64,000 bases of DNA from a virus. The translations under genes were made by a program, and so were the position numbers. Below are positions 1-64,000 of the stretch, piece by piece; positions within the stretch are counted from its first letter, which is position 1; the number at the start of each line of letters is the position of its first letter. The notes below the pieces were generated by a model, which was not told the origin of the DNA, made no database searches, and saw nothing but the letters and a program-made list of their open reading frames with translations. The stretch is taken from the IMG/VR virus record IMGVR_UViG_3300014720_000003, positions 62,001-126,000 of that record. The stretch is one strand, 5' to 3'.

Positions 1-1
1 G

Positions 2-3000
2 GCTGCTGATGAAGCTAGATTAGCATCTCTGATGGCTCAAGGACCAGAATCAGGAGAACAAGCTGATATAGATAAATATCTTAGACAAGTTAATGATAGC
101 ACTGCTAGTTTACAAAAAAATAAATTAGCACAAGCAGAAGCAACTAAAGCATTAAAACTGATGGCTGATAGTGGCCAAGCAGCATCTAATGCTCTAGAAG
201 TAATGAATCGTAGAGCAGTAGCAACCACAGCTGGTGCTAATATGCTAGAAAAAATACTTACATCTGATCCAGAACAACTATTTGATATGCAGGGTCAATT
301 TGCAGCAGCTCAAAAATTAGCAGCTGGCACCGCTACTCAAGAAGAATTACAAAGTACACAATTTAGACAACAAGGATTTGCTGGTCTTAATGAACTAACT
401 GGTTTATTACCAGAAAGTATAAGAGGTAAAGTTAAAGCTAGCGCAATGAGACAATCTTTACAAGCAGGAGGTACTGATCTTAATCAAACTTTAGCAAGTT
501 ATACAGATGAAAATGGTAAATTAGTTAAATTAAGTATTGAAGATGTTTTAAGAAAAATGGAAAAACCAGAAGAAGATCCAACAGTAAAAGCGTATAGAGA
601 AGCTGTGGATAAACAAGCAGCAGCTAATGAAGAAATGGGTAAACTATTTGGTGCTGCTGCTGATAGACTTACACAAGCTCTTAATGATAATACAGCAGCT
701 TTATCTGGCGATTTTCAAAGAAGAATTCAGGAAGCTGGACCTAAACAATTAGAAGCAGAGAAGAAAACAGCAGAAGCAACTAAGCCCACCACTAGTACAT
801 CCGATAGTCCTGTTGGTGGAGCAGTTAAGAGTGCTGTTGATACTACCAGTCAAGCTAGTACTGTTTATGGTTTGGGCACACTACCACGAGATATTCGAGC
901 GGGCGCAGCAGCTGGAAGTAGAGGAGATGCTTTTGTTTCGGGCGTGCTAAATAAAGGTAAAAAAGTGTCTGGAGCGGTTCGAGGAGCAGCATCAGGAACA
1001 GTATCTAAATATGCAGGAATAGCTAAAGATATGTTGTCCACAGCAAGAGGAAGTTATGCTGCTGAAATGTCTCCTTTTGCGGATGAAGCTTCGGCCGCTT
1101 TTGGTAAAACTGGTAAAGTAGCATCAAAAGGAGGAGAATATGCGGCAAAAACAGTTAAAACAGTTAAAGGTTTGTTTGGTGGCTTAAAAGATGTGGGGTT
1201 AGGTGCTGTTAGAGGAGCGGCTCAAACACCAGCAGCTCAACAAGCTCTTAAATTCGGATCAGATGTGGTACAAACAGCTAAATCTAGCACCGTTGGTAAA
1301 GCAGCAACCGGTTTATATGATGTTGCTAAGGGTGGACTCACAGGAGCAGTAGATGCGGCTAAAAAAACAGGAGCAGGCAAATATGTTGCTGGATTAGTAG
1401 GCAAAGCAAAAGATGCTGGTGGATTAGGCGGACTCTTATCTGGAACTTCTAAACAAGGAGGTAAATTATTAGGAAGTGCTGGATCTATGCTCTCTGGTGT
1501 GGCCAAAAATCCTCTGGTTGGTACCGCATTAAAAGGCGCTAGTAAAATATTGGGTCCTCTTGGCCTAGTATTAGGTGCAGGAAGCGCTATGGCAGAAAAA
1601 GGAGAAGTTAAAAAAGATGGTAAGCAACGAGGAATGATCGAAAAGGGCTTATTGGGTATGTTCACGGGGGGACAAGATTCTTCTCAACAAAGTATGATTG
1701 GTCGTATGTTAGGAGCGAAACAAGGAAGCACTCTGGATAAAGCTGGTGCTATTGGTGGAGCCGCATTATCAGGAGCCGCTACAGGGGCCACGATTGGTTC
1801 GTTCATTCCCGTTATAGGTACCGCTATAGGAGCTGGTGTGGGTGGTTTAATAGGAGCTGGTTTGGAGGGATACAAACAATATACTGGTGGTGGTAAACAA
1901 AAACCATCAACCACAGCTCGTTCCAAAGCCGTAGAAAAACAAGTAAAAACAGCAGCAGTAATGGGTACTACCCCAACAGAACCAACAACCGCCTCTGCCG
2001 AAAAAGGTTTAGTTGAAGCCAGAACTAGTTTAATGGAGTCTCAACAAGAACAAGCAGCAACAAACCAACAAATCGGTCCCGCACAACCCACAGATAATAG
2101 AGCAGCATCTTTAATGGCACCATACCAAGAGCCATTAACAGGAACCCTATCACCATCATCAACACCTTCTCCACCCGCCACAACAACCCAGCCTAATGGC
2201 ACTGATATGGCCCGTAAAAGATTTGAGGAACGAGCCGCGTATCTTAGAAGTTGGGGTATGCCAACAGAGCCACTCCCCGATAATGCCCCATCAACTCCGG
2301 CCTCACCAGGAATGGAACCAGATATTTTTGTAAGAAAAAGAGCAGAAGCAGAAGCTCAAGCATTACAAGAAGAAATTAGTAGAATGGAATCTTCAATTAG
2401 TGGTAAACAAAGTGAAATATCGGGTTTTGAAAAGAAGGCCGTATACGAAAGACGCGCCAAAATGGGTGCTGGTACATATAAAAAGGGTGTGCCAACAACT
2501 TCCGAAGCGGCCGCAGCATCCGCCAAAGCTGATATTGAAACTATTAATGCTGAGATGGAAGAAAAACGTAAACAGCTAAAGGCTGCTCAAGACAGAGCAT
2601 CTAGTGCTATGAGGCCAGTCGCTAAACCCGTGGAAACATCATCGACTACTACAACCAATCCAGAATTTGCCGCTTTCGCAGCAGATTCGGCCGCTAGAAG
2701 ACAGCAGCCTGCGTCCGATATGTTAACCACAATCAGACAAGCACAACCCACAACCGCTCTTGCTACACAAGGACCAATACCAGCACCACTAGGGACCACG
2801 CCAGTAGCCAGAACAGCAACAGCATCCGCCGGAACTCAACAGGGTGATACTCAACAAATGATGGCTAATGTATTAACATTAGATGATCAATCAAGACAAT
2901 TTTTAGAGAGTTTTGGTACTATACTTAATAATTTTGGAACTTATGTGGATAAACTAGCTACTATTAATATTCCTAAGATTCCAGAAAAAATAGAGATGCA

Positions 3001-3163
3001 AGGCAATCATGTGGTGGATGTTCGTATCACTGGAGCAGCAGCTTTTGAGGGATTAAAGAAAGATTTTGGCAATATGATTCAAGCTGAAATTAGTAAAAAG
3101 ATGAATAAAATATGGGTTCAATCTAATGGTCAGTATGGAGAAGCAGAAGGACAGAAAACATAA
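2..3163 (+). CDS. Tail tape-measure-like protein (5' end outside window)
   Basis: The reading frame is open to the left edge, so the gene starts outside the window; the first internal ATG is at 32 and 1043 residues follow it. The protein is very rich in Ala, Gly, Lys and Gln. It has long helical stretches, a glycine-zipper-like hydrophobic part around residues 570-610 (counted from position 32), a Pro/Thr-rich linker near 700-760 and a coiled-coil-like stretch near 770-870. The last 90 residues form a compact tail with a short beta-type motif (EMQGNHVVDVRI). Length, composition and the position just before baseplate-like genes fit a tape measure, which sets tail length and is threaded through the tube. 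A large internal virion protein is the alternative. Its stop overlaps the next start (TAATGG). Confidence 0.6.
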   Translation, partial: AADEARLASLMAQGPESGEQADIDKYLRQVNDSTASLQKNKLAQAEATKALKLMADSGQAASNALEVMNRRAVATTAGANMLEKILTSDPEQLFDMQGQFAAAQKLAAGTATQEELQSTQFRQQGFAGLNELTGLLPESIRGKVKASAMRQSLQAGGTDLNQTLASYTDENGKLVKLSIEDVLRKMEKPEEDPTVKAYREAVDKQAAANEEMGKLFGAAADRLTQALNDNTAALSGDFQRRIQEAGPKQLEAEKKTAEATKPTTSTSDSPVGGAVKSAVDTTSQASTVYGLGTLPRDIRAGAAAGSRGDAFVSGVLNKGKKVSGAVRGAASGTVSKYAGIAKDMLSTARGSYAAEMSPFADEASAAFGKTGKVASKGGEYAAKTVKTVKGLFGGLKDVGLGAVRGAAQTPAAQQALKFGSDVVQTAKSSTVGKAATGLYDVAKGGLTGAVDAAKKTGAGKYVAGLVGKAKDAGGLGGLLSGTSKQGGKLLGSAGSMLSGVAKNPLVGTALKGASKILGPLGLVLGAGSAMAEKGEVKKDGKQRGMIEKGLLGMFTGGQDSSQQSMIGRMLGAKQGSTLDKAGAIGGAALSGAATGATIGSFIPVIGTAIGAGVGGLIGAGLEGYKQYTGGGKQKPSTTARSKAVEKQVKTAAVMGTTPTEPTTASAEKGLVEARTSLMESQQEQAATNQQIGPAQPTDNRAASLMAPYQEPLTGTLSPSSTPSPPATTTQPNGTDMARKRFEERAAYLRSWGMPTEPLPDNAPSTPASPGMEPDIFVRKRAEAEAQALQEEISRMESSISGKQSEISGFEKKAVYERRAKMGAGTYKKGVPTTSEAAAASAKADIETINAEMEEKRKQLKAAQDRASSAMRPVAKPVETSSTTTTNPEFAAFAADSAARRQQPASDMLTTIRQAQPTTALATQGPIPAPLGTTPVARTATASAGTQQGDTQQMMANVLTLDDQSRQFLESFGTILNNFGTYVDKLATINIPKIPEKIEMQGNHVVDVRITGAAAFEGLKKDFGNMIQAEISKKMNKIWVQSNGQYGEAEGQKT

Positions 3164-4923
3164 TGGCATACGAAAGCAATCTTAAAGTATACTACTGTGC
3201 TCAGTCTAGTAGTCCGAGCGACTCTAATAGAATTGTTCCGGCTCCTATGCTCACTATTAATCCTGAAATTTATTATGCTAATGATAGTGTTATAGGATAT
3301 ACTTATATTATTACTCTCAAAGGATACGCCAATGCCTTAAGATTAGAAGATAATTCTAGACCAGTTGGACAACCTAATTATGGCGCTAATCAAACCATAG
3401 GTCACATGGATGATATTAGAAATATTTTTAATTTTAATGGTGGAAATTTGCATGTTAAGAGTGGATCTTCCACAGTATTATTAGCTAAGGGTGGTACTAT
3501 TAAAAGTATAAATTTTGATCAGTCAGACAATTTTTGGGTAAATTATTCTCAATTCACCATAGAGATTGAATTTAATGAAATTGATATGACTGGTTGTTCT
3601 AATAATTCAGCTATAGCATGTAACAGTAGTTTTTTTCATACCCCAAATCAATCAAATAATGAATATACATCCGATAATTTAGTGGATATGAAAAAATTTA
3701 AGATCAAAGAGTTTTCTGATAAATGGTCAATATCTATTGATGATCAAATCTATGATAACTACCAAGACTTTTATAATAGTAACTTTAAAGTAACATATAC
3801 TCTATCTGCTACTGGTAAAAATTACTATAATAACGATCAGTTTGTGCCAGCTTGGGAACAAGCTAAATTATTTGTCCAAGATAGGCTATATACCCAAGTC
3901 AATGGATTAATTAATGGTATACTAGTAATGACTGGTCAATCTAACACCAATTATGATGGATGTCTTCCAGGTAAAAAGCTATCTGAAATTCATGCTGTGT
4001 CAACAGATGGTGGCATTATGGATGCTTTTGATACTCCTAAAAACGGAGGTAATAAATATCAGGTTCATAATGAGATTATAACTTGTGAAACATCAGAATC
4101 CGATGGATCTTTTTCTATTACATATAATGCTATTTTAAAAAGACATAATCCATCATTTAGTAAATCTCAAAATTCATGCATACATACTTATACAAAAAGT
4201 ATTAGTTATGATGCTTCTAATCAGGTTACTATTAATATTCAGGGTACTTTACAAGGATTAGTACAAGGTGGATTTATATATGAAAAAGATGTTGAATTTA
4301 CTCTACCTAAAAACGGCACTTTTATTACGAGACACGATGGAGAAGAAACCAAATATAGCAATGCTTTAGCTTTTTATAATTCTAGGATAGGAATTATTGG
4401 TGGAGATCTAATGGATAGCTTAAAACAAACACTCAATATTACTAAAAGTGCTTTGCTTATAAGTAACCCAACCACTGGCTATCCAGTTGCTCAAAGCTTT
4501 ACACTAGATCATGATTATCATGAAGGATCAATAACATATACTGCTGTTTATGATACTAAATCAACGGAAAGTAATGATATGGGTTATACAAATATTAGTA
4601 TAGTAAGAAAAGATCCTGTTCAAATGACCCAAGAATTTATTATACCTGGTAGGGTTAGTGGTCCTATTATTCAAAAATTAAGAATGTTTACACCACTCAC
4701 AATTTCTATTAATATAGATGGTGCTCATCCTAGCAATAAAAGTTGTGGTACTGGATGGTGTAATGCTGATCCTATTAATACTATTGCTAATATTGCATCA
4801 CTAAGAACACTCACAGGAGATACTTGGATCAAAACTAAAGATGATACAACTGTTAATTCTATCGATGGATCTTTTAGTATTAATTTAGAGTATATGTGCA
4901 AAAATAATCAACCTCTATGTTAG
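3163..4923 (+). CDS. Tail/baseplate-region virion protein, paralogue A
   Basis: This 586-residue protein has no motif I recognise. It is beta-rich and Asn/Ser/Thr/Tyr-rich, as in virion proteins. It is clearly paralogous to the next gene: both start with a short Tyr-rich segment followed by VPAPM, then an Asn-Asp-(S/T)-(V/I)-I-G motif, share a W-E-Q-A-K motif near the middle, a SESDGSFS motif, and a closing segment with DGS(F/Y)(S/T)INL and a Cys-containing end. Several cysteines are spread through it. It lies directly behind the tape-measure-like gene, so a tail tip, tube or baseplate part is likely. The start overlaps the previous stop by one base. Confidence 0.55.
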   Translation: MAYESNLKVYYCAQSSSPSDSNRIVPAPMLTINPEIYYANDSVIGYTYIITLKGYANALRLEDNSRPVGQPNYGANQTIGHMDDIRNIFNFNGGNLHVKSGSSTVLLAKGGTIKSINFDQSDNFWVNYSQFTIEIEFNEIDMTGCSNNSAIACNSSFFHTPNQSNNEYTSDNLVDMKKFKIKEFSDKWSISIDDQIYDNYQDFYNSNFKVTYTLSATGKNYYNNDQFVPAWEQAKLFVQDRLYTQVNGLINGILVMTGQSNTNYDGCLPGKKLSEIHAVSTDGGIMDAFDTPKNGGNKYQVHNEIITCETSESDGSFSITYNAILKRHNPSFSKSQNSCIHTYTKSISYDASNQVTINIQGTLQGLVQGGFIYEKDVEFTLPKNGTFITRHDGEETKYSNALAFYNSRIGIIGGDLMDSLKQTLNITKSALLISNPTTGYPVAQSFTLDHDYHEGSITYTAVYDTKSTESNDMGYTNISIVRKDPVQMTQEFIIPGRVSGPIIQKLRMFTPLTISINIDGAHPSNKSCGTGWCNADPINTIANIASLRTLTGDTWIKTKDDTTVNSIDGSFSINLEYMCKNNQPLC

Positions 4924-4932
4924 TGATATATT

Positions 4933-6768
4933 ATGAGTTATATATATAGTCCTGAAACTAAAATGTTCTATGGTCCACAAGATGCTGATCATAGATTAGT
5001 TCCAGCCCCAATGATTAGTATCAATAAAGAAAATATATATAGTAACGATACAATTATAGGATTTACATACACTATAGACTTTACAGGTTATGCTACCGCA
5101 CTGGACTTAAGGAATATTAATGGCTCATACGACCCCAATTCTTTACCGTATAATACGGGAAGTGTTGTTGATCATATTCATAAATTACGCAAAATCCTGA
5201 GTCAAAATGGTAATATTCTAGTAGTAGTAGATAGTAGTAGTAATATTATGCTCAAAGCAAAGGGAGGTATATTAAGATCATTTAATATTGATGAATCAAA
5301 TAATAACTGGATCCACTTTGCCAACTATACAGCATCTATCGAATTTAGTTCAGTAGAATTTCTGGGTGCTTCATGGCAAACTTATACAACAGAAGATTGT
5401 GGTAGTATACATCTTAAGGATGGATCATATCCAGATAATAATGACGATGGTACAGTTAATATTCAAAAATTTAAAATCAAAAGCTATACTGATAGTTGGT
5501 CAATTAATTTTGATGAAAACGCAGCTTTTAATAGGGTGAAGAAAAGAGACGATGCTTCTACTATGTTAAATATTGATAATCATGGTTTTGATATTGAGTA
5601 TACTATTTCTGCTGTTGGTAAACACCATTTTGTTTATAGTAATGAAACCACCAATGCATCTAAATTATTACCAGCATGGGAACAAGCTAAAAATTTTGTT
5701 CAGTATAGATTATATAATCAGGTCACTAATCTATTAGATAAAGTATTAAAGAATACTGCTAATGATGGTTGTGACTCTACATCCACCCCCAGCACAGCGC
5801 ATGTTCCAGGATCAGCCGTGGGTAATAATGGATTATTAAAAAATATAGGAGATAGTAAATATAAAATATTTAATGAGAATATATCGTGTGATGTTTCAGA
5901 ATCAGATGGCTCTTTTTCTGCAACATATAGTGCAACTATTAAAAATAACACTGTATCAGATTATAGTACCGCAGAAACTAAACACACAGTTAAAAAATCA
6001 TTCAATATTACTAATCAAAATAATACCAAAGCTGTTGGACTAACTATTAGTGGTACTATAGAGGGTCTACTAGAGGGTGGTATTATTAATAGCTCATCAC
6101 CCATTGAGTTGCCTGATAGTGGTTCTATTCTAATATATAAAAATAATAATGATACTAAATATGATAATGCTAAAGTACTTCTAGATAAAATATTTAAAGA
6201 AACAGAATATAATGCAGGTTTTGGTGCTAGTGGTAAAAAAGATTTGATCAAAGCATTTAAAGATAGTCTCGGTGTAACACTAACAGCTCTGGGTCTAAGT
6301 CCTGCTCCCGATGATCCTGTTAGTGATCCTCCTCACCCAATATCATTTAACTTGACACATGACTATAATACTGGTACTATAAATTATACGGTAGAGTATA
6401 GTAGTGATACTTTGGCGTGTGGTCGTAAATACCAAGAAATTAGTATTCAAACTAATAATCCGGTCAAAGTTATAGCTCCATTTAATATACCATTAAGTGA
6501 TAAAGGCCCATTAATACAAGAATTAGGAACACAAACAGCAAAAACTGTAACAGTAACTATCAACGGTTCGGATCTATCAGCACAAGGAAAACCAAGACCA
6601 ATGGATTTATTGAGTGAATTAAATTGTAATGCTAATTATTTACCAATTACTCTACCTAATATTAATGGTATAAAAACTAATCAAGAATATACTAGAAATA
6701 TTCTAGATGGGTCGTATACTATTAATTTATCATATATTTGTGATAATAATGGATGTTTAATATCTTAG
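4933..6768 (+). CDS. Tail/baseplate-region virion protein, paralogue B
   Basis: This 611-residue protein is the tandem paralogue of the gene before it, with the same order of conserved blocks (VPAPM near residue 23, a WEQAK block mid-protein, SESDGSFS, and a DGSYTINL end). It is somewhat longer because of insertions, for example an Asp/Pro-rich loop near residue 455. No enzyme motif is visible. The gap to the previous gene is 9 bases and no strong ribosome binding site is seen, so translational coupling is likely. Two diverged copies may form a hetero-oligomeric ring or replace each other at different tail positions; that is inference. Confidence 0.55.
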   Translation: MSYIYSPETKMFYGPQDADHRLVPAPMISINKENIYSNDTIIGFTYTIDFTGYATALDLRNINGSYDPNSLPYNTGSVVDHIHKLRKILSQNGNILVVVDSSSNIMLKAKGGILRSFNIDESNNNWIHFANYTASIEFSSVEFLGASWQTYTTEDCGSIHLKDGSYPDNNDDGTVNIQKFKIKSYTDSWSINFDENAAFNRVKKRDDASTMLNIDNHGFDIEYTISAVGKHHFVYSNETTNASKLLPAWEQAKNFVQYRLYNQVTNLLDKVLKNTANDGCDSTSTPSTAHVPGSAVGNNGLLKNIGDSKYKIFNENISCDVSESDGSFSATYSATIKNNTVSDYSTAETKHTVKKSFNITNQNNTKAVGLTISGTIEGLLEGGIINSSSPIELPDSGSILIYKNNNDTKYDNAKVLLDKIFKETEYNAGFGASGKKDLIKAFKDSLGVTLTALGLSPAPDDPVSDPPHPISFNLTHDYNTGTINYTVEYSSDTLACGRKYQEISIQTNNPVKVIAPFNIPLSDKGPLIQELGTQTAKTVTVTINGSDLSAQGKPRPMDLLSELNCNANYLPITLPNINGIKTNQEYTRNILDGSYTINLSYICDNNGCLIS

Positions 6769-6777
6769 GAAACTATT

Positions 6778-8484
6778 ATGGCAGATATTATCAACGCACC
6801 AATTAAGTTTTTAGGCGCTACAGTTTTATCAACTAGTACTAGTATAGGTTACGGATCATCCAGTGAGAGCACCCTATCTGTAGAACTAGTAGAAGACTGT
6901 GATGCTAATGATCAATTTTTACCATCAGAAGTTGGTGCTCCTATTTATTTTAACTGTGGATCGTTTATATTTGGAGGTATTCTAACAGGATGGACTGAAA
7001 ATATTAGTCAATCTGGTAAAACTTTTAGTGTTAGAGCATCAGACCCTAGGCAATTATTAGATAATTTTACAATATTGGTGGATACTCAGATAGGTGCGGG
7101 AGTAGGAGAAAATAATGTATTTGATATCTGGGGTTATTGGGATAGTACAACACAAGCAGATTCCGACCAAGGTACTATTGCCACAAGAAAAGTTGGTAAT
7201 GAGTGCGATGATTATCCACAGTTTAATGTGCAAAAAGACAATATTAATGATCCAAAAAAGGGTCAATTCGGTAGAGCACAAAGCAGTGAAAGAGGTATGA
7301 AATACCGTCAAATAATAGATGCTTTAGAATGTAAAAATCCTTCTGTGTATAGTAACACTGGTTATGAATACAGTGTTGATTTCACAACCTTTCCCGCCAA
7401 AGCTCTAGTTCCTGATTTTTATAGAATACAAGGACCTACCACACTACTACAACTATTACAAAACATATGTGATATTTTAGGTCAAGAATTTTATGTTTAT
7501 TTAGAAGAAGTAGGCGTAAAACATACTATAAAAATAGGTCTTATTGATTTAACGCAAGAGCCAGGAACATTTAATGGCATAGTTACCCAATTCAAGGGTT
7601 GCGCTACAGACTTATCTTATGGTCAAGAATTGCGTCACGATAAAATTAAAACTGCAATATTTGGAGAAAATTATCATACAAACGAAGAATATCAAGATTG
7701 TTATTTTTATTTTGGTGCTGAACTTTATGAAACAGCTCCAAATGCAAATCAAATACTGAGACACATAGTACCACAAAAAGCTGGAGATGATGGATGTGGA
7801 TTTTGGATATTTAAAAGTATAACAGAACTTAATGCAACACTTCATAAACCTATCGCCCCATTAGCTGGTGGACAAAAAAATGGACCATATTCTATAAGCG
7901 AACTAGACCTAAGAGCTGCTATGAGTGGATTTAAAGTTTGGAAAAATAGAACTTTTTCAAAAGATATTCCAGGTAGTTTTAATAGAGCAGTTAGAAATAC
8001 ATATCCTATTTATGAAGATAGTGTGAGAGATACTATTAATGGTTTAGAGGGGGCAGCAACCGCAGCCACAGTAGGTAGAGCACTCCCAGACGCTGCTGTA
8101 CAGCCAACTAAATCAGATCAAAATATTACCCGTTTCAATGAAGAAACACAAGATGTAGAAAAGGTTTATGCCTGGATCAAACAGCTTGCTGATACTTATT
8201 ATGGTCGTCAGTTTTTAGTACCAATGAAAAATATTAGTTATTATTTAGAAGATGACAATGTTACCACTATGCCAAATCCAGAGCAGTCACAATTTATGTT
8301 TACTAAAGTTCCCACCAATGCTGGTGGTTGGACCGATCCTATTAATGGTAAAGTCACTGTGCTAGGACTAAGCGATCCAGCATTACAGTTTTTTAAGCAA
8401 GATGATGGGAGGGTTAGTAGTTTTGCTTCATTTCCTATAGAAATAAATAAAGAAACTGGTTGTAACGATAGTTTAGCAAATTAA
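6778..8484 (+). CDS. Putative tail hub / baseplate protein
   Basis: This 568-residue beta-rich protein is located where tail hub or baseplate proteins usually follow the tape measure. The N-terminal 100 residues (GATVLSTSTSIGYGSS, then a barrel-like segment ending in FSVRASDPRQLLDNF) resemble in style the first domain of gpD/gp27-like hub proteins, but I see no decisive signature. Cysteines are scattered. An AGGAAAC site lies before the ATG. Function is inferred from position and style only. Confidence 0.45.
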   Translation: MADIINAPIKFLGATVLSTSTSIGYGSSSESTLSVELVEDCDANDQFLPSEVGAPIYFNCGSFIFGGILTGWTENISQSGKTFSVRASDPRQLLDNFTILVDTQIGAGVGENNVFDIWGYWDSTTQADSDQGTIATRKVGNECDDYPQFNVQKDNINDPKKGQFGRAQSSERGMKYRQIIDALECKNPSVYSNTGYEYSVDFTTFPAKALVPDFYRIQGPTTLLQLLQNICDILGQEFYVYLEEVGVKHTIKIGLIDLTQEPGTFNGIVTQFKGCATDLSYGQELRHDKIKTAIFGENYHTNEEYQDCYFYFGAELYETAPNANQILRHIVPQKAGDDGCGFWIFKSITELNATLHKPIAPLAGGQKNGPYSISELDLRAAMSGFKVWKNRTFSKDIPGSFNRAVRNTYPIYEDSVRDTINGLEGAATAATVGRALPDAAVQPTKSDQNITRFNEETQDVEKVYAWIKQLADTYYGRQFLVPMKNISYYLEDDNVTTMPNPEQSQFMFTKVPTNAGGWTDPINGKVTVLGLSDPALQFFKQDDGRVSSFASFPIEINKETGCNDSLAN

Positions 8485-8497
8485 ATGGAGATATATA

Positions 8498-10840
8498 ATG
8501 CCAGCAGATAGAAATTGTGGAAAAATTGATCTTACAAAAATATCTTCTGATGAACTAATAACAGATGTTACATTTAATGGAGATACCACTTCTGGTACTG
8601 CATATATTAGGTGCGAAGTTGATGAAAATTTAGTAGTTGTATTACCAGGTAGAAGCGGAGATGTTCCTGCTGGTGTTTATGCTGTAATTAAATTTAATGA
8701 GGGATGTTTTGCCGATCTTTGTAAAGACTCTGCTGATTATAATCCAGCATTATCATTATTATCAAACTTACTAGATACCGCAGCTAAGTCGGAGGACGGT
8801 AGTATACCTACTCCAGAAACAGCACCAAATTTAATTAAGAATGCCAATAATAACCCTCCAACTAATTCTAGAACCAGCGATAGCAGTTGCGCTGAAAAAA
8901 GATCAACACCACCCAGCATTTGTGGAATAAATCCTGAAAGATTATTGGCAGCAACAAAAAGTGTTGATTCAGCAGAAACCAATATTCATGGTTTTCAACC
9001 AGCAGCAATTTTTCCTAATAAATTTAATATTCCATTAAAAGATAATACTGAAAGATATGGTCCGTATAAAAGTAATAATTTTGATAATATCAAAGGTGCT
9101 GCTGATATAATTATTAATACTGATTTATCACCCTGGAATTTTGGTAGTTTCGATAAAATGGGTCAGGCTGGTAATCAACTAGTAAGCAATCTTGCTACAG
9201 GATTACGCAAAGCGGAAACAGGGTCAGTAACAGTTCCAGGATTGCCAACACTAGCCAGACTAGGAGCTGCTATAAACAACGGACCACTACTAAGTAATGT
9301 TAGTATTAGTTTTGGTTCTTCGGGTATTACTACCACCTATGAGTTTAGAACTTTTAATCCCAAAGCTGGTGGATTAGCTCGTATGGGTGTTGAGAGATTC
9401 AAAGAATTAAGAGAAGCTAGACAACAACAACTGAGATTACTAAAAAGCGATCAAATTAATCAATATCGTATTAATCAAAAACTAAATAGAATTCGTAATC
9501 AACACAATATGGATGCTTTAAGACATGCTCGTGTTAATCAACAAGCATCATTACAACGAGTTTTGGTTGGAGAAATCTATAATTTTTCCTTGGAAACACA
9601 GGATGTAAACCAATTAGGACAAAGAACAGTTGTTGGCATATCAACTCTAGCAAAATCTGTTGCTGAGATGACTTATGACTATGAGAGAAAAGCATATATG
9701 AGTTTGGATGGCTTATTTGGACCCATTTCCAAAAATGGTGGTGGTACTGATAGTGGTGGTAATTTTCGTTTACCTCAATATGCTGGCTATGGGGATGATA
9801 GTTATATAACTAGTTCTCATAAAGCTTCTCCCATATCTCCTCAGCCCCCATTTATAAAAAACGGTGGATGTAGTGATACAAATTTAACGTATACTGTATA
9901 TAATTTAGATTTAAGCCAAAATTATTTTGATCCTTTAACTAATAAGTTTGAAACTCATACTTATCATTATGGTGCTGGTGCTGGTCACGTTGTTGATTTA
10001 TTGGGAAGACAAGAAGAAGTATATACAGAAGGACTTATTACTAATTTATTTAAAACAACTGATAATAAAAGATATAGTGAGGATTATCGATTCTTAGCTC
10101 TTAGAGGTCCTCTAATGCTTCATAGTTGGGGCTATGATCTGGATGGTAAACCAATTCCTAATGAAGCTGATACTGTCGAAGAGACTAAAATGGGTAACTT
10201 TAAGGTTGACCATCTTAAAGATCGTTTTATGAAAGACTGGTTACAAAAACCATTTTCTTGGCCAGCAGCACCAGTGGATCTAAGATTTGATCGTAAGCGT
10301 GGAGTATGGGTAAGCCCACAACCTTATAAGATTATTGTTGCTAAAATCGTTAAAGAGGTTCCTGCTTTCGGCCAAGGTTTAGGTGTGTTAGTAAATTATG
10401 GTAATAAACTATATGATGCTGATGGTAATGAAATAAATGCTGGTCCTGGCACAGAAAATAATGCGTGCTGTGAAACTCTAGCACCAAGTGGAACATGTTT
10501 TGGTAATTGGATAGATGTAGTAACAAATGTTTGCTTAACGCCATCAGGACTGGTTGTTAAAAAAGTCAAGGTTAGAGTATTAGATGCCGAGTATGATGAC
10601 TGCTGTACTGATATAATACCAACCGAATCATGTAGCAGTAGTACGGGCGGAAATTCAAATTGTGATTGTTTTACTGTAGATTGTTCATCTTCGTCATCAT
10701 CATCGTCCAGTTGCACAGAATCTACTGATATGAATCTAATAGAAATTGTGGATCGTATAGGACATAGACACAAAGCTGGATGTTATGTTTATGCTTATTA
10801 TGATACCACAACAGCTAAATATATAGTATTACAGAACTAA
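8498..10840 (+). CDS. Large virion protein with coiled coil and Cys/Ser-rich C-terminus
   Basis: This 780-residue protein, preceded by a good ribosome binding site (TGGAGATATATAATG), ends the plus-strand run. It has a beta-rich N-terminus, a Pro/Asn/Ser linker near 105-150, a highly charged Arg/Gln-rich helix near 297-354, a large middle domain, and a cysteine-rich C-terminus (residues about 650-780) with Cys pairs, a C-D-C motif and a run of nine serines flanked by cysteines. A final small domain reads like a short beta segment (VDRIGHRHKAGCYVYAYY). This suggests a tail or baseplate protein with a disulfide- or metal-stabilised tip. It ends one base before the first minus-strand gene. Confidence 0.5.
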   Translation: MPADRNCGKIDLTKISSDELITDVTFNGDTTSGTAYIRCEVDENLVVVLPGRSGDVPAGVYAVIKFNEGCFADLCKDSADYNPALSLLSNLLDTAAKSEDGSIPTPETAPNLIKNANNNPPTNSRTSDSSCAEKRSTPPSICGINPERLLAATKSVDSAETNIHGFQPAAIFPNKFNIPLKDNTERYGPYKSNNFDNIKGAADIIINTDLSPWNFGSFDKMGQAGNQLVSNLATGLRKAETGSVTVPGLPTLARLGAAINNGPLLSNVSISFGSSGITTTYEFRTFNPKAGGLARMGVERFKELREARQQQLRLLKSDQINQYRINQKLNRIRNQHNMDALRHARVNQQASLQRVLVGEIYNFSLETQDVNQLGQRTVVGISTLAKSVAEMTYDYERKAYMSLDGLFGPISKNGGGTDSGGNFRLPQYAGYGDDSYITSSHKASPISPQPPFIKNGGCSDTNLTYTVYNLDLSQNYFDPLTNKFETHTYHYGAGAGHVVDLLGRQEEVYTEGLITNLFKTTDNKRYSEDYRFLALRGPLMLHSWGYDLDGKPIPNEADTVEETKMGNFKVDHLKDRFMKDWLQKPFSWPAAPVDLRFDRKRGVWVSPQPYKIIVAKIVKEVPAFGQGLGVLVNYGNKLYDADGNEINAGPGTENNACCETLAPSGTCFGNWIDVVTNVCLTPSGLVVKKVKVRVLDAEYDDCCTDIIPTESCSSSTGGNSNCDCFTVDCSSSSSSSSSCTESTDMNLIEIVDRIGHRHKAGCYVYAYYDTTTAKYIVLQN

Positions 10841-11869
10841 TCAGAGATTGCTCAGTTCCCAACTATTGAAAATATTTTCCCAACACTTGGAACTATTTTC
10901 TTTTCCCCATTGTTGGTCTATCTTATTTCTAGCATTAATTCTCAACTCTTGAGTTTCTGTACTTTCGAAAGCTGATCTTGATGCCTTATAAACAAATTCA
11001 CGATGATCGGCGCATAACCAACCTGTTTTACCATCATCCACTAAAACTTCCCATCCTCCTTTTTTATCAACAATTAATAGTGAACCAGAACTCATCGCCT
11101 CAAAACCTACTCGTGGTAAGTTCTCAAATGTATCTGTGGTCATAATAATAACATCACAAAATGCATATAATTCTTGTTGCGTTATTTGTCCTTCATGTAG
11201 ACCCAGGATATATGAAGGTAATTTACCTAATTTTTTTTCTGCTCTTTGATCCCAACCTAATATCATACCTCTTTTTAATATGGGAGAGGTCATAGTTTCA
11301 TAGATCCACAATTGTAAACCACCATATTTGTCAGCATCACCTCTAGAGATTCTACCAAAATTGAATGTTTCTGAGGTTTTTCTTTCGACAAACGGAAATG
11401 GATCGGTGTCGAAATACGGATTAAAAAATAATGGTCTATATGGTTTACCAGTCTCTATTAATCTAGGACTCACTCTATTATATTGGTGCTTGGTTTGATA
11501 TAGGTGAAAGTCTAACAGTCCTCTGCTTTGAGCCTCTATTTCTTTTGGAAAATTCCATGTCATGCAATTTACAAACGTGGTACTTTTAGCGTACTTTTTT
11601 ATTTCTTCTATATTTTTTAGGAATTCACCGTTACAAAAAGATATAGTATGAAAACCAGCACAATCCCTCCATGATCTGCTATCAATATATTTACATCCAA
11701 TATCTAGCATGGATTTTTTCATTTTATTCAAATTATCATCAAACCCACCCGTATGACAAATATATACATCGATGCCCATCTCTCTCCATAATCTTATCTG
11801 ATGATCCAACTCAGTATCCGCCCCACCTAATCTGGACGGATGTCCTATAACACACAATTCCTTGATCAT
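10841..11869 (-). CDS. Glycosyltransferase, GT-B fold (GT4-like)
   Basis: This 342-residue protein matches group-1 glycosyltransferases, which move a sugar from a nucleotide donor to an acceptor. The N-terminal Rossmann segment reads IGHPSRLGGADTELDHQI (Gly-Gly loop for acceptor entry). The C-terminal donor-site motif is PRVGFEAMSSGSLLIVDKKGG, with the E-A-M-(S/A)-(S/C)-G pattern, followed by DDGKTGWL. It is the last gene of the minus-strand run. Its ATG overlaps the stop of the 57-aa gene upstream (ATGA). Target unknown; virion or host-surface modification is likely given the many similar genes in the window. Confidence 0.8.
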   Translation of the reverse strand: MIKELCVIGHPSRLGGADTELDHQIRLWREMGIDVYICHTGGFDDNLNKMKKSMLDIGCKYIDSRSWRDCAGFHTISFCNGEFLKNIEEIKKYAKSTTFVNCMTWNFPKEIEAQSRGLLDFHLYQTKHQYNRVSPRLIETGKPYRPLFFNPYFDTDPFPFVERKTSETFNFGRISRGDADKYGGLQLWIYETMTSPILKRGMILGWDQRAEKKLGKLPSYILGLHEGQITQQELYAFCDVIIMTTDTFENLPRVGFEAMSSGSLLIVDKKGGWEVLVDDGKTGWLCADHREFVYKASRSAFESTETQELRINARNKIDQQWGKENSSKCWENIFNSWELSNL

Positions 11870-12039
11870 ACCTTTTTCCTACATACCCATACCACAGATG
11901 TGGCAAAGTCTTTCATAGATTCTAGTAATCTAATGAAATTATTTATATAATATTCAAACGATCTTTTCCATCCATCTGACAGATCATCTCTATCAAGATC
12001 CCGTATTCCTGTTACAAAAGATATTTGAGTATTTATCAT
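11866..12039 (-). CDS. 57-aa protein resembling the start of an HtrL/YibB-type protein
   Basis: This small frame runs from an ATG at 12039 to a TGA at 11866 that overlaps the next start by ATGA, which supports real translation. The sequence (ISFVTGIRDLDR, then W-K-R-S-F-E-Y-Y and FIRLLESM) looks like the first strand-helix unit of HtrL/YibB-type glycosyltransferase-like proteins, which normally continue for another 200 residues. Here it ends in CRKKV. It may be a remnant after replacement of the rest by the downstream glycosyltransferase, or a genuine small partner protein. Confidence 0.5.
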   Translation of the reverse strand: MINTQISFVTGIRDLDRDDLSDGWKRSFEYYINNFIRLLESMKDFATSVVWVCRKKV

Positions 12040-12040
12040 T

Positions 12041-12496
12041 TTAACAAAAACTCCCCGCAGTAATATCTATAACTTGACATGTTCCAAGGGTTACGTGCCA
12101 TGAGACTATGGTATAATCACAATAGTCCCCAGCACCTTGACAATCACAATCGGGAAAATTACTTAGTAAAAAAGTTACCATTACTCTACAGGACTGCGGA
12201 TAGCAGTTCTCAAAATACAAATCATATTCTGCCTCATAAAGACAAGGATTATTCGATATATTAAGTCTGTTTAGATAAGATCCATTTAAATAATTAACTA
12301 AGCTGTTGCTCATACATTTTGAGCACACTATATTGTTATTCAGTGTGAAGGTCAGCTCTTGTGTGTTACCTCCCCACGGCACATACTGAGGACAATCACA
12401 GCCGCCGCCGCCCTCTCCGCAACAACACGAAAGGTCACTAGCTAATTTACCATTTACGGTTAATAGTTTACCATTATATGAGATTAGTGGAGCCAC
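12041..12496 (-). CDS. Cysteine-rich protein, unknown function
   Basis: This 151-residue protein starts with a short repeat-like segment (YNGKLLTVNGKLA) followed by three adjacent cysteines, a glycine run, C-D-C-P and many later cysteines (C-S-K-C, D-C-D-C, final C). The cysteine density suggests a disulfide- or metal-stabilised surface domain. The style recalls the Cys-rich tail of the 780-residue virion protein at the end of the plus-strand run. It has no signal peptide. The start overlaps the previous stop (ATGG/TAA arrangement at 12496). Confidence 0.5.
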   Translation of the reverse strand: MAPLISYNGKLLTVNGKLASDLSCCCGEGGGGCDCPQYVPWGGNTQELTFTLNNNIVCSKCMSNSLVNYLNGSYLNRLNISNNPCLYEAEYDLYFENCYPQSCRVMVTFLLSNFPDCDCQGAGDYCDYTIVSWHVTLGTCQVIDITAGSFC

Positions 12497-12822
12497 TATT
12501 TATCCTTTTCTTTACTCCATTTATGCCATCCTTTATTGGGCAAATAGTTTCCTTCATCATCTTTGCGTTTTGGAAATAATGTTCCACCTTTTTTATGTTG
12601 ACCAAAAGCCAGTATTGCTCCACAATCACCACACCTTAATTCATAGTAATCGTTGCCTTCAACATTTCTTACTATAAACTTTAGATTGGTACTACCACAT
12701 AATCCGCACTTTTCTTCTCCAAAGATTTCTTGTATAATAGCCAGTTCTTTGAAGATTTCTTTTTGACCTGATCCTTCAACCTCGAACTCTAATCTATCAC
12801 TGACCTTATACTTAACTTTCAT
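12496..12822 (-). CDS. Zinc-ribbon protein, possible single-strand DNA partner
   Basis: The 108-residue protein carries one four-cysteine zinc ribbon: C-G-L-C-G-S-T-N near residues 39-46 and C-G-D-C-G-A near 64-69, followed by an invariant-looking LAFGQHKKGGTLFPKR patch rich in basic and aromatic residues. Small zinc-ribbon proteins of this style are found next to phage recombination genes. Here it follows, 7 bases apart, a protein with an annealing-protein-like motif. A DNA-binding accessory role is inference. Confidence 0.5.
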   Translation of the reverse strand: MKVKYKVSDRLEFEVEGSGQKEIFKELAIIQEIFGEEKCGLCGSTNLKFIVRNVEGNDYYELRCGDCGAILAFGQHKKGGTLFPKRKDDEGNYLPNKGWHKWSKEKDK

Positions 12823-12829
12823 AAATCAC

Positions 12830-13567
12830 CTATTTCCAGTTATTATCATACCCAAGTATATTATCCGGTATGGAGTTTGTTTGTTGGTAACTAGATAACG
12901 ATGTTACAATTTTTACAGCATCGTCATGCGATATATGATAGATATTTTTGGAGTCTATAGCAAGAGATTCTAGTAATTTAGTCACATTAATATTAATACG
13001 TTTAGCTAATACGTCTATAAAATTAATCTGATTATTCGTGATCTTGTCCACAGTATTATGATCAGGATGATCCTCAATATCTTTGGCCAATTCTTCAGCG
13101 GCCACAACTTTTCGTAGTTTTAGTGCTCGTCTTAATGCTCGTCCTTCTGCTCTTGTTTCTGCCACAGCAACCGGGTGGTTGCGATAAACCTTGTCACAAT
13201 TACCCCAATAAACGTCCGCAGCGCCACTAACAGAGCGATGATTTAAATTATGGTCCTTGGACTCATCCCTATTTAAATAGTAGCTCAGTTTGTGAACAAC
13301 TGTGGCTCTTTTTTCGTTATCTGGAGATGGACTCTGAACCACCTCTGAATTAGAATCCAGAATTGTACAGTTAAGGGCTATCTCAAAAATTCTTCGTAAT
13401 CCATCTGTTGTTGGATTGCCCATTATTTTTTCATCTTCTGATAGTAAACTCAGCACATAGTCTGTCCACTCTAAATCATTGGGTGTGAGATTAGCATTTG
13501 TAATTTCAACACTCACAGTAGCATTGATAGTTTCTGTCGTGGTTTCCTTTTTTGATCTAGCCATCAT
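12830..13567 (-). CDS. Putative single-strand annealing / recombination protein
   Basis: This 245-residue protein contains a block reading VAVAETRAEGRALRRAL (residues about 145-161), which resembles the A-E-(T)-(R)-A-x-G-R-A-L helix of Rad52/ERF-type and related phage annealing proteins. It is preceded by a VSGAADVYWG segment, and a short C-terminal helical domain follows. No Walker motif is present. The neighbour downstream is a zinc-ribbon protein and upstream a nuclease, which fits a recombination set. A conserved phage protein of other function is possible. Confidence 0.4.
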   Translation of the reverse strand: MMARSKKETTTETINATVSVEITNANLTPNDLEWTDYVLSLLSEDEKIMGNPTTDGLRRIFEIALNCTILDSNSEVVQSPSPDNEKRATVVHKLSYYLNRDESKDHNLNHRSVSGAADVYWGNCDKVYRNHPVAVAETRAEGRALRRALKLRKVVAAEELAKDIEDHPDHNTVDKITNNQINFIDVLAKRININVTKLLESLAIDSKNIYHISHDDAVKIVTSLSSYQQTNSIPDNILGYDNNWK

Positions 13568-14355
13568 TCGTCTCCTAGATTAATAATTTTACTATTGGGC
13601 ATGTTTTTTCCTTTGATACTATCTAATATCTCTAGTAATTGGTTAAATATAATAAGTCCTCTTGATGGAGAAAAGTCTTTTGTTTGTTTGATTCTGATTA
13701 AATATAGACCTTTACCTAGAATTAATCCTGTTTTTTTATCATCATACTTTTTATTACGTTTTAGAGCATCATCGCCCCACACTGGTTCAAAATGCGATGG
13801 ACCATCAACTTCAATGGCCGCATTTAGTTTAGGTAGAAACAGATCAATTTGCAACTTTGTATTTAGTATGCTTTGCTCTTTGTGGAATTCAACAGAAAAT
13901 CCCTTTGATAATAACTTAGTATGTAAAAATTTTTCTAATTTGGATCCTGTTTTGCTACTTTGTCTCACAGCATCATTAGCTTGTTTTAACATATACTGTT
14001 TTTCATCATCGCTTTTCTTTTCCCAATTCAAACGAGCTTTAGTTTTTCTGTCTTTAATTTCTTTATCATCCATTCCCTCCCAAACCTGTAAAACAGATAA
14101 TCCTATCTTGGATTTGGTTTCATTAGATCTTTGTTTGCCTTGTGTCGGATGCTGAGTTTTACCCAAAGCCAAAGCATTCTTTTGTGCTTCGCTTTTATTA
14201 CGAATCTTAATCTTATATTTTATAGCATCTCTGCGTAATTTATTAGCATAAGTCCCGCATTCACTAGCTATATCTTGAAAACTTTTATTATTTTTTTCGT
14301 ATTCTTTTATTAAGAAGTTTTTTTTGTCATTATCAGATAGCTTATCATATTTCAT
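13564..14355 (-). CDS. Endonuclease, PD-(D/E)XK (DUF559/Vsr-like) with NUMOD-like region
   Basis: This 263-residue protein has three parts. Residues 1-60 hold a helix-turn-helix (SFQDIASECGTYANKLRRDA). Residues about 68-90 hold a NUMOD3-like DNA-binding stretch (GKQRSNETKSKIG). Residues about 140-245 form a PD-(D/E)XK core: FHKEQSI, then LQIDLFLP, then AIEVDGPSH, with the D and E-V-D residues forming the likely metal site. NUMOD-type modules are typical of homing endonucleases, so this may be a free-standing selfish nuclease. Overlaps its neighbours by 4 bases on each side. Confidence 0.6.
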   Translation of the reverse strand: MKYDKLSDNDKKNFLIKEYEKNNKSFQDIASECGTYANKLRRDAIKYKIKIRNKSEAQKNALALGKTQHPTQGKQRSNETKSKIGLSVLQVWEGMDDKEIKDRKTKARLNWEKKSDDEKQYMLKQANDAVRQSSKTGSKLEKFLHTKLLSKGFSVEFHKEQSILNTKLQIDLFLPKLNAAIEVDGPSHFEPVWGDDALKRNKKYDDKKTGLILGKGLYLIRIKQTKDFSPSRGLIIFNQLLEILDSIKGKNMPNSKIINLGDE

Positions 14356-14714
14356 AGTTGAATCTCTTCTATCTTTGCGTTGTTATTAGTTAATAGTTTA
14401 TATTGATTCAATGTTTTTCTATCAAGTTTTTGTGAAACACAATCATTAATATCAACATACAGATATATATCTTTTGATAAGAGATTATCGTGTTGTATAA
14501 GATCTTGATAATTTAAAAAAACTATAGTGCCATCATAATTATGCATATAATAGTCTAGAAGAACAGCATATTTTTGATTTTCCCATCCGTCACTATTCGT
14601 AAATATATTGAAATCAATCAAACTATATTTTTGTGTAAAAAATACTTTAATTAATTCTATAATAGAAGCATTTTCGAGAAAACTATTAGTAAAAATAGAT
14701 ATTTTATGTTTCAT
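14352..14714 (-). CDS. Hypothetical protein (120 aa)
   Basis: Not recognised. It is an alternating beta-alpha sequence (ISIFTNSF, then TIVFLNYQDL, then IYLYVDIND) that reads like a small Rossmann-type domain, with an N-terminal strand like those of glycosyltransferases. The acidic V-D-I-N-D segment near residue 90 could be a metal site. It overlaps both neighbours by 4 bases and lies among sugar-transfer genes, so a role there is plausible but unproven. Confidence 0.45.
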   Translation of the reverse strand: MKHKISIFTNSFLENASIIELIKVFFTQKYSLIDFNIFTNSDGWENQKYAVLLDYYMHNYDGTIVFLNYQDLIQHDNLLSKDIYLYVDINDCVSQKLDRKTLNQYKLLTNNNAKIEEIQL

Positions 14715-15355
14715 ATTCTTTGATAGGTTGTTGGTTTAAGATTAATATTGAATGGTTTGACTATACAATTATTAGACACTGTAAGTTTATTAATTAGTTC
14801 AAAAATAAAATAGTTGTGTACGATATTGGTTTCTAATACTGTTTTCATATATGAGGCATGATCTTTAGACAAGTAATAGATGTCATATAGGTAATTATCT
14901 AAATCATAACTAATATTCTCAATAATTTTGTTGTTAATAATACAACCTAATTTATTCTTAGTGTGCTTATTAATAAAAATCTGAGTACCATCAGATGTAT
15001 CAAATTTATTAAATAGCCTAACACTCAAATTACTATCACCAAACAATATCAAACAATCACTATCTAAATAATCTTTAGCCAAATATAAACTATGAGCATA
15101 ATTATATTGATCATATTCAGAATTATAAATTAAATTGACGTTTTTTAATAAGTGATCATGCTTAGAGATAAAACTCAGAAATTTTTTATTATCAAATCCG
15201 TATACATATGCTATAGTGGGGTTGTCGAATACTGTATTAATAATTCCTAGCTGATTTTGTAAAATAGTTTGATGGTTGGAGGTTTTTAATAAACCCACAC
15301 ACCCTTTGGATTTCATTCGCTTTTGAAATTTATCTCCCAGTATAATAATATTCAT
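14711..15355 (-). CDS. Putative nucleotidyltransferase-like (GT-A fold) protein
   Basis: The 214-residue protein follows the pattern of sugar-1-phosphate nucleotidyltransferases in diverged form: an N-terminal strand (MNIIILGD), a basic R-M-K-S-K-G stretch, LLKTSN, then AYVYGF, YAHSLYLAKDYL and LILFGDSN, where the Asp would be the metal ligand. The usual GxGTRL signature is not intact, so activity is uncertain. Neighbouring glycosyltransferases support a sugar-activation role. Confidence 0.45.
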   Translation of the reverse strand: MNIIILGDKFQKRMKSKGCVGLLKTSNHQTILQNQLGIINTVFDNPTIAYVYGFDNKKFLSFISKHDHLLKNVNLIYNSEYDQYNYAHSLYLAKDYLDSDCLILFGDSNLSVRLFNKFDTSDGTQIFINKHTKNKLGCIINNKIIENISYDLDNYLYDIYYLSKDHASYMKTVLETNIVHNYFIFELINKLTVSNNCIVKPFNINLKPTTYQRI

Positions 15356-16110
15356 ACAAACATATATTTAGTATCATCATTTAGTAGATTGGTATTTTCT
15401 ATTTTCCTAACATATCGATATACTGATGCACTATATACTATACATGTCTTATTTTTATCTGAAACCACCATTATCTGTCCCATATCTTTATGTACAATCT
15501 CATTTGTTTTAATAATTGGATTGAGATTACTCACAGGACCACTTATCTGAACAATAAACCTAGATTTAATATTTGTGTATAGAATACTATTAATAATTGA
15601 CTCATCAGTAACATCTTCATCTAAAATACTCTGTATGCGCCAACCACAAGATATATTACATTCATCTATCAAACTATTCATCATACCAAAGGTATAAATT
15701 AATGATTGTGATTTACGACGTAAGAAAATGATTTTTTTTGGAGGACCGACCGTATTATCCATAAGGTTGGAGCATAAAGTTTTTAAGTCGGATGGGTTCT
15801 CAAATCCATGTAAACTAATAATCACAGTATAATGTAATCTATTTGTCTCTGTAAATTTAGTGATTTTATCATCCAAGCACGCATCCGCTAGACCAAATTG
15901 TTCAAACCATTTGTTTTCCCTATATCCAATACATTTTTTATTATTGATAATATAAAATTCTTTCTCATTATCATATGCTTCGATAATTTCAACATTATTC
16001 TGTCGTAATTTATTAATAAAATCTAATGAGCAGTTTGTTTGTGTATTTTCATCATATTTGGCGAATACACAATTTTTGCATGAAGTATGAATAGCGCTGA
16101 TGGTTGTCAT
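15352..16110 (-). CDS. Protein with N-terminal Cys motif and GT-A-like region
   Basis: The 252-residue protein starts with C-K-N-C-V-F-A near residues 11-17, then TQTNC near 24-28 and a further Cys at about 60, suggesting a small metal-binding domain. From about residue 93 it reads like the first half of a family-2 glycosyltransferase (YTVIISLHGFENPSDL, then PPKKIIFLRR). A catalytic D-x-D is not obvious, although L-D-E-D occurs near residue 158. Overlaps both neighbours by 4 bases, in a run of sugar-transfer genes. Confidence 0.4.
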   Translation of the reverse strand: MTTISAIHTSCKNCVFAKYDENTQTNCSLDFINKLRQNNVEIIEAYDNEKEFYIINNKKCIGYRENKWFEQFGLADACLDDKITKFTETNRLHYTVIISLHGFENPSDLKTLCSNLMDNTVGPPKKIIFLRRKSQSLIYTFGMMNSLIDECNISCGWRIQSILDEDVTDESIINSILYTNIKSRFIVQISGPVSNLNPIIKTNEIVHKDMGQIMVVSDKNKTCIVYSASVYRYVRKIENTNLLNDDTKYMFV

Positions 16111-17726
16111 GGAATAAAATCCTCTTTGGCTATAGAATTTTTGTTTGTTCTCATCTGTTCACAAACAATTTTATTATTTAGGAATGATTCTAGAATAGCA
16201 ATAACATCTTGATGACCAAAGGTTTTAAAATGACCATTCTGAACTATTACACTATTAATAAAATCCTTGATTAACATTTGTATTGGTGCTGTATTAATTA
16301 AGTATGGTTCATTAATTACATGAGAACACATGAATTCAACAAATTCTTTTTTTGATATTGTGGATGGAATCGATACATTCGTATGGTTTGTTGTATATTT
16401 TTCTGATGTATCCCAATTTGTTTTCTGATTATTTTTTATATGATCAAAGGCAGCATTCCATGTTTGATAAACATTATCCCAAGAATATTTTTCAATACAT
16501 TTCTCTCTGATATGATCACTATTAGGAATAGTAATAGTCTTATTAAAGAATTGAGTTAGTAAATTGATAGTATAGTTGTTATCTGGAAGTGCTCTTAAAG
16601 CATTACTTTCCATTTCCCTAAATAGGGAACACGGTATTTTATACCCTAATAAATTATCAGCAATTTCGGACATAGCACTATAATCCACAACCATAATAGG
16701 AATGCCACAAGATGCAGCCTCTATTTGTGGAATACCAAATCCTTCACATATAGCATATTGTAGATAAACATCGAACAGATTATATATCTCACTCAATTGT
16801 GAAGTAGACACCGAATTAGTTGTACTAGTAAATCGTGCATTATAAGATCCACAACTTGTACACTTTGTCGTAATCCCATTAAATTTAGAAGGGAAAAAAC
16901 TATTACATGATTTACACAAATAGGTAAAATAAACCCTATCAGCAACACCATATTCTAAAAGAAGCGAGGGAATATCCCACCCAGCCTCTTCTGGATAACT
17001 AGTATGAAGATATAATACTGTATTTGTTGAATTACTAGGATTCTTAATAAATTCATTTAATACTAATATAAGATCAGCTAGTAATTTACGCTTTTGATTA
17101 CGCATTACTGTGCCAATCACATTAATTTTGTTTGTACCTAAATATTTGGTTTTGTGTTCATCTTTATTATATATTGGTTTAAATATATTGTAATCTACTC
17201 CAGCATTAGCGATTTGTGGGAATAGATTAATAGTATCTCCACACTCTTGTATTAGGGTGTCTTTGGCCCATTGAGTATATGGAACTACTAAATCACTATT
17301 TTTAAATGTAATTTTCCAATCTATGCGCTGAGGAGCAGAATCTACTGTTGGCATTATTACCCAATTATAAAATCTACGATATGGGCTGGTTTCTTGATAC
17401 GCGCTCATCCAATAGTCTCTAACATCAAAAACTATATCAGGATTAAAGTCTGCTAAAACCCTATTAAATCTCCAAAGACCAAACTGATTAAGGTTGTTAC
17501 TTTTATAAGTGTTGTATCTTTCGTCATTAACAGGCACAGCATTAGCATAGAACCGCCAGGGAATATCTTTAATTCTGGTATTTAAATGATCAACAAAACA
17601 ACCTAATTCTGCTACTTCATACTCTTCGTTTTTATGTAGTCGTGAGAGAATTTCCTTACCATAAATACCATAACCGGTATCTAAAAAACTAGCATCGTTA
17701 CATAGTAAAATTTTTGTTTTTTTCAT
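16107..17726 (-). CDS. Glycosyltransferase, GT4-like, with zinc-ribbon insertion
   Basis: This 539-residue protein has the GT-B layout: an N-terminal domain (ILLCNDASFLDTGYGIYGKEI, acceptor loop with Gly-Tyr-Gly) and a C-terminal donor domain with CEGFGIPQIEAASCGIPIMV near residues 330-350, the E-x-F-G-x-x-x-x-E-A motif of family 4. Between them, residues about 270-293 contain C-K-S-C ... C-T-S-C, a zinc ribbon not usual in this family. About 150 further residues follow the catalytic domain. A 12-bp hairpin lies upstream, after ssb. Confidence 0.75.
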   Translation of the reverse strand: MKKTKILLCNDASFLDTGYGIYGKEILSRLHKNEEYEVAELGCFVDHLNTRIKDIPWRFYANAVPVNDERYNTYKSNNLNQFGLWRFNRVLADFNPDIVFDVRDYWMSAYQETSPYRRFYNWVIMPTVDSAPQRIDWKITFKNSDLVVPYTQWAKDTLIQECGDTINLFPQIANAGVDYNIFKPIYNKDEHKTKYLGTNKINVIGTVMRNQKRKLLADLILVLNEFIKNPSNSTNTVLYLHTSYPEEAGWDIPSLLLEYGVADRVYFTYLCKSCNSFFPSKFNGITTKCTSCGSYNARFTSTTNSVSTSQLSEIYNLFDVYLQYAICEGFGIPQIEAASCGIPIMVVDYSAMSEIADNLLGYKIPCSLFREMESNALRALPDNNYTINLLTQFFNKTITIPNSDHIREKCIEKYSWDNVYQTWNAAFDHIKNNQKTNWDTSEKYTTNHTNVSIPSTISKKEFVEFMCSHVINEPYLINTAPIQMLIKDFINSVIVQNGHFKTFGHQDVIAILESFLNNKIVCEQMRTNKNSIAKEDFIP

Positions 17727-17738
17727 GTTATAGAATAC

Positions 17739-17771
17739 AGACCCCTGGCACCATTGAGATGCCAGGGATCT
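17739..17771 (-). terminator. Strong RNA hairpin between ssb and the next gene
   Basis: On the minus strand, 12-base arms (17771-17760 and 17750-17739, core CCCTGGCA/TGCCAGGG, one G-U pair) enclose a 9-base loop. Only a weak U-containing stretch follows (GTATTCTAT), so it may be a partial terminator, an attenuator or a 3'-end stabiliser for the ssb mRNA rather than a full stop. Confidence 0.6.
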
Positions 17772-17790
17772 ATATTAGAGATACTTAAAA

Positions 17791-18156
17791 TCAGAACGCA
17801 ACAGCGTCGGCTGTTTTTTCTGATCTTTTGGTTTTTGAGATTTTACCAAAATTATTAACTCTGACCTTTAGAGTATTATGTTTTACTCCATCCTTTTCCC
17901 AACTGTCATTACGTAATGATCCTTCGATAATTACTAGATCTCCCTTCTTCAACGAAGATGAAATGGCCTCAGCGCCACTATCCCATGCTTCACACTGAAT
18001 AAATGAGGTAATTTTATCTTGTGTACCATTAGCCTTGGTGAATTCTCTTGATGTGGCAACAGTAAAATTAACCACATAAGTTTGTTTATCACCAGTTGTA
18101 ATAACTCTGAGTTCCGGATCCCTAGCTAAATTACCTTTAATCATAACAATATTCAT
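17791..18156 (-). CDS. ssb: Single-stranded DNA-binding protein
   Basis: An OB-fold SSB that coats single-stranded DNA at the fork. The pattern is MNIVMIKGNLARDPELR, then FTVATSREF, FIQCEAWDSGAEAISSSLKKGDLVIIEGSL. The protein is about 121 residues, short for an SSB: the flexible acidic tail is nearly absent and the end is DAVAF, a minimal version of a C-terminal interaction tip. Start choice: an ATG two codons earlier (18162) touches the AGGAG site, while the ATG at 18156 has six bases of spacing, so the latter is preferred. It has its own promoter upstream and a hairpin downstream, so strong separate expression is likely. Confidence 0.9.
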   Translation of the reverse strand: MNIVMIKGNLARDPELRVITTGDKQTYVVNFTVATSREFTKANGTQDKITSFIQCEAWDSGAEAISSSLKKGDLVIIEGSLRNDSWEKDGVKHNTLKVRVNNFGKISKTKRSEKTADAVAF

Positions 18157-18198
18157 ATACATCTCCTTGTTAATTTAAAACCAAACCTGACCTGACAT

Positions 18199-18226
18199 AT
18201 TGTAAGCTCGACGGGACACAAGTCAA
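18199..18226 (-). promoter_or_regulatory. Sigma-70-type promoter of ssb
   Basis: Minus strand: TTGACT (18226-18221), 16-base spacer, TACAAT (18204-18199), followed about 43 bases later by AGGAG and the ssb start. The -35 box overlaps the stop codon of the upstream polymerase gene. Only one and one mismatches to consensus. Confidence 0.6.
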
Positions 18227-19848
18227 GCCCTTGGAATATAAGCCTTTTCCACAATTAGGCCATCACCAGTTTTTGATTTATTTCCCTTTAATATGATAAC
18301 ATTACCAACGAATAATATATTCTTATATTCTTTATACTTTTCTGGAAACATTATAACCGAATCCAAAGAGCCTGTGCTATCAATTATTGTAAGAAATGCC
18401 ATCTCTGATCCTGGATTTTTTCCTGATTTTGTTTTTGTTACACTAATAAAATCTATTTCTCCACCGATAATTAAATTATCTTTCATAGTAGTTGTTTTAA
18501 ACTCTTTACATGTAATATTTGTCATACTAATATCATACATGTCTATTTTTGAGCAAGAGATTGAGTATCCTAGTAAGGAATCTTCACAGTCAGATATCCA
18601 TTCAGGACTATCTTGTAAAGAATACGGGGGATTTTTTAATGAATTGATCATATCTTGTATAGCATTTTTTCTATTTTTATTAATTTTAGACTGACCAAGA
18701 ACTAATGATAATAGTTCACTGAGCTTGTGTTTATCTTTAAATTCTTTCACATAACTACTTAAAATTTCTAACTCCTTTTTTGTCAAACCACTCACGGTGT
18801 TGTATTCGAACAACATTTTGTTTCTGGATATTTTAAAAAATCCAAGAGATCCACTTTGAATTAATGCTTTCGATGCTGTACTATTAATATTAATTAAGAC
18901 AAATAATAAACACTCAAACCAACACATAGAGTTAAAATCTATTTGTGTAGATAATTTAGTAATCTTATCAAACACAGAAGATCCAACACCCTTGATATCA
19001 GTTAAACCAAAATAAATTTTATTATCATGCAGAATGAAAAATTCGTTTTTTAATCTCAAATCCGGATTATGTACAGAAATATCCATCTCGCTGGCATTAA
19101 GTATTAACTCCTTAATTTCTGCTTGAGGGTCTATTTTATCTTTAGCAAATCGCAGATACGAAGCAAAGAATATTTTCGGAAAGTGTGCTTTAGCATATGC
19201 CGATAAATAAGCATTAACAGCATAACTTACAGCATGACTTTTATTAAAAGAATATCTCTGACTTTTTTCGATCCATCCAAAAATTTGTTCAGCCTGTTCT
19301 TGAGTAACTAGGCTCATAGCACTAGCGCCATCCATAAATTTGGATTTAACTTTGGCCATTTCTTCTGGTTTCTTTTTACCAATAGCTTTGCGCAACATAT
19401 CTGCTTCTTGAAGATTGAAACCGGCGACTACCTTAACAATCTCCATTGCTTGTTCTTGATAAACCATCTCTCCATATGTATTCTCTAATACTTCTTTCAA
19501 GCAAGGATGAAAATAATCTACTGATTCTAGTCCATTTTTTTTATCTATATAATGATGACTAACACTTTTACCATCTCTAATAGCTTCCAAACAACCAGGA
19601 CGCATAATGCTTATGAGCGCTGATAGTTGTTCTATATTAGATGGTTTCAATTTCTTAGCCATAGATCTACCAAGGCGACTCTCTAATTGAAAGCACCCTT
19701 TTGTATTTCCATCTGATATAAGATCCCAGGTTCTTTGACAGTCTAGGGTTATATGATCTATAGAAGGATCAAAAGTGATCTGTGTGGAACCATTGTTTTC
19801 TACAATAGGAAACTTACACCCACACGAATATGAAAAATGTTTAGACAT
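18223..19848 (-). CDS. dnaE: DNA polymerase III alpha subunit, C-terminal part (fingers to OB fold)
   Basis: This 541-residue protein is the second half of a bacterial C-family polymerase. Residues about 49-56 read GCFQLES, then ALISIMRPGCLEAIR, TYGEMVYQEQAM and LRKAIGKKKPEEMAK (about 150-162), the fingers domain that binds incoming dNTP. A helix-hairpin-helix-like region (LTDIKGVGSSV) follows, and an OB fold closes the protein (GGEIDFISVTKTKSG, then AFLTIIDSTGSLDSVIM). PHP and palm domains with the catalytic Asp residues are missing here and are encoded by the separate gene at 20712-22586. The first 25 residues carry C-G-C. It overlaps the exonuclease gene by 8 bases. Both halves must assemble for activity. 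Confidence 0.88.
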   Translation of the reverse strand: MSKHFSYSCGCKFPIVENNGSTQITFDPSIDHITLDCQRTWDLISDGNTKGCFQLESRLGRSMAKKLKPSNIEQLSALISIMRPGCLEAIRDGKSVSHHYIDKKNGLESVDYFHPCLKEVLENTYGEMVYQEQAMEIVKVVAGFNLQEADMLRKAIGKKKPEEMAKVKSKFMDGASAMSLVTQEQAEQIFGWIEKSQRYSFNKSHAVSYAVNAYLSAYAKAHFPKIFFASYLRFAKDKIDPQAEIKELILNASEMDISVHNPDLRLKNEFFILHDNKIYFGLTDIKGVGSSVFDKITKLSTQIDFNSMCWFECLLFVLININSTASKALIQSGSLGFFKISRNKMLFEYNTVSGLTKKELEILSSYVKEFKDKHKLSELLSLVLGQSKINKNRKNAIQDMINSLKNPPYSLQDSPEWISDCEDSLLGYSISCSKIDMYDISMTNITCKEFKTTTMKDNLIIGGEIDFISVTKTKSGKNPGSEMAFLTIIDSTGSLDSVIMFPEKYKEYKNILFVGNVIILKGNKSKTGDGLIVEKAYIPRA

Positions 19849-20539
19849 TACTGCTTGAGAATGCGTTTCTAAATTTAACTTTCTGTCCTAGATTTCTATG
19901 TAACTTAAGAAAACGCACAATAATTTGAGCGGTATCCTTTACATCTTGCAAAGCATCATGAGCATTATCCTTGGATAACCCAAAATAATCTCTCACATTA
20001 TCTAGTGTGTAGTTTTTTAAATCGTTATTGTTTTCAAACCAATAAAACATCAAATTCATACCATCAACAACATCTCGTGGATAGAATAAATTGGTCCTAT
20101 GTTCTTTATTTAGGTTACCATATTTACGGCTTAATCTATCAATAATATGTAAATCAAACCGATTAATATTATATCCAGCAGCTATTGGTGCTGTAAATTG
20201 ACTTTTTTTGGATGATCTAGTATGATATTTTTCTAAATAATTTACAAATATCTTCCAAGAGTGATCCTGTTTAGGATATTTATACCATGACTTTAGGACC
20301 TCTTCTTTGGAACACCCCTTAACCTTTGAATGAAAGTCCAGAATATCAGTTTCATAAGTGTAGTTCTCTGTATTTTCTAGAACCTCTGGCTTAAAGTGGA
20401 TATTTAATTCTGAATCATCTATTACTTCTAAACTAATAGGATCTATAATAATAGCAGCCAGTTGCACGGGACTGCATACCGATGGATCAGAGCCATCTGT
20501 TTCAAAATCAAAAACACAAATTTTGTTATAGTTAATCAT
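19841..20539 (-). CDS. 3'-5' proofreading exonuclease, DnaQ-like (DEDDh)
   Basis: The 232-residue protein has the DEDDh exonuclease residues: VFDFETDG near 9-16 (Asp11, Glu13), a middle YNINRFDLHIIDRL with Asp near 127, and HDALQDVKDT (His194, Asp199). It removes mismatched 3' ends during replication. It sits between the two halves of the polymerase alpha gene, overlapping the downstream half by 8 bases and the 59-aa gene upstream by ATGA, so it is made with them and is probably the polymerase's epsilon equivalent. Confidence 0.88.
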   Translation of the reverse strand: MINYNKICVFDFETDGSDPSVCSPVQLAAIIIDPISLEVIDDSELNIHFKPEVLENTENYTYETDILDFHSKVKGCSKEEVLKSWYKYPKQDHSWKIFVNYLEKYHTRSSKKSQFTAPIAAGYNINRFDLHIIDRLSRKYGNLNKEHRTNLFYPRDVVDGMNLMFYWFENNNDLKNYTLDNVRDYFGLSKDNAHDALQDVKDTAQIIVRFLKLHRNLGQKVKFRNAFSSSNV

Positions 20540-20715
20540 TCAGAGACCACTACCTCTTGAGTTGGTTGTACAAAAATTCTATTCTGCACATTCTGTACAG
20601 CTATTGCATTTATAGATTTGCAACAACTAACCTTTGCAGTATCGACCTTTTTATATTGTGTTTCATTTAGAGTAAATACCGAACCAACGGATACTTCTTG
20701 AAACTGCTTATTCAT
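20536..20715 (-). CDS. 59-aa protein between the polymerase halves, unknown
   Basis: A short frame starting at an ATG (20715) that overlaps the stop of the DnaE N-terminal gene by ATGA and ending in a TGA that overlaps the exonuclease start by ATGA. The sequence has the look of a small beta-barrel phage protein: VSVGSVFTLNETQYKKV, then VSCCKSINAIAV with a Cys pair, and FVQPTQEVVV. The 74-aa protein at 58553-58777 has a similar opening (ISPGDCFVFENKLFIL). Function unknown; position suggests a replisome link. Confidence 0.65.
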   Translation of the reverse strand: MNKQFQEVSVGSVFTLNETQYKKVDTAKVSCCKSINAIAVQNVQNRIFVQPTQEVVVSE

Positions 20716-22586
20716 ATATTAACTCCTTTACTAAGTAAATTTTGAATAGTCATAATCTTATCTAACATTGCAACACCGAGAATATCGAATTTAATTATAC
20801 CAATATTTTCTAGATCTTGCATTTCCATACCAGCAATCATTTGTTCGTTCTTGGTGTCATAAATCATTGGACATATTTGATGCAAAGGCTCCGAGCTAAT
20901 AGCGATACCAGCGGCGTGTTTTGATTGATTCGACTTTGTTCCTTCTAATCTTATAGCCTGTTCGAATCTTTTGGCCAGTGGTCCCTGAAGCTCGCCATTA
21001 TCGTCGATGTAACACCATTCTCTAAGTTTATCTCCATTATTTTCCAATGCCCATCTAATAATTGATGCCTCACCTGTCTCTTCTTTCATTTCCTGAAGAT
21101 CATCAGCTATTTTAGCTTCGTCCGGAATATTTTTAGTTATACGATTCATTTCTTCGAAACCAATATTACCATATACTCTTAAAACATCCTTAAGAGCACC
21201 CCTACCCTTTATAGTATTGAAGGTAATCATTTGTGCAACTTTATCCACACCATATTTATTTTTTATGTATTCTATGATATATTCTCTTTTATCTATAGGC
21301 ACATCCACATCAATATCTGGCATACTTATTCTATCCTTCGTATTCCTACCAGAATTATAAAATCTATCAAAAAATAAGTTATATTTGATAGGATCTATAT
21401 TTGTAATACCAATAAGATAAGATACTAAACAACCAGCCGCAGAACCCCTACCAGGACCGGGTAACCAACTATTGTCCTTCACATATTTTACAATATCTTG
21501 AACTATTAAAAAATAGCTACTGAGATCAGCACCCTGTAAAACATCTAACTCATATTTTATGCGATCCACATATTGCTGCTGATGTTCTTTTGGTATATTA
21601 TTGGCAATTTTATCTTTCCAGCCCTTTCTACAAAGCTCTCTTAAATATTCAGCATCATCATATCCTGTTGGACACTGAAATGGTGGCAACCTAGGTTTGC
21701 TCAAAATATCATAATCCTCTATTAAATTTGCTACATAATTTGTATTACTGATTTCCTCTAGTGTATGCAGATCGTTAATTTCTTCTTGAGATGGAATATG
21801 GTAATTTTCAGAAATAAAGAAACACCCCAGTGGAACCTGTTCGTCGTTGCTGAGTTTGCGACTAATTTCTGGAAATGTTGTTTTTAAATTATTGCATAAT
21901 AATATACGTTGATCAACAGCGTCTTCTTTTTTACAGTAGTGAGCATCCGGGGTGCAAATAACCTTAGTGTCGGTTTCTTTACCTATGGTCCTAATAGCAT
22001 CAGTTAATAGAATTTGTACTGGAAGATTATCTTTATCAATTAATTGTGCTTCTAAAAACACATGATTATTGAATATCTTTTTAAGATATCTCACATGTTC
22101 TATTCCTAGAGATAACCAATTGTCTTTTAGATTATAGTTATCCAAAATTAGATCGGCTAAAGTTGAGCCCAAATGCCCTGTGATCGCTACTAAATGACCA
22201 TTGTTGAGTTTGGCTAAAGTTTGCAGATCTAATCTGGGTTTATGATAATAATATTCTGGTTTATTAGATTCTGATACTATTCTAATTAGGTCTTTCCATC
22301 CGTTATAGTTACGAGCAAGCACAATAAAATGAGATAGAGATCTATTTTCTTTATCCTTAAATGATGGGTCTTGATCACATATGTATAGTTCACACCCCAA
22401 AATGGGCTTAATACCAGCTGCCTTCATGGCAGTGTAAAACTTTATTGCACCAGCAATATTACCATGATCAGTAAGAGCACAAGCAGATGCTCCAATTTCT
22501 TTACATCTTTCTGCCATTGATTTTGGCTGAGATAAACCATCCAATAAACTATACATGGAATGGCAATGTAATGGTATATAGTTCAT
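20712..22586 (-). CDS. dnaE: DNA polymerase III alpha subunit, N-terminal part (PHP and palm)
   Basis: This 624-residue protein is the first half of a C-family polymerase. A PHP domain starts it (PLHCHSMYSLLDG; TDHGNIAGAIKF). The palm has GPGRGSAAGC near residue 375-385 and the metal-binding MPDIDVD near 420-427, equivalent to E. coli PDFDVD. The third catalytic Asp lies at IIKFDILGV near residue 597, 25 residues before the end. The protein then stops, exactly where full-length alpha subunits (about 1160 residues) continue into the fingers. No intein fragment is present at the end. The fingers are encoded by 18223-19848. Together they give 1165 residues, a normal full length. Confidence 0.9.
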   Translation of the reverse strand: MNYIPLHCHSMYSLLDGLSQPKSMAERCKEIGASACALTDHGNIAGAIKFYTAMKAAGIKPILGCELYICDQDPSFKDKENRSLSHFIVLARNYNGWKDLIRIVSESNKPEYYYHKPRLDLQTLAKLNNGHLVAITGHLGSTLADLILDNYNLKDNWLSLGIEHVRYLKKIFNNHVFLEAQLIDKDNLPVQILLTDAIRTIGKETDTKVICTPDAHYCKKEDAVDQRILLCNNLKTTFPEISRKLSNDEQVPLGCFFISENYHIPSQEEINDLHTLEEISNTNYVANLIEDYDILSKPRLPPFQCPTGYDDAEYLRELCRKGWKDKIANNIPKEHQQQYVDRIKYELDVLQGADLSSYFLIVQDIVKYVKDNSWLPGPGRGSAAGCLVSYLIGITNIDPIKYNLFFDRFYNSGRNTKDRISMPDIDVDVPIDKREYIIEYIKNKYGVDKVAQMITFNTIKGRGALKDVLRVYGNIGFEEMNRITKNIPDEAKIADDLQEMKEETGEASIIRWALENNGDKLREWCYIDDNGELQGPLAKRFEQAIRLEGTKSNQSKHAAGIAISSEPLHQICPMIYDTKNEQMIAGMEMQDLENIGIIKFDILGVAMLDKIMTIQNLLSKGVNI

Positions 22587-23575
22587 TCTGTGCTGCCGGG
22601 TGCTTTGTACTTACCTACAGTATACCCTGGTGTTGTATATTCGTCAAGTACCTTGTTGACACCCTTGATTTCAATATCGTGTTTGATTTGTTCGCATTTT
22701 GTCATGGTACTATCTATAGCACACACTTGATTGGGTCTATATTCCACTATTGGTAGCATACTACTATTGTCAAAAGTACTTTTACCAAAGTGACATAATT
22801 TATTACATTTCCAGGTTTTATTCAGTTGCGGAATTTTAGTGTGTTTTATCGTCTCGAATTTAGATCGTAGCATTTCTTCTGTTTTGATAAGATCTTTTTT
22901 ATCATAACAAATGGTGAAAGCACCACCATCATTAATGAAGTTAATACTAACCATAACATGATCATACTCAGGATATAGTGAGCTAACAGCATAATGATAT
23001 ATTCTTAGTTGAGGATCGTCTTGTAATTTTGCTAAGGTTTTTTCCTGACCCGTGGCCCAATCCAATCTTTTACCAGTTTTCCAATCTATGATTTCTAATG
23101 TATTATCGTTAACTCTTGTGATAAGATCTATGGTTCCTTTAATAGCCAAATACCCCTCTAAATTATCTCTATCATATTTATAATAGGCCCATTTCCGTTT
23201 AATCTCTATATCGAATCTTTGCTCTGGTTGCACAATGTCTCTGGAGCGAGGATCAAACGATCCATTGTGGTCTGTAATCGCTTTGTGAACCCAGGCGTGG
23301 CAGTCTTTATAGTCTTTAGCTTCCCATTCATGATGTTTAAACTGAGACGAATAGTACTTGTAAACTCTTTCTATAATAGTGGTCAAATTATAAGAATCTA
23401 TAGATATTGAACCTAAAATATCATCGATATATACGGATAAATTATTTTGTTGACATAATTTAATATGCGCTAATATTTCTAGAACTTTGTGACAAATGGT
23501 GCCTTTATCGGCCTTCTTATTAGATGGGCTTTTAAGTCCTAAATTATATTCGATAAAATATTGCATAGGACACAT
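22583..23575 (-). CDS. PD-(D/E)XK exonuclease, RecB/Cas4-like; probably starts upstream at a non-ATG codon
   Basis: RecB-family nuclease of about 330 residues. The CP-M-Q-Y-F-I-E-Y-N-L-G start, GTICHKVLE (Gly25, His29) and EIIDWKTGK (near 165, the D...D-x-K metal site) plus DDPQLRIYHYAV (the Q-x-x-x-Y motif) are typical. A C-terminal Cys cluster (CNKLCHFG ...C) could bind iron-sulfur or zinc. The first ATG (23575) cuts off a conserved stretch: the same frame continues upstream as ITYLRSSSYGTHS, the usual beginning of this family, with no ATG before the stop at 23639. An ATT or ATA start at 23614-23620 after AAGGTG is likely. Probably processes DNA ends in replication or recombination. Confidence 0.8.
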   Translation of the reverse strand: MCPMQYFIEYNLGLKSPSNKKADKGTICHKVLEILAHIKLCQQNNLSVYIDDILGSISIDSYNLTTIIERVYKYYSSQFKHHEWEAKDYKDCHAWVHKAITDHNGSFDPRSRDIVQPEQRFDIEIKRKWAYYKYDRDNLEGYLAIKGTIDLITRVNDNTLEIIDWKTGKRLDWATGQEKTLAKLQDDPQLRIYHYAVSSLYPEYDHVMVSINFINDGGAFTICYDKKDLIKTEEMLRSKFETIKHTKIPQLNKTWKCNKLCHFGKSTFDNSSMLPIVEYRPNQVCAIDSTMTKCEQIKHDIEIKGVNKVLDEYTTPGYTVGKYKAPGSTE

Positions 23576-23616
23576 ACTGTGTGTGCCGTATGAACTACTT
23601 CTAAGATATGTAATAA

Positions 23617-24210
23617 TTATGTCAGCACCTTTTTCTTCTTTAGGAAGCTAATGACCATGTTGTTTTGCTCATCAATAGAAATGTTCTCATTGTATATGAC
23701 CAAGTCAAAATTCTTAATAGAGTAATTTTCTTCATCCAAAGCTGTTTCGCTAGCATGATTAGAATTATGTGGATTTCTATTTAGCTTGATTACTATGCCC
23801 CCAACCTCTTTTACTGCCTCTACCTCATTAGGAAATCTACAATCGGCAATGATAGCTAGAGCAGGCTTATCATTATTTATTTTTTGAATAGTAGCATTCG
23901 CCCAAACATCGTGTTTCATTTTTCTAAACACATCCGTCCCCACAAACTGCATGACTTCTCTGGCGGTTAATTGTTTGCCATCCCATACTAACTGTGTTGG
24001 AGTGTTTTTGTCGATATCTTCTCCGTAGCACTGACTATATGATAGTCCAAGAATATTCATACAAATATCTTGTTTGAGAGGATCGGCAAAGTTATAAATC
24101 TTGGAACTATTAAATGGCTCAGTAGTACCATTATGGTATTTTGCCACAAATTCTGAACAGGTGGTTTTTCCGGACTGTTTACGACCAGCGAATGCTATTA
24201 TTTTTGTCAT
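23617..24210 (-). CDS. Deoxynucleoside monophosphate kinase-like P-loop protein
   Basis: The 197-residue protein starts with IIAFAGRKQSGKTT, a Walker A loop (residues 9-16). It has a TAREVMQFVGTDVFR segment and ends with ADCRFPNEVEAVKEVGG and LNRN. This layout is that of T4 gp1-like dNMP kinases, which convert dNMPs to dNDPs for the phage's own synthesis. It overlaps the primase gene by 4 bases and sits with reductase and deaminase genes further upstream. It ends in a short Lys-rich tail. Confidence 0.78.
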   Translation of the reverse strand: MTKIIAFAGRKQSGKTTCSEFVAKYHNGTTEPFNSSKIYNFADPLKQDICMNILGLSYSQCYGEDIDKNTPTQLVWDGKQLTAREVMQFVGTDVFRKMKHDVWANATIQKINNDKPALAIIADCRFPNEVEAVKEVGGIVIKLNRNPHNSNHASETALDEENYSIKNFDLVIYNENISIDEQNNMVISFLKKKKVLT

Positions 24211-25364
24211 ATAATTTTATTGATATATTCCTTAATTTCTACATCTATTTCTGATGATGTCATTTCTCCAATATCATTTTTAGAAATCTGAGGACTAAAA
24301 ATCCTATAGGTGTTTTGACACTTAATTTTAATTTGATCTGCCGCCTTGCGACCAGCCTCATCATTATCTGTTAATATAATAATATTCATAGCTCCAGACG
24401 AATCTAATAATATTTTTTGTCGATCACTTAATGAGGAACCAAATATAGCAACACTATTATGAATACCGTTTTCTTCTAATCTCCAAACATTACCTGGGCT
24501 TTCCACAATAATAACTGTTGCTGTGCTTAGAATATGTTGTTTAGCAAACCAGAAATTATAGAGATGGTTTTGACTTTTGAAGCCGCTGCTGTGTTTCCAT
24601 TTTGAATATTTCCAACCATCATCATTGTTTGGACAATTTGTATTTGTATCGTGATGTGATTTACATAAGCCGCATTTTTCAAAAATGCTACGACCAGAAC
24701 AACCAATCATATACTTATAATCATTATCATATACTGGTACAACAATTCTTTTATACATTTCTTTGTCTGGTTTGTCACATAAACCAACATCGTATTTGCT
24801 GAGTATTTCAGCAGAATATTTTCTATCGAGATAATATTGTGATGGTATGATTAAAGATCTAACTATTTGTGATCTGATAATTTTTTTTGTGGTATTCTCA
24901 TTATCAGAATTATTGAGATAACCTATCACGCTGGTGAACTGTTTTTTTTCTTTATCTTTTCTATTTATTTTAATATCAGACAGATCTTTATTAATAATAG
25001 ATGTTGCATATTCTACAGCTTCTTTAAATGAGCAACTATTATCTCCATTCTTGGTCCATCCATATTTTTGATGAGAAATAACACCACGAATAAAACCCAA
25101 TACTGATGCTTTAAAAATATTTTCACAATTATGTGTTCTACACTTCCAATTACCTCTGTAGTTGTCTCCAGTAGGATAGAGATTTAATGCGGACTGGTTA
25201 TCTCCACCATGAATAGGACAACTCATAGTAATCATCTTATTATTTAACTTATAATCAAGACCCAAGGAGTCTAATAATAGTTCAATATTATCACAAACCT
25301 CATCACAAACTATTTTTAGCTTAGCTTGATCATTCAAATGGGATTGTCGTATCATTGTTGTCAT
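24207..25364 (-). CDS. dnaG: DNA primase, DnaG-type
   Basis: About 385 residues. An N-terminal CHC2-type zinc finger reads C-P-I-H near residues 49-52 and W-K-C-R-T-H-N-C near 74-80. A TOPRIM domain follows: VIIVESPGNVWRLEENG (catalytic Glu) and IILTDNDEAGRKAADQI (Asp-x-Asp). It makes RNA primers at the fork. It lacks a long C-terminal helicase-interaction domain, shorter than cellular DnaG (about 580). The annotated frame opens with TTG; the ATG at 25364 or 25355 is more likely the start. It overlaps the helicase gene by 35 bases, so the two are co-translated. Confidence 0.88.
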   Translation of the reverse strand: MTTMIRQSHLNDQAKLKIVCDEVCDNIELLLDSLGLDYKLNNKMITMSCPIHGGDNQSALNLYPTGDNYRGNWKCRTHNCENIFKASVLGFIRGVISHQKYGWTKNGDNSCSFKEAVEYATSIINKDLSDIKINRKDKEKKQFTSVIGYLNNSDNENTTKKIIRSQIVRSLIIPSQYYLDRKYSAEILSKYDVGLCDKPDKEMYKRIVVPVYDNDYKYMIGCSGRSIFEKCGLCKSHHDTNTNCPNNDDGWKYSKWKHSSGFKSQNHLYNFWFAKQHILSTATVIIVESPGNVWRLEENGIHNSVAIFGSSLSDRQKILLDSSGAMNIIILTDNDEAGRKAADQIKIKCQNTYRIFSPQISKNDIGEMTSSEIDVEIKEYINKII

Positions 25365-26784
25365 CAACTATGAAACCCTTTTCATCTGATTTGTTATTAT
25401 GAATAATTTCTAGTCTAGTTTTACCTTCTGTAATTTTTGCACACCAACCCTTCATATTACAATTTATATAATCATTATCGTCTAATCCACCACCATGACG
25501 ACTGATCAATGGTACTAATTTTCTATTCCCATTATCTGAACCATCCTCAGCGATTTCTTCGTCACTTTTCCTTTTAAATATTGTGAAATTACTACATAGC
25601 CATATGATTCTGTCTGAACCACTAGCGGTGTCTGTGCTTTCTTTGGTGATGCCATCTCTATTTAATTGTATAAAACCAACGATTGGTACTTTATATCTCA
25701 CAGCAAAATTATGTAAACTGGTCATCATAAAGCCCAATAACTGATATTCTTTCAGATCCTGACTAATACCAGCGCTATCCATTAGTTTTAGATAATCATA
25801 AAAAATAACACAATCTTTCGCAGTACCATCATCGTTGAGTCCCACTTCTTTAACCAACCATCTTCTCATGATAGATAATTGATCTTCAAATGGTTTACCA
25901 GCAATGCTTTTATAAAATAGTTTGGTTTTCTTCAATGACTCTACCGCTTCTGATATCTTGTTTTGTTTTTCTGGTGATTCGACAAATCTGCCTGTTTCGA
26001 TATCGTTTATCTCAACCTCGGTCATCATTGCTAAAACTCTATTGATATGATCTTCTTTTGCCATTTCCGTATCCATATTTAAAACTGGTATATTCAGTTT
26101 ATTAGCAATATAAAAACCAATATTATCTGATAGTAATGTTTTACCTGTTTTGGGTCTAGCCGCTATAATATTCACTGTTCCTCTTCGTAAACCACCACCT
26201 ATAGCTTTATCATAAATAGGAAAACCTGTAGGTATGCCGACTTGATCTATAGGATTATCTATGAGATTCTGTATATAATTATCTAGTCCTTCGCCTATCT
26301 TAGCAGGTTTGTCATCGGCATCATTCAATAAAGATGTAAAATTAAAAATACCGTCTTCTGCCATGCCAATAATTGATGAGACAGGTTCCGTGCCGTTAAC
26401 ATCAAGGAGCTTGTCTTGAACTAGTTCTAGTTGTTTACGTAGTAATCTAGCTATTTCTAGCTTTCTTATCTTAGCGGCAAATTTTCTAACATTATCTAGT
26501 TCTACAGGAAAATCTATTATGGCTTTTAGGTGTTGTGTTTCTTCTTTTTTGGATAAAACATGAGACAACCCCAACTCTTCAGCAGCAGAGTATATAGAAG
26601 CTATGTCTAGCTTAGTGTTATTGCTATCAAATAGTCTTTTGATACATTTGAATATTAGAACATTACTATCTATAGTGAATGATGATTCTTGGATAATATC
26701 GGCTATATCCAGATAGGCTTCATCTCCATAATTATAGATTCCAGCTAAAACTGCTCTTTCAGCAGCAGGATCACATAAGATCAT
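25330..26784 (-). CDS. dnaB: Replicative DNA helicase, DnaB-type
   Basis: 484 residues. The N-terminal helical domain opens DPAAERAVLAGIYNYGD, typical of DnaB. The RecA-like motor has Walker A ARPKTGKTLLSD (about 209-220), the DTEM motif, Walker B CVIFYDYLKLM near 325, and a late S-R-H-G-G-G arginine region. It unwinds the fork as a hexamer and works with the primase encoded immediately downstream. Three bases separate it from the small zinc-ribbon gene upstream. Confidence 0.92.
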   Translation of the reverse strand: MILCDPAAERAVLAGIYNYGDEAYLDIADIIQESSFTIDSNVLIFKCIKRLFDSNNTKLDIASIYSAAEELGLSHVLSKKEETQHLKAIIDFPVELDNVRKFAAKIRKLEIARLLRKQLELVQDKLLDVNGTEPVSSIIGMAEDGIFNFTSLLNDADDKPAKIGEGLDNYIQNLIDNPIDQVGIPTGFPIYDKAIGGGLRRGTVNIIAARPKTGKTLLSDNIGFYIANKLNIPVLNMDTEMAKEDHINRVLAMMTEVEINDIETGRFVESPEKQNKISEAVESLKKTKLFYKSIAGKPFEDQLSIMRRWLVKEVGLNDDGTAKDCVIFYDYLKLMDSAGISQDLKEYQLLGFMMTSLHNFAVRYKVPIVGFIQLNRDGITKESTDTASGSDRIIWLCSNFTIFKRKSDEEIAEDGSDNGNRKLVPLISRHGGGLDDNDYINCNMKGWCAKITEGKTRLEIIHNNKSDEKGFIVDDNNDTTIPFE

Positions 26785-26787
26785 CTA

Positions 26788-27150
26788 TCACCCCGCTCCA
26801 GTCGAACACTTGTTACACTTGTATCTTTCTTTAGACTCTACCAAGACCGGAGGAACCTTATCTTTTTTTCCACACACCCTACATTGAACATTGATATAAT
26901 CAAAATCTCTATTTCTGGCGGATGGTGGTGGTTTTCTAATTTTTCTATCAAATTCCACATCCTCTTTACACATATTAAATTCTGCCATTTGATCAAACTT
27001 ATTGATACGATTAGTTTTCTTTTTTGTGGATGTGCTATTTTTCGTTTTGTTAGATCTCGGCTTATCTACAGTATCATCGTCGTTGTCATCTGTTAATCCT
27101 TTTTGCAGAATAGCTATCAAAGCTTTGATATCATCTTTATCAAGTCCCAT
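26788..27150 (-). CDS. Small zinc-ribbon protein
   Basis: 120 residues: an acidic N-terminal helix, a Lys/Ser/Thr-rich linker (residues 35-50), and a C-terminal zinc ribbon with CRVCGK near 91-96 and CNKCS near 113-117. No known family was recognised. It lies between an unknown helical protein and dnaB in the replication operon, overlapping the upstream gene by 11 bases, so a replisome accessory role such as loader or mediator is conceivable. Confidence 0.5.
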   Translation of the reverse strand: MGLDKDDIKALIAILQKGLTDDNDDDTVDKPRSNKTKNSTSTKKKTNRINKFDQMAEFNMCKEDVEFDRKIRKPPPSARNRDFDYINVQCRVCGKKDKVPPVLVESKERYKCNKCSTGAG

Positions 27151-27628
27151 GCTTCACCTTTGTTTTTTGTATAGACAATAATATATCAGAAAGATTTTTT
27201 ATTCCATTAGCTAAATATGATAATCTATCACTACGTTGTTTGGCATACACCTTAATTTTATTTAATGATGAGGCTTTATCATTGTGTTTAATTGCCTGTC
27301 CAGATTTTTCTAGATATCCATATCCTTTGTAGTTATTTATTTCGTCTGCAATCGTTTCTTTGATAACTTCATCAGCCCAGTTAAATCTTGCTAACTCCCT
27401 GTTGACTGTTCTTTGTATATGAAAAGCAAACTGACCTAATCTATAAGAAATTTGAGCGCAGTCTTCTGGACCAAGTTTTTCTATACTATCTCTGTTCATA
27501 GTAAGATAAATATTTAGCTCATCAGATCCCAAGACATCTTCTTTGTATTCTGGCAAACCAATTGATTGTTCATATTCGTCTAAAATATCATCCCAATATT
27601 TAATTTCTTCTTTTGATGTTTTAAGCAT
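27140..27628 (-). CDS. Hypothetical helical protein in replication operon
   Basis: About 162 helical, charged residues (YWDDILDEYEQ, then ISYRLGQFAFHIQRTVNREL and KVYAKQRSDRLSYLANGIKNL). No motif recognised. The longest frame would start at a TTG, but the ATG at 27628 follows AAAGGA with 6-base spacing and overlaps the upstream stop by 8 bases, so it is preferred. Position between a nuclease and zinc-ribbon/dnaB genes suggests a DNA replication accessory. Confidence 0.5.
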   Translation of the reverse strand: MLKTSKEEIKYWDDILDEYEQSIGLPEYKEDVLGSDELNIYLTMNRDSIEKLGPEDCAQISYRLGQFAFHIQRTVNRELARFNWADEVIKETIADEINNYKGYGYLEKSGQAIKHNDKASSLNKIKVYAKQRSDRLSYLANGIKNLSDILLSIQKTKVKHGT

Positions 27629-28028
27629 TGTTAATCCTTTCAAACCATGACTCTATAGATTCGTTATAGGGTAAAGCAATATAGGTTATCTGGTTAAGAT
27701 CACACCACTCCTTTTTTTCTCTATCTCTTTTTTGCGATTTTAAAAAATTCAGTAAGTTGTGATGGTAGAATTGCACAAACTTATAGTGTTGTTCTCCATG
27801 CGCCTCTATGCAAGTTTTTTTTAGGGGTAAATAAAAATCTAAGTACAAAACCTCACTCTTTCTTAAAGAGATAGGTACTTCTTCCAAAACTTGGAGTGTG
27901 GGATATGTTTTAGATATCAGTTCTCTGGCCTGCAAATGCAAAGATGATCTATTTACAGTTCTACCCTTTGCCATATTACCACTAAGTAACCAGTTATGTG
28001 AATTACCATCTAAATCAACTATTAACAT
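27621..28028 (-). CDS. Putative PD-(D/E)XK nuclease (Vsr-like)
   Basis: 135 residues. The core reads LHLQARELISKTYPTLQV, LEEVPI, then YLDFYLP and CIEAHGEQHYKF, ending with WCDLNQITYIALPYNES. The spacing E...D-x-x-x-P...E-A-H-G-E fits a small restriction-endonuclease-like fold as in very-short-patch or DUF559 nucleases. It overlaps recA by 7 bases and is therefore made with it; a recombination or repair nuclease is the simplest reading, a homing enzyme the alternative. Confidence 0.55.
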   Translation of the reverse strand: MLIVDLDGNSHNWLLSGNMAKGRTVNRSSLHLQARELISKTYPTLQVLEEVPISLRKSEVLYLDFYLPLKKTCIEAHGEQHYKFVQFYHHNLLNFLKSQKRDREKKEWCDLNQITYIALPYNESIESWFERINNA

Positions 28029-29035
28029 TTAATACCCATTGTATCTTTTATGCTTTTCACCAAATTTTCATATGCTTCTGGATGATCTAATAGATAATGA
28101 CGCACTTTTTCGGCTCCTTGAAATTTTGGTTTATCTTCTAGAGCCGTTAGAGTATACCATGCTCCACCCTTATGTATAATACCAATATCTGAAGCAAGGT
28201 TTATGGCCTCCATATACTTATCAATACCTTGTCCATATCTAATATAACTAGTAATATTACCACCCGGTGGCCCAAGAGCAGAGCATACAACTTGCCATTC
28301 TATCTCTTGTCCTATTTGATTACTGTCAGCACTAAGTACCCACGGTTTAAAACTCTTAGCCCTCAATTTGATATCTGTTTGATATGCAATGGCCTGCCCA
28401 CTCTTTTCTTTAAACTCCGCACCATATCCTGTTGGATTACCCATCAAATGAGTAATACCAATTACAATATTTTTATTAACAGGAATCACATTAGCTACTT
28501 TACGACAGAATTTAGCTAATAATTTTGCACCATCTGCTCGCTGCATCTTATCCATTTCACTAGTAATTTCTGCTTCGGTACACAGTGCTGAATAAGAATC
28601 TATAATAAGGATACTTCCCGGTATCTCATTAATGATTTTTTCTGCTATTTGTAAATATTCTTCTGCGTGTAAGATCTTACCCTCTTGGCTTCCTATAACA
28701 TGAAATCTTGATAAATCCAGATCTTTGATGCCTTCTAAATCTCTTTTCTTTAATCTACCTTCAATGTTTAGATAGTACACTTCTCTAGGGCCTTTTAGGG
28801 TTCCTTGATATTGAGATTTTTGAGCAGTAGATGCGAAGTCTAAAGATGTTGTGGTTTTACCGCATTTGGGTTGTCCTGTAAGAACAACGAAACTACCCTC
28901 TGGTATTCCTCCATTCAATACAATGTCTAGTGATGGACTTACTGGTATAGTAATGCTCTTTCTGTCTACAACAGCATTTCCATTTAATATGATATTGTCG
29001 CCAAAGGTTTTTATTACATCTTCTTTTAGACTCAT
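28022..29035 (-). CDS. recA: RecA-like recombinase
   Basis: 337 residues. Walker A GQPKCGKT at 54-61, Walker B ILIIDSYSAL near 139-148, preceded by YYLNIEGRL. A NIVIGITHLMGNPTGYG stretch near 190-206 matches the RecA core L1/L2 region. The KSITIPVSPSLDIVLNGGIPEGSFVVLTG lead-in is of phage UvsX/RecA type, so it probably pairs homologous strands for recombination-dependent replication. It overlaps the upstream gene by one base and the nuclease gene downstream by 7. Confidence 0.88.
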   Translation of the reverse strand: MSLKEDVIKTFGDNIILNGNAVVDRKSITIPVSPSLDIVLNGGIPEGSFVVLTGQPKCGKTTTSLDFASTAQKSQYQGTLKGPREVYYLNIEGRLKKRDLEGIKDLDLSRFHVIGSQEGKILHAEEYLQIAEKIINEIPGSILIIDSYSALCTEAEITSEMDKMQRADGAKLLAKFCRKVANVIPVNKNIVIGITHLMGNPTGYGAEFKEKSGQAIAYQTDIKLRAKSFKPWVLSADSNQIGQEIEWQVVCSALGPPGGNITSYIRYGQGIDKYMEAINLASDIGIIHKGGAWYTLTALEDKPKFQGAEKVRHYLLDHPEAYENLVKSIKDTMGIKC

Positions 29036-29448
29036 TATTCTAGATCCTTAAGTTTGGAAATGATATTCTTTGTTGGTTGTGGCTTACTATAATTGATATC
29101 TTGTTTTCTTGACAAATCAACAGATAAATTTTGATTTTGTTGACTTAGCTTGATCTGTTCTTGTTCTATGATAGGTACGAGGTGAGGTGCTCGCAGCGAA
29201 TATATTTTTGTTGCTTTGCTGTTGTTGAGCGCTCTGACTATAGCAATATCGGAATACTTTTTAAGTAATTTATGAGCTGAAGATATTTGATTTCGATAAA
29301 ATTTTTCCCATTCTGGAGTAAGCCAAAATCTATAATGTAAATCTTGCTTATTAATAATAGCCATTTTCTCACAAATCATTTCTGTGATATATTGTGCGGC
29401 TGATACTTCTTTACCATTCGAATATTTAGAAGGATATTTTTTCTTCAT
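29035..29448 (-). CDS. Hypothetical protein upstream of recA
   Basis: About 137 residues, basic, with WLTPEWEKFYRNQISSAHKLLKKY and a RAPHLVPIIEQEQ segment; no known family. An ATG six codons earlier (29466) exists, but the ATG at 29448 forms a TAATG overlap with the upstream stop, the arrangement used repeatedly here, and is preferred. The W-x-x-F-Y-R-x-Q helix and tight linkage to recA suggest a small DNA-transaction protein. Confidence 0.5.
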   Translation of the reverse strand: MKKKYPSKYSNGKEVSAAQYITEMICEKMAIINKQDLHYRFWLTPEWEKFYRNQISSAHKLLKKYSDIAIVRALNNSKATKIYSLRAPHLVPIIEQEQIKLSQQNQNLSVDLSRKQDINYSKPQPTKNIISKLKDLE

Positions 29449-30095
29449 TATATTGTATTTTTCCATATGTCTTCATAATAACCCCACCCAGGATAATTTT
29501 TATAAGCTAGGTTTTGATATGTTTTATAATGGGTAGTAAAATGATGTCCATGATTAATATGTATACAAGCTTTTGAGGATGTCCATGTTGTTCTATTGTC
29601 GTCTGGTTCTAGATTGAGCACAACATCTTTGATGGCTGTTTTGATTCTTTGTTCAAAATGATGTACAGCCTCATCAAATATCATTATCATTTGATGTAAT
29701 GGTTGGTGATTTGGTGCTGACAATTGAAAACCAGTATCACATAAACCTATATAGTTAGCATTGCATAAACATCCAGTATCAAATTCAGGAAATAAAAAAT
29801 ATTCTTCTGGATATATTACATCATGTTCCAAAAAACAAACATACTTATATTGGTTTGGATCCACACTATACAACAGTTGTAGTATTTGAATAATAATATT
29901 TAGATGGTTTTTACTATTTGTTAATGCTCTTTTACTATCAAAAGGATTATTATTAATTTTGAACCAAGAGCATGTTTTTATATCTACTAGATGCTTGTTT
30001 AAAGAAATATCACGCAAACTATTTAGTGTATATTCTATAATTTTTGGAATAGAATTATCAGTGTAATATACTCCTAATTTATTGGTTGTAGACAT
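29448..30095 (-). CDS. Putative GT-A-type glycosyltransferase
   Basis: 215 residues. It reads like a nucleotide-sugar-binding fold: LGVYYTDNSIPKIIEYTLNSL at the start, and YKYVCFLEHDVIYPEEYF near residue 83-100, where E-H-D would replace the D-x-D metal motif. Later comes a His-rich segment (CIHINHGHHFTTHYKTY). No exact family. It overlaps a methyltransferase gene by 17 bases. A role in virion or surface sugar transfer fits the neighbours. Confidence 0.5.
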   Translation of the reverse strand: MSTTNKLGVYYTDNSIPKIIEYTLNSLRDISLNKHLVDIKTCSWFKINNNPFDSKRALTNSKNHLNIIIQILQLLYSVDPNQYKYVCFLEHDVIYPEEYFLFPEFDTGCLCNANYIGLCDTGFQLSAPNHQPLHQMIMIFDEAVHHFEQRIKTAIKDVVLNLEPDDNRTTWTSSKACIHINHGHHFTTHYKTYQNLAYKNYPGWGYYEDIWKNTI

Positions 30096-30741
30096 TTTTA
30101 TTTACAAACCAGCTATCAAAATCAGTTATCTCTGGAAATACATTAATAAAGTTGTTTTGTTCCAATAGTTGTATAATCTTAGATTTGTTCTCTGTATGGT
30201 TGTGTTCAACAGACATTGTGAGGATATCATATGAGAAATTAAAACTATTTAGTATATCAAATTCAGAACCCTCTGTATCTATTGAAACATAATCTATAGT
30301 TTGTGGCGCATTATATTGAGATAATAGATCATTTAATGAAACAGATTCAACGTCGTAGATTTTAGCGTCTACTCTATTCCAAGCCCAAAAATCATTGTTA
30401 GTATAACTATCTATACAAGATAATTCTCCAAATTTGCAATCTCTAAATGATAGATTTTGTCCTGTTGAAGAAGATACACATCTAAAATCTTTGCGGCATG
30501 ACCGATTAGCTAATAAAGATTCGTGGTATTGTTTGGCTGGTTCACAAAGTATACCAGACCACGAATATTCTTTTTCCAACAAGAATGTATTAGATTTTTC
30601 TATACCATCTGTGGCACCAAACTCAACAAAATATCCATTTGTTTTTTCTCCAAGAATAAATAATACAAACAAATCTTGTCCTAATTGAGAATATTTAGAT
30701 TTATTCTGTTGATATTCTAAAAATCTATTTATATCTAGCAT
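30079..30741 (-). CDS. FkbM-family methyltransferase
   Basis: 220 residues with the FkbM pattern: SQLGQDLFVLFILGEKTNGYFVEFGATDG with SAM loop near 40-46, SNTFLLEKEYSWSGILCEP, and DYVSIDTEGSEFDIL near 150. These SAM-dependent enzymes methylate hydroxyls, often on sugars. It overlaps a glycosyltransferase-like gene, so sugar O-methylation is likely. The pair lies between recA-linked genes and small unknown genes, away from the other sugar genes. Confidence 0.78.
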   Translation of the reverse strand: MLDINRFLEYQQNKSKYSQLGQDLFVLFILGEKTNGYFVEFGATDGIEKSNTFLLEKEYSWSGILCEPAKQYHESLLANRSCRKDFRCVSSSTGQNLSFRDCKFGELSCIDSYTNNDFWAWNRVDAKIYDVESVSLNDLLSQYNAPQTIDYVSIDTEGSEFDILNSFNFSYDILTMSVEHNHTENKSKIIQLLEQNNFINVFPEITDFDSWFVNKNVYNQ

Positions 30742-30749
30742 AATTAATT

Positions 30750-31052
30750 TTAGCTATTTTTAGGTCTATATATACAATCTTGTGTTCTATTGGTGGTATT
30801 CATATTTTTTATCAGTTCATCATTTTGCATAGATGCTGCTTGTGTCATGATGCTAACATTTTTGCTTTTTTTAGCACTAGTTTCATTGATCATTAGGTTT
30901 TTAGTGGATGATTGTTTGTTTGTGGGATTTTTATCCAAAATTTTAGACACATCAGATTCTTTGAGCTTTAGTTCTTTCGCTATTGTAGCATTATCCATTT
31001 TCATGGTGTCGTGTAAATATTTAACGGCGTATTCTTGGATTTTTGTGCTCAT
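30750..31052 (-). CDS. Small helix-turn-helix protein
   Basis: 100 residues. The N-terminal 40 read as a helix-turn-helix (MDNATIAKELKLKESDVSKIL), followed by a Lys/Ser/Asn-rich, probably disordered tail. It could be a DNA-binding regulator, but no family is recognised and the gene sits inside an operon. Overlaps the upstream stop by one base. Confidence 0.45.
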   Translation of the reverse strand: MSTKIQEYAVKYLHDTMKMDNATIAKELKLKESDVSKILDKNPTNKQSSTKNLMINETSAKKSKNVSIMTQAASMQNDELIKNMNTTNRTQDCIYRPKNS

Positions 31053-31456
31053 TAGGACATCTCTCTTTCTGCATTATTTATCCATGCTATGTTTTTTGTG
31101 GTAAGAAAATTAGAATATAGATCGAAGATTTGTTGATTTACCTCTTTGAATTCCCATTCTTTTCTACCAATCTTACTCATGAATTTATTGTTATTGCCCT
31201 CACTATATAGCCCTATTGGATTATACAGTTTGCCGTGTGCTCCAACTTTTACAAAATATCTTTTAGGATTAGTTCCATACTGGGAGGATTTTGCTACCAC
31301 TAATTCATTCTCTTTGTTTGCTCTTGGTTTTTTATTTTCGTCTATAAAGTCGTGATCACCTAATATGGTATAAAAACACTCTATACGATTAGTGTCCGTA
31401 GATGTTGTATTTTGACGATAGATAAATTGATCGGTATCTGTTGTTAATTTGGCCAT
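31052..31456 (-). CDS. Hypothetical protein (134 aa)
   Basis: Not recognised. Small mixed alpha/beta protein with a FVKVGAHGKLYNPIGLYSEG segment near 68-87 and a KEWEFKEVNQQIFDLYSNFL helix. It has the look of a phage protein conserved beside FmdB-like zinc ribbons. The gene overlaps the FmdB-like gene by 13 bases and touches the HTH gene downstream by one base. Confidence 0.45.
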   Translation of the reverse strand: MAKLTTDTDQFIYRQNTTSTDTNRIECFYTILGDHDFIDENKKPRANKENELVVAKSSQYGTNPKRYFVKVGAHGKLYNPIGLYSEGNNNKFMSKIGRKEWEFKEVNQQIFDLYSNFLTTKNIAWINNAEREMS

Positions 31457-31791
31457 ATGGTTTTTGGTCCTTTCTTTATTCTTGACATTCCTTTTGGTAG
31501 GGGTTTTTCCGACTGTTTTTCTTTGTAATCATTATGTTTGGAGTATAATGATGTTTTTTGATCATCGCTCATTCTGTCTCTATTTCTATTAGCTAAATCT
31601 CCTATGGTTTTTAGTTCACTATCTGATTTTCTTACCGATGCTGATTGTGTGGCTAAATCAAGCATATAATCTCTGTGTGTATCCGTATTTTTACAGAATG
31701 TGCATTTGGGTGATTGCTCGTAATCTTTGATGTAAAAAAACAACTCGAACTGTTTATGACAATGATTACAATGATATGAATAGGTTGGCAT
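31444..31791 (-). CDS. FmdB-like zinc-ribbon protein
   Basis: 115 residues from the ATG at 31791. The start MPTYSYHCNHCHKQFE and the second pair C-T-F-C form a typical FmdB/CxxC zinc ribbon. The rest is a charged tail ending KKGPKTIWPN. The longer frame from 31830 would add 13 residues that overlap the HNH gene and are not part of the family, so it is rejected. Probable nucleic-acid binding or transcription role; unproven. Confidence 0.6.
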   Translation of the reverse strand: MPTYSYHCNHCHKQFELFFYIKDYEQSPKCTFCKNTDTHRDYMLDLATQSASVRKSDSELKTIGDLANRNRDRMSDDQKTSLYSKHNDYKEKQSEKPLPKGMSRIKKGPKTIWPN

Positions 31792-31793
31792 AT

Positions 31794-32378
31794 CTACACA
31801 ATATAAGAATCTGGTAAATAGATAGACCATTCTGGTGGTAGGTCTGTTTTTATTTTAGATAGGTGGTACGAGATTGGCAAGTATTTGGGACTCTTATTTG
31901 GCTTGAATGGTAGCCCTAATAAGGACATATGCGCCTGTTTGGGGGTTCGGTTTCCCTTTTTACGATTACATGATATGCAAGATGTTACAATATTGGTCCA
32001 ACAAGTGGGAGAACCATTATCGTTATTCCATATAGATTTCGGAATCACATGATCATAAGTTAATTCATTGTATGTAAAAACACTAGAACAATATTGACAC
32101 GTAAAATTATCTCGTATAAAAATGTTCTTACGAGAGAATGTAACATTTTGTTTATCTATTTTAAAGTATCGTTTGGTCCTAGCAACTGCTGGTACTGGAT
32201 ATTTTCTGTTGTTTGTTCCATTTATATGATCATCTTTATAGAAATCAATCACATCAATACCATACCTTGGATTGTGTTCGTATTTCATATACCAAACTAT
32301 AGCTTTTTGCCAATCAATAATTGATAATGGGCTATAATCAGCATTGAGCAGTAGACATTTACTGTTTTTTAGTCTCAT
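31794..32378 (-). CDS. HNH endonuclease
   Basis: 194 residues of the HNH type that begins LLLNADYSPLSIIDWQKAI. A zinc-binding C-x-x-C pair (CQYC) precedes the HNH core YDHVIPKS, then C-I-S-C-N-R-K-K-G-N-R-TP. It cuts DNA; it may be a homing nuclease or a packaging-associated nuclease. Overlaps phoH by 20 bases. Confidence 0.8.
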   Translation of the reverse strand: MRLKNSKCLLLNADYSPLSIIDWQKAIVWYMKYEHNPRYGIDVIDFYKDDHINGTNNRKYPVPAVARTKRYFKIDKQNVTFSRKNIFIRDNFTCQYCSSVFTYNELTYDHVIPKSIWNNDNGSPTCWTNIVTSCISCNRKKGNRTPKQAHMSLLGLPFKPNKSPKYLPISYHLSKIKTDLPPEWSIYLPDSYIV

Positions 32379-33090
32379 CTTCTAAAAACTCTAATCTTAG
32401 TAGAATCTTAGCAATAATTGGATTTCTAACAATATCCCCATATTCTAGTCTGGAAAGTCCTATGCTGTCCACACCATCGAGGGCTTTAATTAAATCCAAA
32501 AATCCGCCACGGAAATTCCTTGGCAAATCAGACTGACTAATATCTCCTGTTAATACCATTTTACTGTTGTTTCCTATGCGTGTCAACAACATTTTTAATT
32601 GATCATACGAAGCATTCTGGCACTCATCTGCTACTATAAAGCTATTGTGAAAGTTTCGTCCTCTCATTAATCCCAAGGGGACTATCTCAATTTTATTATT
32701 AAGCTTTAATGCCGCATAATGACTCACAGGAATAAAATGCAATATTTCATCTAGTATTGGCAATAGGTAAGGATGTAATTTTTCCTCTGCTGTACCAGGA
32801 AGATATCCTATTTTCTCTCCGCTCTCTACTACTGGTCTGGTTATAATAATTTTTTTTATTTTATCATCTAATAGATATTCCAGAGCCATACCTATAGCAA
32901 TATGTGTTTTACCACTTCCAGCCACGCCCTGACAAAACGTGATAGTATTTTCTGCTACTGTTCTTATATAATCTTTTTGATTATCTGATCGTGGTCTTAA
33001 TCTATTACGATATAGTGGACCACTCGATTCAATATCGTTTGTAGCATCTATAACCTTAGACTTTCTCTTATCTTTGTTGTTCTTTCTCAA
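32359..33090 (-). CDS. phoH: PhoH-like ATPase
   Basis: 243 residues. Walker A GVAGSGKT at 55-62, IITRPVVESGEKIGYLPG, Walker B IVADECQNA near 150 and a VLTGDISQSDLPR motif are the PhoH hallmarks (RNA/DNA helicase-related ATPase). PhoH is common in large phages; its exact role is unknown, perhaps RNA handling. 24 bases separate it from the reductase gene upstream. Confidence 0.88.
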   Translation of the reverse strand: MRKNNKDKRKSKVIDATNDIESSGPLYRNRLRPRSDNQKDYIRTVAENTITFCQGVAGSGKTHIAIGMALEYLLDDKIKKIIITRPVVESGEKIGYLPGTAEEKLHPYLLPILDEILHFIPVSHYAALKLNNKIEIVPLGLMRGRNFHNSFIVADECQNASYDQLKMLLTRIGNNSKMVLTGDISQSDLPRNFRGGFLDLIKALDGVDSIGLSRLEYGDIVRNPIIAKILLRLEFLEDETKKQ

Positions 33091-33114
33091 TGGGATACCT
33101 CGCTGAAAATGGGA

Positions 33115-36100
33115 TTAAATTAAGCAAGCGCCGCCGGCACAACTAATCTCTTCTATTCCAGCAGTATTATCCTCTGTTTCTAATAGTTGTGTATAATCAA
33201 CCTTTTTATAGCTGTCATATAAATCACAATATATTTTCCAGTTATAAACATCCTTCATACAGTAAGTCAATCTCCTTACATCCCCATTAAAATATTTACC
33301 AGCAAAATTCTTCATCTTTGTGGTGAATAATAGCTTTTCCTTAGTGTCGTTTTCTTTAGCTTGATTCATATTCACATAATCACAAGCAGCCCAAAGATTA
33401 TTATCAAAAGCATTTAGTCCAAGTTCTATTAATCCAGAGCACCATAACGCAGCATCTCCGTATTCTTTTACTATTTCTCTGCTTGTGTAAACAGTGGTGA
33501 ACGGTGCTTGAGGGTAATCTTTATCTCCGCTTTGTGGAATTAAACTAATACCAGCAAAATATTTACGATTATCATAAATATATTTTGTTACCTGTTCCCA
33601 TTCATCTGGTTTTACTGTAACAGTATTACTAACATTATGACTAAGATAATCTTGAGTACATAATGATTTATTCTTACCAGAGTGTACCCAATTCTTTTGA
33701 GTATCCTTTACGATAGAGAGCATATCCACAGCGGGAAGTTGATTCTTGGTTTTGGCTCCGTCGGGAACTTCAATTGGAAATTTAACTACCTCATCAGTAT
33801 TATTTGCTGACCAGCGAGATTTTTCGCACGCTTGTGGGTTATAATTCTTAAAGTGCTGGTATGGTGCTTCTAAAACATTAGCCTGCACATGGCGTATATA
33901 GCGTTTAGCGTGATGAGGATGGATGCCAGAACTAGTCCCGAGCATACTGCTGCTTGTGCCCTCTGGTTTTAAACACGTTACTCTAGCAGCTTGATTAATA
34001 CCGAGTTTTTTAGCAAATTCTTTATTGGTTTCTATGGTCATTTTAGCACCAGCCTTTAGAACCTTTTCTGATAAAACTAGATCATATTTTTCCATAGTGC
34101 CAGTTAACGAAACGCCCAATAAAGATTCTCTTTCAAAGATGCGGCAACTAATATCGCCTAGATAATCTAACTTTGTAAAGCCTGCTTGTAATGTTCCTAT
34201 AATCGCAGCAGCTTTACATCTTTCATAAAAATCAGATTCATCCTCTATAGATGAACAATTAATAGTAGATAGATTACACCCTTGCCATCCACTCTTACCG
34301 CTCTCCTCATCAACAGGCCACATACCCACTTCCACACACCTTCGTGATGTTATGCCATTAACTATCATGGTGCGTCTACTATTTTCTGTTAAACAATAAA
34401 CGTCTTGCTTTCCGATGTAAGTTATTTTTTTTACAAATGAACTAAATCTATTCGTTAATCTAAATGTTTGCCTATCTTTAAGAACCTCCTTAATTCTATT
34501 TATGTCTTTTATATGCAAACTAGCAAAACCTATCAAATTATAACAATTATTTTGTCCACCAATAATAAGCCTATAACTAGTTTGTGTAGAATAATATTTA
34601 TTGTTTCTGTCGCCATCTGGCAAAAGCGCTTTACCTGCTTTTCTAGATATATTTATTCTGGCAAATACCCCAAGCTCCTGTAAAATTAATTGTATATCCA
34701 TCAATGCGCTTATGTTAACAGACGATAATCTCATACTTAGAGATTTTGATTTTTCATTATATTCAGAATGCCCATCGGAATAAAGCATTCCAGAAACAAA
34801 TCCAGCTTTAAAGTTTTTAGATGTTTTATGTATAAAACTAATATCGTCTTTGATGGACGGAATTCCTTTTGTGTTTAAATATTTATTTAGAGCGGTACTT
34901 TCTAGGGACCATTTTGGCTTTGATCCATAAATTTTATCTTCTAAACAAGAAAATTTTGGTTCAAGATTTTGATTATATGTCAATAAGTCTTTATCTAATT
35001 GGCTAATGAAGTATTTTACATAGGTTTCGGTTTCTGATATTTGAGACTCTAGTTCCGCCGCCGTACCCCAAAAATTTATTCTGCAAGAACTATATTTAGA
35101 AATAAAACAACCGTCTCCATGAATAAGACCAACTAAATAACCCAATTTAAAATCGTCGCTATTTTTATCAGAAGTATATGGTTCAGAGATTGGGATTAAG
35201 ATTTCATCTTCACTTGTTAGGTCTTTTAATTCCACCATTCCGTGTCTTGTTGCAAAATGATGGTTGCTTGTAGCTTTTACTTTTCTTCCACAAGTCAGTT
35301 CTAACTCATAAACGTCTCTATCAATGCCGGTTTTTCTGGCGTTAGAAGCTGTATTAATAATATTAGCGTTTGGAATATCCATATTAACAGCCCAGTGTTC
35401 CTGACCATCTTGCATATATCCAAATACACGACTGTCTTGCTCTATATCAAATGATTGTGTGTCTAAAAGATCTTTAAATTCAGTCCAGCCATGAGTTGTC
35501 AAAACTTTTGTGTCAATTGTTACGCACGGATTGAAAGTCATCTCTGTAGAATCGCTCCAAATAAATCCAGGTTCACCAAACTCTTTAACACTTTCCATTA
35601 AGGTTTGAAATTCTTCGTATGTGGTAGAATCTTTTAATAAAAGAGCAGAGTTGTTGCTTCGTGCTCTTTGGGGATTTTCCAGATACCAGTTACCAGTTTT
35701 AGCCTTGGCCATTTCTTCATCATCATGACTAAACAACGCTAAACTAGCAGATCGTCTAACCCCACCACTCAACACAGCATCACTACTGTGCATCACTATA
35801 TCATAAGCATCAATTGGTCGTAGTTTCTTTTGACCATTGGATACACAACGATCTAACAATACTCTTATTTTTTCTAATCCTTTAGCAAGAGGTTCGAATC
35901 CTGGGGCTTTTCCAACACCAGAACTAAGATTTGATCCTTGTGGACGAATATTACTATAATCAAATAGTATATGACAATTTTTGTATTGTTTAAATTCTTC
36001 TACTGGTTTACTAAAATAACTACTTAATAAGACTCCTAGAGCATCCGCCCACCCTTCTATGCTATCTTCTATAACATAAACAGTGCCTTTATCCTCTGGA

Positions 36101-36495
36101 GGATTGTGTTCCAGAGTTGGTAATTTGGAAACGTGGTGTTTTTGCACACTAAATCCTGTGCCACTACCACACAATAATAACCAAAAGCATTCTTGAAAAA
36201 ATCGTAATCTATCACAATAGGAACTTGTGCAATTATAGATTTTGGCGTGACGTTTTAGAATTGGTTCGCCACCAAATTGCAATCCTCTTTGTGAGCCAAG
36301 AACTTTTTTCTTATACATCATATCATATGCCCAATCAATATCTGTTGATATTCCTTTGTCGGCATACATAGAGTGCATCATATTTCGCACACGATCAACA
36401 GCTTCTTTCCAAGTTTCTCTGCGATTTTTATCTTCTAACCAACGAGCATATTTACTAACAAATGTATAATTCTGAAGTTCTTGAAGTGCTGACAT
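33115..36495 (-). CDS. nrdJ: Ribonucleotide reductase, class II (B12-dependent), with intein
   Basis: 1126 residues as translated; about 730 without the intein, the size of monomeric ribonucleoside-triphosphate reductase. Matches include LCGSGTGFSV near residue 110, FGEPGFIWSDS before the intein, NPC (thiyl-radical cysteine) at the junction, then GWQGCNLSTIN, a LKPEGTSSSMLGTSSGIHPHHA segment and the redox pair at the end (CAGGACLI, Cys1119 and Cys1124). It reduces ribonucleotides using adenosylcobalamin without oxygen. An intein of 396 residues interrupts it exactly before the radical cysteine. AGGAGA precedes the start. A small membrane protein gene and dCMP deaminase lie upstream. Confidence 0.92.
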   Translation of the reverse strand: MSALQELQNYTFVSKYARWLEDKNRRETWKEAVDRVRNMMHSMYADKGISTDIDWAYDMMYKKKVLGSQRGLQFGGEPILKRHAKIYNCTSSYCDRLRFFQECFWLLLCGSGTGFSVQKHHVSKLPTLEHNPPEDKGTVYVIEDSIEGWADALGVLLSSYFSKPVEEFKQYKNCHILFDYSNIRPQGSNLSSGVGKAPGFEPLAKGLEKIRVLLDRCVSNGQKKLRPIDAYDIVMHSSDAVLSGGVRRSASLALFSHDDEEMAKAKTGNWYLENPQRARSNNSALLLKDSTTYEEFQTLMESVKEFGEPGFIWSDSTEMTFNPCVTIDTKVLTTHGWTEFKDLLDTQSFDIEQDSRVFGYMQDGQEHWAVNMDIPNANIINTASNARKTGIDRDVYELELTCGRKVKATSNHHFATRHGMVELKDLTSEDEILIPISEPYTSDKNSDDFKLGYLVGLIHGDGCFISKYSSCRINFWGTAAELESQISETETYVKYFISQLDKDLLTYNQNLEPKFSCLEDKIYGSKPKWSLESTALNKYLNTKGIPSIKDDISFIHKTSKNFKAGFVSGMLYSDGHSEYNEKSKSLSMRLSSVNISALMDIQLILQELGVFARINISRKAGKALLPDGDRNNKYYSTQTSYRLIIGGQNNCYNLIGFASLHIKDINRIKEVLKDRQTFRLTNRFSSFVKKITYIGKQDVYCLTENSRRTMIVNGITSRRCVEVGMWPVDEESGKSGWQGCNLSTINCSSIEDESDFYERCKAAAIIGTLQAGFTKLDYLGDISCRIFERESLLGVSLTGTMEKYDLVLSEKVLKAGAKMTIETNKEFAKKLGINQAARVTCLKPEGTSSSMLGTSSGIHPHHAKRYIRHVQANVLEAPYQHFKNYNPQACEKSRWSANNTDEVVKFPIEVPDGAKTKNQLPAVDMLSIVKDTQKNWVHSGKNKSLCTQDYLSHNVSNTVTVKPDEWEQVTKYIYDNRKYFAGISLIPQSGDKDYPQAPFTTVYTSREIVKEYGDAALWCSGLIELGLNAFDNNLWAACDYVNMNQAKENDTKEKLLFTTKMKNFAGKYFNGDVRRLTYCMKDVYNWKIYCDLYDSYKKVDYTQLLETEDNTAGIEEISCAGGACLI
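34339..35526 (-). mobile_element. Intein with LAGLIDADG homing endonuclease inside nrdJ
   Basis: Residues 324-719 of the reductase reading frame. Block A begins CVTIDTKVLTTHGWTEF; block B is VKATSNHHFATRHG; the endonuclease has two LAGLIDADG-like helices (LGYLVGLIHGDGCF and FVSGMLYSDGHSE); block F is VYCLTENSRRTMIVNG. The C-terminal block reads ITSRR before the extein Cys, where His-Asn is expected. The insertion point is Asn-Pro/Cys. Missing His and terminal Asn question normal splicing. Confidence 0.85.
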
Positions 36496-36496
36496 C

Positions 36497-36637
36497 TTAT
36501 CTCCTATTGAGCATTATTAACGAAAATATCCCCAACACTACAACACTTTCAAATGATTGTTGTTGCATATGGGGGTTCTGAGTTATGAGACTATAAACAT
36601 AAATACCTAATGAAACATAAAACGATATTAATATCAT
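36497..36637 (-). CDS. 46-aa membrane microprotein
   Basis: A short frame starting at ATG 36637, overlapping the dCMP deaminase stop as ATGA, and ending in a TAA just before the reductase start. It fills what would otherwise be a 138-base gap. Two hydrophobic stretches (MILISFYVSLGIYVYSLI and VVVLGIFSLIML) are separated by a polar Gln-rich loop. Its 3' end carries the AGGAGA site of the reductase gene. Small double-spanning membrane protein of unknown role. Confidence 0.55.
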   Translation of the reverse strand: MILISFYVSLGIYVYSLITQNPHMQQQSFESVVVLGIFSLIMLNRR

Positions 36638-37104
36638 AATACACCGCACAGTTGTTTCAGCCACGAAAGATCTGGTTCAACATATTCTATTTCTATACCA
36701 CTCATACTAACAAAAGTATCAAATATTTTTTGAGCTTTTTCATCAAAAAGGTGTGTGCCGTGATTGTTTGTCATAACTACTTTTCTAACTCCTTCTTGCC
36801 ATAGGGCCATAATGCAATCGTTACACGATTGACCAGTAACATATGCTATCCCATTTTCTGGTCGTATAGTACAATTAGATAGAGCATTACGTTCAGCGTG
36901 AATCATCCACGGATATTTGTCTGGTCTACTGTTTGGTAATAGGGTATCATCCAAACCGCGAGGAAATCCGTTGTATCCTAATCCTAAAATCCTATTATTA
37001 GAATCTGTGATTACACAACCGTGTTGTGTTTGAACATCATGGCTACGTTGAGAAACAACTTTAGCCAATCCTAAAAAATAATCTGTCCAGATGGGTCTGC
37101 TCAT
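36634..37104 (-). CDS. dCMP deaminase-like protein
   Basis: 156 residues. WTDYFLGLAKVVSQRS opens it, then H-A-E-R-N-A-L (His69, Glu71) and the second zinc pair SCNDC (Cys94, Cys97), as in dCMP/ComE-type deaminases. Converts dCMP to dUMP for dTTP synthesis. No ribosome binding site is visible before the ATG; an extended -10 promoter ends only about 7 bases upstream, so the mRNA may start at or near the ATG. Its stop overlaps the 46-aa gene by ATGA. Confidence 0.85.
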   Translation of the reverse strand: MSRPIWTDYFLGLAKVVSQRSHDVQTQHGCVITDSNNRILGLGYNGFPRGLDDTLLPNSRPDKYPWMIHAERNALSNCTIRPENGIAYVTGQSCNDCIMALWQEGVRKVVMTNNHGTHLFDEKAQKIFDTFVSMSGIEIEYVEPDLSWLKQLCGVL

Positions 37105-37110
37105 AAGAGT

Positions 37111-37138
37111 ATTATATCAGACCACCCGTGTATGTCAA
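37111..37138 (-). promoter_or_regulatory. Near-perfect sigma-70 promoter, extended -10
   Basis: Minus strand: TTGACA (37138-37133), 16-base spacer, TATAAT (37116-37111), with TG one base before the -10 (TGATATAAT). It occupies almost the whole 35-base gap between the GlsB-like gene and the dCMP deaminase. It probably drives the deaminase-reductase-phoH-replication operon. Confidence 0.7.
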
Positions 37139-37139
37139 C

Positions 37140-37388
37140 TCACTTTGTTGTAAGTTTGTTATATAGTACAAGACTTATAACACCACCAGCAACGCCCATG
37201 ATTAGTCCTGCTGGACTCAAACTGTTGTATTGGCCCAGCATATACAATATGGCACCACCCATATAAGATCCGGCTACTCCGAGTGCTACTGTTTTAACAA
37301 AGCCAAAATTCTCTTCGCCAGGAACCAGGGTTTTAGCCACACTACCCACGAAAAAGCCGTATACGGCCCATACTAGAATATTAAACAT
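37140..37388 (-). CDS. GlsB/YeaQ/YmgE-family small membrane protein
   Basis: 82 residues, three hydrophobic segments, with the family pattern WAVYGFFVGSVAKTLVPG, then GFVKTVALGVAGSYMGGAI and GVAGGVISLVLY. In bacteria this family is called transglycosylase-associated or stress-related membrane protein of unclear function. Likely acquired from a host. First of a series of membrane genes. Confidence 0.7.
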   Translation of the reverse strand: MFNILVWAVYGFFVGSVAKTLVPGEENFGFVKTVALGVAGSYMGGAILYMLGQYNSLSPAGLIMGVAGGVISLVLYNKLTTK

Positions 37389-37767
37389 TTGCCGCCTCCA
37401 TTAGTGTTAATGTTTCATCCTCCGTGAGTTTGGTGCCACATTCCAATATGGCGTTCATGATACTAACACCATAGGTATTGTAATCTTCTGGTGTTAATTC
37501 TTTTTTGAGTAATTTTTTAATAGTACGCTTTGTAAACCATCCGCGAGTTAAACTAATATCTTTAATTTCAGCATGATATAGTGAGCATTTTTCTTTTTCG
37601 TCGCCACACATTTTGATTCTGTTCTTGCGACACTGTTGAATAATACGAATGAGTGTTAGTATAATGCTAATTACCATTAGTATTGCTATTATATTACCAA
37701 ACTTTTCTGGAGCGTTTGGAACAGTATTTAAAACTTTTTGTGCTAGTTTTTTGATTTTTTCGTTCAT
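37381..37767 (-). CDS. Single-span membrane protein, unknown
   Basis: 128 residues: a short cytoplasmic helix, one transmembrane segment near residues 24-43 (FGNIIAILMVISIILTLI), then a Cys/Lys-rich domain of about 80 residues with TRGWFTKRTIKKLLKKELTPEDY. No family recognised. Overlaps both neighbours; part of the membrane-protein cluster. Confidence 0.5.
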   Translation of the reverse strand: MNEKIKKLAQKVLNTVPNAPEKFGNIIAILMVISIILTLIRIIQQCRKNRIKMCGDEKEKCSLYHAEIKDISLTRGWFTKRTIKKLLKKELTPEDYNTYGVSIMNAILECGTKLTEDETLTLMEAANV

Positions 37768-38075
37768 CTTCGGAAGATCCTTGTTTTACAATCTGGCTGA
37801 ATAATCACTGGTGGGTGAGTAATTTCTGATGGAGCGTCACCGTTTTCTGGTTCACAATAACCACACTCTACCTTTTTTATACCATCGCCACTAATATACC
37901 AACCCTTACCCTTACAAACAGGACATTCTTTTCTTTTATATTTCTTTACGTTTTCTGTTTGATGAGATTTGATTATGCTTCCTACTACTGTAACAACACC
38001 TGTGGATGATCCATTATATCCATAGGCTCCGAATATGATGGATGTTAGTAGAACGAAAGCAACAATCTTATTCAT
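37764..38075 (-). CDS. Exported/anchored protein with DnaJ-type zinc motif
   Basis: 103 residues from ATG 38075: a signal-anchor (MNKIVAFVLLTSIIFGAYGYN), then CPVCKGKGWYISGDG and CGYC, a single DnaJ-like CxxCxGxG pair that would bind one zinc, then a Pro-rich tail. The longer frame from 38183 lacks a binding site and overlaps the 48-aa gene; the ATG at 38075 follows GGAGAAAG with 8-base overlap, so it is preferred. Possibly a thiol or zinc protein in the envelope. Confidence 0.55.
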   Translation of the reverse strand: MNKIVAFVLLTSIIFGAYGYNGSSTGVVTVVGSIIKSHQTENVKKYKRKECPVCKGKGWYISGDGIKKVECGYCEPENGDAPSEITHPPVIIQPDCKTRIFRR

Positions 38076-38214
38076 TTCGCTTTCTCCATCGTGGTCTTGG
38101 TTTGGGAGTATCATCACCCTTTGGACTTGGACTCCACAATTTAATAATCTTGTATAGAAAATCCAAGAACATTTGAATAGCACGACCTAATGATATTCTA
38201 TCAATGAGTTTCAT
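38068..38214 (-). CDS. 48-aa basic small protein
   Basis: A short frame starting at ATG 38214 that overlaps the papain-like peptidase stop (ATGA) and ending in TAA at 38068 that overlaps the next start. An amphipathic or hydrophobic helix (RAIQMFLDFLYKIIKLW) is followed by a Pro/Lys/Arg-rich tail. Overlaps on both sides support translation. Could be a membrane-active peptide; function unknown. Confidence 0.5.
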   Translation of the reverse strand: MKLIDRISLGRAIQMFLDFLYKIIKLWSPSPKGDDTPKPRPRWRKRNE

Positions 38215-39137
38215 AAGTATTTCTCGAAATCATAGGATGGAAGTTTTTGAACAGGAAAACCATCAAAATTACTAAAAGCATAACTACCATTTTGAGCCAA
38301 CATTTGACCAGCAACATCGGATCGAATTAAAAATGAGCCGTCTGGAATTGGACCCCATTCTGGATGACCACCATCATTCCACTTACCCCAACTATTTTGC
38401 ACAAGAAACAATGGTTCGCTTCCAGTATCATCACATGCTATCCAAGCCATACAATGAGCCCAACTACCACTAACATTAGTTACACCGTTCTTATCTCGTT
38501 TGTTACTAAAGCCAAAACTAGAGCATACGGCTAATCCATAACCATTAGCCAGAGCGTCTCGTGCTTCATCTACTGTGCGTACCAAACTTACTGTTTTTAT
38601 TTGATGATCATTGGCCAGATCTATTACTTTATCTGGTAATCCTCGACCACCCCAGTTTGTGCCAATAGTACTATTATATTTGGTAAAATCGGCTATTCCC
38701 TTGTAATCTTTACGAACCAGAATGCCACCATTTTTACTCACAAATTCGGCCGCTCTAGCACAACTCATTCCCTGACCACTATGGCCTCTAGCACCATAAA
38801 TAGCTTCTGTTGCGCCTCGTGCTACCCAACCCTCTCTTTGTTTATGAATATCAATCTCTACTGCTCGACTAACATCACACGCATTTCGTGTTCCGTGTGA
38901 AACACAATCTCCAACTGTTTGTCTTTCGTTATAGGGACTCTTATCAAACTTTAACACACTTTTGTACGGAGTACTTAGTTTGCCCTTACCACTATTCTTA
39001 ATCTTTCTTGCTCCATCAGAGAAATAACCATATTTTGAATGTTCTAATAGTTGTTCATAAATATGTTGTTCAAATAAACAACCAGAGAATCCTTTTTTAT
39101 ATAATTGATAAAGATCATTAGGACTAAATTTTGGCAT
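38211..39137 (-). CDS. Papain-like cysteine peptidase (C1-type)
   Basis: 308 residues. The catalytic Cys78 lies in RQTVGDCVSHGTRNA with Gln73 for the oxyanion hole; the His is in GSWAHCMAWI near 227 and the Asn in VQNSWGKWNDGG near 247, giving the Cys-His-Asn triad of papain-type enzymes. No signal peptide. It lies in a cluster of membrane proteins; candidate for envelope degradation at lysis or virion processing. The N-terminal 60 residues could be a propeptide-like region. Confidence 0.75.
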   Translation of the reverse strand: MPKFSPNDLYQLYKKGFSGCLFEQHIYEQLLEHSKYGYFSDGARKIKNSGKGKLSTPYKSVLKFDKSPYNERQTVGDCVSHGTRNACDVSRAVEIDIHKQREGWVARGATEAIYGARGHSGQGMSCARAAEFVSKNGGILVRKDYKGIADFTKYNSTIGTNWGGRGLPDKVIDLANDHQIKTVSLVRTVDEARDALANGYGLAVCSSFGFSNKRDKNGVTNVSGSWAHCMAWIACDDTGSEPLFLVQNSWGKWNDGGHPEWGPIPDGSFLIRSDVAGQMLAQNGSYAFSNFDGFPVQKLPSYDFEKYL

Positions 39138-39675
39138 AATTTTTATTCTTTCTTAAATTATCTATCGCCCATAACGGCTGTAGATTACTATAATGACATA
39201 GCTTTTCTAGTTCTTCTTTTGTTTTTGCAGTAGACAATGGGATTATGTGATCGATATGCCATTCTCCGTAATTATCTAAAGTCATTTTATCATCAAACTT
39301 ATTTATTAAATAATTCATCAGTTCTTGTTGACCACAACCCAATAATTTTTTCGTTGTTTGATCTTTATAAAATCCTAAAAACGCTTTTCTAGTTCTACTC
39401 CTTAAGTTATGCATAATTTTAATGAGTAGATTTGAATCTCTTTTAATTTTGTCTTTAATATTTCTTCTGTTTTTAAATTCAGATGTTTTTTTATAAATCC
39501 TTGTGGCTTCTAATTTTTTTTGAAGATTATTACCGGTCTGTTCCCATTTCTTTCTTCGTATTTTTCTACAGATTTTACAATAATATTCTCTACCGCCAGA
39601 CATGTGTTTATTCTTACTGAAGTCAGTTTGTAGATTTTTTTCTATTTTGCAATCTGGGCAGGTTCTTAACATCAT
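39124..39675 (-). CDS. HNH endonuclease with N-terminal zinc ribbon
   Basis: 183 residues. N-terminal CPDC ... CKIC zinc ribbon (typical TCPDCKIEK... start), a basic helical middle, and a C-terminal HNH core (WHIDHIIPL, then NLQPLWAIDNLRKN). This is a common free-standing homing endonuclease type. It overlaps both neighbours, wedged between two membrane-cluster genes. Confidence 0.78.
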   Translation of the reverse strand: MMLRTCPDCKIEKNLQTDFSKNKHMSGGREYYCKICRKIRRKKWEQTGNNLQKKLEATRIYKKTSEFKNRRNIKDKIKRDSNLLIKIMHNLRSRTRKAFLGFYKDQTTKKLLGCGQQELMNYLINKFDDKMTLDNYGEWHIDHIIPLSTAKTKEELEKLCHYSNLQPLWAIDNLRKNKNYAKI

Positions 39676-40169
39676 TTACTCCCTTCGTTACAAGCCCAAG
39701 CAAGAGCCTTAAAACTCTCCACAATTTTTTCTCTTAGATCCTTATCTAGAGGCACATTATCATCTCCAACACCAGCCACAATAACAGCTTGTGCCGACTT
39801 TGCTAAGTCTGGATATTTGCCTTTGATATCCATTCGCAACATTGGTCCAGCAAGACCGTTAGCGTATCTAACCTCATCAGTATTCTTGATGACCATATCT
39901 TCACCATCTAATTCTATTAATCTCGCAATATCCATATATAGATTAGCTAATCTTTTACCATCTTGAGATCGTGATGATGGTCCGCTTTTTAAGGAATCTA
40001 TTACCGGACCACATGCTTCTCGTAATTTGCTATCTGATGGTGGAGTTACCACAACTATTTCATCTACATTAATTCTACCACCACCGCCAATATTGCTAAA
40101 GTCTGGTTTAACAAGACCCACAAAAATTAAAACTGCTGCTAATCCTAATAGTAAAATTTTCTTATTCAT
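39672..40169 (-). CDS. Membrane-anchored or exported protein, unknown
   Basis: 165 residues: an N-terminal hydrophobic anchor (LLLGLAAVLIFVGLV), a Gly-rich linker, then a soluble helical domain of about 110 residues (CGPVIDSLKSG, RLANLYMDIARLIE, SFKALAWACNEG) with two cysteines near its ends that could pair outside the cell. No family recognised. The next gene in the cluster also has one anchor and two C-terminal Cys residues. Confidence 0.5.
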   Translation of the reverse strand: MNKKILLLGLAAVLIFVGLVKPDFSNIGGGGRINVDEIVVVTPPSDSKLREACGPVIDSLKSGPSSRSQDGKRLANLYMDIARLIELDGEDMVIKNTDEVRYANGLAGPMLRMDIKGKYPDLAKSAQAVIVAGVGDDNVPLDKDLREKIVESFKALAWACNEGSK

Positions 40170-40542
40170 TATTTTGACCCTTGCAAACTGTTGGACTTAG
40201 ATATGGAAACATTTGATCAGCCACCTTTACTGCCTCAACGCAACCGCTTTTCACGGCCAGATCTCGCGTTTGCTTCCAAGATGCTACCAACTGGAAAAAT
40301 ACATCTTCGTTTGTTCCCCTATTAGTGGTTACAACTGGAACAACATTAGGAGCAGAATTTTTTCTAACATCACTCACTAAACCCTTAACCTTGTCCACTA
40401 ATGATAATACCAAATTTTGAACCGGACTTAATTTGTCCTTAAATAGAACCCAAAGGACTAAACCCACACCAGCATATAAAGCCAGATCAATTGGTTTGAC
40501 TGATCTTGAAAATTCCTCGAAACTTTGAGCATAATCTAACAT
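40162..40542 (-). CDS. Single-span membrane protein, unknown
   Basis: 126 residues. One hydrophobic segment near residues 18-34 (IDLALYAGVGLVLWVLF), a helical middle, and a C-terminal domain with two Cys residues (SGCVEAV ... TVCKGQ). It resembles in design the neighbour downstream. No family recognised; overlaps both neighbours. Confidence 0.48.
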   Translation of the reverse strand: MLDYAQSFEEFSRSVKPIDLALYAGVGLVLWVLFKDKLSPVQNLVLSLVDKVKGLVSDVRKNSAPNVVPVVTTNRGTNEDVFFQLVASWKQTRDLAVKSGCVEAVKVADQMFPYLSPTVCKGQNNE

Positions 40543-40925
40543 TATACGTTTCCTTTCTTTAAGAAAACACCAGTTTGTCTAAAAATAGTTACCATAGCAT
40601 CTATTGAGGATGATACCATAATCATCAGAATAGATTTGATATACCTATGTATAATAGGTTCTATGAGATTTGGAACAAGAGGAATATCCACGATTAAAAA
40701 AACTTTATCGTAGAAAGTGTTAATATATTCTATTGCTAGTTGTTTTTTCTCTGATCCACTAAGATTATCCGCAACAGTCTCTATAATCTGAACCGTGCTA
40801 GCGGTTACTAATTGTAGAGCTTTCCACGCTTCACTTAGTGCTACGCTTTTTAGGTTGGTTAACGACTTTTTTAGTTCTTGGTGAAGTTTTTCGGCTTGTT
40901 CTAGAACTAGTTCTCGTGGATTCAT
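40542..40925 (-). CDS. Helical hydrophobic protein overlapping the holin-like gene
   Basis: 127 residues, helical, with hydrophobic C-terminal half (FLIVDIPLVPNLIEPII, SILMIMVSSSIDAMVTIF). The ATG at 40925 has a GGAGAAG site about 7 bases upstream, so the unusually long 95-base overlap with the holin-like gene in another frame looks real. Function unknown; membrane association likely. Confidence 0.5.
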   Translation of the reverse strand: MNPRELVLEQAEKLHQELKKSLTNLKSVALSEAWKALQLVTASTVQIIETVADNLSGSEKKQLAIEYINTFYDKVFLIVDIPLVPNLIEPIIHRYIKSILMIMVSSSIDAMVTIFRQTGVFLKKGNV

Positions 40926-41163
40926 TTTTTTTCTTCTCCTCTTGTGCTATTTTTTTAACTTCGTTTCTGCCTCTTATATATCTAGCCAATATCCAAACCT
41001 GACCACCAATTAGTATTACACTTTCCACAGCATGAGATACTACTGTGATTAATTCTTCTTTTTGTTCATTCTCTGTTAAAATACCAGTTAAATATAGTCC
41101 GCTAAATATGAAGCTTACTACCGTAAACCAAAATTCGCTTGTTTTATAGCCTGATTTGATCAT
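40831..41163 (-). CDS. Holin-like membrane protein
   Basis: 110 residues: a K-T-S-E-F-W start, hydrophobic spans near 10-29 and 40-62 and a Lys/Arg/Ser/Thr-rich C-terminal tail of about 45 residues. Two spans plus a basic cytoplasmic tail are the usual design of small phage holins, which permeabilise the inner membrane at lysis. The tail-coding part overlaps the next gene by 95 bases. Confidence 0.55.
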   Translation of the reverse strand: MIKSGYKTSEFWFTVVSFIFSGLYLTGILTENEQKEELITVVSHAVESVILIGGQVWILARYIRGRNEVKKIAQEEKKKNESTRTSSRTSRKTSPRTKKVVNQPKKRSTK

Positions 41164-41179
41164 AATAAATTACTCACTA

Positions 41180-42820
41180 TCATGCCCAGGCTGGAACATA
41201 ACTTGTACTATCAGTGCCACCATCATTACTCAACGGACCCATATAATACGCATTAGCTGCGCTACCACCAGTACTATGTTTAGAAAATCCATTGAATACA
41301 GCATCACCAGTAATATCTCCAGTATTAATACTCCAATCATCAAAATTAGCACTTCCACTTATATTAAGATTATTTTCAGACCTATCATTAAAAGATGCAT
41401 CGTAACTAATAGTACCCTCGTTAGCGCTCCAACCTTTGAAGAAAGCAAAATGTGAACCTATAGTTCCATTATTGGTTGTGTAATCAGTCATAACCACATG
41501 ACTACCATTGCTTATACTACAACCAGCGTCGATGGTGCTTCTATGGTGGAATATGGCTATTGCTGTATTATCATCTCCAAGAGTTAATGTTGAGCTATTA
41601 GTAATCTTTGAATCATCATAGAATTCTACAAAACAATTATTAGCCACCGTTAAACTTCCATATAGTCTAGAACTATTAAAGAACTGAATCTTTTTCATAA
41701 TGCTACTACTAAGAGTTGGCATACTATTAGCTCCAAAACTAACATCATTAAATACTTTAAGGGTTCCACAATAAATATTACCACTAAAACCATTACCAGT
41801 ATTTGTACGAAATTCCACGGTAGTATAATCATCTCCATTAATTGTGACACTACTGCCATTACTTATATCACCATCAGTATTCATTATTAGTGTGCCGCCA
41901 TACATATTAATATAAGAATTACTAGCAAAATAACTATCAGTATTGAGAGTTAATTTAATATTTGGATAATCAGCCTCACTTCCTGAACTATATGAATAAA
42001 AATAATTACTACTACTACCTTCTATCATGCTGCCCTCATTAAGAGTAACATCATTATAAAAGTATACATTATCATCAATAATACAGCTATCGGTTAAGGT
42101 TACAGGCCCATAAAATCCATATGAACCTCCAGGACAATCCATGATTTTCACATTTTGAAACAATTCTGTTTTTCCTAAAACCTTTACATATCGTATAGTT
42201 GTGAGATTACTGCTATTGCCCACAACTCTTAAGTCTCCTAATATTGTTAATCCATATGAGTTATTAAAATAAATAGGTTGGTAATTACTATTTCCACCAC
42301 TAGAAGTTACAACAACATTTCCTTCTATAGTTACAGATTGACTACTACTATCAATATAACTAGTTTCGTGAAAATTCACATCACCATAGATGGTTGTGCT
42401 GCTATTAAAATACAATTTAGAATTATCATATAGATCTATTTGTACTCTGGTTCCAGTACTACTACCAATAGTTCCATTGCCCGCAAGTTGCTGACCATTT
42501 ATAAGTATAATACGGCGCACTTCACTAATAGAATAGCCATTAAAACTATTGCTTAGGTTACCGTTATCAAAAATTATAGTATCAGCAATGAAACTACCAC
42601 CATTACTACTAATATCACTTAAAATTACAGCAGTATCTTCATCAGTAGGCAAACTATCTGATGATAGTGTATGATCTCTATCAACAAACCAATTACCCAA
42701 AGTGTTCCAGTCATTATTAACAGCATTATAAAAATATAGGGTGCGGCCAACGCTCTGACCATCACCACCAATGATCCTACCAGACGACTTTACACTATTA
42801 GTTCCATAATTGATTGCCAT
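41180..42820 (-). CDS. Beta-helix repeat virion protein (fibre or spike)
   Basis: 546 residues, Asn/Ser/Thr/Gly-rich, with many short repeats of the form strand-turn (DNSKLYFNSSTTIYGDVNF, IEGNV, LTLGDDNTAIAIFHH), typical of a right-handed parallel beta-helix. The N-terminal segment (WNTLGNWFVD) is of the kind seen in surface and fibre proteins. It lies with fibre genes and is likely a tail fibre or spike that meets the host surface. No catalytic motif seen. Confidence 0.6.
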   Translation of the reverse strand: MAINYGTNSVKSSGRIIGGDGQSVGRTLYFYNAVNNDWNTLGNWFVDRDHTLSSDSLPTDEDTAVILSDISSNGGSFIADTIIFDNGNLSNSFNGYSISEVRRIILINGQQLAGNGTIGSSTGTRVQIDLYDNSKLYFNSSTTIYGDVNFHETSYIDSSSQSVTIEGNVVVTSSGGNSNYQPIYFNNSYGLTILGDLRVVGNSSNLTTIRYVKVLGKTELFQNVKIMDCPGGSYGFYGPVTLTDSCIIDDNVYFYNDVTLNEGSMIEGSSSNYFYSYSSGSEADYPNIKLTLNTDSYFASNSYINMYGGTLIMNTDGDISNGSSVTINGDDYTTVEFRTNTGNGFSGNIYCGTLKVFNDVSFGANSMPTLSSSIMKKIQFFNSSRLYGSLTVANNCFVEFYDDSKITNSSTLTLGDDNTAIAIFHHRSTIDAGCSISNGSHVVMTDYTTNNGTIGSHFAFFKGWSANEGTISYDASFNDRSENNLNISGSANFDDWSINTGDITGDAVFNGFSKHSTGGSAANAYYMGPLSNDGGTDSTSYVPAWA

Positions 42821-42824
42821 GTTT

Positions 42825-43172
42825 TCAGCCCTCTGGAGTTGGTTCTGGAACGATTATGCTTACGGTTCCATCATCATTCATTGTGAAATTTCCCACAACG
42901 CTAGATCCACTAGCTATACTTTGTGGTTTAATGCTAGCTAATAGCGCTCCCAATTGACCATGAAGTTCAAAAACTTCTTTGGCATCACTTCCTAATGCTT
43001 CGGCTATTTCACTGGGTGAAGCGGCACCATTTTGCCAAAAGATTTTGGCCCCATCATTAAAAGCGTTAACCATATTTTGAAATGTAACCCTGGTTTGTCG
43101 TTTGATTCTCTCAGCAACTATATTTGCTGGTGGAATAACATTGGGAATATTGTTGTTATCTAATACTGACAT
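42825..43172 (-). CDS. Small virion-region protein, unknown
   Basis: 115 residues. A helical middle (VTFQNMVNAFNDGAKIFWQNG, then SPSEIAEALGSDAKEVFELHGQLG) with a short beta C-terminus ending in a Pro-rich tail. No family recognised. It lies between two fibre-like genes and may be a fibre adaptor or chaperone. Confidence 0.5.
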   Translation of the reverse strand: MSVLDNNNIPNVIPPANIVAERIKRQTRVTFQNMVNAFNDGAKIFWQNGAASPSEIAEALGSDAKEVFELHGQLGALLASIKPQSIASGSSVVGNFTMNDDGTVSIIVPEPTPEG

Positions 43173-43187
43173 AAATATACTCCTTCA

Positions 43188-44816
43188 TTATACTTTTACT
43201 CTTGAAATTTGTACGCTTGCTACCCAGTATACAGTACCACTAACACCACTAGAACCTTGATCAACCTGAATCACTAAACCACTACTACTAGTACTAATTT
43301 GAGCATTCGCTGTTGCAAAATTACTATTTAAAAATGATTCTATGATAGGACTACCAACCAATGATACTGTGCTGGAATATTTTTTTACACATCCACGAAT
43401 AACGAATCCGGCACTATCACCATTGCTAGCTCGTCCACCAATATGAATAGAAAATGTTGCCGTTGTATCGTCTATTGTTATAGTATCATCACTATTAGTA
43501 GGATAGTCTAGGTATAAACTATTCCATCCACTACTACTAGTAGTACGCTTTAGAACATATGACGAAAATCTAGCATCTCCATCAAGACTAAAATTACCAT
43601 TAGCAAAACTTAATTCTTGAGGATCGCTAGCACTATTTTGTTTACCTAAAATTATTTGACCAGATCCATTTGGAGAAATAGTAATATCATTATTAGCACC
43701 ATCTTCAATTGTTATGCTTCCACTATTTGTTCCACTATTAGTATTAAGTATAAGATCTCCAGTTCCGTTAGTTGTGACAGTGGCATTACTATTACTATCG
43801 CCAACTCTTAAAGTATCAGCATCCGCTTGCACATCGCCAGTACCATTTGGGGCTAATATTAGATTACCATTGGCGTTGGTGCTACTAATAGTATTACCGT
43901 CTATTGTTATGTTATCAATAACCAATTTATTAGCAGTAACATCACTATTAACTGTTAAACCAGTACTATCAAGAGTTGCTTGTACAGTAGATGCAGAGGT
44001 ACCAACTCTTAAATATATAGCACCATTATTATCAGTTGCTTTAATATCAATACTATAATCGTATTCTACATCAAGAGTGGTATTATCACCAATTTTTCTT
44101 ATATAGTTGGTATTAATATATGCAGAAGAAACAACCCCTGATGCTGGAGATATACTTAATTTATTCCCATCCCACGTTAAATTACTCTCAGCATCTATAC
44201 CAGTTGTTGAACTATCTCTGCTAGAGAGTAGTCTATTATTTGCAGGATTATTAATCAAACCACTAGTACTAACAGTTAAGGAATTTGCTCCATCGTTATA
44301 GGTTACATTAATACCAGTACCAGCTACTACTAATGATCCTACTCTATCATCCACACTCTCAGCAAAATTAACAACTTGATAAACATTATTACCAGACGCT
44401 AGAATAAAATCACCACTAGCAGTGGTCAAAAGTTCTGCTAAACCAACAAGACTAGCTGGTTTGCTAGTAATTTGAATCCATGCGGGGCTAATATCAGCTA
44501 ATTCAATATAAGATGCTTCTAGCGTTTTGTCTCCGCTTCCGATATAAACCCAACGGGATCCATCTGTTGTTAATACAATAGTACCTTCCACAATATCATT
44601 TTGTTGAGGCACTGTTAAATTAGCAATACCTCCAGATGATACTATATTAATAAAATCTGGAGTTAAGTATCCTAAATCGTTCCAAGTTGAAGTACCATCA
44701 CCTAATTTAAGTTTATTGGTATCAGTCTCAAATCCCGGTTCACCTAAAAATAATACTGGATTTCTTGTCGACCAATTAGAGGAGGTATCTCTGCGAAGTT
44801 GAATTTTTACTGGCAT
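43188..44816 (-). CDS. Tail fibre protein with tropism-determinant-like N-terminus
   Basis: 542 residues. The first 50 (IQLRRDTSSNWSTRNPVLFLGE, then FETDTNKLKLGDGTSTWNDLGY) match the N-terminal domain found in many phage fibres and in the major tropism determinant. Beyond it are Asn/Ser/Gly-rich repeats (NGTGDLILNT, SGSITIEDG) as in trimeric fibre shafts, and a C-terminal beta domain. Likely receptor-binding fibre. Confidence 0.8.
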   Translation of the reverse strand: MPVKIQLRRDTSSNWSTRNPVLFLGEPGFETDTNKLKLGDGTSTWNDLGYLTPDFINIVSSGGIANLTVPQQNDIVEGTIVLTTDGSRWVYIGSGDKTLEASYIELADISPAWIQITSKPASLVGLAELLTTASGDFILASGNNVYQVVNFAESVDDRVGSLVVAGTGINVTYNDGANSLTVSTSGLINNPANNRLLSSRDSSTTGIDAESNLTWDGNKLSISPASGVVSSAYINTNYIRKIGDNTTLDVEYDYSIDIKATDNNGAIYLRVGTSASTVQATLDSTGLTVNSDVTANKLVIDNITIDGNTISSTNANGNLILAPNGTGDVQADADTLRVGDSNSNATVTTNGTGDLILNTNSGTNSGSITIEDGANNDITISPNGSGQIILGKQNSASDPQELSFANGNFSLDGDARFSSYVLKRTTSSSGWNSLYLDYPTNSDDTITIDDTTATFSIHIGGRASNGDSAGFVIRGCVKKYSSTVSLVGSPIIESFLNSNFATANAQISTSSSGLVIQVDQGSSGVSGTVYWVASVQISRVKV

Positions 44817-44833
44817 ATTAGTGTTTCCTTTAA

Positions 44834-45061
44834 TTAAGCATTACCGCCATTTACACTATTAATAAAGATACCATTATAAAAACGATATCCATACTTATCA
44901 TCAATATCAGATAATATAGGAGTATTTAGCACATAACGATCATAAACAATGGTGCCAGCATCCGGAAAACCGGTTCTAGCACAAGTTACAACCATTGTGC
45001 CGTTTTTAATATTGTTAGCCGAAATTGCTTTGGTAATATCTGTAAATGGTCTAGTAGCCAT
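44834..45061 (-). CDS. Small virion-region protein (75 aa)
   Basis: 75 residues, beta-type, with GFPDAGTIVYDRYVLNTPIL. Not recognised. CGGAG precedes the ATG. It lies upstream of the fibre gene and could be a small structural or capping protein. Confidence 0.45.
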   Translation of the reverse strand: MATRPFTDITKAISANNIKNGTMVVTCARTGFPDAGTIVYDRYVLNTPILSDIDDKYGYRFYNGIFINSVNGGNA

Positions 45062-45109
45062 AAATTTCTCCGGTATAAGAATGTGTTAATATTTGATACA
45101 CCACTATTA

Positions 45110-45427
45110 TTACTTATCTATACGTTCCTCAAGAGCTTCTAGGGTTTTACCCAGTGTGGCTATTTGAATTTTTAATTCTGTCATTACTTCTGTGTTTCGT
45201 TGCAAAGCACTAGCAAATGCCGCTTGAGTTTCTTTATTAGTAGCTAATCTTTCCATAATAAATTGACGATCAATATTATATGGACTTTGAGTTTCAATCA
45301 TATAGGCCACCTCACTTTTAGTAGCCATATTACGACCTATTGCAACCCAAAACCCAACCATTGTTACTATTATTCCAATACTAGTGGTAGCAATATTTTC
45401 CCAAAAATGAATTATAGTTTCGCTCAT
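45110..45427 (-). CDS. Membrane protein with coiled-coil tail
   Basis: 105 residues: a transmembrane segment near 13-30 (TSIGIIVTMVGFWVAIG) and a long amphipathic C-terminal helix (TEVMTELKIQIATLGKTLEALEERI). GGGAGAT precedes the ATG. The design is of holin/anti-holin or spanin-like phage proteins, or a small trimeric envelope protein. It starts directly after a strong terminator, so it may be read through or have its own expression. Confidence 0.5.
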   Translation of the reverse strand: MSETIIHFWENIATTSIGIIVTMVGFWVAIGRNMATKSEVAYMIETQSPYNIDRQFIMERLATNKETQAAFASALQRNTEVMTELKIQIATLGKTLEALEERIDK

Positions 45428-45440
45428 AGTTATCTCCCAT

Positions 45441-45476
45441 AAAAAAAAGCCACCGCACCTTGCGGCACGATGGCTT
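45441..45476 (-). terminator. Rho-independent terminator after the 200-aa virion gene
   Basis: Minus strand: AAGCCA, a 5-base bulge, CCGCA, AGG loop, TGCGG, TGGCTT, then a run of eight T (45448-45441). It lies 26 bases after the stop of the gene at 45503-46105 and before the next start. The best terminator in the window. Confidence 0.85.
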
Positions 45477-45502
45477 GTTAGTAATCGAAAACCTTTCAGA
45501 TA

Positions 45503-46105
45503 TCAATAATTGCTTTTGGCTTTGTAGTTATCATTATAAGGAACTGTTGATCCTCTCATATACGTTAGTTCGCCAGGAACAGTTTGACTGGGATTAGCAG
45601 CATCATCACTAGTACCACTACCTGTTGCATTAGTAGTTTGATTCCAAGGAGTTATAGTTTGAGTAGCAGGGTATCCTGCGTCAAATTCTCCGGTATAACG
45701 ATTGTATTTGTTTTCTCTTATTGCTTTGGTAAATAATACAGATTTTTGATTTTCTGCTTTATTGATACTACGAATAACATCATTATCATTACCTGGAGTT
45801 TTGATAGCATTAGTAGAAACACCGGCTAATTCATCTGTAATTAAACTACTAATTGGTTTAACATTGTTGTAAGCAAATGTGCCAGCAGAAACAGCTTTAC
45901 CAGCATAATCTTTTTGTGTAACACTATCTTCGACAACCTTGGAACCAAAAGCGTCAACAGTAGGTACAACTGTTTTTACACCCTCCATTTTATTGGATGT
46001 AATCGTACCGTTGGCTTTCATTGTACCATCATTATTGTCTGCTTCAACAATATAACCATAAGGTGAAACCGTTGTTGCACTACCATTAATTTGAGCTGTG
46101 GCCAT
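45503..46105 (-). CDS. Putative abundant virion protein (200 aa)
   Basis: 200 residues from ATG 46105; an ATG four codons earlier (46117) lies inside the GGAG site and is rejected. The sequence is polar, Thr/Asn/Ala-rich (VVPTVDAFGSKVVEDSVTQKD, TAGTFAYNNV), with no motif. It has its own leader with a perfect palindrome and a strong terminator behind it, a pattern expected for highly made structural proteins such as a decoration or major tail protein. Confidence 0.5.
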   Translation of the reverse strand: MATAQINGSATTVSPYGYIVEADNNDGTMKANGTITSNKMEGVKTVVPTVDAFGSKVVEDSVTQKDYAGKAVSAGTFAYNNVKPISSLITDELAGVSTNAIKTPGNDNDVIRSINKAENQKSVLFTKAIRENKYNRYTGEFDAGYPATQTITPWNQTTNATGSGTSDDAANPSQTVPGELTYMRGSTVPYNDNYKAKSNY

Positions 46106-46142
46106 ATTTAACTCCATATATATATATATATTATTGGATAGA

Positions 46143-46156
46143 TGTCTTATAAGACA
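46143..46156. promoter_or_regulatory. 14-base perfect palindrome in the leader of the 200-aa virion gene
   Basis: TGTCTTATAAGACA reads the same on both strands. On the minus strand TTGTCT overlaps it, 18 bases upstream of TAATAT, a possible weak -35/-10 pair. A 16-base AT repeat lies just before the ribosome binding site (46116-46131). It could be an operator or a phage-specific late promoter element for the sigma factor encoded at 48719-49378; not proven. Confidence 0.4.
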
Positions 46157-46170
46157 AATACACCATATTT

Positions 46171-46830
46171 TTACTTATGTGTCAGATTAAATTTTACGAA
46201 ATTCTTTAAGCTATTTAGTGAGTTGGTTCTAAAGCCAGATAGGCCGGATTTAGATAGTGTGAAAAAATGCTTATCTAGCCACATATTACCGGTACATAAT
46301 ATTTGAAGATTCTTCGAATTTTCATGCAAAAAGATAGATGCTAAGATATTATCGGCTAAATTATCTATAAAATATCCAGTAGATGGAAAAACCTGAATAA
46401 CATTATTACTTTCTAATATTTCGCAAATTTTTTTTAAACAATGGTGGTCGAACATGCGATATTCCAAAACATATCTAGCTTTGATACCAAAAGAACCACA
46501 CAGCTCCGCACAACTTTTAACATCATCACGAATTTTATCATATTTTCGATTGGAAGCTAAATTTTGAGGCATAGAGATATCAACAATATTAGCTCCTGCT
46601 TTGTGAGATTGTTGTATAGCACATAAACGGGTTTTTAAATCAGAAATTCCCAGGGGATAATCTATTGAACAAGACAATTCTATATTTTGTGATAGACTAG
46701 CTTTAGTTGTTTTGACCAGATAATAGGGAACTGTGATGCTATGAATATTGTACACGCATAGTTCTTTAACCATGTCTCTGGCTAAAGCATCACTGGTTTC
46801 AGTATCTGTGATTGCAAAATCTATAAACAT
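46171..46830 (-). CDS. DeoC-like aldolase-fold protein, Schiff-base lysine not evident
   Basis: 219 residues following the deoxyribose-phosphate aldolase barrel: CSIDYPLGISDLKTRLCAI, then AGANIVDISMP, KARYVLEYRMFD, FPSTGY and KSGLSGFRTNSL. The class-I aldolase normally carries its catalytic lysine in VKTSTGF; here the equivalent segment is VFPSTGY, so Lys is replaced by Phe. It may be inactive, use another lysine (the KSG segment) or have a binding role. Located next to ClpP. Confidence 0.6.
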   Translation of the reverse strand: MFIDFAITDTETSDALARDMVKELCVYNIHSITVPYYLVKTTKASLSQNIELSCSIDYPLGISDLKTRLCAIQQSHKAGANIVDISMPQNLASNRKYDKIRDDVKSCAELCGSFGIKARYVLEYRMFDHHCLKKICEILESNNVIQVFPSTGYFIDNLADNILASIFLHENSKNLQILCTGNMWLDKHFFTLSKSGLSGFRTNSLNSLKNFVKFNLTHK

Positions 46831-46831
46831 T

Positions 46832-47515
46832 TTATTTTTTCATCAAGTTTTTGATATAGTCTATGTTTGGATATTTTTTACTACCTAAAATACCATCTGC
46901 AAAACCATAATCAACAGCTTCTTCTGCTGTAAGAATCCAATCTCGTTTTGTCGCCAATTGAGTAACAATATGTTTTCTAACCATTAATCTTTTCCAGTTT
47001 TTTTCTTTACAAATCTTACTATTCATACACTTTTCTGTGAATATATCAATCATCTTCTCGCTTTCTTTTTCGCTCCATTGAACCATGCTCAAGGCCGCTT
47101 TGTGTTCATTATCCACACTAATAGAACCATAATGAATAAGAAAATTAGTATTAGGAGTAAGTATCCTAAGATGAGCAGCCTGTAGTAATACAGTGCTGCT
47201 GGATTCTACTTTAGCATTAGCAACAATTATAATTTTGCTTTTACTACTTTTAATAGTATCATATATGCCTAAACAATCTTGCCAATCACCTCCCGGCATA
47301 TGCATGTGAACTAATATTGGTTCTAAAGAAAGTAGATTAAGATATCTTATATTTTTTTGAAATACTATTGCTGATCTATAATCCACACCAGATTCATTAT
47401 CATCAGAAAAATAAGAATGTAAATATATTTCTCTATTTTCTACATCAATATTATATGAATGTATATCGTTAAGAGAATTATTACTATTATCAATTTTATT
47501 TTTGTGACTCGTCAT
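46832..47515 (-). CDS. clpP: ClpP-like serine protease
   Basis: 227 residues. ILVHMHMPGGDWQDCLGIYD, then VESSSTVLLQAAHLR with Ser105 in the place of the nucleophile, and NFLIHYGS with His128, as in ClpP (usual S-M-G and M-I-H-Q). A C-terminal AAEAVDYGFAD-like segment (EEAVDYGFADGIL) closes the family pattern. Could act as the head maturation protease or modify host proteolysis. The adjacent genes are unrecognised virion-like proteins. Confidence 0.7.
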   Translation of the reverse strand: MTSHKNKIDNSNNSLNDIHSYNIDVENREIYLHSYFSDDNESGVDYRSAIVFQKNIRYLNLLSLEPILVHMHMPGGDWQDCLGIYDTIKSSKSKIIIVANAKVESSSTVLLQAAHLRILTPNTNFLIHYGSISVDNEHKAALSMVQWSEKESEKMIDIFTEKCMNSKICKEKNWKRLMVRKHIVTQLATKRDWILTAEEAVDYGFADGILGSKKYPNIDYIKNLMKK

Positions 47516-47954
47516 ACATTAAATTTATATGGTTATATATTATATCGTTAATATTCTTCATTACTTCTGAATCATTAAAACATTTACCAATAGCAATTCT
47601 AAAACGATATCTTGTAAAAATATCTAGTATCTCAATTCCGGGTATATTTTCTAGTATATTCTTAATTTGTTCGGAGATATTAAAATTACTATGACCCAGC
47701 CAGAAATTAAAAATTTTACTAGATGCTGTATATTCATTATATGGAATTAAACCCATAGGAGAAGCAATAACTCTTATTGGAGATGAGGTTCTAATTTTAG
47801 GTTGATCTATATTTTCTTCATTATCTTCATCGTGATCAATAAAATCCGAATCTCCTATAGTATTATTATAGTCAGTCCATTTGGCTTCATCCATATCTCC
47901 ACCAAAAGGATCATTCCATTTTTCCCATATTATTAATGGTTTAATTCTAGTCAT
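47496..47954 (-). CDS. Hypothetical protein (152 aa)
   Basis: 152 residues: an acidic, Asp/Glu-rich N-terminal half (GGDMDEAKWTDYNN, HDEDNEENID) and a folded C-terminal half with FNFWLGHSNFNISEQIKNIL, then IEILDIFTRYRFRIAIGK. Not recognised. Overlaps clpP by 20 bases. Confidence 0.45.
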   Translation of the reverse strand: MTRIKPLIIWEKWNDPFGGDMDEAKWTDYNNTIGDSDFIDHDEDNEENIDQPKIRTSSPIRVIASPMGLIPYNEYTASSKIFNFWLGHSNFNISEQIKNILENIPGIEILDIFTRYRFRIAIGKCFNDSEVMKNINDIIYNHINLMYDESQK

Positions 47955-48334
47955 TATTTACCAGAAAAACTAGTTGGTTTTATTACTGGAGAATTGGCAC
48001 ACTCATCAGATTTTTGTGTTTTTAAACTTGATAAGGTTTTAAGACTAATATCTAAATATGAGGATAAAGCATAACAAAACTGGTGATACTCTGGCCCCCT
48101 TTCAGATAATTCTTCAATGAGATCAGTTAGGTCTGTGTAATAGACCCCGTAGTGCAAAAATATCATTGCTTTAGCAAACTTTTCCGCTCCTTCCAAAGAA
48201 GTGTCATTAATATTGATTTGAATTTTAGGAATAGAAGCATCAGGTTCTATATACAGACTAAAACTATTAATGTGATGATGTTCTTGTTTAGAACCATTCT
48301 TCTTTTCAAAGAATTTAGCAAATATGTTCTTCAT
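47954..48334 (-). CDS. Hypothetical protein (126 aa)
   Basis: 126 residues, alpha/beta, with SLYIEPDASIPKIQININD and a long helix (GAEKFAKAMIFLHYGVYY). No motif recognised. It touches the upstream and downstream genes by 1-4 bases. Part of a run of unknown genes between sigma factor and ClpP. Confidence 0.45.
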   Translation of the reverse strand: MKNIFAKFFEKKNGSKQEHHHINSFSLYIEPDASIPKIQININDTSLEGAEKFAKAMIFLHYGVYYTDLTDLIEELSERGPEYHQFCYALSSYLDISLKTLSSLKTQKSDECANSPVIKPTSFSGK

Positions 48335-48726
48335 TGTAGTTTTTGAATTACTTCATAAAGTAGGTTATAATGAATAGAATCAACAATAGAATCCATAGAT
48401 ATCCAATAACTATTATTGATATTGTTTGTGTATTGAACAAAAAAACCATAAACTAGATCTATTGATTCTGTATTATCTAGTTGAGTTACTGAAATTAATT
48501 GCGGGATTAGATATATATAGTTAGTAATTATATGTTGTTTCAGAGTATCAATGATTTTTTCATTTATATTCAGAATATTATTGCTATAAATAGGTATTTT
48601 TGGAAATATAAGATTTTCTTTATCTAGAGATAGAATCTTGGTTGAATCTATGCTATTGGTATTGTTCTCAAAAGATATAACAACACAATTAGCATTAACC
48701 AAGAATTTATTACTATTTTCAGACAT
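48331..48726 (-). CDS. Hypothetical protein (131 aa)
   Basis: 131 residues, Asn/Ile-rich, with IFPKIPIYSNNILNINEKI and TQLDNTESIDLVYGFFVQY. No motif recognised. Overlaps the sigma factor gene end by 8 bases. Confidence 0.42.
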   Translation of the reverse strand: MSENSNKFLVNANCVVISFENNTNSIDSTKILSLDKENLIFPKIPIYSNNILNINEKIIDTLKQHIITNYIYLIPQLISVTQLDNTESIDLVYGFFVQYTNNINNSYWISMDSIVDSIHYNLLYEVIQKLQ

Positions 48727-49378
48727 TTACAGCATTCCTAATGATATCTATAGCCTTATTCAAGCCCTGTCTCACAGCCTCTCTTGTTATACCATATTTT
48801 TGGCCAATTTTTTCAAAAGTGTATGACTCAAAATAATATAGTCGGATATAGTCTTTTTGTCTATCTGTTAGATAATCTGTTGATAAAAGTTTATCAATAA
48901 GATCGGTCAAATTCTGTTTATTTTCATTTTCTATAGAAATTTCTTCTGGATCTTTTACCCTAGTGTCTTCTGTTAAATCATGAGCCGATGAACTATCATG
49001 GCTCTCATCTAGCATAAAATCAAGTGAGTATGTTTTTATGTGTTTTTTATTCAGTTTCTTGTTCTTTGTTACTAAAGTTTGAATTGCCCACAACGCACAC
49101 TGATTACGATATGAGTATTTTGTTTTTTTGGTTCCTTTCTCATTTTGGTAATTATCATCCCAACGCCAATCCGCCATCATAATAGCATTAGCCACAGAAG
49201 CAATAGCATCCTCATCTTTTAGCATTTTTGTTGCTAGACCATTATAAAATTGATTAGCAAATTTTGAAATAGCTTTTTTTGCTAATAATAAATAGGTTTC
49301 TAGACTATCAAACTCAATCGAATTATGATCCTTGTAGGCAATCTTATGATTACCTACTCCATGTATTTGTAATAGCAT
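48719..49378 (-). CDS. RNA polymerase sigma factor (sigma-70 family, phage type)
   Basis: 219 residues. A region-2-like part (ASVANAIMMADWRWDDNY, then YRNQCALWAIQTLV) and a clear region 4 at about 165-215 (LTDRQKDYIRLYYFESYTFE, KIGQKYGITREAVRQGLNKA), which binds the -35 box through the helix-turn-helix. It directs host RNA polymerase to phage promoters, probably late ones. GAGGAC precedes the ATG. It is the only transcription initiation factor in the window. Confidence 0.85.
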   Translation of the reverse strand: MLLQIHGVGNHKIAYKDHNSIEFDSLETYLLLAKKAISKFANQFYNGLATKMLKDEDAIASVANAIMMADWRWDDNYQNEKGTKKTKYSYRNQCALWAIQTLVTKNKKLNKKHIKTYSLDFMLDESHDSSSAHDLTEDTRVKDPEEISIENENKQNLTDLIDKLLSTDYLTDRQKDYIRLYYFESYTFEKIGQKYGITREAVRQGLNKAIDIIRNAVNV

Positions 49379-49410
49379 ATGTCCTCTATAATGTGTCCTA
49401 AAAAAAATAA

Positions 49411-50139
49411 TTACTTAGTTAACTTTTTCCACTGTTCTGTATCTGGTCTATCCTTATCTCCTGGTTTAGCGGGTTTGTACCTTTTCCCCATTCTTTCTTT
49501 TTTCTTACGAATATTTTCCCATAAGCCTGGAAGATTTTTTCCTGCTTCTGCTCCTTCTGTATCGGTTTCGCTTTCACCGAACATGAGAAAATTGTGAATG
49601 GTCAGCATGTAATCTTCTGTTACTGCGATTTTACCTTGTAACCAACTTTCTGTCAAGCCTTCTTTTACGGATGGATTGTCTATAGCATCCACTATTGCTT
49701 GAGCGTGTATCGCTATAGATTTGATAGATCCTAGACTCATTTCATAAAAATCATACTTGTACTCCATCAATTCCATCTCTGGACTTTCTTCTTCCATATC
49801 CTCAACCTCTGTAAAATCACCATCTTCTGCTTTAGTTGTAATACCTAATTGATCTTTTGTGGCTTTCGGTAAGGCAGCAACAAACTCTGGACCTTTACGC
49901 TTAGCCATATTATATAACTTTTTTAGAAATGCATCATAAGTCATTGGGCCTTTCATGCGACCAAAATTACTAATAGCATCTGGTATATCTGCTGGTGTTA
50001 CAATTGGAAAAGATCGTGTTTCAGGAAAAAGGAAATCGCTATCTTTGAGTTCACTACGTTTTTTTCCCTTATAAGTCTTTTGAGCGGCGCTAACGAGTTC
50101 GTCATTAACTGCATTTAAAATATCATTTATACGATCCAT
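49411..50139 (-). CDS. Hypothetical virion-region protein (242 aa)
   Basis: 242 residues. A segment FLFPETRSFPIVTPADIPDAI, then FLKKLYNMAKRKGPEFVAAL, resembles the conserved region found in phage head or prohead proteins. An acidic middle (TEVEDMEEESPEMELMEYK) and a basic C-terminus follow. Exact role unknown; a scaffold or internal head protein is possible. Confidence 0.48.
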   Translation of the reverse strand: MDRINDILNAVNDELVSAAQKTYKGKKRSELKDSDFLFPETRSFPIVTPADIPDAISNFGRMKGPMTYDAFLKKLYNMAKRKGPEFVAALPKATKDQLGITTKAEDGDFTEVEDMEEESPEMELMEYKYDFYEMSLGSIKSIAIHAQAIVDAIDNPSVKEGLTESWLQGKIAVTEDYMLTIHNFLMFGESETDTEGAEAGKNLPGLWENIRKKKERMGKRYKPAKPGDKDRPDTEQWKKLTK

Positions 50140-50812
50140 TATATTGCCTCTTTAATCTAGGATGTAAAACCTTAAAAAGATAATCACTTAAAAGTATACC
50201 AGCATCACAATCCGATTGATAGTGAACCCCTTGCATAATTCTTGATTTGGTTGTTTCTCCAACTATTTGTGATAATAAATATTTATATTGAGGATACATA
50301 TCGGCTAAAATATTAGCACCAAGATTAGTATACACCACATGGCCAGAAGGATATGATGGGGTGTGGTGAGTTTTTGTTTGTATAACATCAATATCCAAAT
50401 TATAAATTTGGGCCAAATTATATGGTCTAATTCTATTAAAGTAGAATTTAGTGTTAAAAATAAAGGGCTTTACAATATTGTAAAATTCTTTGAAATAATT
50501 GAATGGAAACTGTATCCCGAGTTTATCTACTAAATTATATATAAGATAATTAGGACTATCGTCTATATCATAGATAAGTTTAATACTGTCTGTGGAACGA
50601 TTGTGTGTCTGCTTAACAACATAATTAAGTTCTCTAAATGTGGATGAACTAGAGTTCAATAAAGGAGGATCTAATATGTTCTTCCATTCGATATCTTTGG
50701 CAATATCGGGAATAGTATATTCTATATTGTAGTCAACATAAACTAGACTATCAATATCTTTAGAAATATATATTTGATTAATTTCTGATAATATTTTATA
50801 GTGGCGATCCAT
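50123..50812 (-). CDS. PAP2-family phosphatase
   Basis: 229 residues with the PAP2 signature: K-F-Y-F-N-R-I-R-P (Lys122, Arg129), P-S-G-H (155-158) and S-R-I-M-Q-G-V-H-Y-Q-S-D (190-201). These residues form the phosphatase site of lipid phosphatases and bacterial acid phosphatases. No clear transmembrane spans, so a soluble or secreted acid-phosphatase type. Substrate unknown; nucleotide or lipid phosphates possible. Confidence 0.82.
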   Translation of the reverse strand: MDRHYKILSEINQIYISKDIDSLVYVDYNIEYTIPDIAKDIEWKNILDPPLLNSSSSTFRELNYVVKQTHNRSTDSIKLIYDIDDSPNYLIYNLVDKLGIQFPFNYFKEFYNIVKPFIFNTKFYFNRIRPYNLAQIYNLDIDVIQTKTHHTPSYPSGHVVYTNLGANILADMYPQYKYLLSQIVGETTKSRIMQGVHYQSDCDAGILLSDYLFKVLHPRLKRQYNGSYK

Positions 50813-51348
50813 TATACTTGAATGCTAAGGAAATTATCTAATCCCATTTGTTCAATTAGTTTTAGATAAGACTCATATAATACAATTCCGTCTTCACTCC
50901 CTTGAAGTAGTGGTATCATTATATTTGCTGTCATTTCATCTCCAACTGCTCTCGCAGCAACAATTGTTTCTCTTTCAGCAGCAGAGGCTTCTCTGACAGA
51001 ATTAAGATTATATTGAATCAGAGCAACCATATCGTGTCTTGTCCAACTTGGGGCAGAGATGGTTAGGGGTTGATAATCCACATCGAAAAATTCTAGTCTT
51101 TTTACATTTTCCATAGCGTGTTGATGTTCTTGTTCAGCATCGGCTTTGATTATATCTGCTAATTTTTTGTAACCCCATCTTTCTAGATGAATAGCCTGGG
51201 CAGTTAATACGGTTGTTTGTTGCCAATGAATATTTAATGATTTCTTTAGGCATTCAATAACAGTATTACTAGAATAACCATCAATATTTTGGGCTTTACT
51301 TTGCATTTTAACCTCTGATTGCTTTAATAAATCATTAATAGTTGTCAT
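50812..51348 (-). CDS. Ferritin-like (bacterioferritin/Dps-type) protein
   Basis: 178 residues, a four-helix bundle pattern: LKKSLNIHWQQTTVLTAQAIH, KADAEQEHQHAMENVKRL with E-x-x-x-H spacing, then SAAERETIVAARAVGDEMTA and LQGSEDGIVLYESYLKLIEQ. The His/Glu residues could form a diiron site. Iron storage, DNA protection or redox work are possible. An unusual gene beside virion-type genes. Confidence 0.68.
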   Translation of the reverse strand: MTTINDLLKQSEVKMQSKAQNIDGYSSNTVIECLKKSLNIHWQQTTVLTAQAIHLERWGYKKLADIIKADAEQEHQHAMENVKRLEFFDVDYQPLTISAPSWTRHDMVALIQYNLNSVREASAAERETIVAARAVGDEMTANIMIPLLQGSEDGIVLYESYLKLIEQMGLDNFLSIQV

Positions 51349-51362
51349 GATCTCTCCTTATA

Positions 51363-52031
51363 TTACCATGCTTTGCAAGACCAGTATCTTGCTTTCCATT
51401 TTGGACCAGGATTAGCACAATTATGTCTTGCCCTAAATGAACGTCTTCTTTCTGGAATATTTTTTTTGATTTTCATATTCGGATCACCAAAATTTACTTT
51501 AACAATATTTCCTTTTTCATTTTTTACATAAACGCTAAATTTCTTAGGGCCGTCTGGAGTTCTAAATGGTTTGTTCAGGGTTACTTTTCTACCCTGATAT
51601 TCAGAGGCCCTACCTTGATAAACTAAATATCTTTCATTTTTCTTATAATTACCTAGTCTGTCAAAATAGAACAATTCAAAAGTTTTTGGATCCATGTAAG
51701 TGAATTTGGCATCGCTATCTAGATCTGATAAATCTATTATCTCTACTTCTTCTTCGGTATCTATGTACTGATTGCTTTCTGGAATAATAATATTTGATGC
51801 AGTTACCTCTTCAACAGAGCCACAATCGTCACAATCTTCGAAAGCAATAGAAAAACCTAAAATATCTAACACATGATCCAGTAAAGAATTTTTAGACTTA
51901 CGGGTTTGTCCAATACAGATTGCAACTCTTTGCTTTGAATCTGGATATTCTTTTTTCATAGTTTCGTTTCCCATGCAACGAGAAACAAATTTTTTCTTAT
52001 CTTCATTTTTTTCTGGATTAGGAATTGGCAT
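51363..52031 (-). CDS. Fusion of two small phage domains (virion or maturation protein)
   Basis: 222 residues. The N-terminus (MPIPNPEKNEDKKKFVSRC, then SKQRVAICIGQT) matches a short motif found at the start of many phage head-region proteins. The C-terminus (PERRRSFRARHNCANPGPKWKARYWSC) matches another conserved phage module. A long acidic linker (residues 70-105) joins them. The exact role is unclear, perhaps a head-associated or packaging protein. Adjacent to the ferritin-like gene. Confidence 0.5.
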   Translation of the reverse strand: MPIPNPEKNEDKKKFVSRCMGNETMKKEYPDSKQRVAICIGQTRKSKNSLLDHVLDILGFSIAFEDCDDCGSVEEVTASNIIIPESNQYIDTEEEVEIIDLSDLDSDAKFTYMDPKTFELFYFDRLGNYKKNERYLVYQGRASEYQGRKVTLNKPFRTPDGPKKFSVYVKNEKGNIVKVNFGDPNMKIKKNIPERRRSFRARHNCANPGPKWKARYWSCKAW

Positions 52032-53103
52032 GATAGCTATTATTTAGTAATAAGGTTTCGTTAATAATATTAGCAGTATTAGTCCAGCTATATTTCTGTG
52101 CTGTAGCTAATCCTCCTGGATTTGATCTGATGTTATTCTGATACACATATTTCATATAATGCACAGTTTGTTCTAGTTGATCGTCTCCCAATTTGGCCCA
52201 ATTACCTTGACCAAAAAACCATTTTCCATCATTAGCTGGTTCTGTTTCATCAACAGAAATTAAAAAAGCATTATTATCATTACAATATTCTGTATGAGCA
52301 GAATAGAAGGTCGTGATGATTGGTTTATCTAAAGCCATACTTTCCAGAATTTCATTGTTCCAGCCCTCTGCTCTAGATAGGAAAACACCACAATCGCACC
52401 TATATATAAATTCAGCCAAATGATATTGTGTGGGTAGTTTACTATATACTTTAATTTTATCTTTTAGTTTAGATTGTTCTACCAAATTTAGCCACTGATT
52501 AGTTTCTTCATCGTTCAAAAATGGGTTGTGAGGCAATAACCATAATTCTACATCGTCCTGTTCATTAAACGATAAATCAAAAGCCTTTATTAGGAGATCG
52601 TGACCTTTTCTTAGTTCCCATTTACCAATATGAAAAAATATATACTTATTATTATTGAATCTAATTTTTGGTGGACTATTAAAGATTGTCAAATCAACCG
52701 CTAAAGGAGACACATAAATCGGAGTGTTTATACCGTTGTTCTCTAGTATTGTTTTACCCCATGTCGATGCTGTAAAAATAAAATCAGGATATTTTAAATG
52801 ATGTTTTTCTCTATCTGTAAAAGTATCCAGTTCGAAAAATGGAAACGCATAATAATGCCCCTTACCTATTCTGGAAGCAAGATCATGTTGGTGCCATATT
52901 TTTAAACACGGGGCATCATAATCGAATTCGCTACTATTTTTCAGATAATTTTGTACAATAGACTTATCTGTTTCTGAATTAACTTCGACATTTGTTCCTA
53001 TGGGGAATAATGCTATATTATTATTGAGATTCTTCATAATGTTTAGTGAAGTAATCCCATACCCAGTACTATTAATTGGACAATTTAAATTAAGATTTTT
53101 CAT
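52018..53103 (-). CDS. Glycosyltransferase, GT4-like
   Basis: About 361 residues. N-terminal part with NSTGYGITSLNIMKNL (acceptor loop), IFHIGKWELRKGHDLLIKAF at the donor domain start, and EGWNNEILESMALDKPIITT, the E-x-x-x-x-E-x-x-A motif. The longer frame from 53154 would overlap the GMP reductase by 65 bases; the ATG at 53103 fits the family start. It lies between GMP reductase and a virion-like gene; target unknown. Confidence 0.75.
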   Translation of the reverse strand: MKNLNLNCPINSTGYGITSLNIMKNLNNNIALFPIGTNVEVNSETDKSIVQNYLKNSSEFDYDAPCLKIWHQHDLASRIGKGHYYAFPFFELDTFTDREKHHLKYPDFIFTASTWGKTILENNGINTPIYVSPLAVDLTIFNSPPKIRFNNNKYIFFHIGKWELRKGHDLLIKAFDLSFNEQDDVELWLLPHNPFLNDEETNQWLNLVEQSKLKDKIKVYSKLPTQYHLAEFIYRCDCGVFLSRAEGWNNEILESMALDKPIITTFYSAHTEYCNDNNAFLISVDETEPANDGKWFFGQGNWAKLGDDQLEQTVHYMKYVYQNNIRSNPGGLATAQKYSWTNTANIINETLLLNNSYHANS

Positions 53104-54193
53104 ATATTTTATTGTGAGTGTTGTTAACTTGAATGAATGTTGTTTTTTTACCAAAGTCTTTAATTTTATTTGCTCCTATGTATGTACAAGCGCTACGAAT
53201 GCCACCATAAATATCTTGTATAATTTCTGATACTAATCCTTTGTATGGTACAATAACAGATTTACCTTCTGCTGTTCTATAATTTGCAACTCCATCATGG
53301 TGTTTATCCATAGCGTCTTTACTACTCATTCCATAGTATTTTAAGGATATCTTTCGCTTTATATTATTATCTTGAGGATCTATTGGTTGCCAAGTTCCTA
53401 GACTAGTTTTATATTCATAAAACCATTCTCCTTCACATTCGTCGCATCCTGCAAACATACTTCCTAACATTACAAAATCACTATTCGCTCCAAACGCTTT
53501 ACAAACATCTCCAACGGTTTTGCATCCTCCATCGCTGCAAATGTGTCCACCAAGACCATGAGCAGCGTCCGTACATTCCATCACAGCGCTCAGTTGAGGA
53601 TATCCCACGCCCGTTTTTAAACGAGTGGTGCATACGCTACCTGACCCTATACCAACCTTGACTATATCGGCCTTGCCGTGAATAATAAGTTCTTCCACCA
53701 TTTCAGGCGTTACCACATTTCCTGCCATTATAATAATTTCTGGAAATAGTTTGCGAATATGTGCGGCTGTTTTCACAAATTGTTCGGTATATCCATTTGC
53801 AACATCCAAACACACATTGGGAATATAGCCTCTGCTAAGTTCTACGGTTTTAAAAACACGCTCTAGTTTTTCTATATCTTTTTTGGATGTGCCTGTTGAA
53901 TACCAAATATAATCAGTTCGTTTAAGAAATAAATTAACTAATACGTCTTCATCATAGTGTTTGTGTAAGCACGTTATCGCTTTATGAACCAATAATGATT
54001 GCGCCATATTAATGGTTCCAACAGTATCCATGTTGGCCGCAATGATTGGAACACAACTTAATTCTCGGGGACTATGAACAAATCTGAATGAACGATGTAA
54101 ATCAACTTCTGATCGACTCTTTAATACTGAGCGCTTTGGTCGAATCAAAACATCATCAAAATCTAACTTAATTTCATTAATTATTTTTTGCAT
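53090..54193 (-). CDS. guaC: GMP reductase
   Basis: 367 residues, close to the bacterial GuaC length (about 347). LDFDDVLIRPKRS opens it; VKVGIGSGSVCTTRLKTGVG holds the catalytic Cys near 186; then YPQLSAVMECTDAAHGLGGH and a C-terminal RTAEGKSVIVPYKG with GGIRSACTYIGA. It turns GMP into IMP with NADPH. Its presence with a deoxyribosyltransferase-like protein suggests purine pool control or base modification. Overlaps the upstream gene by 17 bases. Confidence 0.88.
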   Translation of the reverse strand: MQKIINEIKLDFDDVLIRPKRSVLKSRSEVDLHRSFRFVHSPRELSCVPIIAANMDTVGTINMAQSLLVHKAITCLHKHYDEDVLVNLFLKRTDYIWYSTGTSKKDIEKLERVFKTVELSRGYIPNVCLDVANGYTEQFVKTAAHIRKLFPEIIIMAGNVVTPEMVEELIIHGKADIVKVGIGSGSVCTTRLKTGVGYPQLSAVMECTDAAHGLGGHICSDGGCKTVGDVCKAFGANSDFVMLGSMFAGCDECEGEWFYEYKTSLGTWQPIDPQDNNIKRKISLKYYGMSSKDAMDKHHDGVANYRTAEGKSVIVPYKGLVSEIIQDIYGGIRSACTYIGANKIKDFGKKTTFIQVNNTHNKIYEKS

Positions 54194-54716
54194 TGAAGAA
54201 ATACCATCTATTGTGAGAATTTATTTCTGACCATGAATTAATATGTATTACATACTCTTTGACTTGATCCCACGAAGAAAATATCATTTCATGAGGAATA
54301 GTTCCAAATAGCCAATCTGGAGCGTGTTGCTTACCCTGCACCATATGTATGATAATAGGTTTTTTCTGTCTATTTGCCCAAAAAATTTCTTCGTATGTGC
54401 CACACGGATGAATATCTAGATCTAAATTAACTATTAAAAAATCACTAATATCTACGAGTCTTAAGTCTACGGATCGTATAACTTTCATTAACTGGGACAG
54501 TTCATCATAGTTTTTTTCTAGTTTGAGTTTGATCTTGTGTTTATGGGTTTGTTCATCTTCTTGACCAACAATAGTAGGTTTTTTAATAGGATTGAAAACA
54601 ATGACTCCTAAATCTTGTAAGAATGGAGTAATATCATCTCTCCATCCACTCCCCCTATCATGAACACGATCCATAGCGCCAGCTAAATAGACTCTTTGAT
54701 TTTTTAAACGATTCAT
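54177..54716 (-). CDS. Nucleoside 2-deoxyribosyltransferase-like protein
   Basis: 179 residues. MNRLKNQRVYLAGAMD opens the family, then GSGWRDDITPFL, SDFLIVNLD, and HPCGTYEEIFWA with the catalytic-type Glu. Such enzymes transfer deoxyribose between bases or cleave nucleotides. Here it adjoins GMP reductase, so it may alter purine deoxynucleosides. It could also be a nucleotide hydrolase of the same fold. Confidence 0.7.
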   Translation of the reverse strand: MNRLKNQRVYLAGAMDRVHDRGSGWRDDITPFLQDLGVIVFNPIKKPTIVGQEDEQTHKHKIKLKLEKNYDELSQLMKVIRSVDLRLVDISDFLIVNLDLDIHPCGTYEEIFWANRQKKPIIIHMVQGKQHAPDWLFGTIPHEMIFSSWDQVKEYVIHINSWSEINSHNRWYFFNAKNN

Positions 54717-54719
54717 ATT

Positions 54720-54788
54720 TTACTTGTTAATCTGTGCCAAACCATTAAAGATACCAACTATTATAGCTAAAGCAACTAGAATTGTCAT
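54720..54788 (-). CDS. 22-aa hydrophobic microprotein
   Basis: ATG at 54788 overlaps the stop of the glycosyltransferase upstream as ATGA, and a TAA follows 22 codons later. The sequence MTILVALAIIVGIFNGLAQINK is a single hydrophobic span with a Lys end. The overlap pattern is the one used by neighbouring genes, so translation is plausible. Size makes coding uncertain. Confidence 0.4.
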   Translation of the reverse strand: MTILVALAIIVGIFNGLAQINK

Positions 54789-55663
54789 GCGACACTCTCT
54801 ATGTGTTCTGATGAAAGTAACATAGTTTGAGAGGGATTTAGAAAAAGATTAAAATTGTTATCTTTAGAAAATATATCGTGATGAAACATCACATGCTCAC
54901 AATCATGTCCACTATAATTACCCATTAAAAAAAAATTAGTTTTATAGATCGCCATGCCTCCAAATCCACTATTTATTCTAATAGGATCGGAACCGACCGG
55001 CAAGATATGTATTCCAAACCACATCATTGGGTCATATCTGATATCTGCGCCGTTATGTGTTTGTAGGTTATTCCACCAAGTTCCCCTATAAGCCCAAGAG
55101 TCATAATTCCATAATGATTTATGTTCTTTAGAAAATATATGTTTGTATTCAAAACTATTGCCACATATTGCTCCTATAGTTGGTATTGATGCTAACCAGC
55201 CAAAAGAATTATAGATACCATTAAGACTAATACTTTCAAAATCAGTATCTGTTACAATTACATAATCATAATTAGCATACTGTTCTTGAATATACTGTTT
55301 TAGTTTATTTCTATATTCAGATAATGCTTTTGTCCTCTCTGTAGATTGTACTTGACCAAACTGAGGTCTGTTATATTGTTCAGAAATGAGGGAGATATTA
55401 GGATTGTTTTTGATTCTATTTTCAATAGTAGTTTTAGTATGATCTGTGGAATCATTTTCGAATAATACTATTTTGTAGTTTTTGGCATTTGAACCAATAT
55501 TTACAAATGTATTAAGAGTATTATCGATAATATTAGCTGTATTTCTAGTTAAACCAACTATACAAATATTTTGTGTTTGTAGGTATTTTATGCCTCTTTT
55601 AATATAAAAGTGGTATTTACTGACAAACTCCCTGGTTGGGCGCAACAATTCTTCTATGTTCAT
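54785..55663 (-). CDS. Glycosyltransferase, GT-A fold
   Basis: 292 residues. ICIVGLTRNTANIIDNTL starts the fold, KIVLFENDSTDHTK follows, and YDYVIVTDTDFESIS carries the D-x-D metal motif near residue 139-141. A C-terminal segment holds RINSGFGGMAIYK, an acceptor-site pattern. It resembles CAP59/GT69-type mannosyltransferases. It neighbours the GDP-mannose epimerase-like gene, so a mannose-type donor is plausible. Confidence 0.7.
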   Translation of the reverse strand: MNIEELLRPTREFVSKYHFYIKRGIKYLQTQNICIVGLTRNTANIIDNTLNTFVNIGSNAKNYKIVLFENDSTDHTKTTIENRIKNNPNISLISEQYNRPQFGQVQSTERTKALSEYRNKLKQYIQEQYANYDYVIVTDTDFESISLNGIYNSFGWLASIPTIGAICGNSFEYKHIFSKEHKSLWNYDSWAYRGTWWNNLQTHNGADIRYDPMMWFGIHILPVGSDPIRINSGFGGMAIYKTNFFLMGNYSGHDCEHVMFHHDIFSKDNNFNLFLNPSQTMLLSSEHIESVA

Positions 55664-55690
55664 AGAATAATCATTTCTATGTCAAAAAGA

Positions 55691-56689
55691 TTATTTGTTA
55701 ACATTTATTTGTTCTTCTATCCAATGATATGTTTTTGTTAAACCATCAATTAAACTCAATGATGGTTTCCATCCTAATTTTTCTCCTATTAGATTATTAT
55801 CAGAATTTCTTCCATTTACCCCAACAGGTCCATCAATATTATTGATTAAGATATTTTTACCAGATATTGTAATAATCATTTTGGCAAAATCATTGATACT
55901 CACCATTTCTTCTGAACCAATATTAACTGGTCCAGTGAAGTTTGATCTCATTAATCTTATTGTTCCTTCCACACATTCATCAATATATAGAAAAGATCTA
56001 GTTTGTGTGCCACTACCCCATACCTCAATACTAGAATTATCTTGTGCTAGAATAACTTTTCTACAAAGTGCCGCCGGTGCTTTTTCTCTGCCTCCATCAT
56101 AAGTTCCTTCTGGTCCAAAAATATTATGATATCTTGCAATTCTAATTGTTAAATTATAGTTTCTAGCAAATGCCATAAACATTCTCTCGCTTAGTAGTTT
56201 TTCCCAGCCATACTCACTATCTGGTGCGGCAGGGTAGGCGCTATCTTCATTACATTTTGGATTATCTGGATCCTCTTGATTATATGCCGGGTATATACAA
56301 GCACTACTACTATAAAATAATCTTTTAACAGATTTCTTAACTGCTTCGTGCGCAACATTAAGATTGATTAGTGCGGAGTTGTGCATCACATTAGCATCGT
56401 TATCTCCTGTAAAAATATATCCTGCTCCACCCATATCAGCAGCTAATTGATATACTTCATCAAAACCATTATCTTTATTTTGTTCTGTGACTTGATTTGG
56501 AGCAAGCATAATACTAGCCACAACACTTGGATCTCTTAAATCTCCTAACACCATATCATCCGCTACAGAAGGCGAAAAATCTGGAAGTTTAATATCAACA
56601 GCCCTTACCCAAAAACCTTCATTTTTTAATCTTCTAACTAAATGAGATCCGATAAATCCACCACCACCCATAACTAATGCTGTTTTCAT
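55691..56689 (-). CDS. GDP-mannose 3,5-epimerase-like (SDR) protein
   Basis: 332 residues, extended SDR. GGGGFIGSHLVRRLK (NAD-binding Gly loop), VYQLAADMGGAGYI, SSSACIYP, and YGWEKL with Tyr-x-x-x-Lys near 171-175; RYHNIFGPEGTYDGGREKAP and ERSFLYIDECVEG-type ending (TRSFLYIDECVEG) are typical of GDP-mannose 3,5-epimerase. It would make GDP-L-galactose-type donors for the nearby transferases. A strong match in layout. Confidence 0.8.
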   Translation of the reverse strand: MKTALVMGGGGFIGSHLVRRLKNEGFWVRAVDIKLPDFSPSVADDMVLGDLRDPSVVASIMLAPNQVTEQNKDNGFDEVYQLAADMGGAGYIFTGDNDANVMHNSALINLNVAHEAVKKSVKRLFYSSSACIYPAYNQEDPDNPKCNEDSAYPAAPDSEYGWEKLLSERMFMAFARNYNLTIRIARYHNIFGPEGTYDGGREKAPAALCRKVILAQDNSSIEVWGSGTQTRSFLYIDECVEGTIRLMRSNFTGPVNIGSEEMVSINDFAKMIITISGKNILINNIDGPVGVNGRNSDNNLIGEKLGWKPSLSLIDGLTKTYHWIEEQINVNK

Positions 56690-56710
56690 TTTTAATTATC
56701 TTTCTATTTT

Positions 56711-58315
56711 TTAGTGCCATGCTTCGCCATAAATAGGTAGATCAGCATGATAGGCGATTGATCCTCTATCCATAAAAACTTTACCACCATTCGCTCTCAG
56801 AGCAGCACAAACTGTAAAATGATCAGTAAAACATGGATGATCTTCATACTGAACTTTATCTTCATTAACTTTATGGTTTGTAACACCCGCTATATTAAAA
56901 GTGTCTATGAGTTCATTTTTCATATCTCCATACGATAATGAAAAAACTTTTGATGGTACAACATATGTGCATCCGACACAATCAATTTCTACTAACCTTG
57001 AATTATCATCAACATATGGGGGCGTTAAATTGAAGTTTCGTTCTTGAACAGAGAGGTTCTTTATATATTTCCCATAGGGTCCATATAAGGATGTATTCCC
57101 CTTCTTTTGAAATCCACACCAATCATAAAACACTATTGAATTTTGTATCAATGCTACTGGTGCTGTTATACCTTCAGGATTTAGTCCTATGGCTCTTGTT
57201 AAGAAATTATGGGGATAGTCTATCATATCACTATCTATAATGTAGAGATAGTCATAATTAGATATTGGATATTTTTCTATCATCATATTGCGTATTCGTT
57301 TTACTCTTGACCAAGGTGTATAATCCGTTGGTTCTTTACCTACTCTATCATTATCTAGAGCAAAATCTATATTTAAATTACGATTAACTTCTTTAAGTTT
57401 TTCACAATGATAGAGCATAGTATTTAAGAAATAGGGGTTTTGAGTTTCTAGATATGCTATCATCACTAATACTGATGGTTTTTTATTAAACTTACTGAAT
57501 GTTTTTGCTATTTTCTGTTCTTCTTCATTTTTATCAATGGACGTTAGATCTGATAAATAGTTAATAAATTTTTGAGACTCGTTTTCTTTTACATAATTAT
57601 AAGCAATATCTTTTTCTTGAACGCTTAATAAACGTCCAACAATTCTGATACTAAAGTACGAAATAAAAAAATCTTGTACACTATCAATCAATTCCTTGAA
57701 AGTTTTTAATTTAGGATTTAGAGACTCTACAAATGTTTTTGTTCCGCAGGTATTAACTTGTTTATTAAATAATGTTTTCCATATGTTGGATATAGTCATA
57801 TAGATAATATAGTATTGTAAATTTTTGATATTTTTGATAGATTCATTAAATTTATCTGTATTGAAACAATATTCTAGATGAGGAAATATTGTAAATGGTA
57901 AATTATTTGTACCTATATGAATAAGAGATTTTTTAACTGTATTTATTCTAGCTATTAGCTGATCTTTAGTATAAGAATCATTATCAATTTTAATTATTAA
58001 TTCTATTAAATTTGTTAGTAATTCTTTGTATGGAGAATTATCAATTATAGATAAATCATCTGATTTTATATAGGCTACTCTATCACCAGTCAAGGAATTG
58101 AAGTTCTCAGCATTAATTATTTTTAGGTATTCTTCTGATGATAAAAGTTGATTCTCTATATATATATGCCCATTAGGACGGTCTAGTTCCTTTATATATG
58201 TTGCTATTCCAGACGGATCAGCATCTCTTTTGAGAATTTTATTATATATGACATTTAATTGAGATAATTTCTTAAGGCGATTTGCTAATTCTATTTGCTG
58301 TGTAGTTGTAGACAT
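56711..58315 (-). CDS. DUF4214-like domain fused to GT-A glycosyltransferase
   Basis: 534 residues. The N-terminus (VIYNKILKRDADPSGIATYIK, LLSSEEYLK) is the DUF4214 pattern, found with glycan-related and surface proteins. After a long helical middle, a GT-A part begins near 280 (KPSVLVMIAYLETQNPYFLN), has YDYLYIIDSDMIDYP near 375-385 (D-S-D metal motif) and ends with FTDHFTVCAALRANGG and a His. The neighbours are sugar genes. A fused adaptor-transferase is likely. Confidence 0.6.
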   Translation of the reverse strand: MSTTTQQIELANRLKKLSQLNVIYNKILKRDADPSGIATYIKELDRPNGHIYIENQLLSSEEYLKIINAENFNSLTGDRVAYIKSDDLSIIDNSPYKELLTNLIELIIKIDNDSYTKDQLIARINTVKKSLIHIGTNNLPFTIFPHLEYCFNTDKFNESIKNIKNLQYYIIYMTISNIWKTLFNKQVNTCGTKTFVESLNPKLKTFKELIDSVQDFFISYFSIRIVGRLLSVQEKDIAYNYVKENESQKFINYLSDLTSIDKNEEEQKIAKTFSKFNKKPSVLVMIAYLETQNPYFLNTMLYHCEKLKEVNRNLNIDFALDNDRVGKEPTDYTPWSRVKRIRNMMIEKYPISNYDYLYIIDSDMIDYPHNFLTRAIGLNPEGITAPVALIQNSIVFYDWCGFQKKGNTSLYGPYGKYIKNLSVQERNFNLTPPYVDDNSRLVEIDCVGCTYVVPSKVFSLSYGDMKNELIDTFNIAGVTNHKVNEDKVQYEDHPCFTDHFTVCAALRANGGKVFMDRGSIAYHADLPIYGEAWH

Positions 58316-58319
58316 TGAA

Positions 58320-58556
58320 TTACCATTTATTAATAGGACATTTTTGATCGGACCACGCTAATTTATTGAGAAATTGTTTTTTTTGATTAATATTACATCC
58401 GCACATATTACATAACTGATTTATAGTATCATATTTTTCACACCTTATACATATATCATATCTTCTATATATCTCTTTTTGTGTGCTTTTTGGCAGTCCT
58501 CTCGATATATGCCAAAATAAAGATTTAAGAAAAGTTTGAAACCTAATAAATATCAT
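58320..58556 (-). CDS. Small zinc-binding protein
   Basis: 78 residues with CIRCEKYDTINQLCNMCGC and a final K-C-P-I-N-K-W: six cysteines in the pattern of small phage proteins that bind zinc (DUF6171-like style). No function known. Overlaps its upstream neighbour by 4 bases. Confidence 0.5.
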   Translation of the reverse strand: MIFIRFQTFLKSLFWHISRGLPKSTQKEIYRRYDICIRCEKYDTINQLCNMCGCNINQKKQFLNKLAWSDQKCPINKW

Positions 58557-58777
58557 GTTTTTGGAGTTACTTTTATAGGTATGACATTGTTATCTTTATC
58601 TAAATAATAGATTGGATTAATATCTATAACAACATTAGGTTTTAACCAGAATGGGTTTCCGTTATCCAATCTATAAGATAATCTATCTCCACTCTTCTTA
58701 AAATCTGTTGTTAAGATAAATAATTTATTTTCAAATACAAAACAATCACCGGGACTAATTTCCTCCAAATATTTCAT
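58553..58777 (-). CDS. Small beta-barrel-like protein
   Basis: 74 residues, beta-type. Opening ISPGDCFVFENKLFILTTDF recalls the 59-aa gene between the polymerase halves (VSVGSVFTLNETQYKKV). No family recognised. Overlaps both neighbours (1 and 4 bases). Confidence 0.48.
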   Translation of the reverse strand: MKYLEEISPGDCFVFENKLFILTTDFKKSGDRLSYRLDNGNPFWLKPNVVIDINPIYYLDKDNNVIPIKVTPKT

Positions 58778-58965
58778 TAGTATTTCCCATAATAATCAAT
58801 ATCATCTAGAATCTCATCCTCGATAATCTCTCTCATTTTATTCTTGAATGCTTTTTTAGCTTTATTGGCAAACTTTTGATCATCACTTATATGATCTTTA
58901 TTCTTCTGTTTATTACCAATAGGTTTACGAGATTTTCTTTTATCTCTATCAAAATCATCGGCCAT
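58777..58965 (-). CDS. Small charged protein
   Basis: 62 residues, Lys/Asp-rich, probably disordered at first then helical (KKAFKNKMREIIEDEILDDIDY). First gene after the promoter at 58990-59018, with CGGAG upstream of its ATG. Unknown role. Confidence 0.5.
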   Translation of the reverse strand: MADDFDRDKRKSRKPIGNKQKNKDHISDDQKFANKAKKAFKNKMREIIEDEILDDIDYYGKY

Positions 58966-58989
58966 TTATACCATATCTCCGTTTTCTTT

Positions 58990-59018
58990 AATATAGGTGT
59001 GAAGACAGTTTCGGTCAA
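58990..59018 (-). promoter_or_regulatory. Sigma-70-type promoter upstream of the 62-aa gene
   Basis: Minus strand: TTGACC (59018-59013), 17-base spacer, TATATT (58995-58990), in the 56-base gap after the trypsin-like gene. Probably starts the operon of small proteins and sugar genes to the left. Confidence 0.6.
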
Positions 59019-59021
59019 GTT

Positions 59022-59780
59022 TTATCGTTTTTTATTTTTTCGGATCCAGTCAATAAATCTAGATACTCTAGTATGACCAGACTCATCGCCGTATCCAGAG
59101 TTTGTATTTTTATCAGCGGCCATAACACAAGAATTTATTCCAACTAATTCATTGCCCCAATACATTGGACCACCACTATCTCCACTTGCTATGAGAAATT
59201 CTAGCGATGTTCTATTTGGATTATCATATCTAGAAGGAGAACATATTAACATATCTTTAAACACACCATCAATAACATTAGATCCTGCTCTTTTTTTACC
59301 ATCACAAGTTCTTTCGCTCCCAGTAAAAGTTCCAGTAAATCCGTATCCCGCTATTGAAACTGTTTGACCCACCTCATCATCTCCTTCATAAAGTTTTGGA
59401 TAAAAATCCAATCTAAATGGTTTTTCTGAATAACCCAATGCTATATCTGCTATTCCAAAACTATCTTCATTATAGTTCTCGTGAATAATAATTTCAGAAA
59501 TACAGTATTTTTTACCATTTACCGTGAAGATACAATTACTAGCATTTGTCGCAACGTGAGCAGCGGTCAGAATATGGTGATCATCTATGGCAACAGCGGA
59601 TGCTCCAAAAAATTTGAAAGTATCATCTCCGTAATTACCAGACAGTGTACCAGTATGAACAAATTGATTGCCATACTCTATATATTTTGAATCTGGTACG
59701 TTGGGGTCAATTGTTCCAGCAATACCGAATGGGATGATTGTGATAAATAATATTAACAGTATATATTTGAGTTTATACAT
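59022..59780 (-). CDS. Exported trypsin-like serine protease
   Basis: 252 residues. Signal peptide (KYILLILFITIIPFGIAGT), then the S1 triad: His75 in ILTAAHVAT, Asp112 in IADIALGY, Ser202 in ASGDSGGPMYWGN. Cysteine pairs are present. Chymotrypsin-fold proteases of this kind are usual in bacteria and animals but rare in phages. It acts outside the cytoplasm; possible roles are envelope protein cleavage, virion maturation or superinfection defence. Confidence 0.85.
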   Translation of the reverse strand: MYKLKYILLILFITIIPFGIAGTIDPNVPDSKYIEYGNQFVHTGTLSGNYGDDTFKFFGASAVAIDDHHILTAAHVATNASNCIFTVNGKKYCISEIIIHENYNEDSFGIADIALGYSEKPFRLDFYPKLYEGDDEVGQTVSIAGYGFTGTFTGSERTCDGKKRAGSNVIDGVFKDMLICSPSRYDNPNRTSLEFLIASGDSGGPMYWGNELVGINSCVMAADKNTNSGYGDESGHTRVSRFIDWIRKNKKR

Positions 59781-59790
59781 CTTATCACCT

Positions 59791-60105
59791 TTAAGAAAAG
59801 CTAGGTTTATTTTTAACCTTATTTAAATACACTTTACAATCTTTTACTACGTCTTTATTCCAACTTTTATAATCCATTAAGTGGCCAAATAAGAAATGAC
59901 AAGGATCATCACACAAAGTAATAAGATTAGTTGGGTCTAATTCCCTATCTGGATTACAATGAACCGGCTCTATATGGTGAACCTCTAATTTTTTATTTCT
60001 TCCACAAGCCGCACAAGTTGGCTGACTATTGAGATGCTCTTTCCTAACGCTGCTCCATTTTGGAGAACGATACGCGAATCTTAGAAATTTTTTAAATCCA
60101 AACAT
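59791..60105 (-). CDS. HNH endonuclease (small)
   Basis: 104 residues. Zinc-ribbon C-A-A-C near 33, the HNH core EVHHIEPVHCNPDRE and N-L-I-T-L-C, then H-F-L-F-G-H. Typical small HNH nuclease as found near packaging or as homing elements. It sits between the protease and the actin-like gene. Confidence 0.8.
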   Translation of the reverse strand: MFGFKKFLRFAYRSPKWSSVRKEHLNSQPTCAACGRNKKLEVHHIEPVHCNPDRELDPTNLITLCDDPCHFLFGHLMDYKSWNKDVVKDCKVYLNKVKNKPSFS

Positions 60106-60111
60106 TGTTTT

Positions 60112-61113
60112 TTATAATACTTTGGATGCTATCAAACAACCCTTAGATACAGCGTGTAGTGGATCACTAGCATGGGCTACTTCTCTTATTGGTAGGGGAA
60201 AATCGTTGTCTTTGAGTTTTGCTGTAAAATGTTCTATATATCCTTTGGCTTGTGATGTGCCTCCAGCAACCACAATTTTAAGCGGACTTTTGAATTTGGG
60301 CAATGATTTATGATTGGTTAATGCAAAAGCTAATTGTTTAGCCGTATAATCTATAAGTCTTTCATAATAAGCAGACACGGCGGATAACACAGGATTATCA
60401 TTGGGTTCACCGATTTTAAAATCGCCCCCCTCCTTCTCTGCCTGAACAACACTGTCTGGCTCCCCGGTTGCTACAGCGCTCATACGATCAATCCAGTCGC
60501 CGCTCTTGGTGGTACTAAAAACTACTGTTGGTTCGCCGTTAAGCATCACACAAACATTTGTCATACCAGCACCACAACTAATAGCAACGCCGGTATAATC
60601 ATCGCTCTCTAGTTCCGCATAGCATAATGCTTCTGCTTCGTTGATTGAGCGAGCATCATAACCACACTCTGCTAATACAGTTTTTACCACATCCTCATGA
60701 TATCCCACATCAAAATCCTCATCTTCTTGGTCTACTGGTTGAGCAGGAACGCAGAACACTAACTTTTCTCCTGACTCCGATGCTGTTCCGACTACTTCTT
60801 TGAGAATAAAAGCAAGGATGCGTTTTGCATCTTTTTCTTTTGCTGATACAACACCCCTATACATGGGCCGTTTTGCCGCATCATTTCTTTCAACGGCTTT
60901 TTCTATAGCATCTTTACCCAGAATAATAAATGATCCGTCAGAATCTTTGATAAAAATCTTGCCAGACAAACCTTTCTCGATCATTTTGGTGGCTACTGGG
61001 GTGGTGGGTTTGATAATATAAAATGCGTCTCTAAAATCTTTGTATTGTATATTACCATCAACTTCTTGTGATAATACAATAAAACTTGTGCCCACATCTA
61101 ATCCACGACTCAT
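60112..61113 (-). CDS. Actin-like ATPase (ParM/MreB family style)
   Basis: 333 residues. Phosphate-1 loop SRGLDVGTSFIV, a GVAISCGAGMTNVCVM phosphate-2 loop near 175-190 and an adenosine loop IVVAGGTSQAKGY near 287-300 fit the actin fold. FCVPAQP and the connecting INEAEALCY segment are actin-family features. It could build filaments that move phage DNA or segregate it in the host, or act as a Hsp70-like regulator. No obvious adaptor gene is recognised beside it. Confidence 0.68.
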   Translation of the reverse strand: MSRGLDVGTSFIVLSQEVDGNIQYKDFRDAFYIIKPTTPVATKMIEKGLSGKIFIKDSDGSFIILGKDAIEKAVERNDAAKRPMYRGVVSAKEKDAKRILAFILKEVVGTASESGEKLVFCVPAQPVDQEDEDFDVGYHEDVVKTVLAECGYDARSINEAEALCYAELESDDYTGVAISCGAGMTNVCVMLNGEPTVVFSTTKSGDWIDRMSAVATGEPDSVVQAEKEGGDFKIGEPNDNPVLSAVSAYYERLIDYTAKQLAFALTNHKSLPKFKSPLKIVVAGGTSQAKGYIEHFTAKLKDNDFPLPIREVAHASDPLHAVSKGCLIASKVL

Positions 61114-61117
61114 AATA

Positions 61118-61444
61118 TTACCTCTTTAAGTTTTTCAGTTTGTTGACCGAGTTAGAAATATTTTCTGTTGTTTGCTTGACATCTCCAAGATTATCGTATT
61201 TACGCTCCATACCGTCTGTTTTAATATCTACCACAAATTTTTTATCATCAATAGATAAATTACTAATTATTTTTTCTGGTCTATCCTTTTGTTGTTTAAA
61301 AAAAGATTGTGGACTATTATATACACCTCTAGAGGTAAAGATTCCTATAAAATAGCCAATAAAACCACAAATCAGATTGATTATGATTAGTATAGAAACT
61401 ATGATAGCATCATTTGATAGATACATTTGATAACCATTGTTCAT
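61118..61444 (-). CDS. Single-span membrane protein, unknown
   Basis: 108 residues: transmembrane span near residues 15-38 (IIVSILIIINLICGFIGYFI), then a polar tail with a coiled-coil-like end (TTENISNSVNKLKN). It overlaps the thioredoxin-like gene by 35 bases; an ATG at 61426 is an alternative start. It may be a partner or anchor of neighbours. Confidence 0.48.
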   Translation of the reverse strand: MNNGYQMYLSNDAIIVSILIIINLICGFIGYFIGIFTSRGVYNSPQSFFKQQKDRPEKIISNLSIDDKKFVVDIKTDGMERKYDNLGDVKQTTENISNSVNKLKNLKR

Positions 61445-61805
61445 ATTTTTTTCTTTCGTATCCTATTATAGAGGCTTTCTGTTTACCATCAACAATATAT
61501 CTTGTATCTGGTAAACTCTTAATTTTATATTTATCTCTTAGTTCTTTTTCTTTAGTAATATCAATATAACATACAATTTTACTATCTAATAAAGTGAGAA
61601 AATATCCATCGTCTATATCCTGTTTTAAGAGTCCACAGGCAGAACAAGATTTTGCACCAAATATAAGCACTATTGGTTGATCAGTGGATTCTGATAGTGA
61701 TTCTGCTATGTGTAAATCATTTACTACTGGAAAATCTGCGAATGATATTGGTATGGTAAGAGTTGATATAAAAATCATGATGCATATAAGTAATAACTTT
61801 TTCAT
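61410..61805 (-). CDS. Exported thioredoxin-like protein
   Basis: 131 residues. Signal peptide (LLLICIMIFISTLTIPIS), a redox site FGAKSCSAC (Cys54, Cys57) and a cis-proline segment (KSLPDTRYI, Pro99). The CSAC motif is like periplasmic thiol oxidoreductases. It could form or break disulfides in the many Cys-rich virion or envelope proteins of this phage. It overlaps a membrane protein gene. Confidence 0.75.
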   Translation of the reverse strand: MKKLLLICIMIFISTLTIPISFADFPVVNDLHIAESLSESTDQPIVLIFGAKSCSACGLLKQDIDDGYFLTLLDSKIVCYIDITKEKELRDKYKIKSLPDTRYIVDGKQKASIIGYERKKYEQWLSNVSIK

Positions 61806-61814
61806 AAAATCCCT

Positions 61815-62678
61815 TTAAGTTTGATTAGTTAATATATGTAATGGTTTATCAAAATAATGAAAATACATAGGATCATATTCTGGATTCCATAATCCTTCTT
61901 TTGATGTGTGTCCCCAAGGATCAAAAAACAACTCATGATTATTTACTGAATAACAGTATTCATTCCAATATTTTTTTATCATATATGCTGGTGAAGAATG
62001 ATACCATGATATAAAACAAGATCTATTAAAATTTGCACCAATATAAGCATGATAGCTTTTTCTTGATATTTCGAAGATAAACAATCTATTATTTAGTGGT
62101 AAAACAGATTTGTATAATGAACCATCTAGATTTTCATAAACACCAGTTCCGCCCCCATCGTTTTCAGTAATATTTTCTGGATGATCGAAATAATATAATA
62201 GAGCAACACTTCTACATAATTTATTAGTATTTGGTTGTAGATCCTGACTATCATCTTCGTATACACAATTAGGAGTCGCTATATCTGCATTCGTATTAGC
62301 AAATGAACATATTGATAAGTCTCTATGTATAAAACCACTTTTGGATGGAGCTTTATGTAAATGTATAGCCGGTGCGATGTATGGTGATGTAATTATATCA
62401 AACGTGTTTTCTACAAAACTTTTAAGAGTTTGAGATGCAAATAAATCAAATCCATTAATACATTCTTGTAATTTTAAACCCTTAATATATGCTTCATAAT
62501 TACTACTATTTCTAGTTGTTTGATTATATGGTATAGTGTTTTGTATTAGAAATGAAAAATATGGAATAATCTGATTGTATATATTATTTTTAAGTAGATT
62601 ATCTATAATAATATGTTTATATGGCTTTGTATAATGCTTAACGTCCAGATTATCTGATATATGAGGATGATCTAGCAT
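61815..62678 (-). CDS. 2-oxoglutarate/Fe(II)-dependent oxygenase-like protein
   Basis: 287 residues. The core has FIHRDLS (His118, Asp120), GGTGVYENL, and SRKSYHAYIGANFNRSCFISW (His210, Arg219), i.e. the H-x-D...H...R pattern that binds iron and 2-oxoglutarate, as in prolyl-hydroxylase-type proteins. Possible hydroxylation of protein side chains, sugars or nucleic acid. Neighbours are a dehydrogenase and thioredoxin-like gene. Confidence 0.7.
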   Translation of the reverse strand: MLDHPHISDNLDVKHYTKPYKHIIIDNLLKNNIYNQIIPYFSFLIQNTIPYNQTTRNSSNYEAYIKGLKLQECINGFDLFASQTLKSFVENTFDIITSPYIAPAIHLHKAPSKSGFIHRDLSICSFANTNADIATPNCVYEDDSQDLQPNTNKLCRSVALLYYFDHPENITENDGGGTGVYENLDGSLYKSVLPLNNRLFIFEISRKSYHAYIGANFNRSCFISWYHSSPAYMIKKYWNEYCYSVNNHELFFDPWGHTSKEGLWNPEYDPMYFHYFDKPLHILTNQT

Positions 62679-63303
62679 TTTTTACAGTCTCGATAGTATC
62701 GTGATAAAATGTTATGCTTCTTATAGAAGTATCAAAATTAATATTTTCCAATAGACATTTAGAAAAATTTCTTACATGAGAATGAAAATGGTCGGGATAT
62801 ACTCTCTGATTGTTGTGTTTCCAATATATAATATTGTTTTCCTCATAAAATCTATTGGTATAGTCATTGCTTCCATATAATACACATGGCCTAAATATAA
62901 GTACATTTTTTATATTTGTAGAGATAATTAAATTTTCGATCTCTTTTTTATTTTGACCATATGAGTATAGTGGATCATTAATTTCAAAACCACCAAATAC
63001 TGCTAAAGTAGAAATAAAAATATATCTATGAAAAGATACAGTTTGTATAATGTTTAGGAAATGATTAATATTATAGCAAGAGAAGTCTATGATTGTGTCG
63101 TAGTATTTATTTCTTAATAACTGACATTTATGTATATCTTCTCTATCTAGTTTAATCCAATTTAAATAAGGAAATAGATTCTTATTTGTTAAACCCCTAT
63201 TAGCGAGATCTGGATAAATATTATTCTCCATACATAATTCTACAAAATCTCTACCAACCATCTGTGTGCCGCCAAGAACCAGCATATGTTTATCATTTTC
63301 CAT
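62650..63303 (-). CDS. NAD-dependent epimerase/dehydratase-like (SDR) protein, short
   Basis: 217 residues. LVLGGTQMVGRDFVE (dinucleotide loop), IIDFSCYN, FISTLAVFG, and YSYGQNKKEIE with Tyr-x-x-x-Lys. The usual C-terminal substrate domain is short (family members are near 300), so it may be truncated or minimal. Sugar-nucleotide or glycan work likely. Overlaps ruvB by 11 bases. Confidence 0.65.
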   Translation of the reverse strand: MENDKHMLVLGGTQMVGRDFVELCMENNIYPDLANRGLTNKNLFPYLNWIKLDREDIHKCQLLRNKYYDTIIDFSCYNINHFLNIIQTVSFHRYIFISTLAVFGGFEINDPLYSYGQNKKEIENLIISTNIKNVLIFRPCVLYGSNDYTNRFYEENNIIYWKHNNQRVYPDHFHSHVRNFSKCLLENINFDTSIRSITFYHDTIETVKNARSSSYIR

Positions 63304-64000
63304 TAGTGTGTCCTAATACCCTACCTTTCTGAGTTCTTAATACAAAACCCATACGAATAAGATATGGTTCTATACTATTCTCTATCGTTTCTAGTGCTAT
63401 TCCAGTTACAGATGATATAGACTTTAATCCGAGTGGATTACCCCTATTCTTCTTTAGTACATCCAAGTATATTCTATCATAGGCATCCAGACCATTTTTA
63501 TCAATACCTTGAAGATTGAAAATATCGTCTACAGATGAATGTTTACCAGTACATGAAATATAGTTCTGATACCATTGTAATCTAGCATTTAAAATACGAG
63601 GAGTCCCTTTACTCCTTTGTGCTATTTCTAATAAATCAGAATCACTTATCATTAGTCCGAGCTTTTGGGCGTTCAATCCTGCTAGTTTGGCTAACTCATC
63701 GTCACTATAAAAACTCAAATGTTCCTTGATAGTAAATCGGTCATAAAATGGTTGACTCAAACTACCACCACTAGTTGTTGCTCCTACTAGAGTAAATGCT
63801 GGAATCTCTATTTCTTCTGGCTCTTTATCCATAACTATACTAAACTTGAAATCCTCCATCACAGGATAGAGAAATTCTTCAACCAGTTTGGGTAGTCTAT
63901 GGATTTCGTCTATAAAAAATACTGATCGTTTGGTCATCCTAAACATATAGGGCAAAATTGCTTTTACGCTTCTAAGATTAGCAGCATTTGCCGTATACAG
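63293..64000 (-). CDS. ruvB: Holliday junction ATPase RuvB (5' end outside window)
   Basis: The frame runs off the right edge, so the N-terminal part with Walker A is missing; about 235 residues are visible. Walker B VFFIDEIHRL, sensor FTLVGATTSGG, the arginine-finger-region GTPRILNARL and the C-terminal winged helix (LGLKSISSVTGI, ENSIEPYLIRMGFVLRTQKG) are RuvB-specific. RuvB drives branch migration; no ruvA or ruvC was recognised in the window. A TTG/ATG inside the frame near 63955 is not the true start. Confidence 0.88.
   Translation of the reverse strand: MYTANAANLRSVKAILPYMFRMTKRSVFFIDEIHRLPKLVEEFLYPVMEDFKFSIVMDKEPEEIEIPAFTLVGATTSGGSLSQPFYDRFTIKEHLSFYSDDELAKLAGLNAQKLGLMISDSDLLEIAQRSKGTPRILNARLQWYQNYISCTGKHSSVDDIFNLQGIDKNGLDAYDRIYLDVLKKNRGNPLGLKSISSVTGIALETIENSIEPYLIRMGFVLRTQKGRVLGHTNGK

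Follow-up and report, generated by a model that had tools for sequence, protein, structure and literature searches.

Phage class II ribonucleotide reductase inteins ending in Arg-Arg form a conserved, apparently unrecognised clade that may splice without Asn, Gln or Asp cyclisation

What happens at the C-terminal junction of an intein that stands directly before the catalytic cysteine of a reductase, and that ends in Arg-Arg? In the window, by which we mean the whole 64,000-nucleotide stretch analysed here (positions 62,001 to 126,000 of the viral record IMGVR_UViG_3300014720_000003), NrdJ is an open reading frame of 1126 aa (33115-36495, minus strand) that matches the RTPR model of class II ribonucleotide reductase (RNR). 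Its NPC-x-E motif is interrupted, between Pro and Cys, by a LAGLIDADG-type intein of 396 codons, or 396 aa (34339-35526, minus strand; ORF residues 324-719). The frame runs through both junctions as FNP/CVTIDTKVLTTHGW...DVYCLTENSRRTMIVNGITSRR/CVEVGMW, where slashes mark the junctions, with FNP/CVTIDTKVL upstream and VNGITSRR/CVEVGMW downstream, and the final two intein codons, CGA AGG (Arg-Arg), are followed by TGT (Cys+1). The usual C-terminal catalytic residues of inteins are His F:13, His G:6, and Asn G:7 (PMC4031507). The coordinates, the anatomy, and the insertion point had been given correctly in the original prediction. The features of the locus are as follows.

33115 to 34338, minus strand: C-extein of NrdJ, from the presumed thiyl-radical Cys (Cys+1) to the stop codon (RTPR model match)
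Within 33115 to 34338, minus strand: marks of the C-extein, namely CVE after the junction, the second redox Cys in GCNLSTIN, and the C-terminal CAGGAC
34336 to 34338, minus strand: TGT, Cys+1, residue 1 of the C-extein and the Cys of the NPC-x-E motif
34339 to 35526, minus strand: intein, Cys1 to Arg396 (Intein_splicing, LAGLIDADG_3, and TIGR01445 matches; predicted HINT/endonuclease fold)
34339 to 34344, minus strand: CGA AGG, Arg395 (G:6) and Arg396 (G:7), where His-Asn would be usual; the same in all 14 aligned members
34345 to 34398, minus strand: block F and the start of block G, with Cys378 (F:4), Glu381, Arg385 (F:13), VNGI, and the Thr-Ser that precedes Arg-Arg
34615 to 35145, minus strand: LAGLIDADG endonuclease region, limits approximate (Pfam LAGLIDADG_3)
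35248 to 35271, minus strand: block B core T-S-N-H-H-F-A-T, with T86 and H89 invariant in 14 members
35524 to 35526, minus strand: TGC, intein Cys1
35527 to 36495, minus strand: N-extein of NrdJ, ending in TFNP

The intein is matched by Pfam Intein_splicing (E 2.9e-11) and LAGLIDADG_3 (E 2.8e-12), and by TIGR01445 intein_Nterm (E 1.6e-7, above the model's cut-off); its two LAGLIDADG helices, GYLVGLIHGDG and AGFVSGMLYSDG, were recognized by eye in the translation. An AlphaFold2 model built on a 21-sequence alignment (an earlier one, from 7 sequences, had a poor C-terminus) has fairly good confidence (pLDDT 83.9, pTM 0.86) and predicts a HINT plus endonuclease fold; the PDB structures that match it best are inteins with an endonuclease, TliVMA among them. 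The C-terminal model TIGR01443 intein_Cterm matched controls ending in HN or GN and gave no match at E<=1 to the inteins of the window, L100, or L117; this absence is a weak sign alone, because two Gln-ending controls failed as well.

The original prediction had described one odd intein, possibly dead; the oddity stands, and it is the trait of a family. Once overlapping scans were combined, our searches returned 15 distinct Arg-Arg inteins in 18 records (at least 15 related copies), each inserted at the homologous Cys of a class II reductase and 28-89% identical to the window intein. The intein of an independent contig, L004, is 89% identical to that of the window and has the same CGA AGG ending, while 13 further distinct inteins terminate in Arg-Arg mostly through other Arg codons. 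Because the independent contig and the 15 distinct sequences agree, the ending is not a sequencing or assembly error. Specifically, a DNA pattern for NGI-x-x-x-Arg-Cys-x-Glu, in which only the last Arg was imposed (as AGR), recovered further reductase inteins, in which the free penultimate position was always Arg, together with two chance matches. A pattern that imposed neither Arg found Arg-Arg in 8/8 true inteins, plus one chance match, and a profile of the block B peptide found 13 relatives in viral contigs (including L122, a near copy of L120), with Arg-Arg in all those read. Every true match in the scans that left the tested residue free carried Arg-Arg, and no copy ending in His-Asn or Gln was found within the clade by the pattern and block B scans; the HN codons for which the original prediction had allowed at this junction thus find no counterpart inside the clade. 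A scan of a genome collection gave one match, on a 3.2-kb contig of an uncultured bacterium that is counted among the 18 records, and the annotated phage records examined contained no Arg-Arg intein, those at the same site ending in Asn or Gln. The pattern matches in L096, L099, L129, and L130 were rejected as chance matches.

The codon pairs used by the clade include CGA AGG, CGA AGA, AGA AGA, CGC AGG, CGA CGA, CGT AGA, AGA AGG, CGT AGG, and CGC AGA, which places five different Arg codons at positions 395 and 396. As the codons vary, the constraint acts on the protein and not on the DNA. These results describe a conserved, apparently unrecognised clade of phage inteins with Arg-Arg at the end, where Asn, Gln, or Asp would be expected.

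An alignment of 14 members, with a mean column identity of 50% and identities to the window intein of 28-89%, shows which other residues have been conserved. Cys1, D31, R33, W45, T86, H89, A92, T93, M97, C378 (F:4), E381, R395, R396, and Cys+1 are among the invariant residues. The positions of His F:13, His G:6, and Asn G:7 are occupied by Arg/Lys, Arg, and Arg, respectively, the residue at F:13 being Arg in 13 of the 14 members and Lys in one. The residues preceding Arg-Arg are variable (G:5 is Ser, Ala, Thr, or Val), and no column of Asn, Gln, or Asp is invariant in the last 75. A junction lying elsewhere with an Asn, the other ordinary outcome raised by the original prediction, was looked for in this alignment and no such residue is conserved; the sole candidate nearby, N390, is replaced by Glu in L117 and L118. 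In a wider alignment that includes inteins ending in Val-His-Asn (VHN), D31 is still invariant, while R33, W45, A92, and M97 are invariant in the Arg-Arg clade only.

The host genes, for their part, are intact. The N-x-C-x-E active-site motif and the redox cysteines are present in the window and in the other sequence-complete carriers; NPC-x-E and the second redox cysteine beyond the junction are retained in every carrier, as are the terminal cysteines wherever the C-terminus is complete. In the host exteins compared in pairs, dN is well below dS (which is near saturation), indicating purifying selection. A second reductase covering for a dead one was considered and rejected, a single RNR match being found in the 138-kb record (possibly incomplete). 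Of the two alternatives offered in the original prediction, the evidence favors a different C-terminal chemistry over a splicing-deficient intein, since a clade this divergent, with intact host enzymes, shows no variation in Arg-Arg.

We consider it fairly likely that the Arg-Arg inteins splice autonomously, with the C-terminal bond cut without cyclisation of Asn, Gln, or Asp. That they splice, like every detail of the third step, we infer from sequence. The first two steps are probably ordinary, as all of their residues are present: Cys1 would form a thioester with the N-extein, which would then be transferred to Cys+1, giving a branched intermediate. In the third, which must differ, the Arg396-Cys+1 amide would be cut in the HINT active site, after which an S-to-N acyl shift would ligate the exteins. 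Based on the conservation and on general chemistry, we hypothesize that the most likely form of this cleavage is one in which the side chain of Arg396 attacks the carbonyl of the same residue to give a six-membered arginine lactam, with Arg395 and Arg/Lys385, at the usual catalytic-histidine positions, as possible helpers. Arg396 is favored because the G:7 side chain acts in known inteins and is strictly Arg here; attack by Cys378 (F:4) or by activated water would come next in likelihood. Arginine cyclisation specifically is put forward tentatively, as a possibility that we would not bet on. The guanidine of arginine is normally protonated, which counts against the lactam, and we know of no precedent for arginine as a cyclising residue; that homing can maintain inteins counts against splicing itself. 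The open-licence papers searched contained no report of a terminal-Arg intein or of arginine lactam cleavage, although such reports may exist in subscription journals, and synthetic branched-ester cleavage still depends on Asn (PMC10804359). The chances seem to us evenly balanced that Arg-terminated inteins constitute a new mechanistic class, in which cleavage is centered on arginine (lactam) or on Cys F:4 and the junction has no residue able to form an imide. If they splice, the clade breaks the terminal-residue rule and offers new chemistry for protein engineering; otherwise, these phages have an unexpected route to a working ribonucleotide reductase.

The rival account that survives best, although we judge it unlikely, is that the branched intermediate is cleaved after its dibasic Arg-Arg by a protease of the host or the phage, in which case the intein would provide the first two steps alone and the S-to-N shift would join the exteins. 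Arg-Arg right before the scissile bond, with variable residues preceding it, resembles a dibasic processing site, and the phage encodes trypsin-fold, ClpP-like, and papain-like proteins (the last by eye, with no Pfam match). However, in records that may be fragments, none of the three co-occurs consistently with Arg-Arg inteins. The papain-like protein is found in intein-free relatives and is absent from the 208-kb L097 and 103-kb L117 records (possibly fragments), the trypsin-fold protein is likewise found in intein-free relatives and is absent from the L097 record (possibly a fragment), and the ClpP-like protein is patchy and also occurs in L027, the nearest relative of the window. Proteolysis also leaves the conserved Arg/Lys at F:13, inside the intein, unexplained.

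These genes have some features of their own. The papain-like protein of the window (38211-39137, minus strand; 308 aa) shows GDC...NSWG by eye, the trypsin-fold protein (PF00089; 59022-59780, minus strand) has an apparent signal peptide and also occurs in the L117 record, and the ClpP-like protein (PF00574; 46832-47515, minus strand) is patchily distributed among related phages. In L027 (IMGVR_UViG_3300020183_000042), the papain-like gene carries a canonical in-frame intein before the Cys of GDC, ending SHN/C, and its frame has 686 aa versus 308 aa in the window, where that intein is missing. These two close relatives thus carry inteins in swapped places, in NrdJ in the window and in the papain-like gene in L027. 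Elsewhere in the window, a DNA polymerase III alpha-like sequence (18223-22586, minus strand) is apparently split into ORFs at 18223-19848 and 20712-22586 that flank an exonuclease-like ORF (19841-20539); many ORFs from 10841 to 63303 resemble glycosyltransferase or sugar-nucleotide genes (e.g., 16107-17726, 52018-53154, and 55691-56689), all of these being recognized by eye. An IMP dehydrogenase/GMP reductase-like gene (PF00478) lies at 53090-54193.

Improbable, too, is that the intein only cleaves, and that the N-extein and the intein-C-extein (or C-extein) assemble unligated into a working reductase. All of the residues for N-terminal cleavage are present, and a precedent exists in the NrdA of Aeromonas phage Aeh1, which retains full activity although an inserted endonuclease gene splits it (PMC2988022). 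Yet an enzyme in two pieces does not explain why Arg-Arg and Cys+1 are so strictly conserved at the other junction, and, if the C-terminal bond were left uncut, a domain of 396 aa would remain on the radical Cys.

We give somewhat less credence to the possibility that the Arg-Arg inteins are deficient in splicing and are maintained by homing in reductase genes dispensable to the phages. The element does move: between the window and L004, dS is ~2 for the exteins versus ~0.63 for the inteins (intein dN, ~0.055), and the intein therefore moved horizontally after the host genes diverged. Further, the NrdJ site of L027 is intein-free, although its exteins are 98.8-99.3% identical to those of the window, and the intein of the L125/L115 pair is more similar than the C-extein, which shows that horizontal movement occurs there too. 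In the pairs L119/L120 and L120/L125, the exteins (70-75% identical) are more alike than the inteins (59-65%), which fits long co-existence and not recent arrival. Against persistence by homing, purifying selection spans the splicing regions as well as the endonuclease: dN/dS between the window and L004 inteins is ~0.1 in the splicing regions, and a similarly low ratio is seen in each of the two splicing parts, N-terminal and C-terminal, and in the endonuclease. Deep divergence has left Cys1, block B, and Cys+1 unchanged, the exteins retain their active-site cysteines and a low dN/dS, and the inteins of L118 and L115, in which the first LAGLIDADG Asp is Asn and which may thus not home, have nevertheless kept Arg-Arg. 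A misreading of Arg-Arg, through recoded codons, an RNA intron, or a splice junction elsewhere, was weighed since each version would make the finding ordinary and is very improbable, as it found no support: five Arg codons are in use and no tRNA gene was found in the window, 33000-37000 gave no intron family match and one chance miRNA match far below threshold, and the spacing of blocks A, B, F, and G fixes the junction, with no invariant Asn, Gln, or Asp nearby.

The Arg-Arg inteins share several features with class 1 inteins, namely a predicted HINT fold, Cys1 (14 members), the T-x-x-H of block B, Cys+1 (in all), a LAGLIDADG endonuclease, and an in-frame insertion ahead of a catalytic residue, and, from its sequence, the window intein is expected to follow class 1 through the first two steps. 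The terminal residue, however, is Arg in all 15, outside the set with which reviews describe class 1 inteins as always ending, Asn, Gln, or Asp (PMC7664689), or Asn, Gln, Asp, or Glu (PMC4031507), and for this reason we do not file the window intein as class 1 so defined.

The same NrdJ Cys holds at least three intein groups in related phages (Arg-Arg, VHN, and VAN) and is empty in many others, with L005-L021, L019, L022, L025, and L026 providing the basis for repeated invasion of this single site. The VHN inteins (L005-L021, L025) share the insertion site and near-identical NrdJ host genes, but they have the canonical His-Asn end and, in a maximum-likelihood tree, a separate branch (100/100), the Arg-Arg inteins lying on one side of a branch with support of 94/92. 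Among the reductase inteins of other phages at the homologous Cys, the ends are VHN or VAN (class II), GN (Thermus phages, the SPbeta group, and a Corynebacterium phage), SN and MN, or GQ/SQ (ICP1, Rheinheimera, Pectobacterium, Staphylococcus, and Bacteroides phages). The NrdJ proteins of L098/L119 and L097/L124 carry two inteins each, a canonical one (HN/C) at an earlier, N-terminal Cys and an Arg-Arg one at the radical Cys.

Class 3 inteins (WCT motif) have no N-terminal nucleophile and carry Trp B:12, Cys F:4, and Thr G:5. The Arg-Arg clade shares only Cys F:4 of this triad; it has Cys1, Phe or Ile at B:12, and a variable G:5, and class 3 ends are unlike Arg-Arg. Bacterial intein-like (BIL) domains share a HINT fold and an altered C-terminal chemistry. 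Type A domains end in His-Asn and are missing the usual +1 nucleophile, while those of type B have no similarity to block G; the Arg-Arg inteins, in contrast, combine their ending with Cys+1 and an endonuclease, at the catalytic Cys of an enzyme.

Finally, Gln-terminated inteins, of which that of the Chilo iridescent virus RNR is a tested example (PMC4031507), offer another comparison. Those of the phage reductases compared here (ICP1, Rheinheimera barba phages, Pectobacterium CB7, and Bacteroides SJC03) share with the Arg-Arg clade the homologous insertion Cys, a Cys at F:4, and the lack of the G:6 His, but they end in Gly-Gln or Ser-Gln and lie on a separate branch, whereas G:7 is Arg throughout the Arg-Arg clade. 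Because the Gln-ending forms are already without the G:6 His, and because Gln (CAR) becomes Arg (CGR) by one transition, descent of the Arg-Arg clade from a Gln-ending ancestor is plausible.
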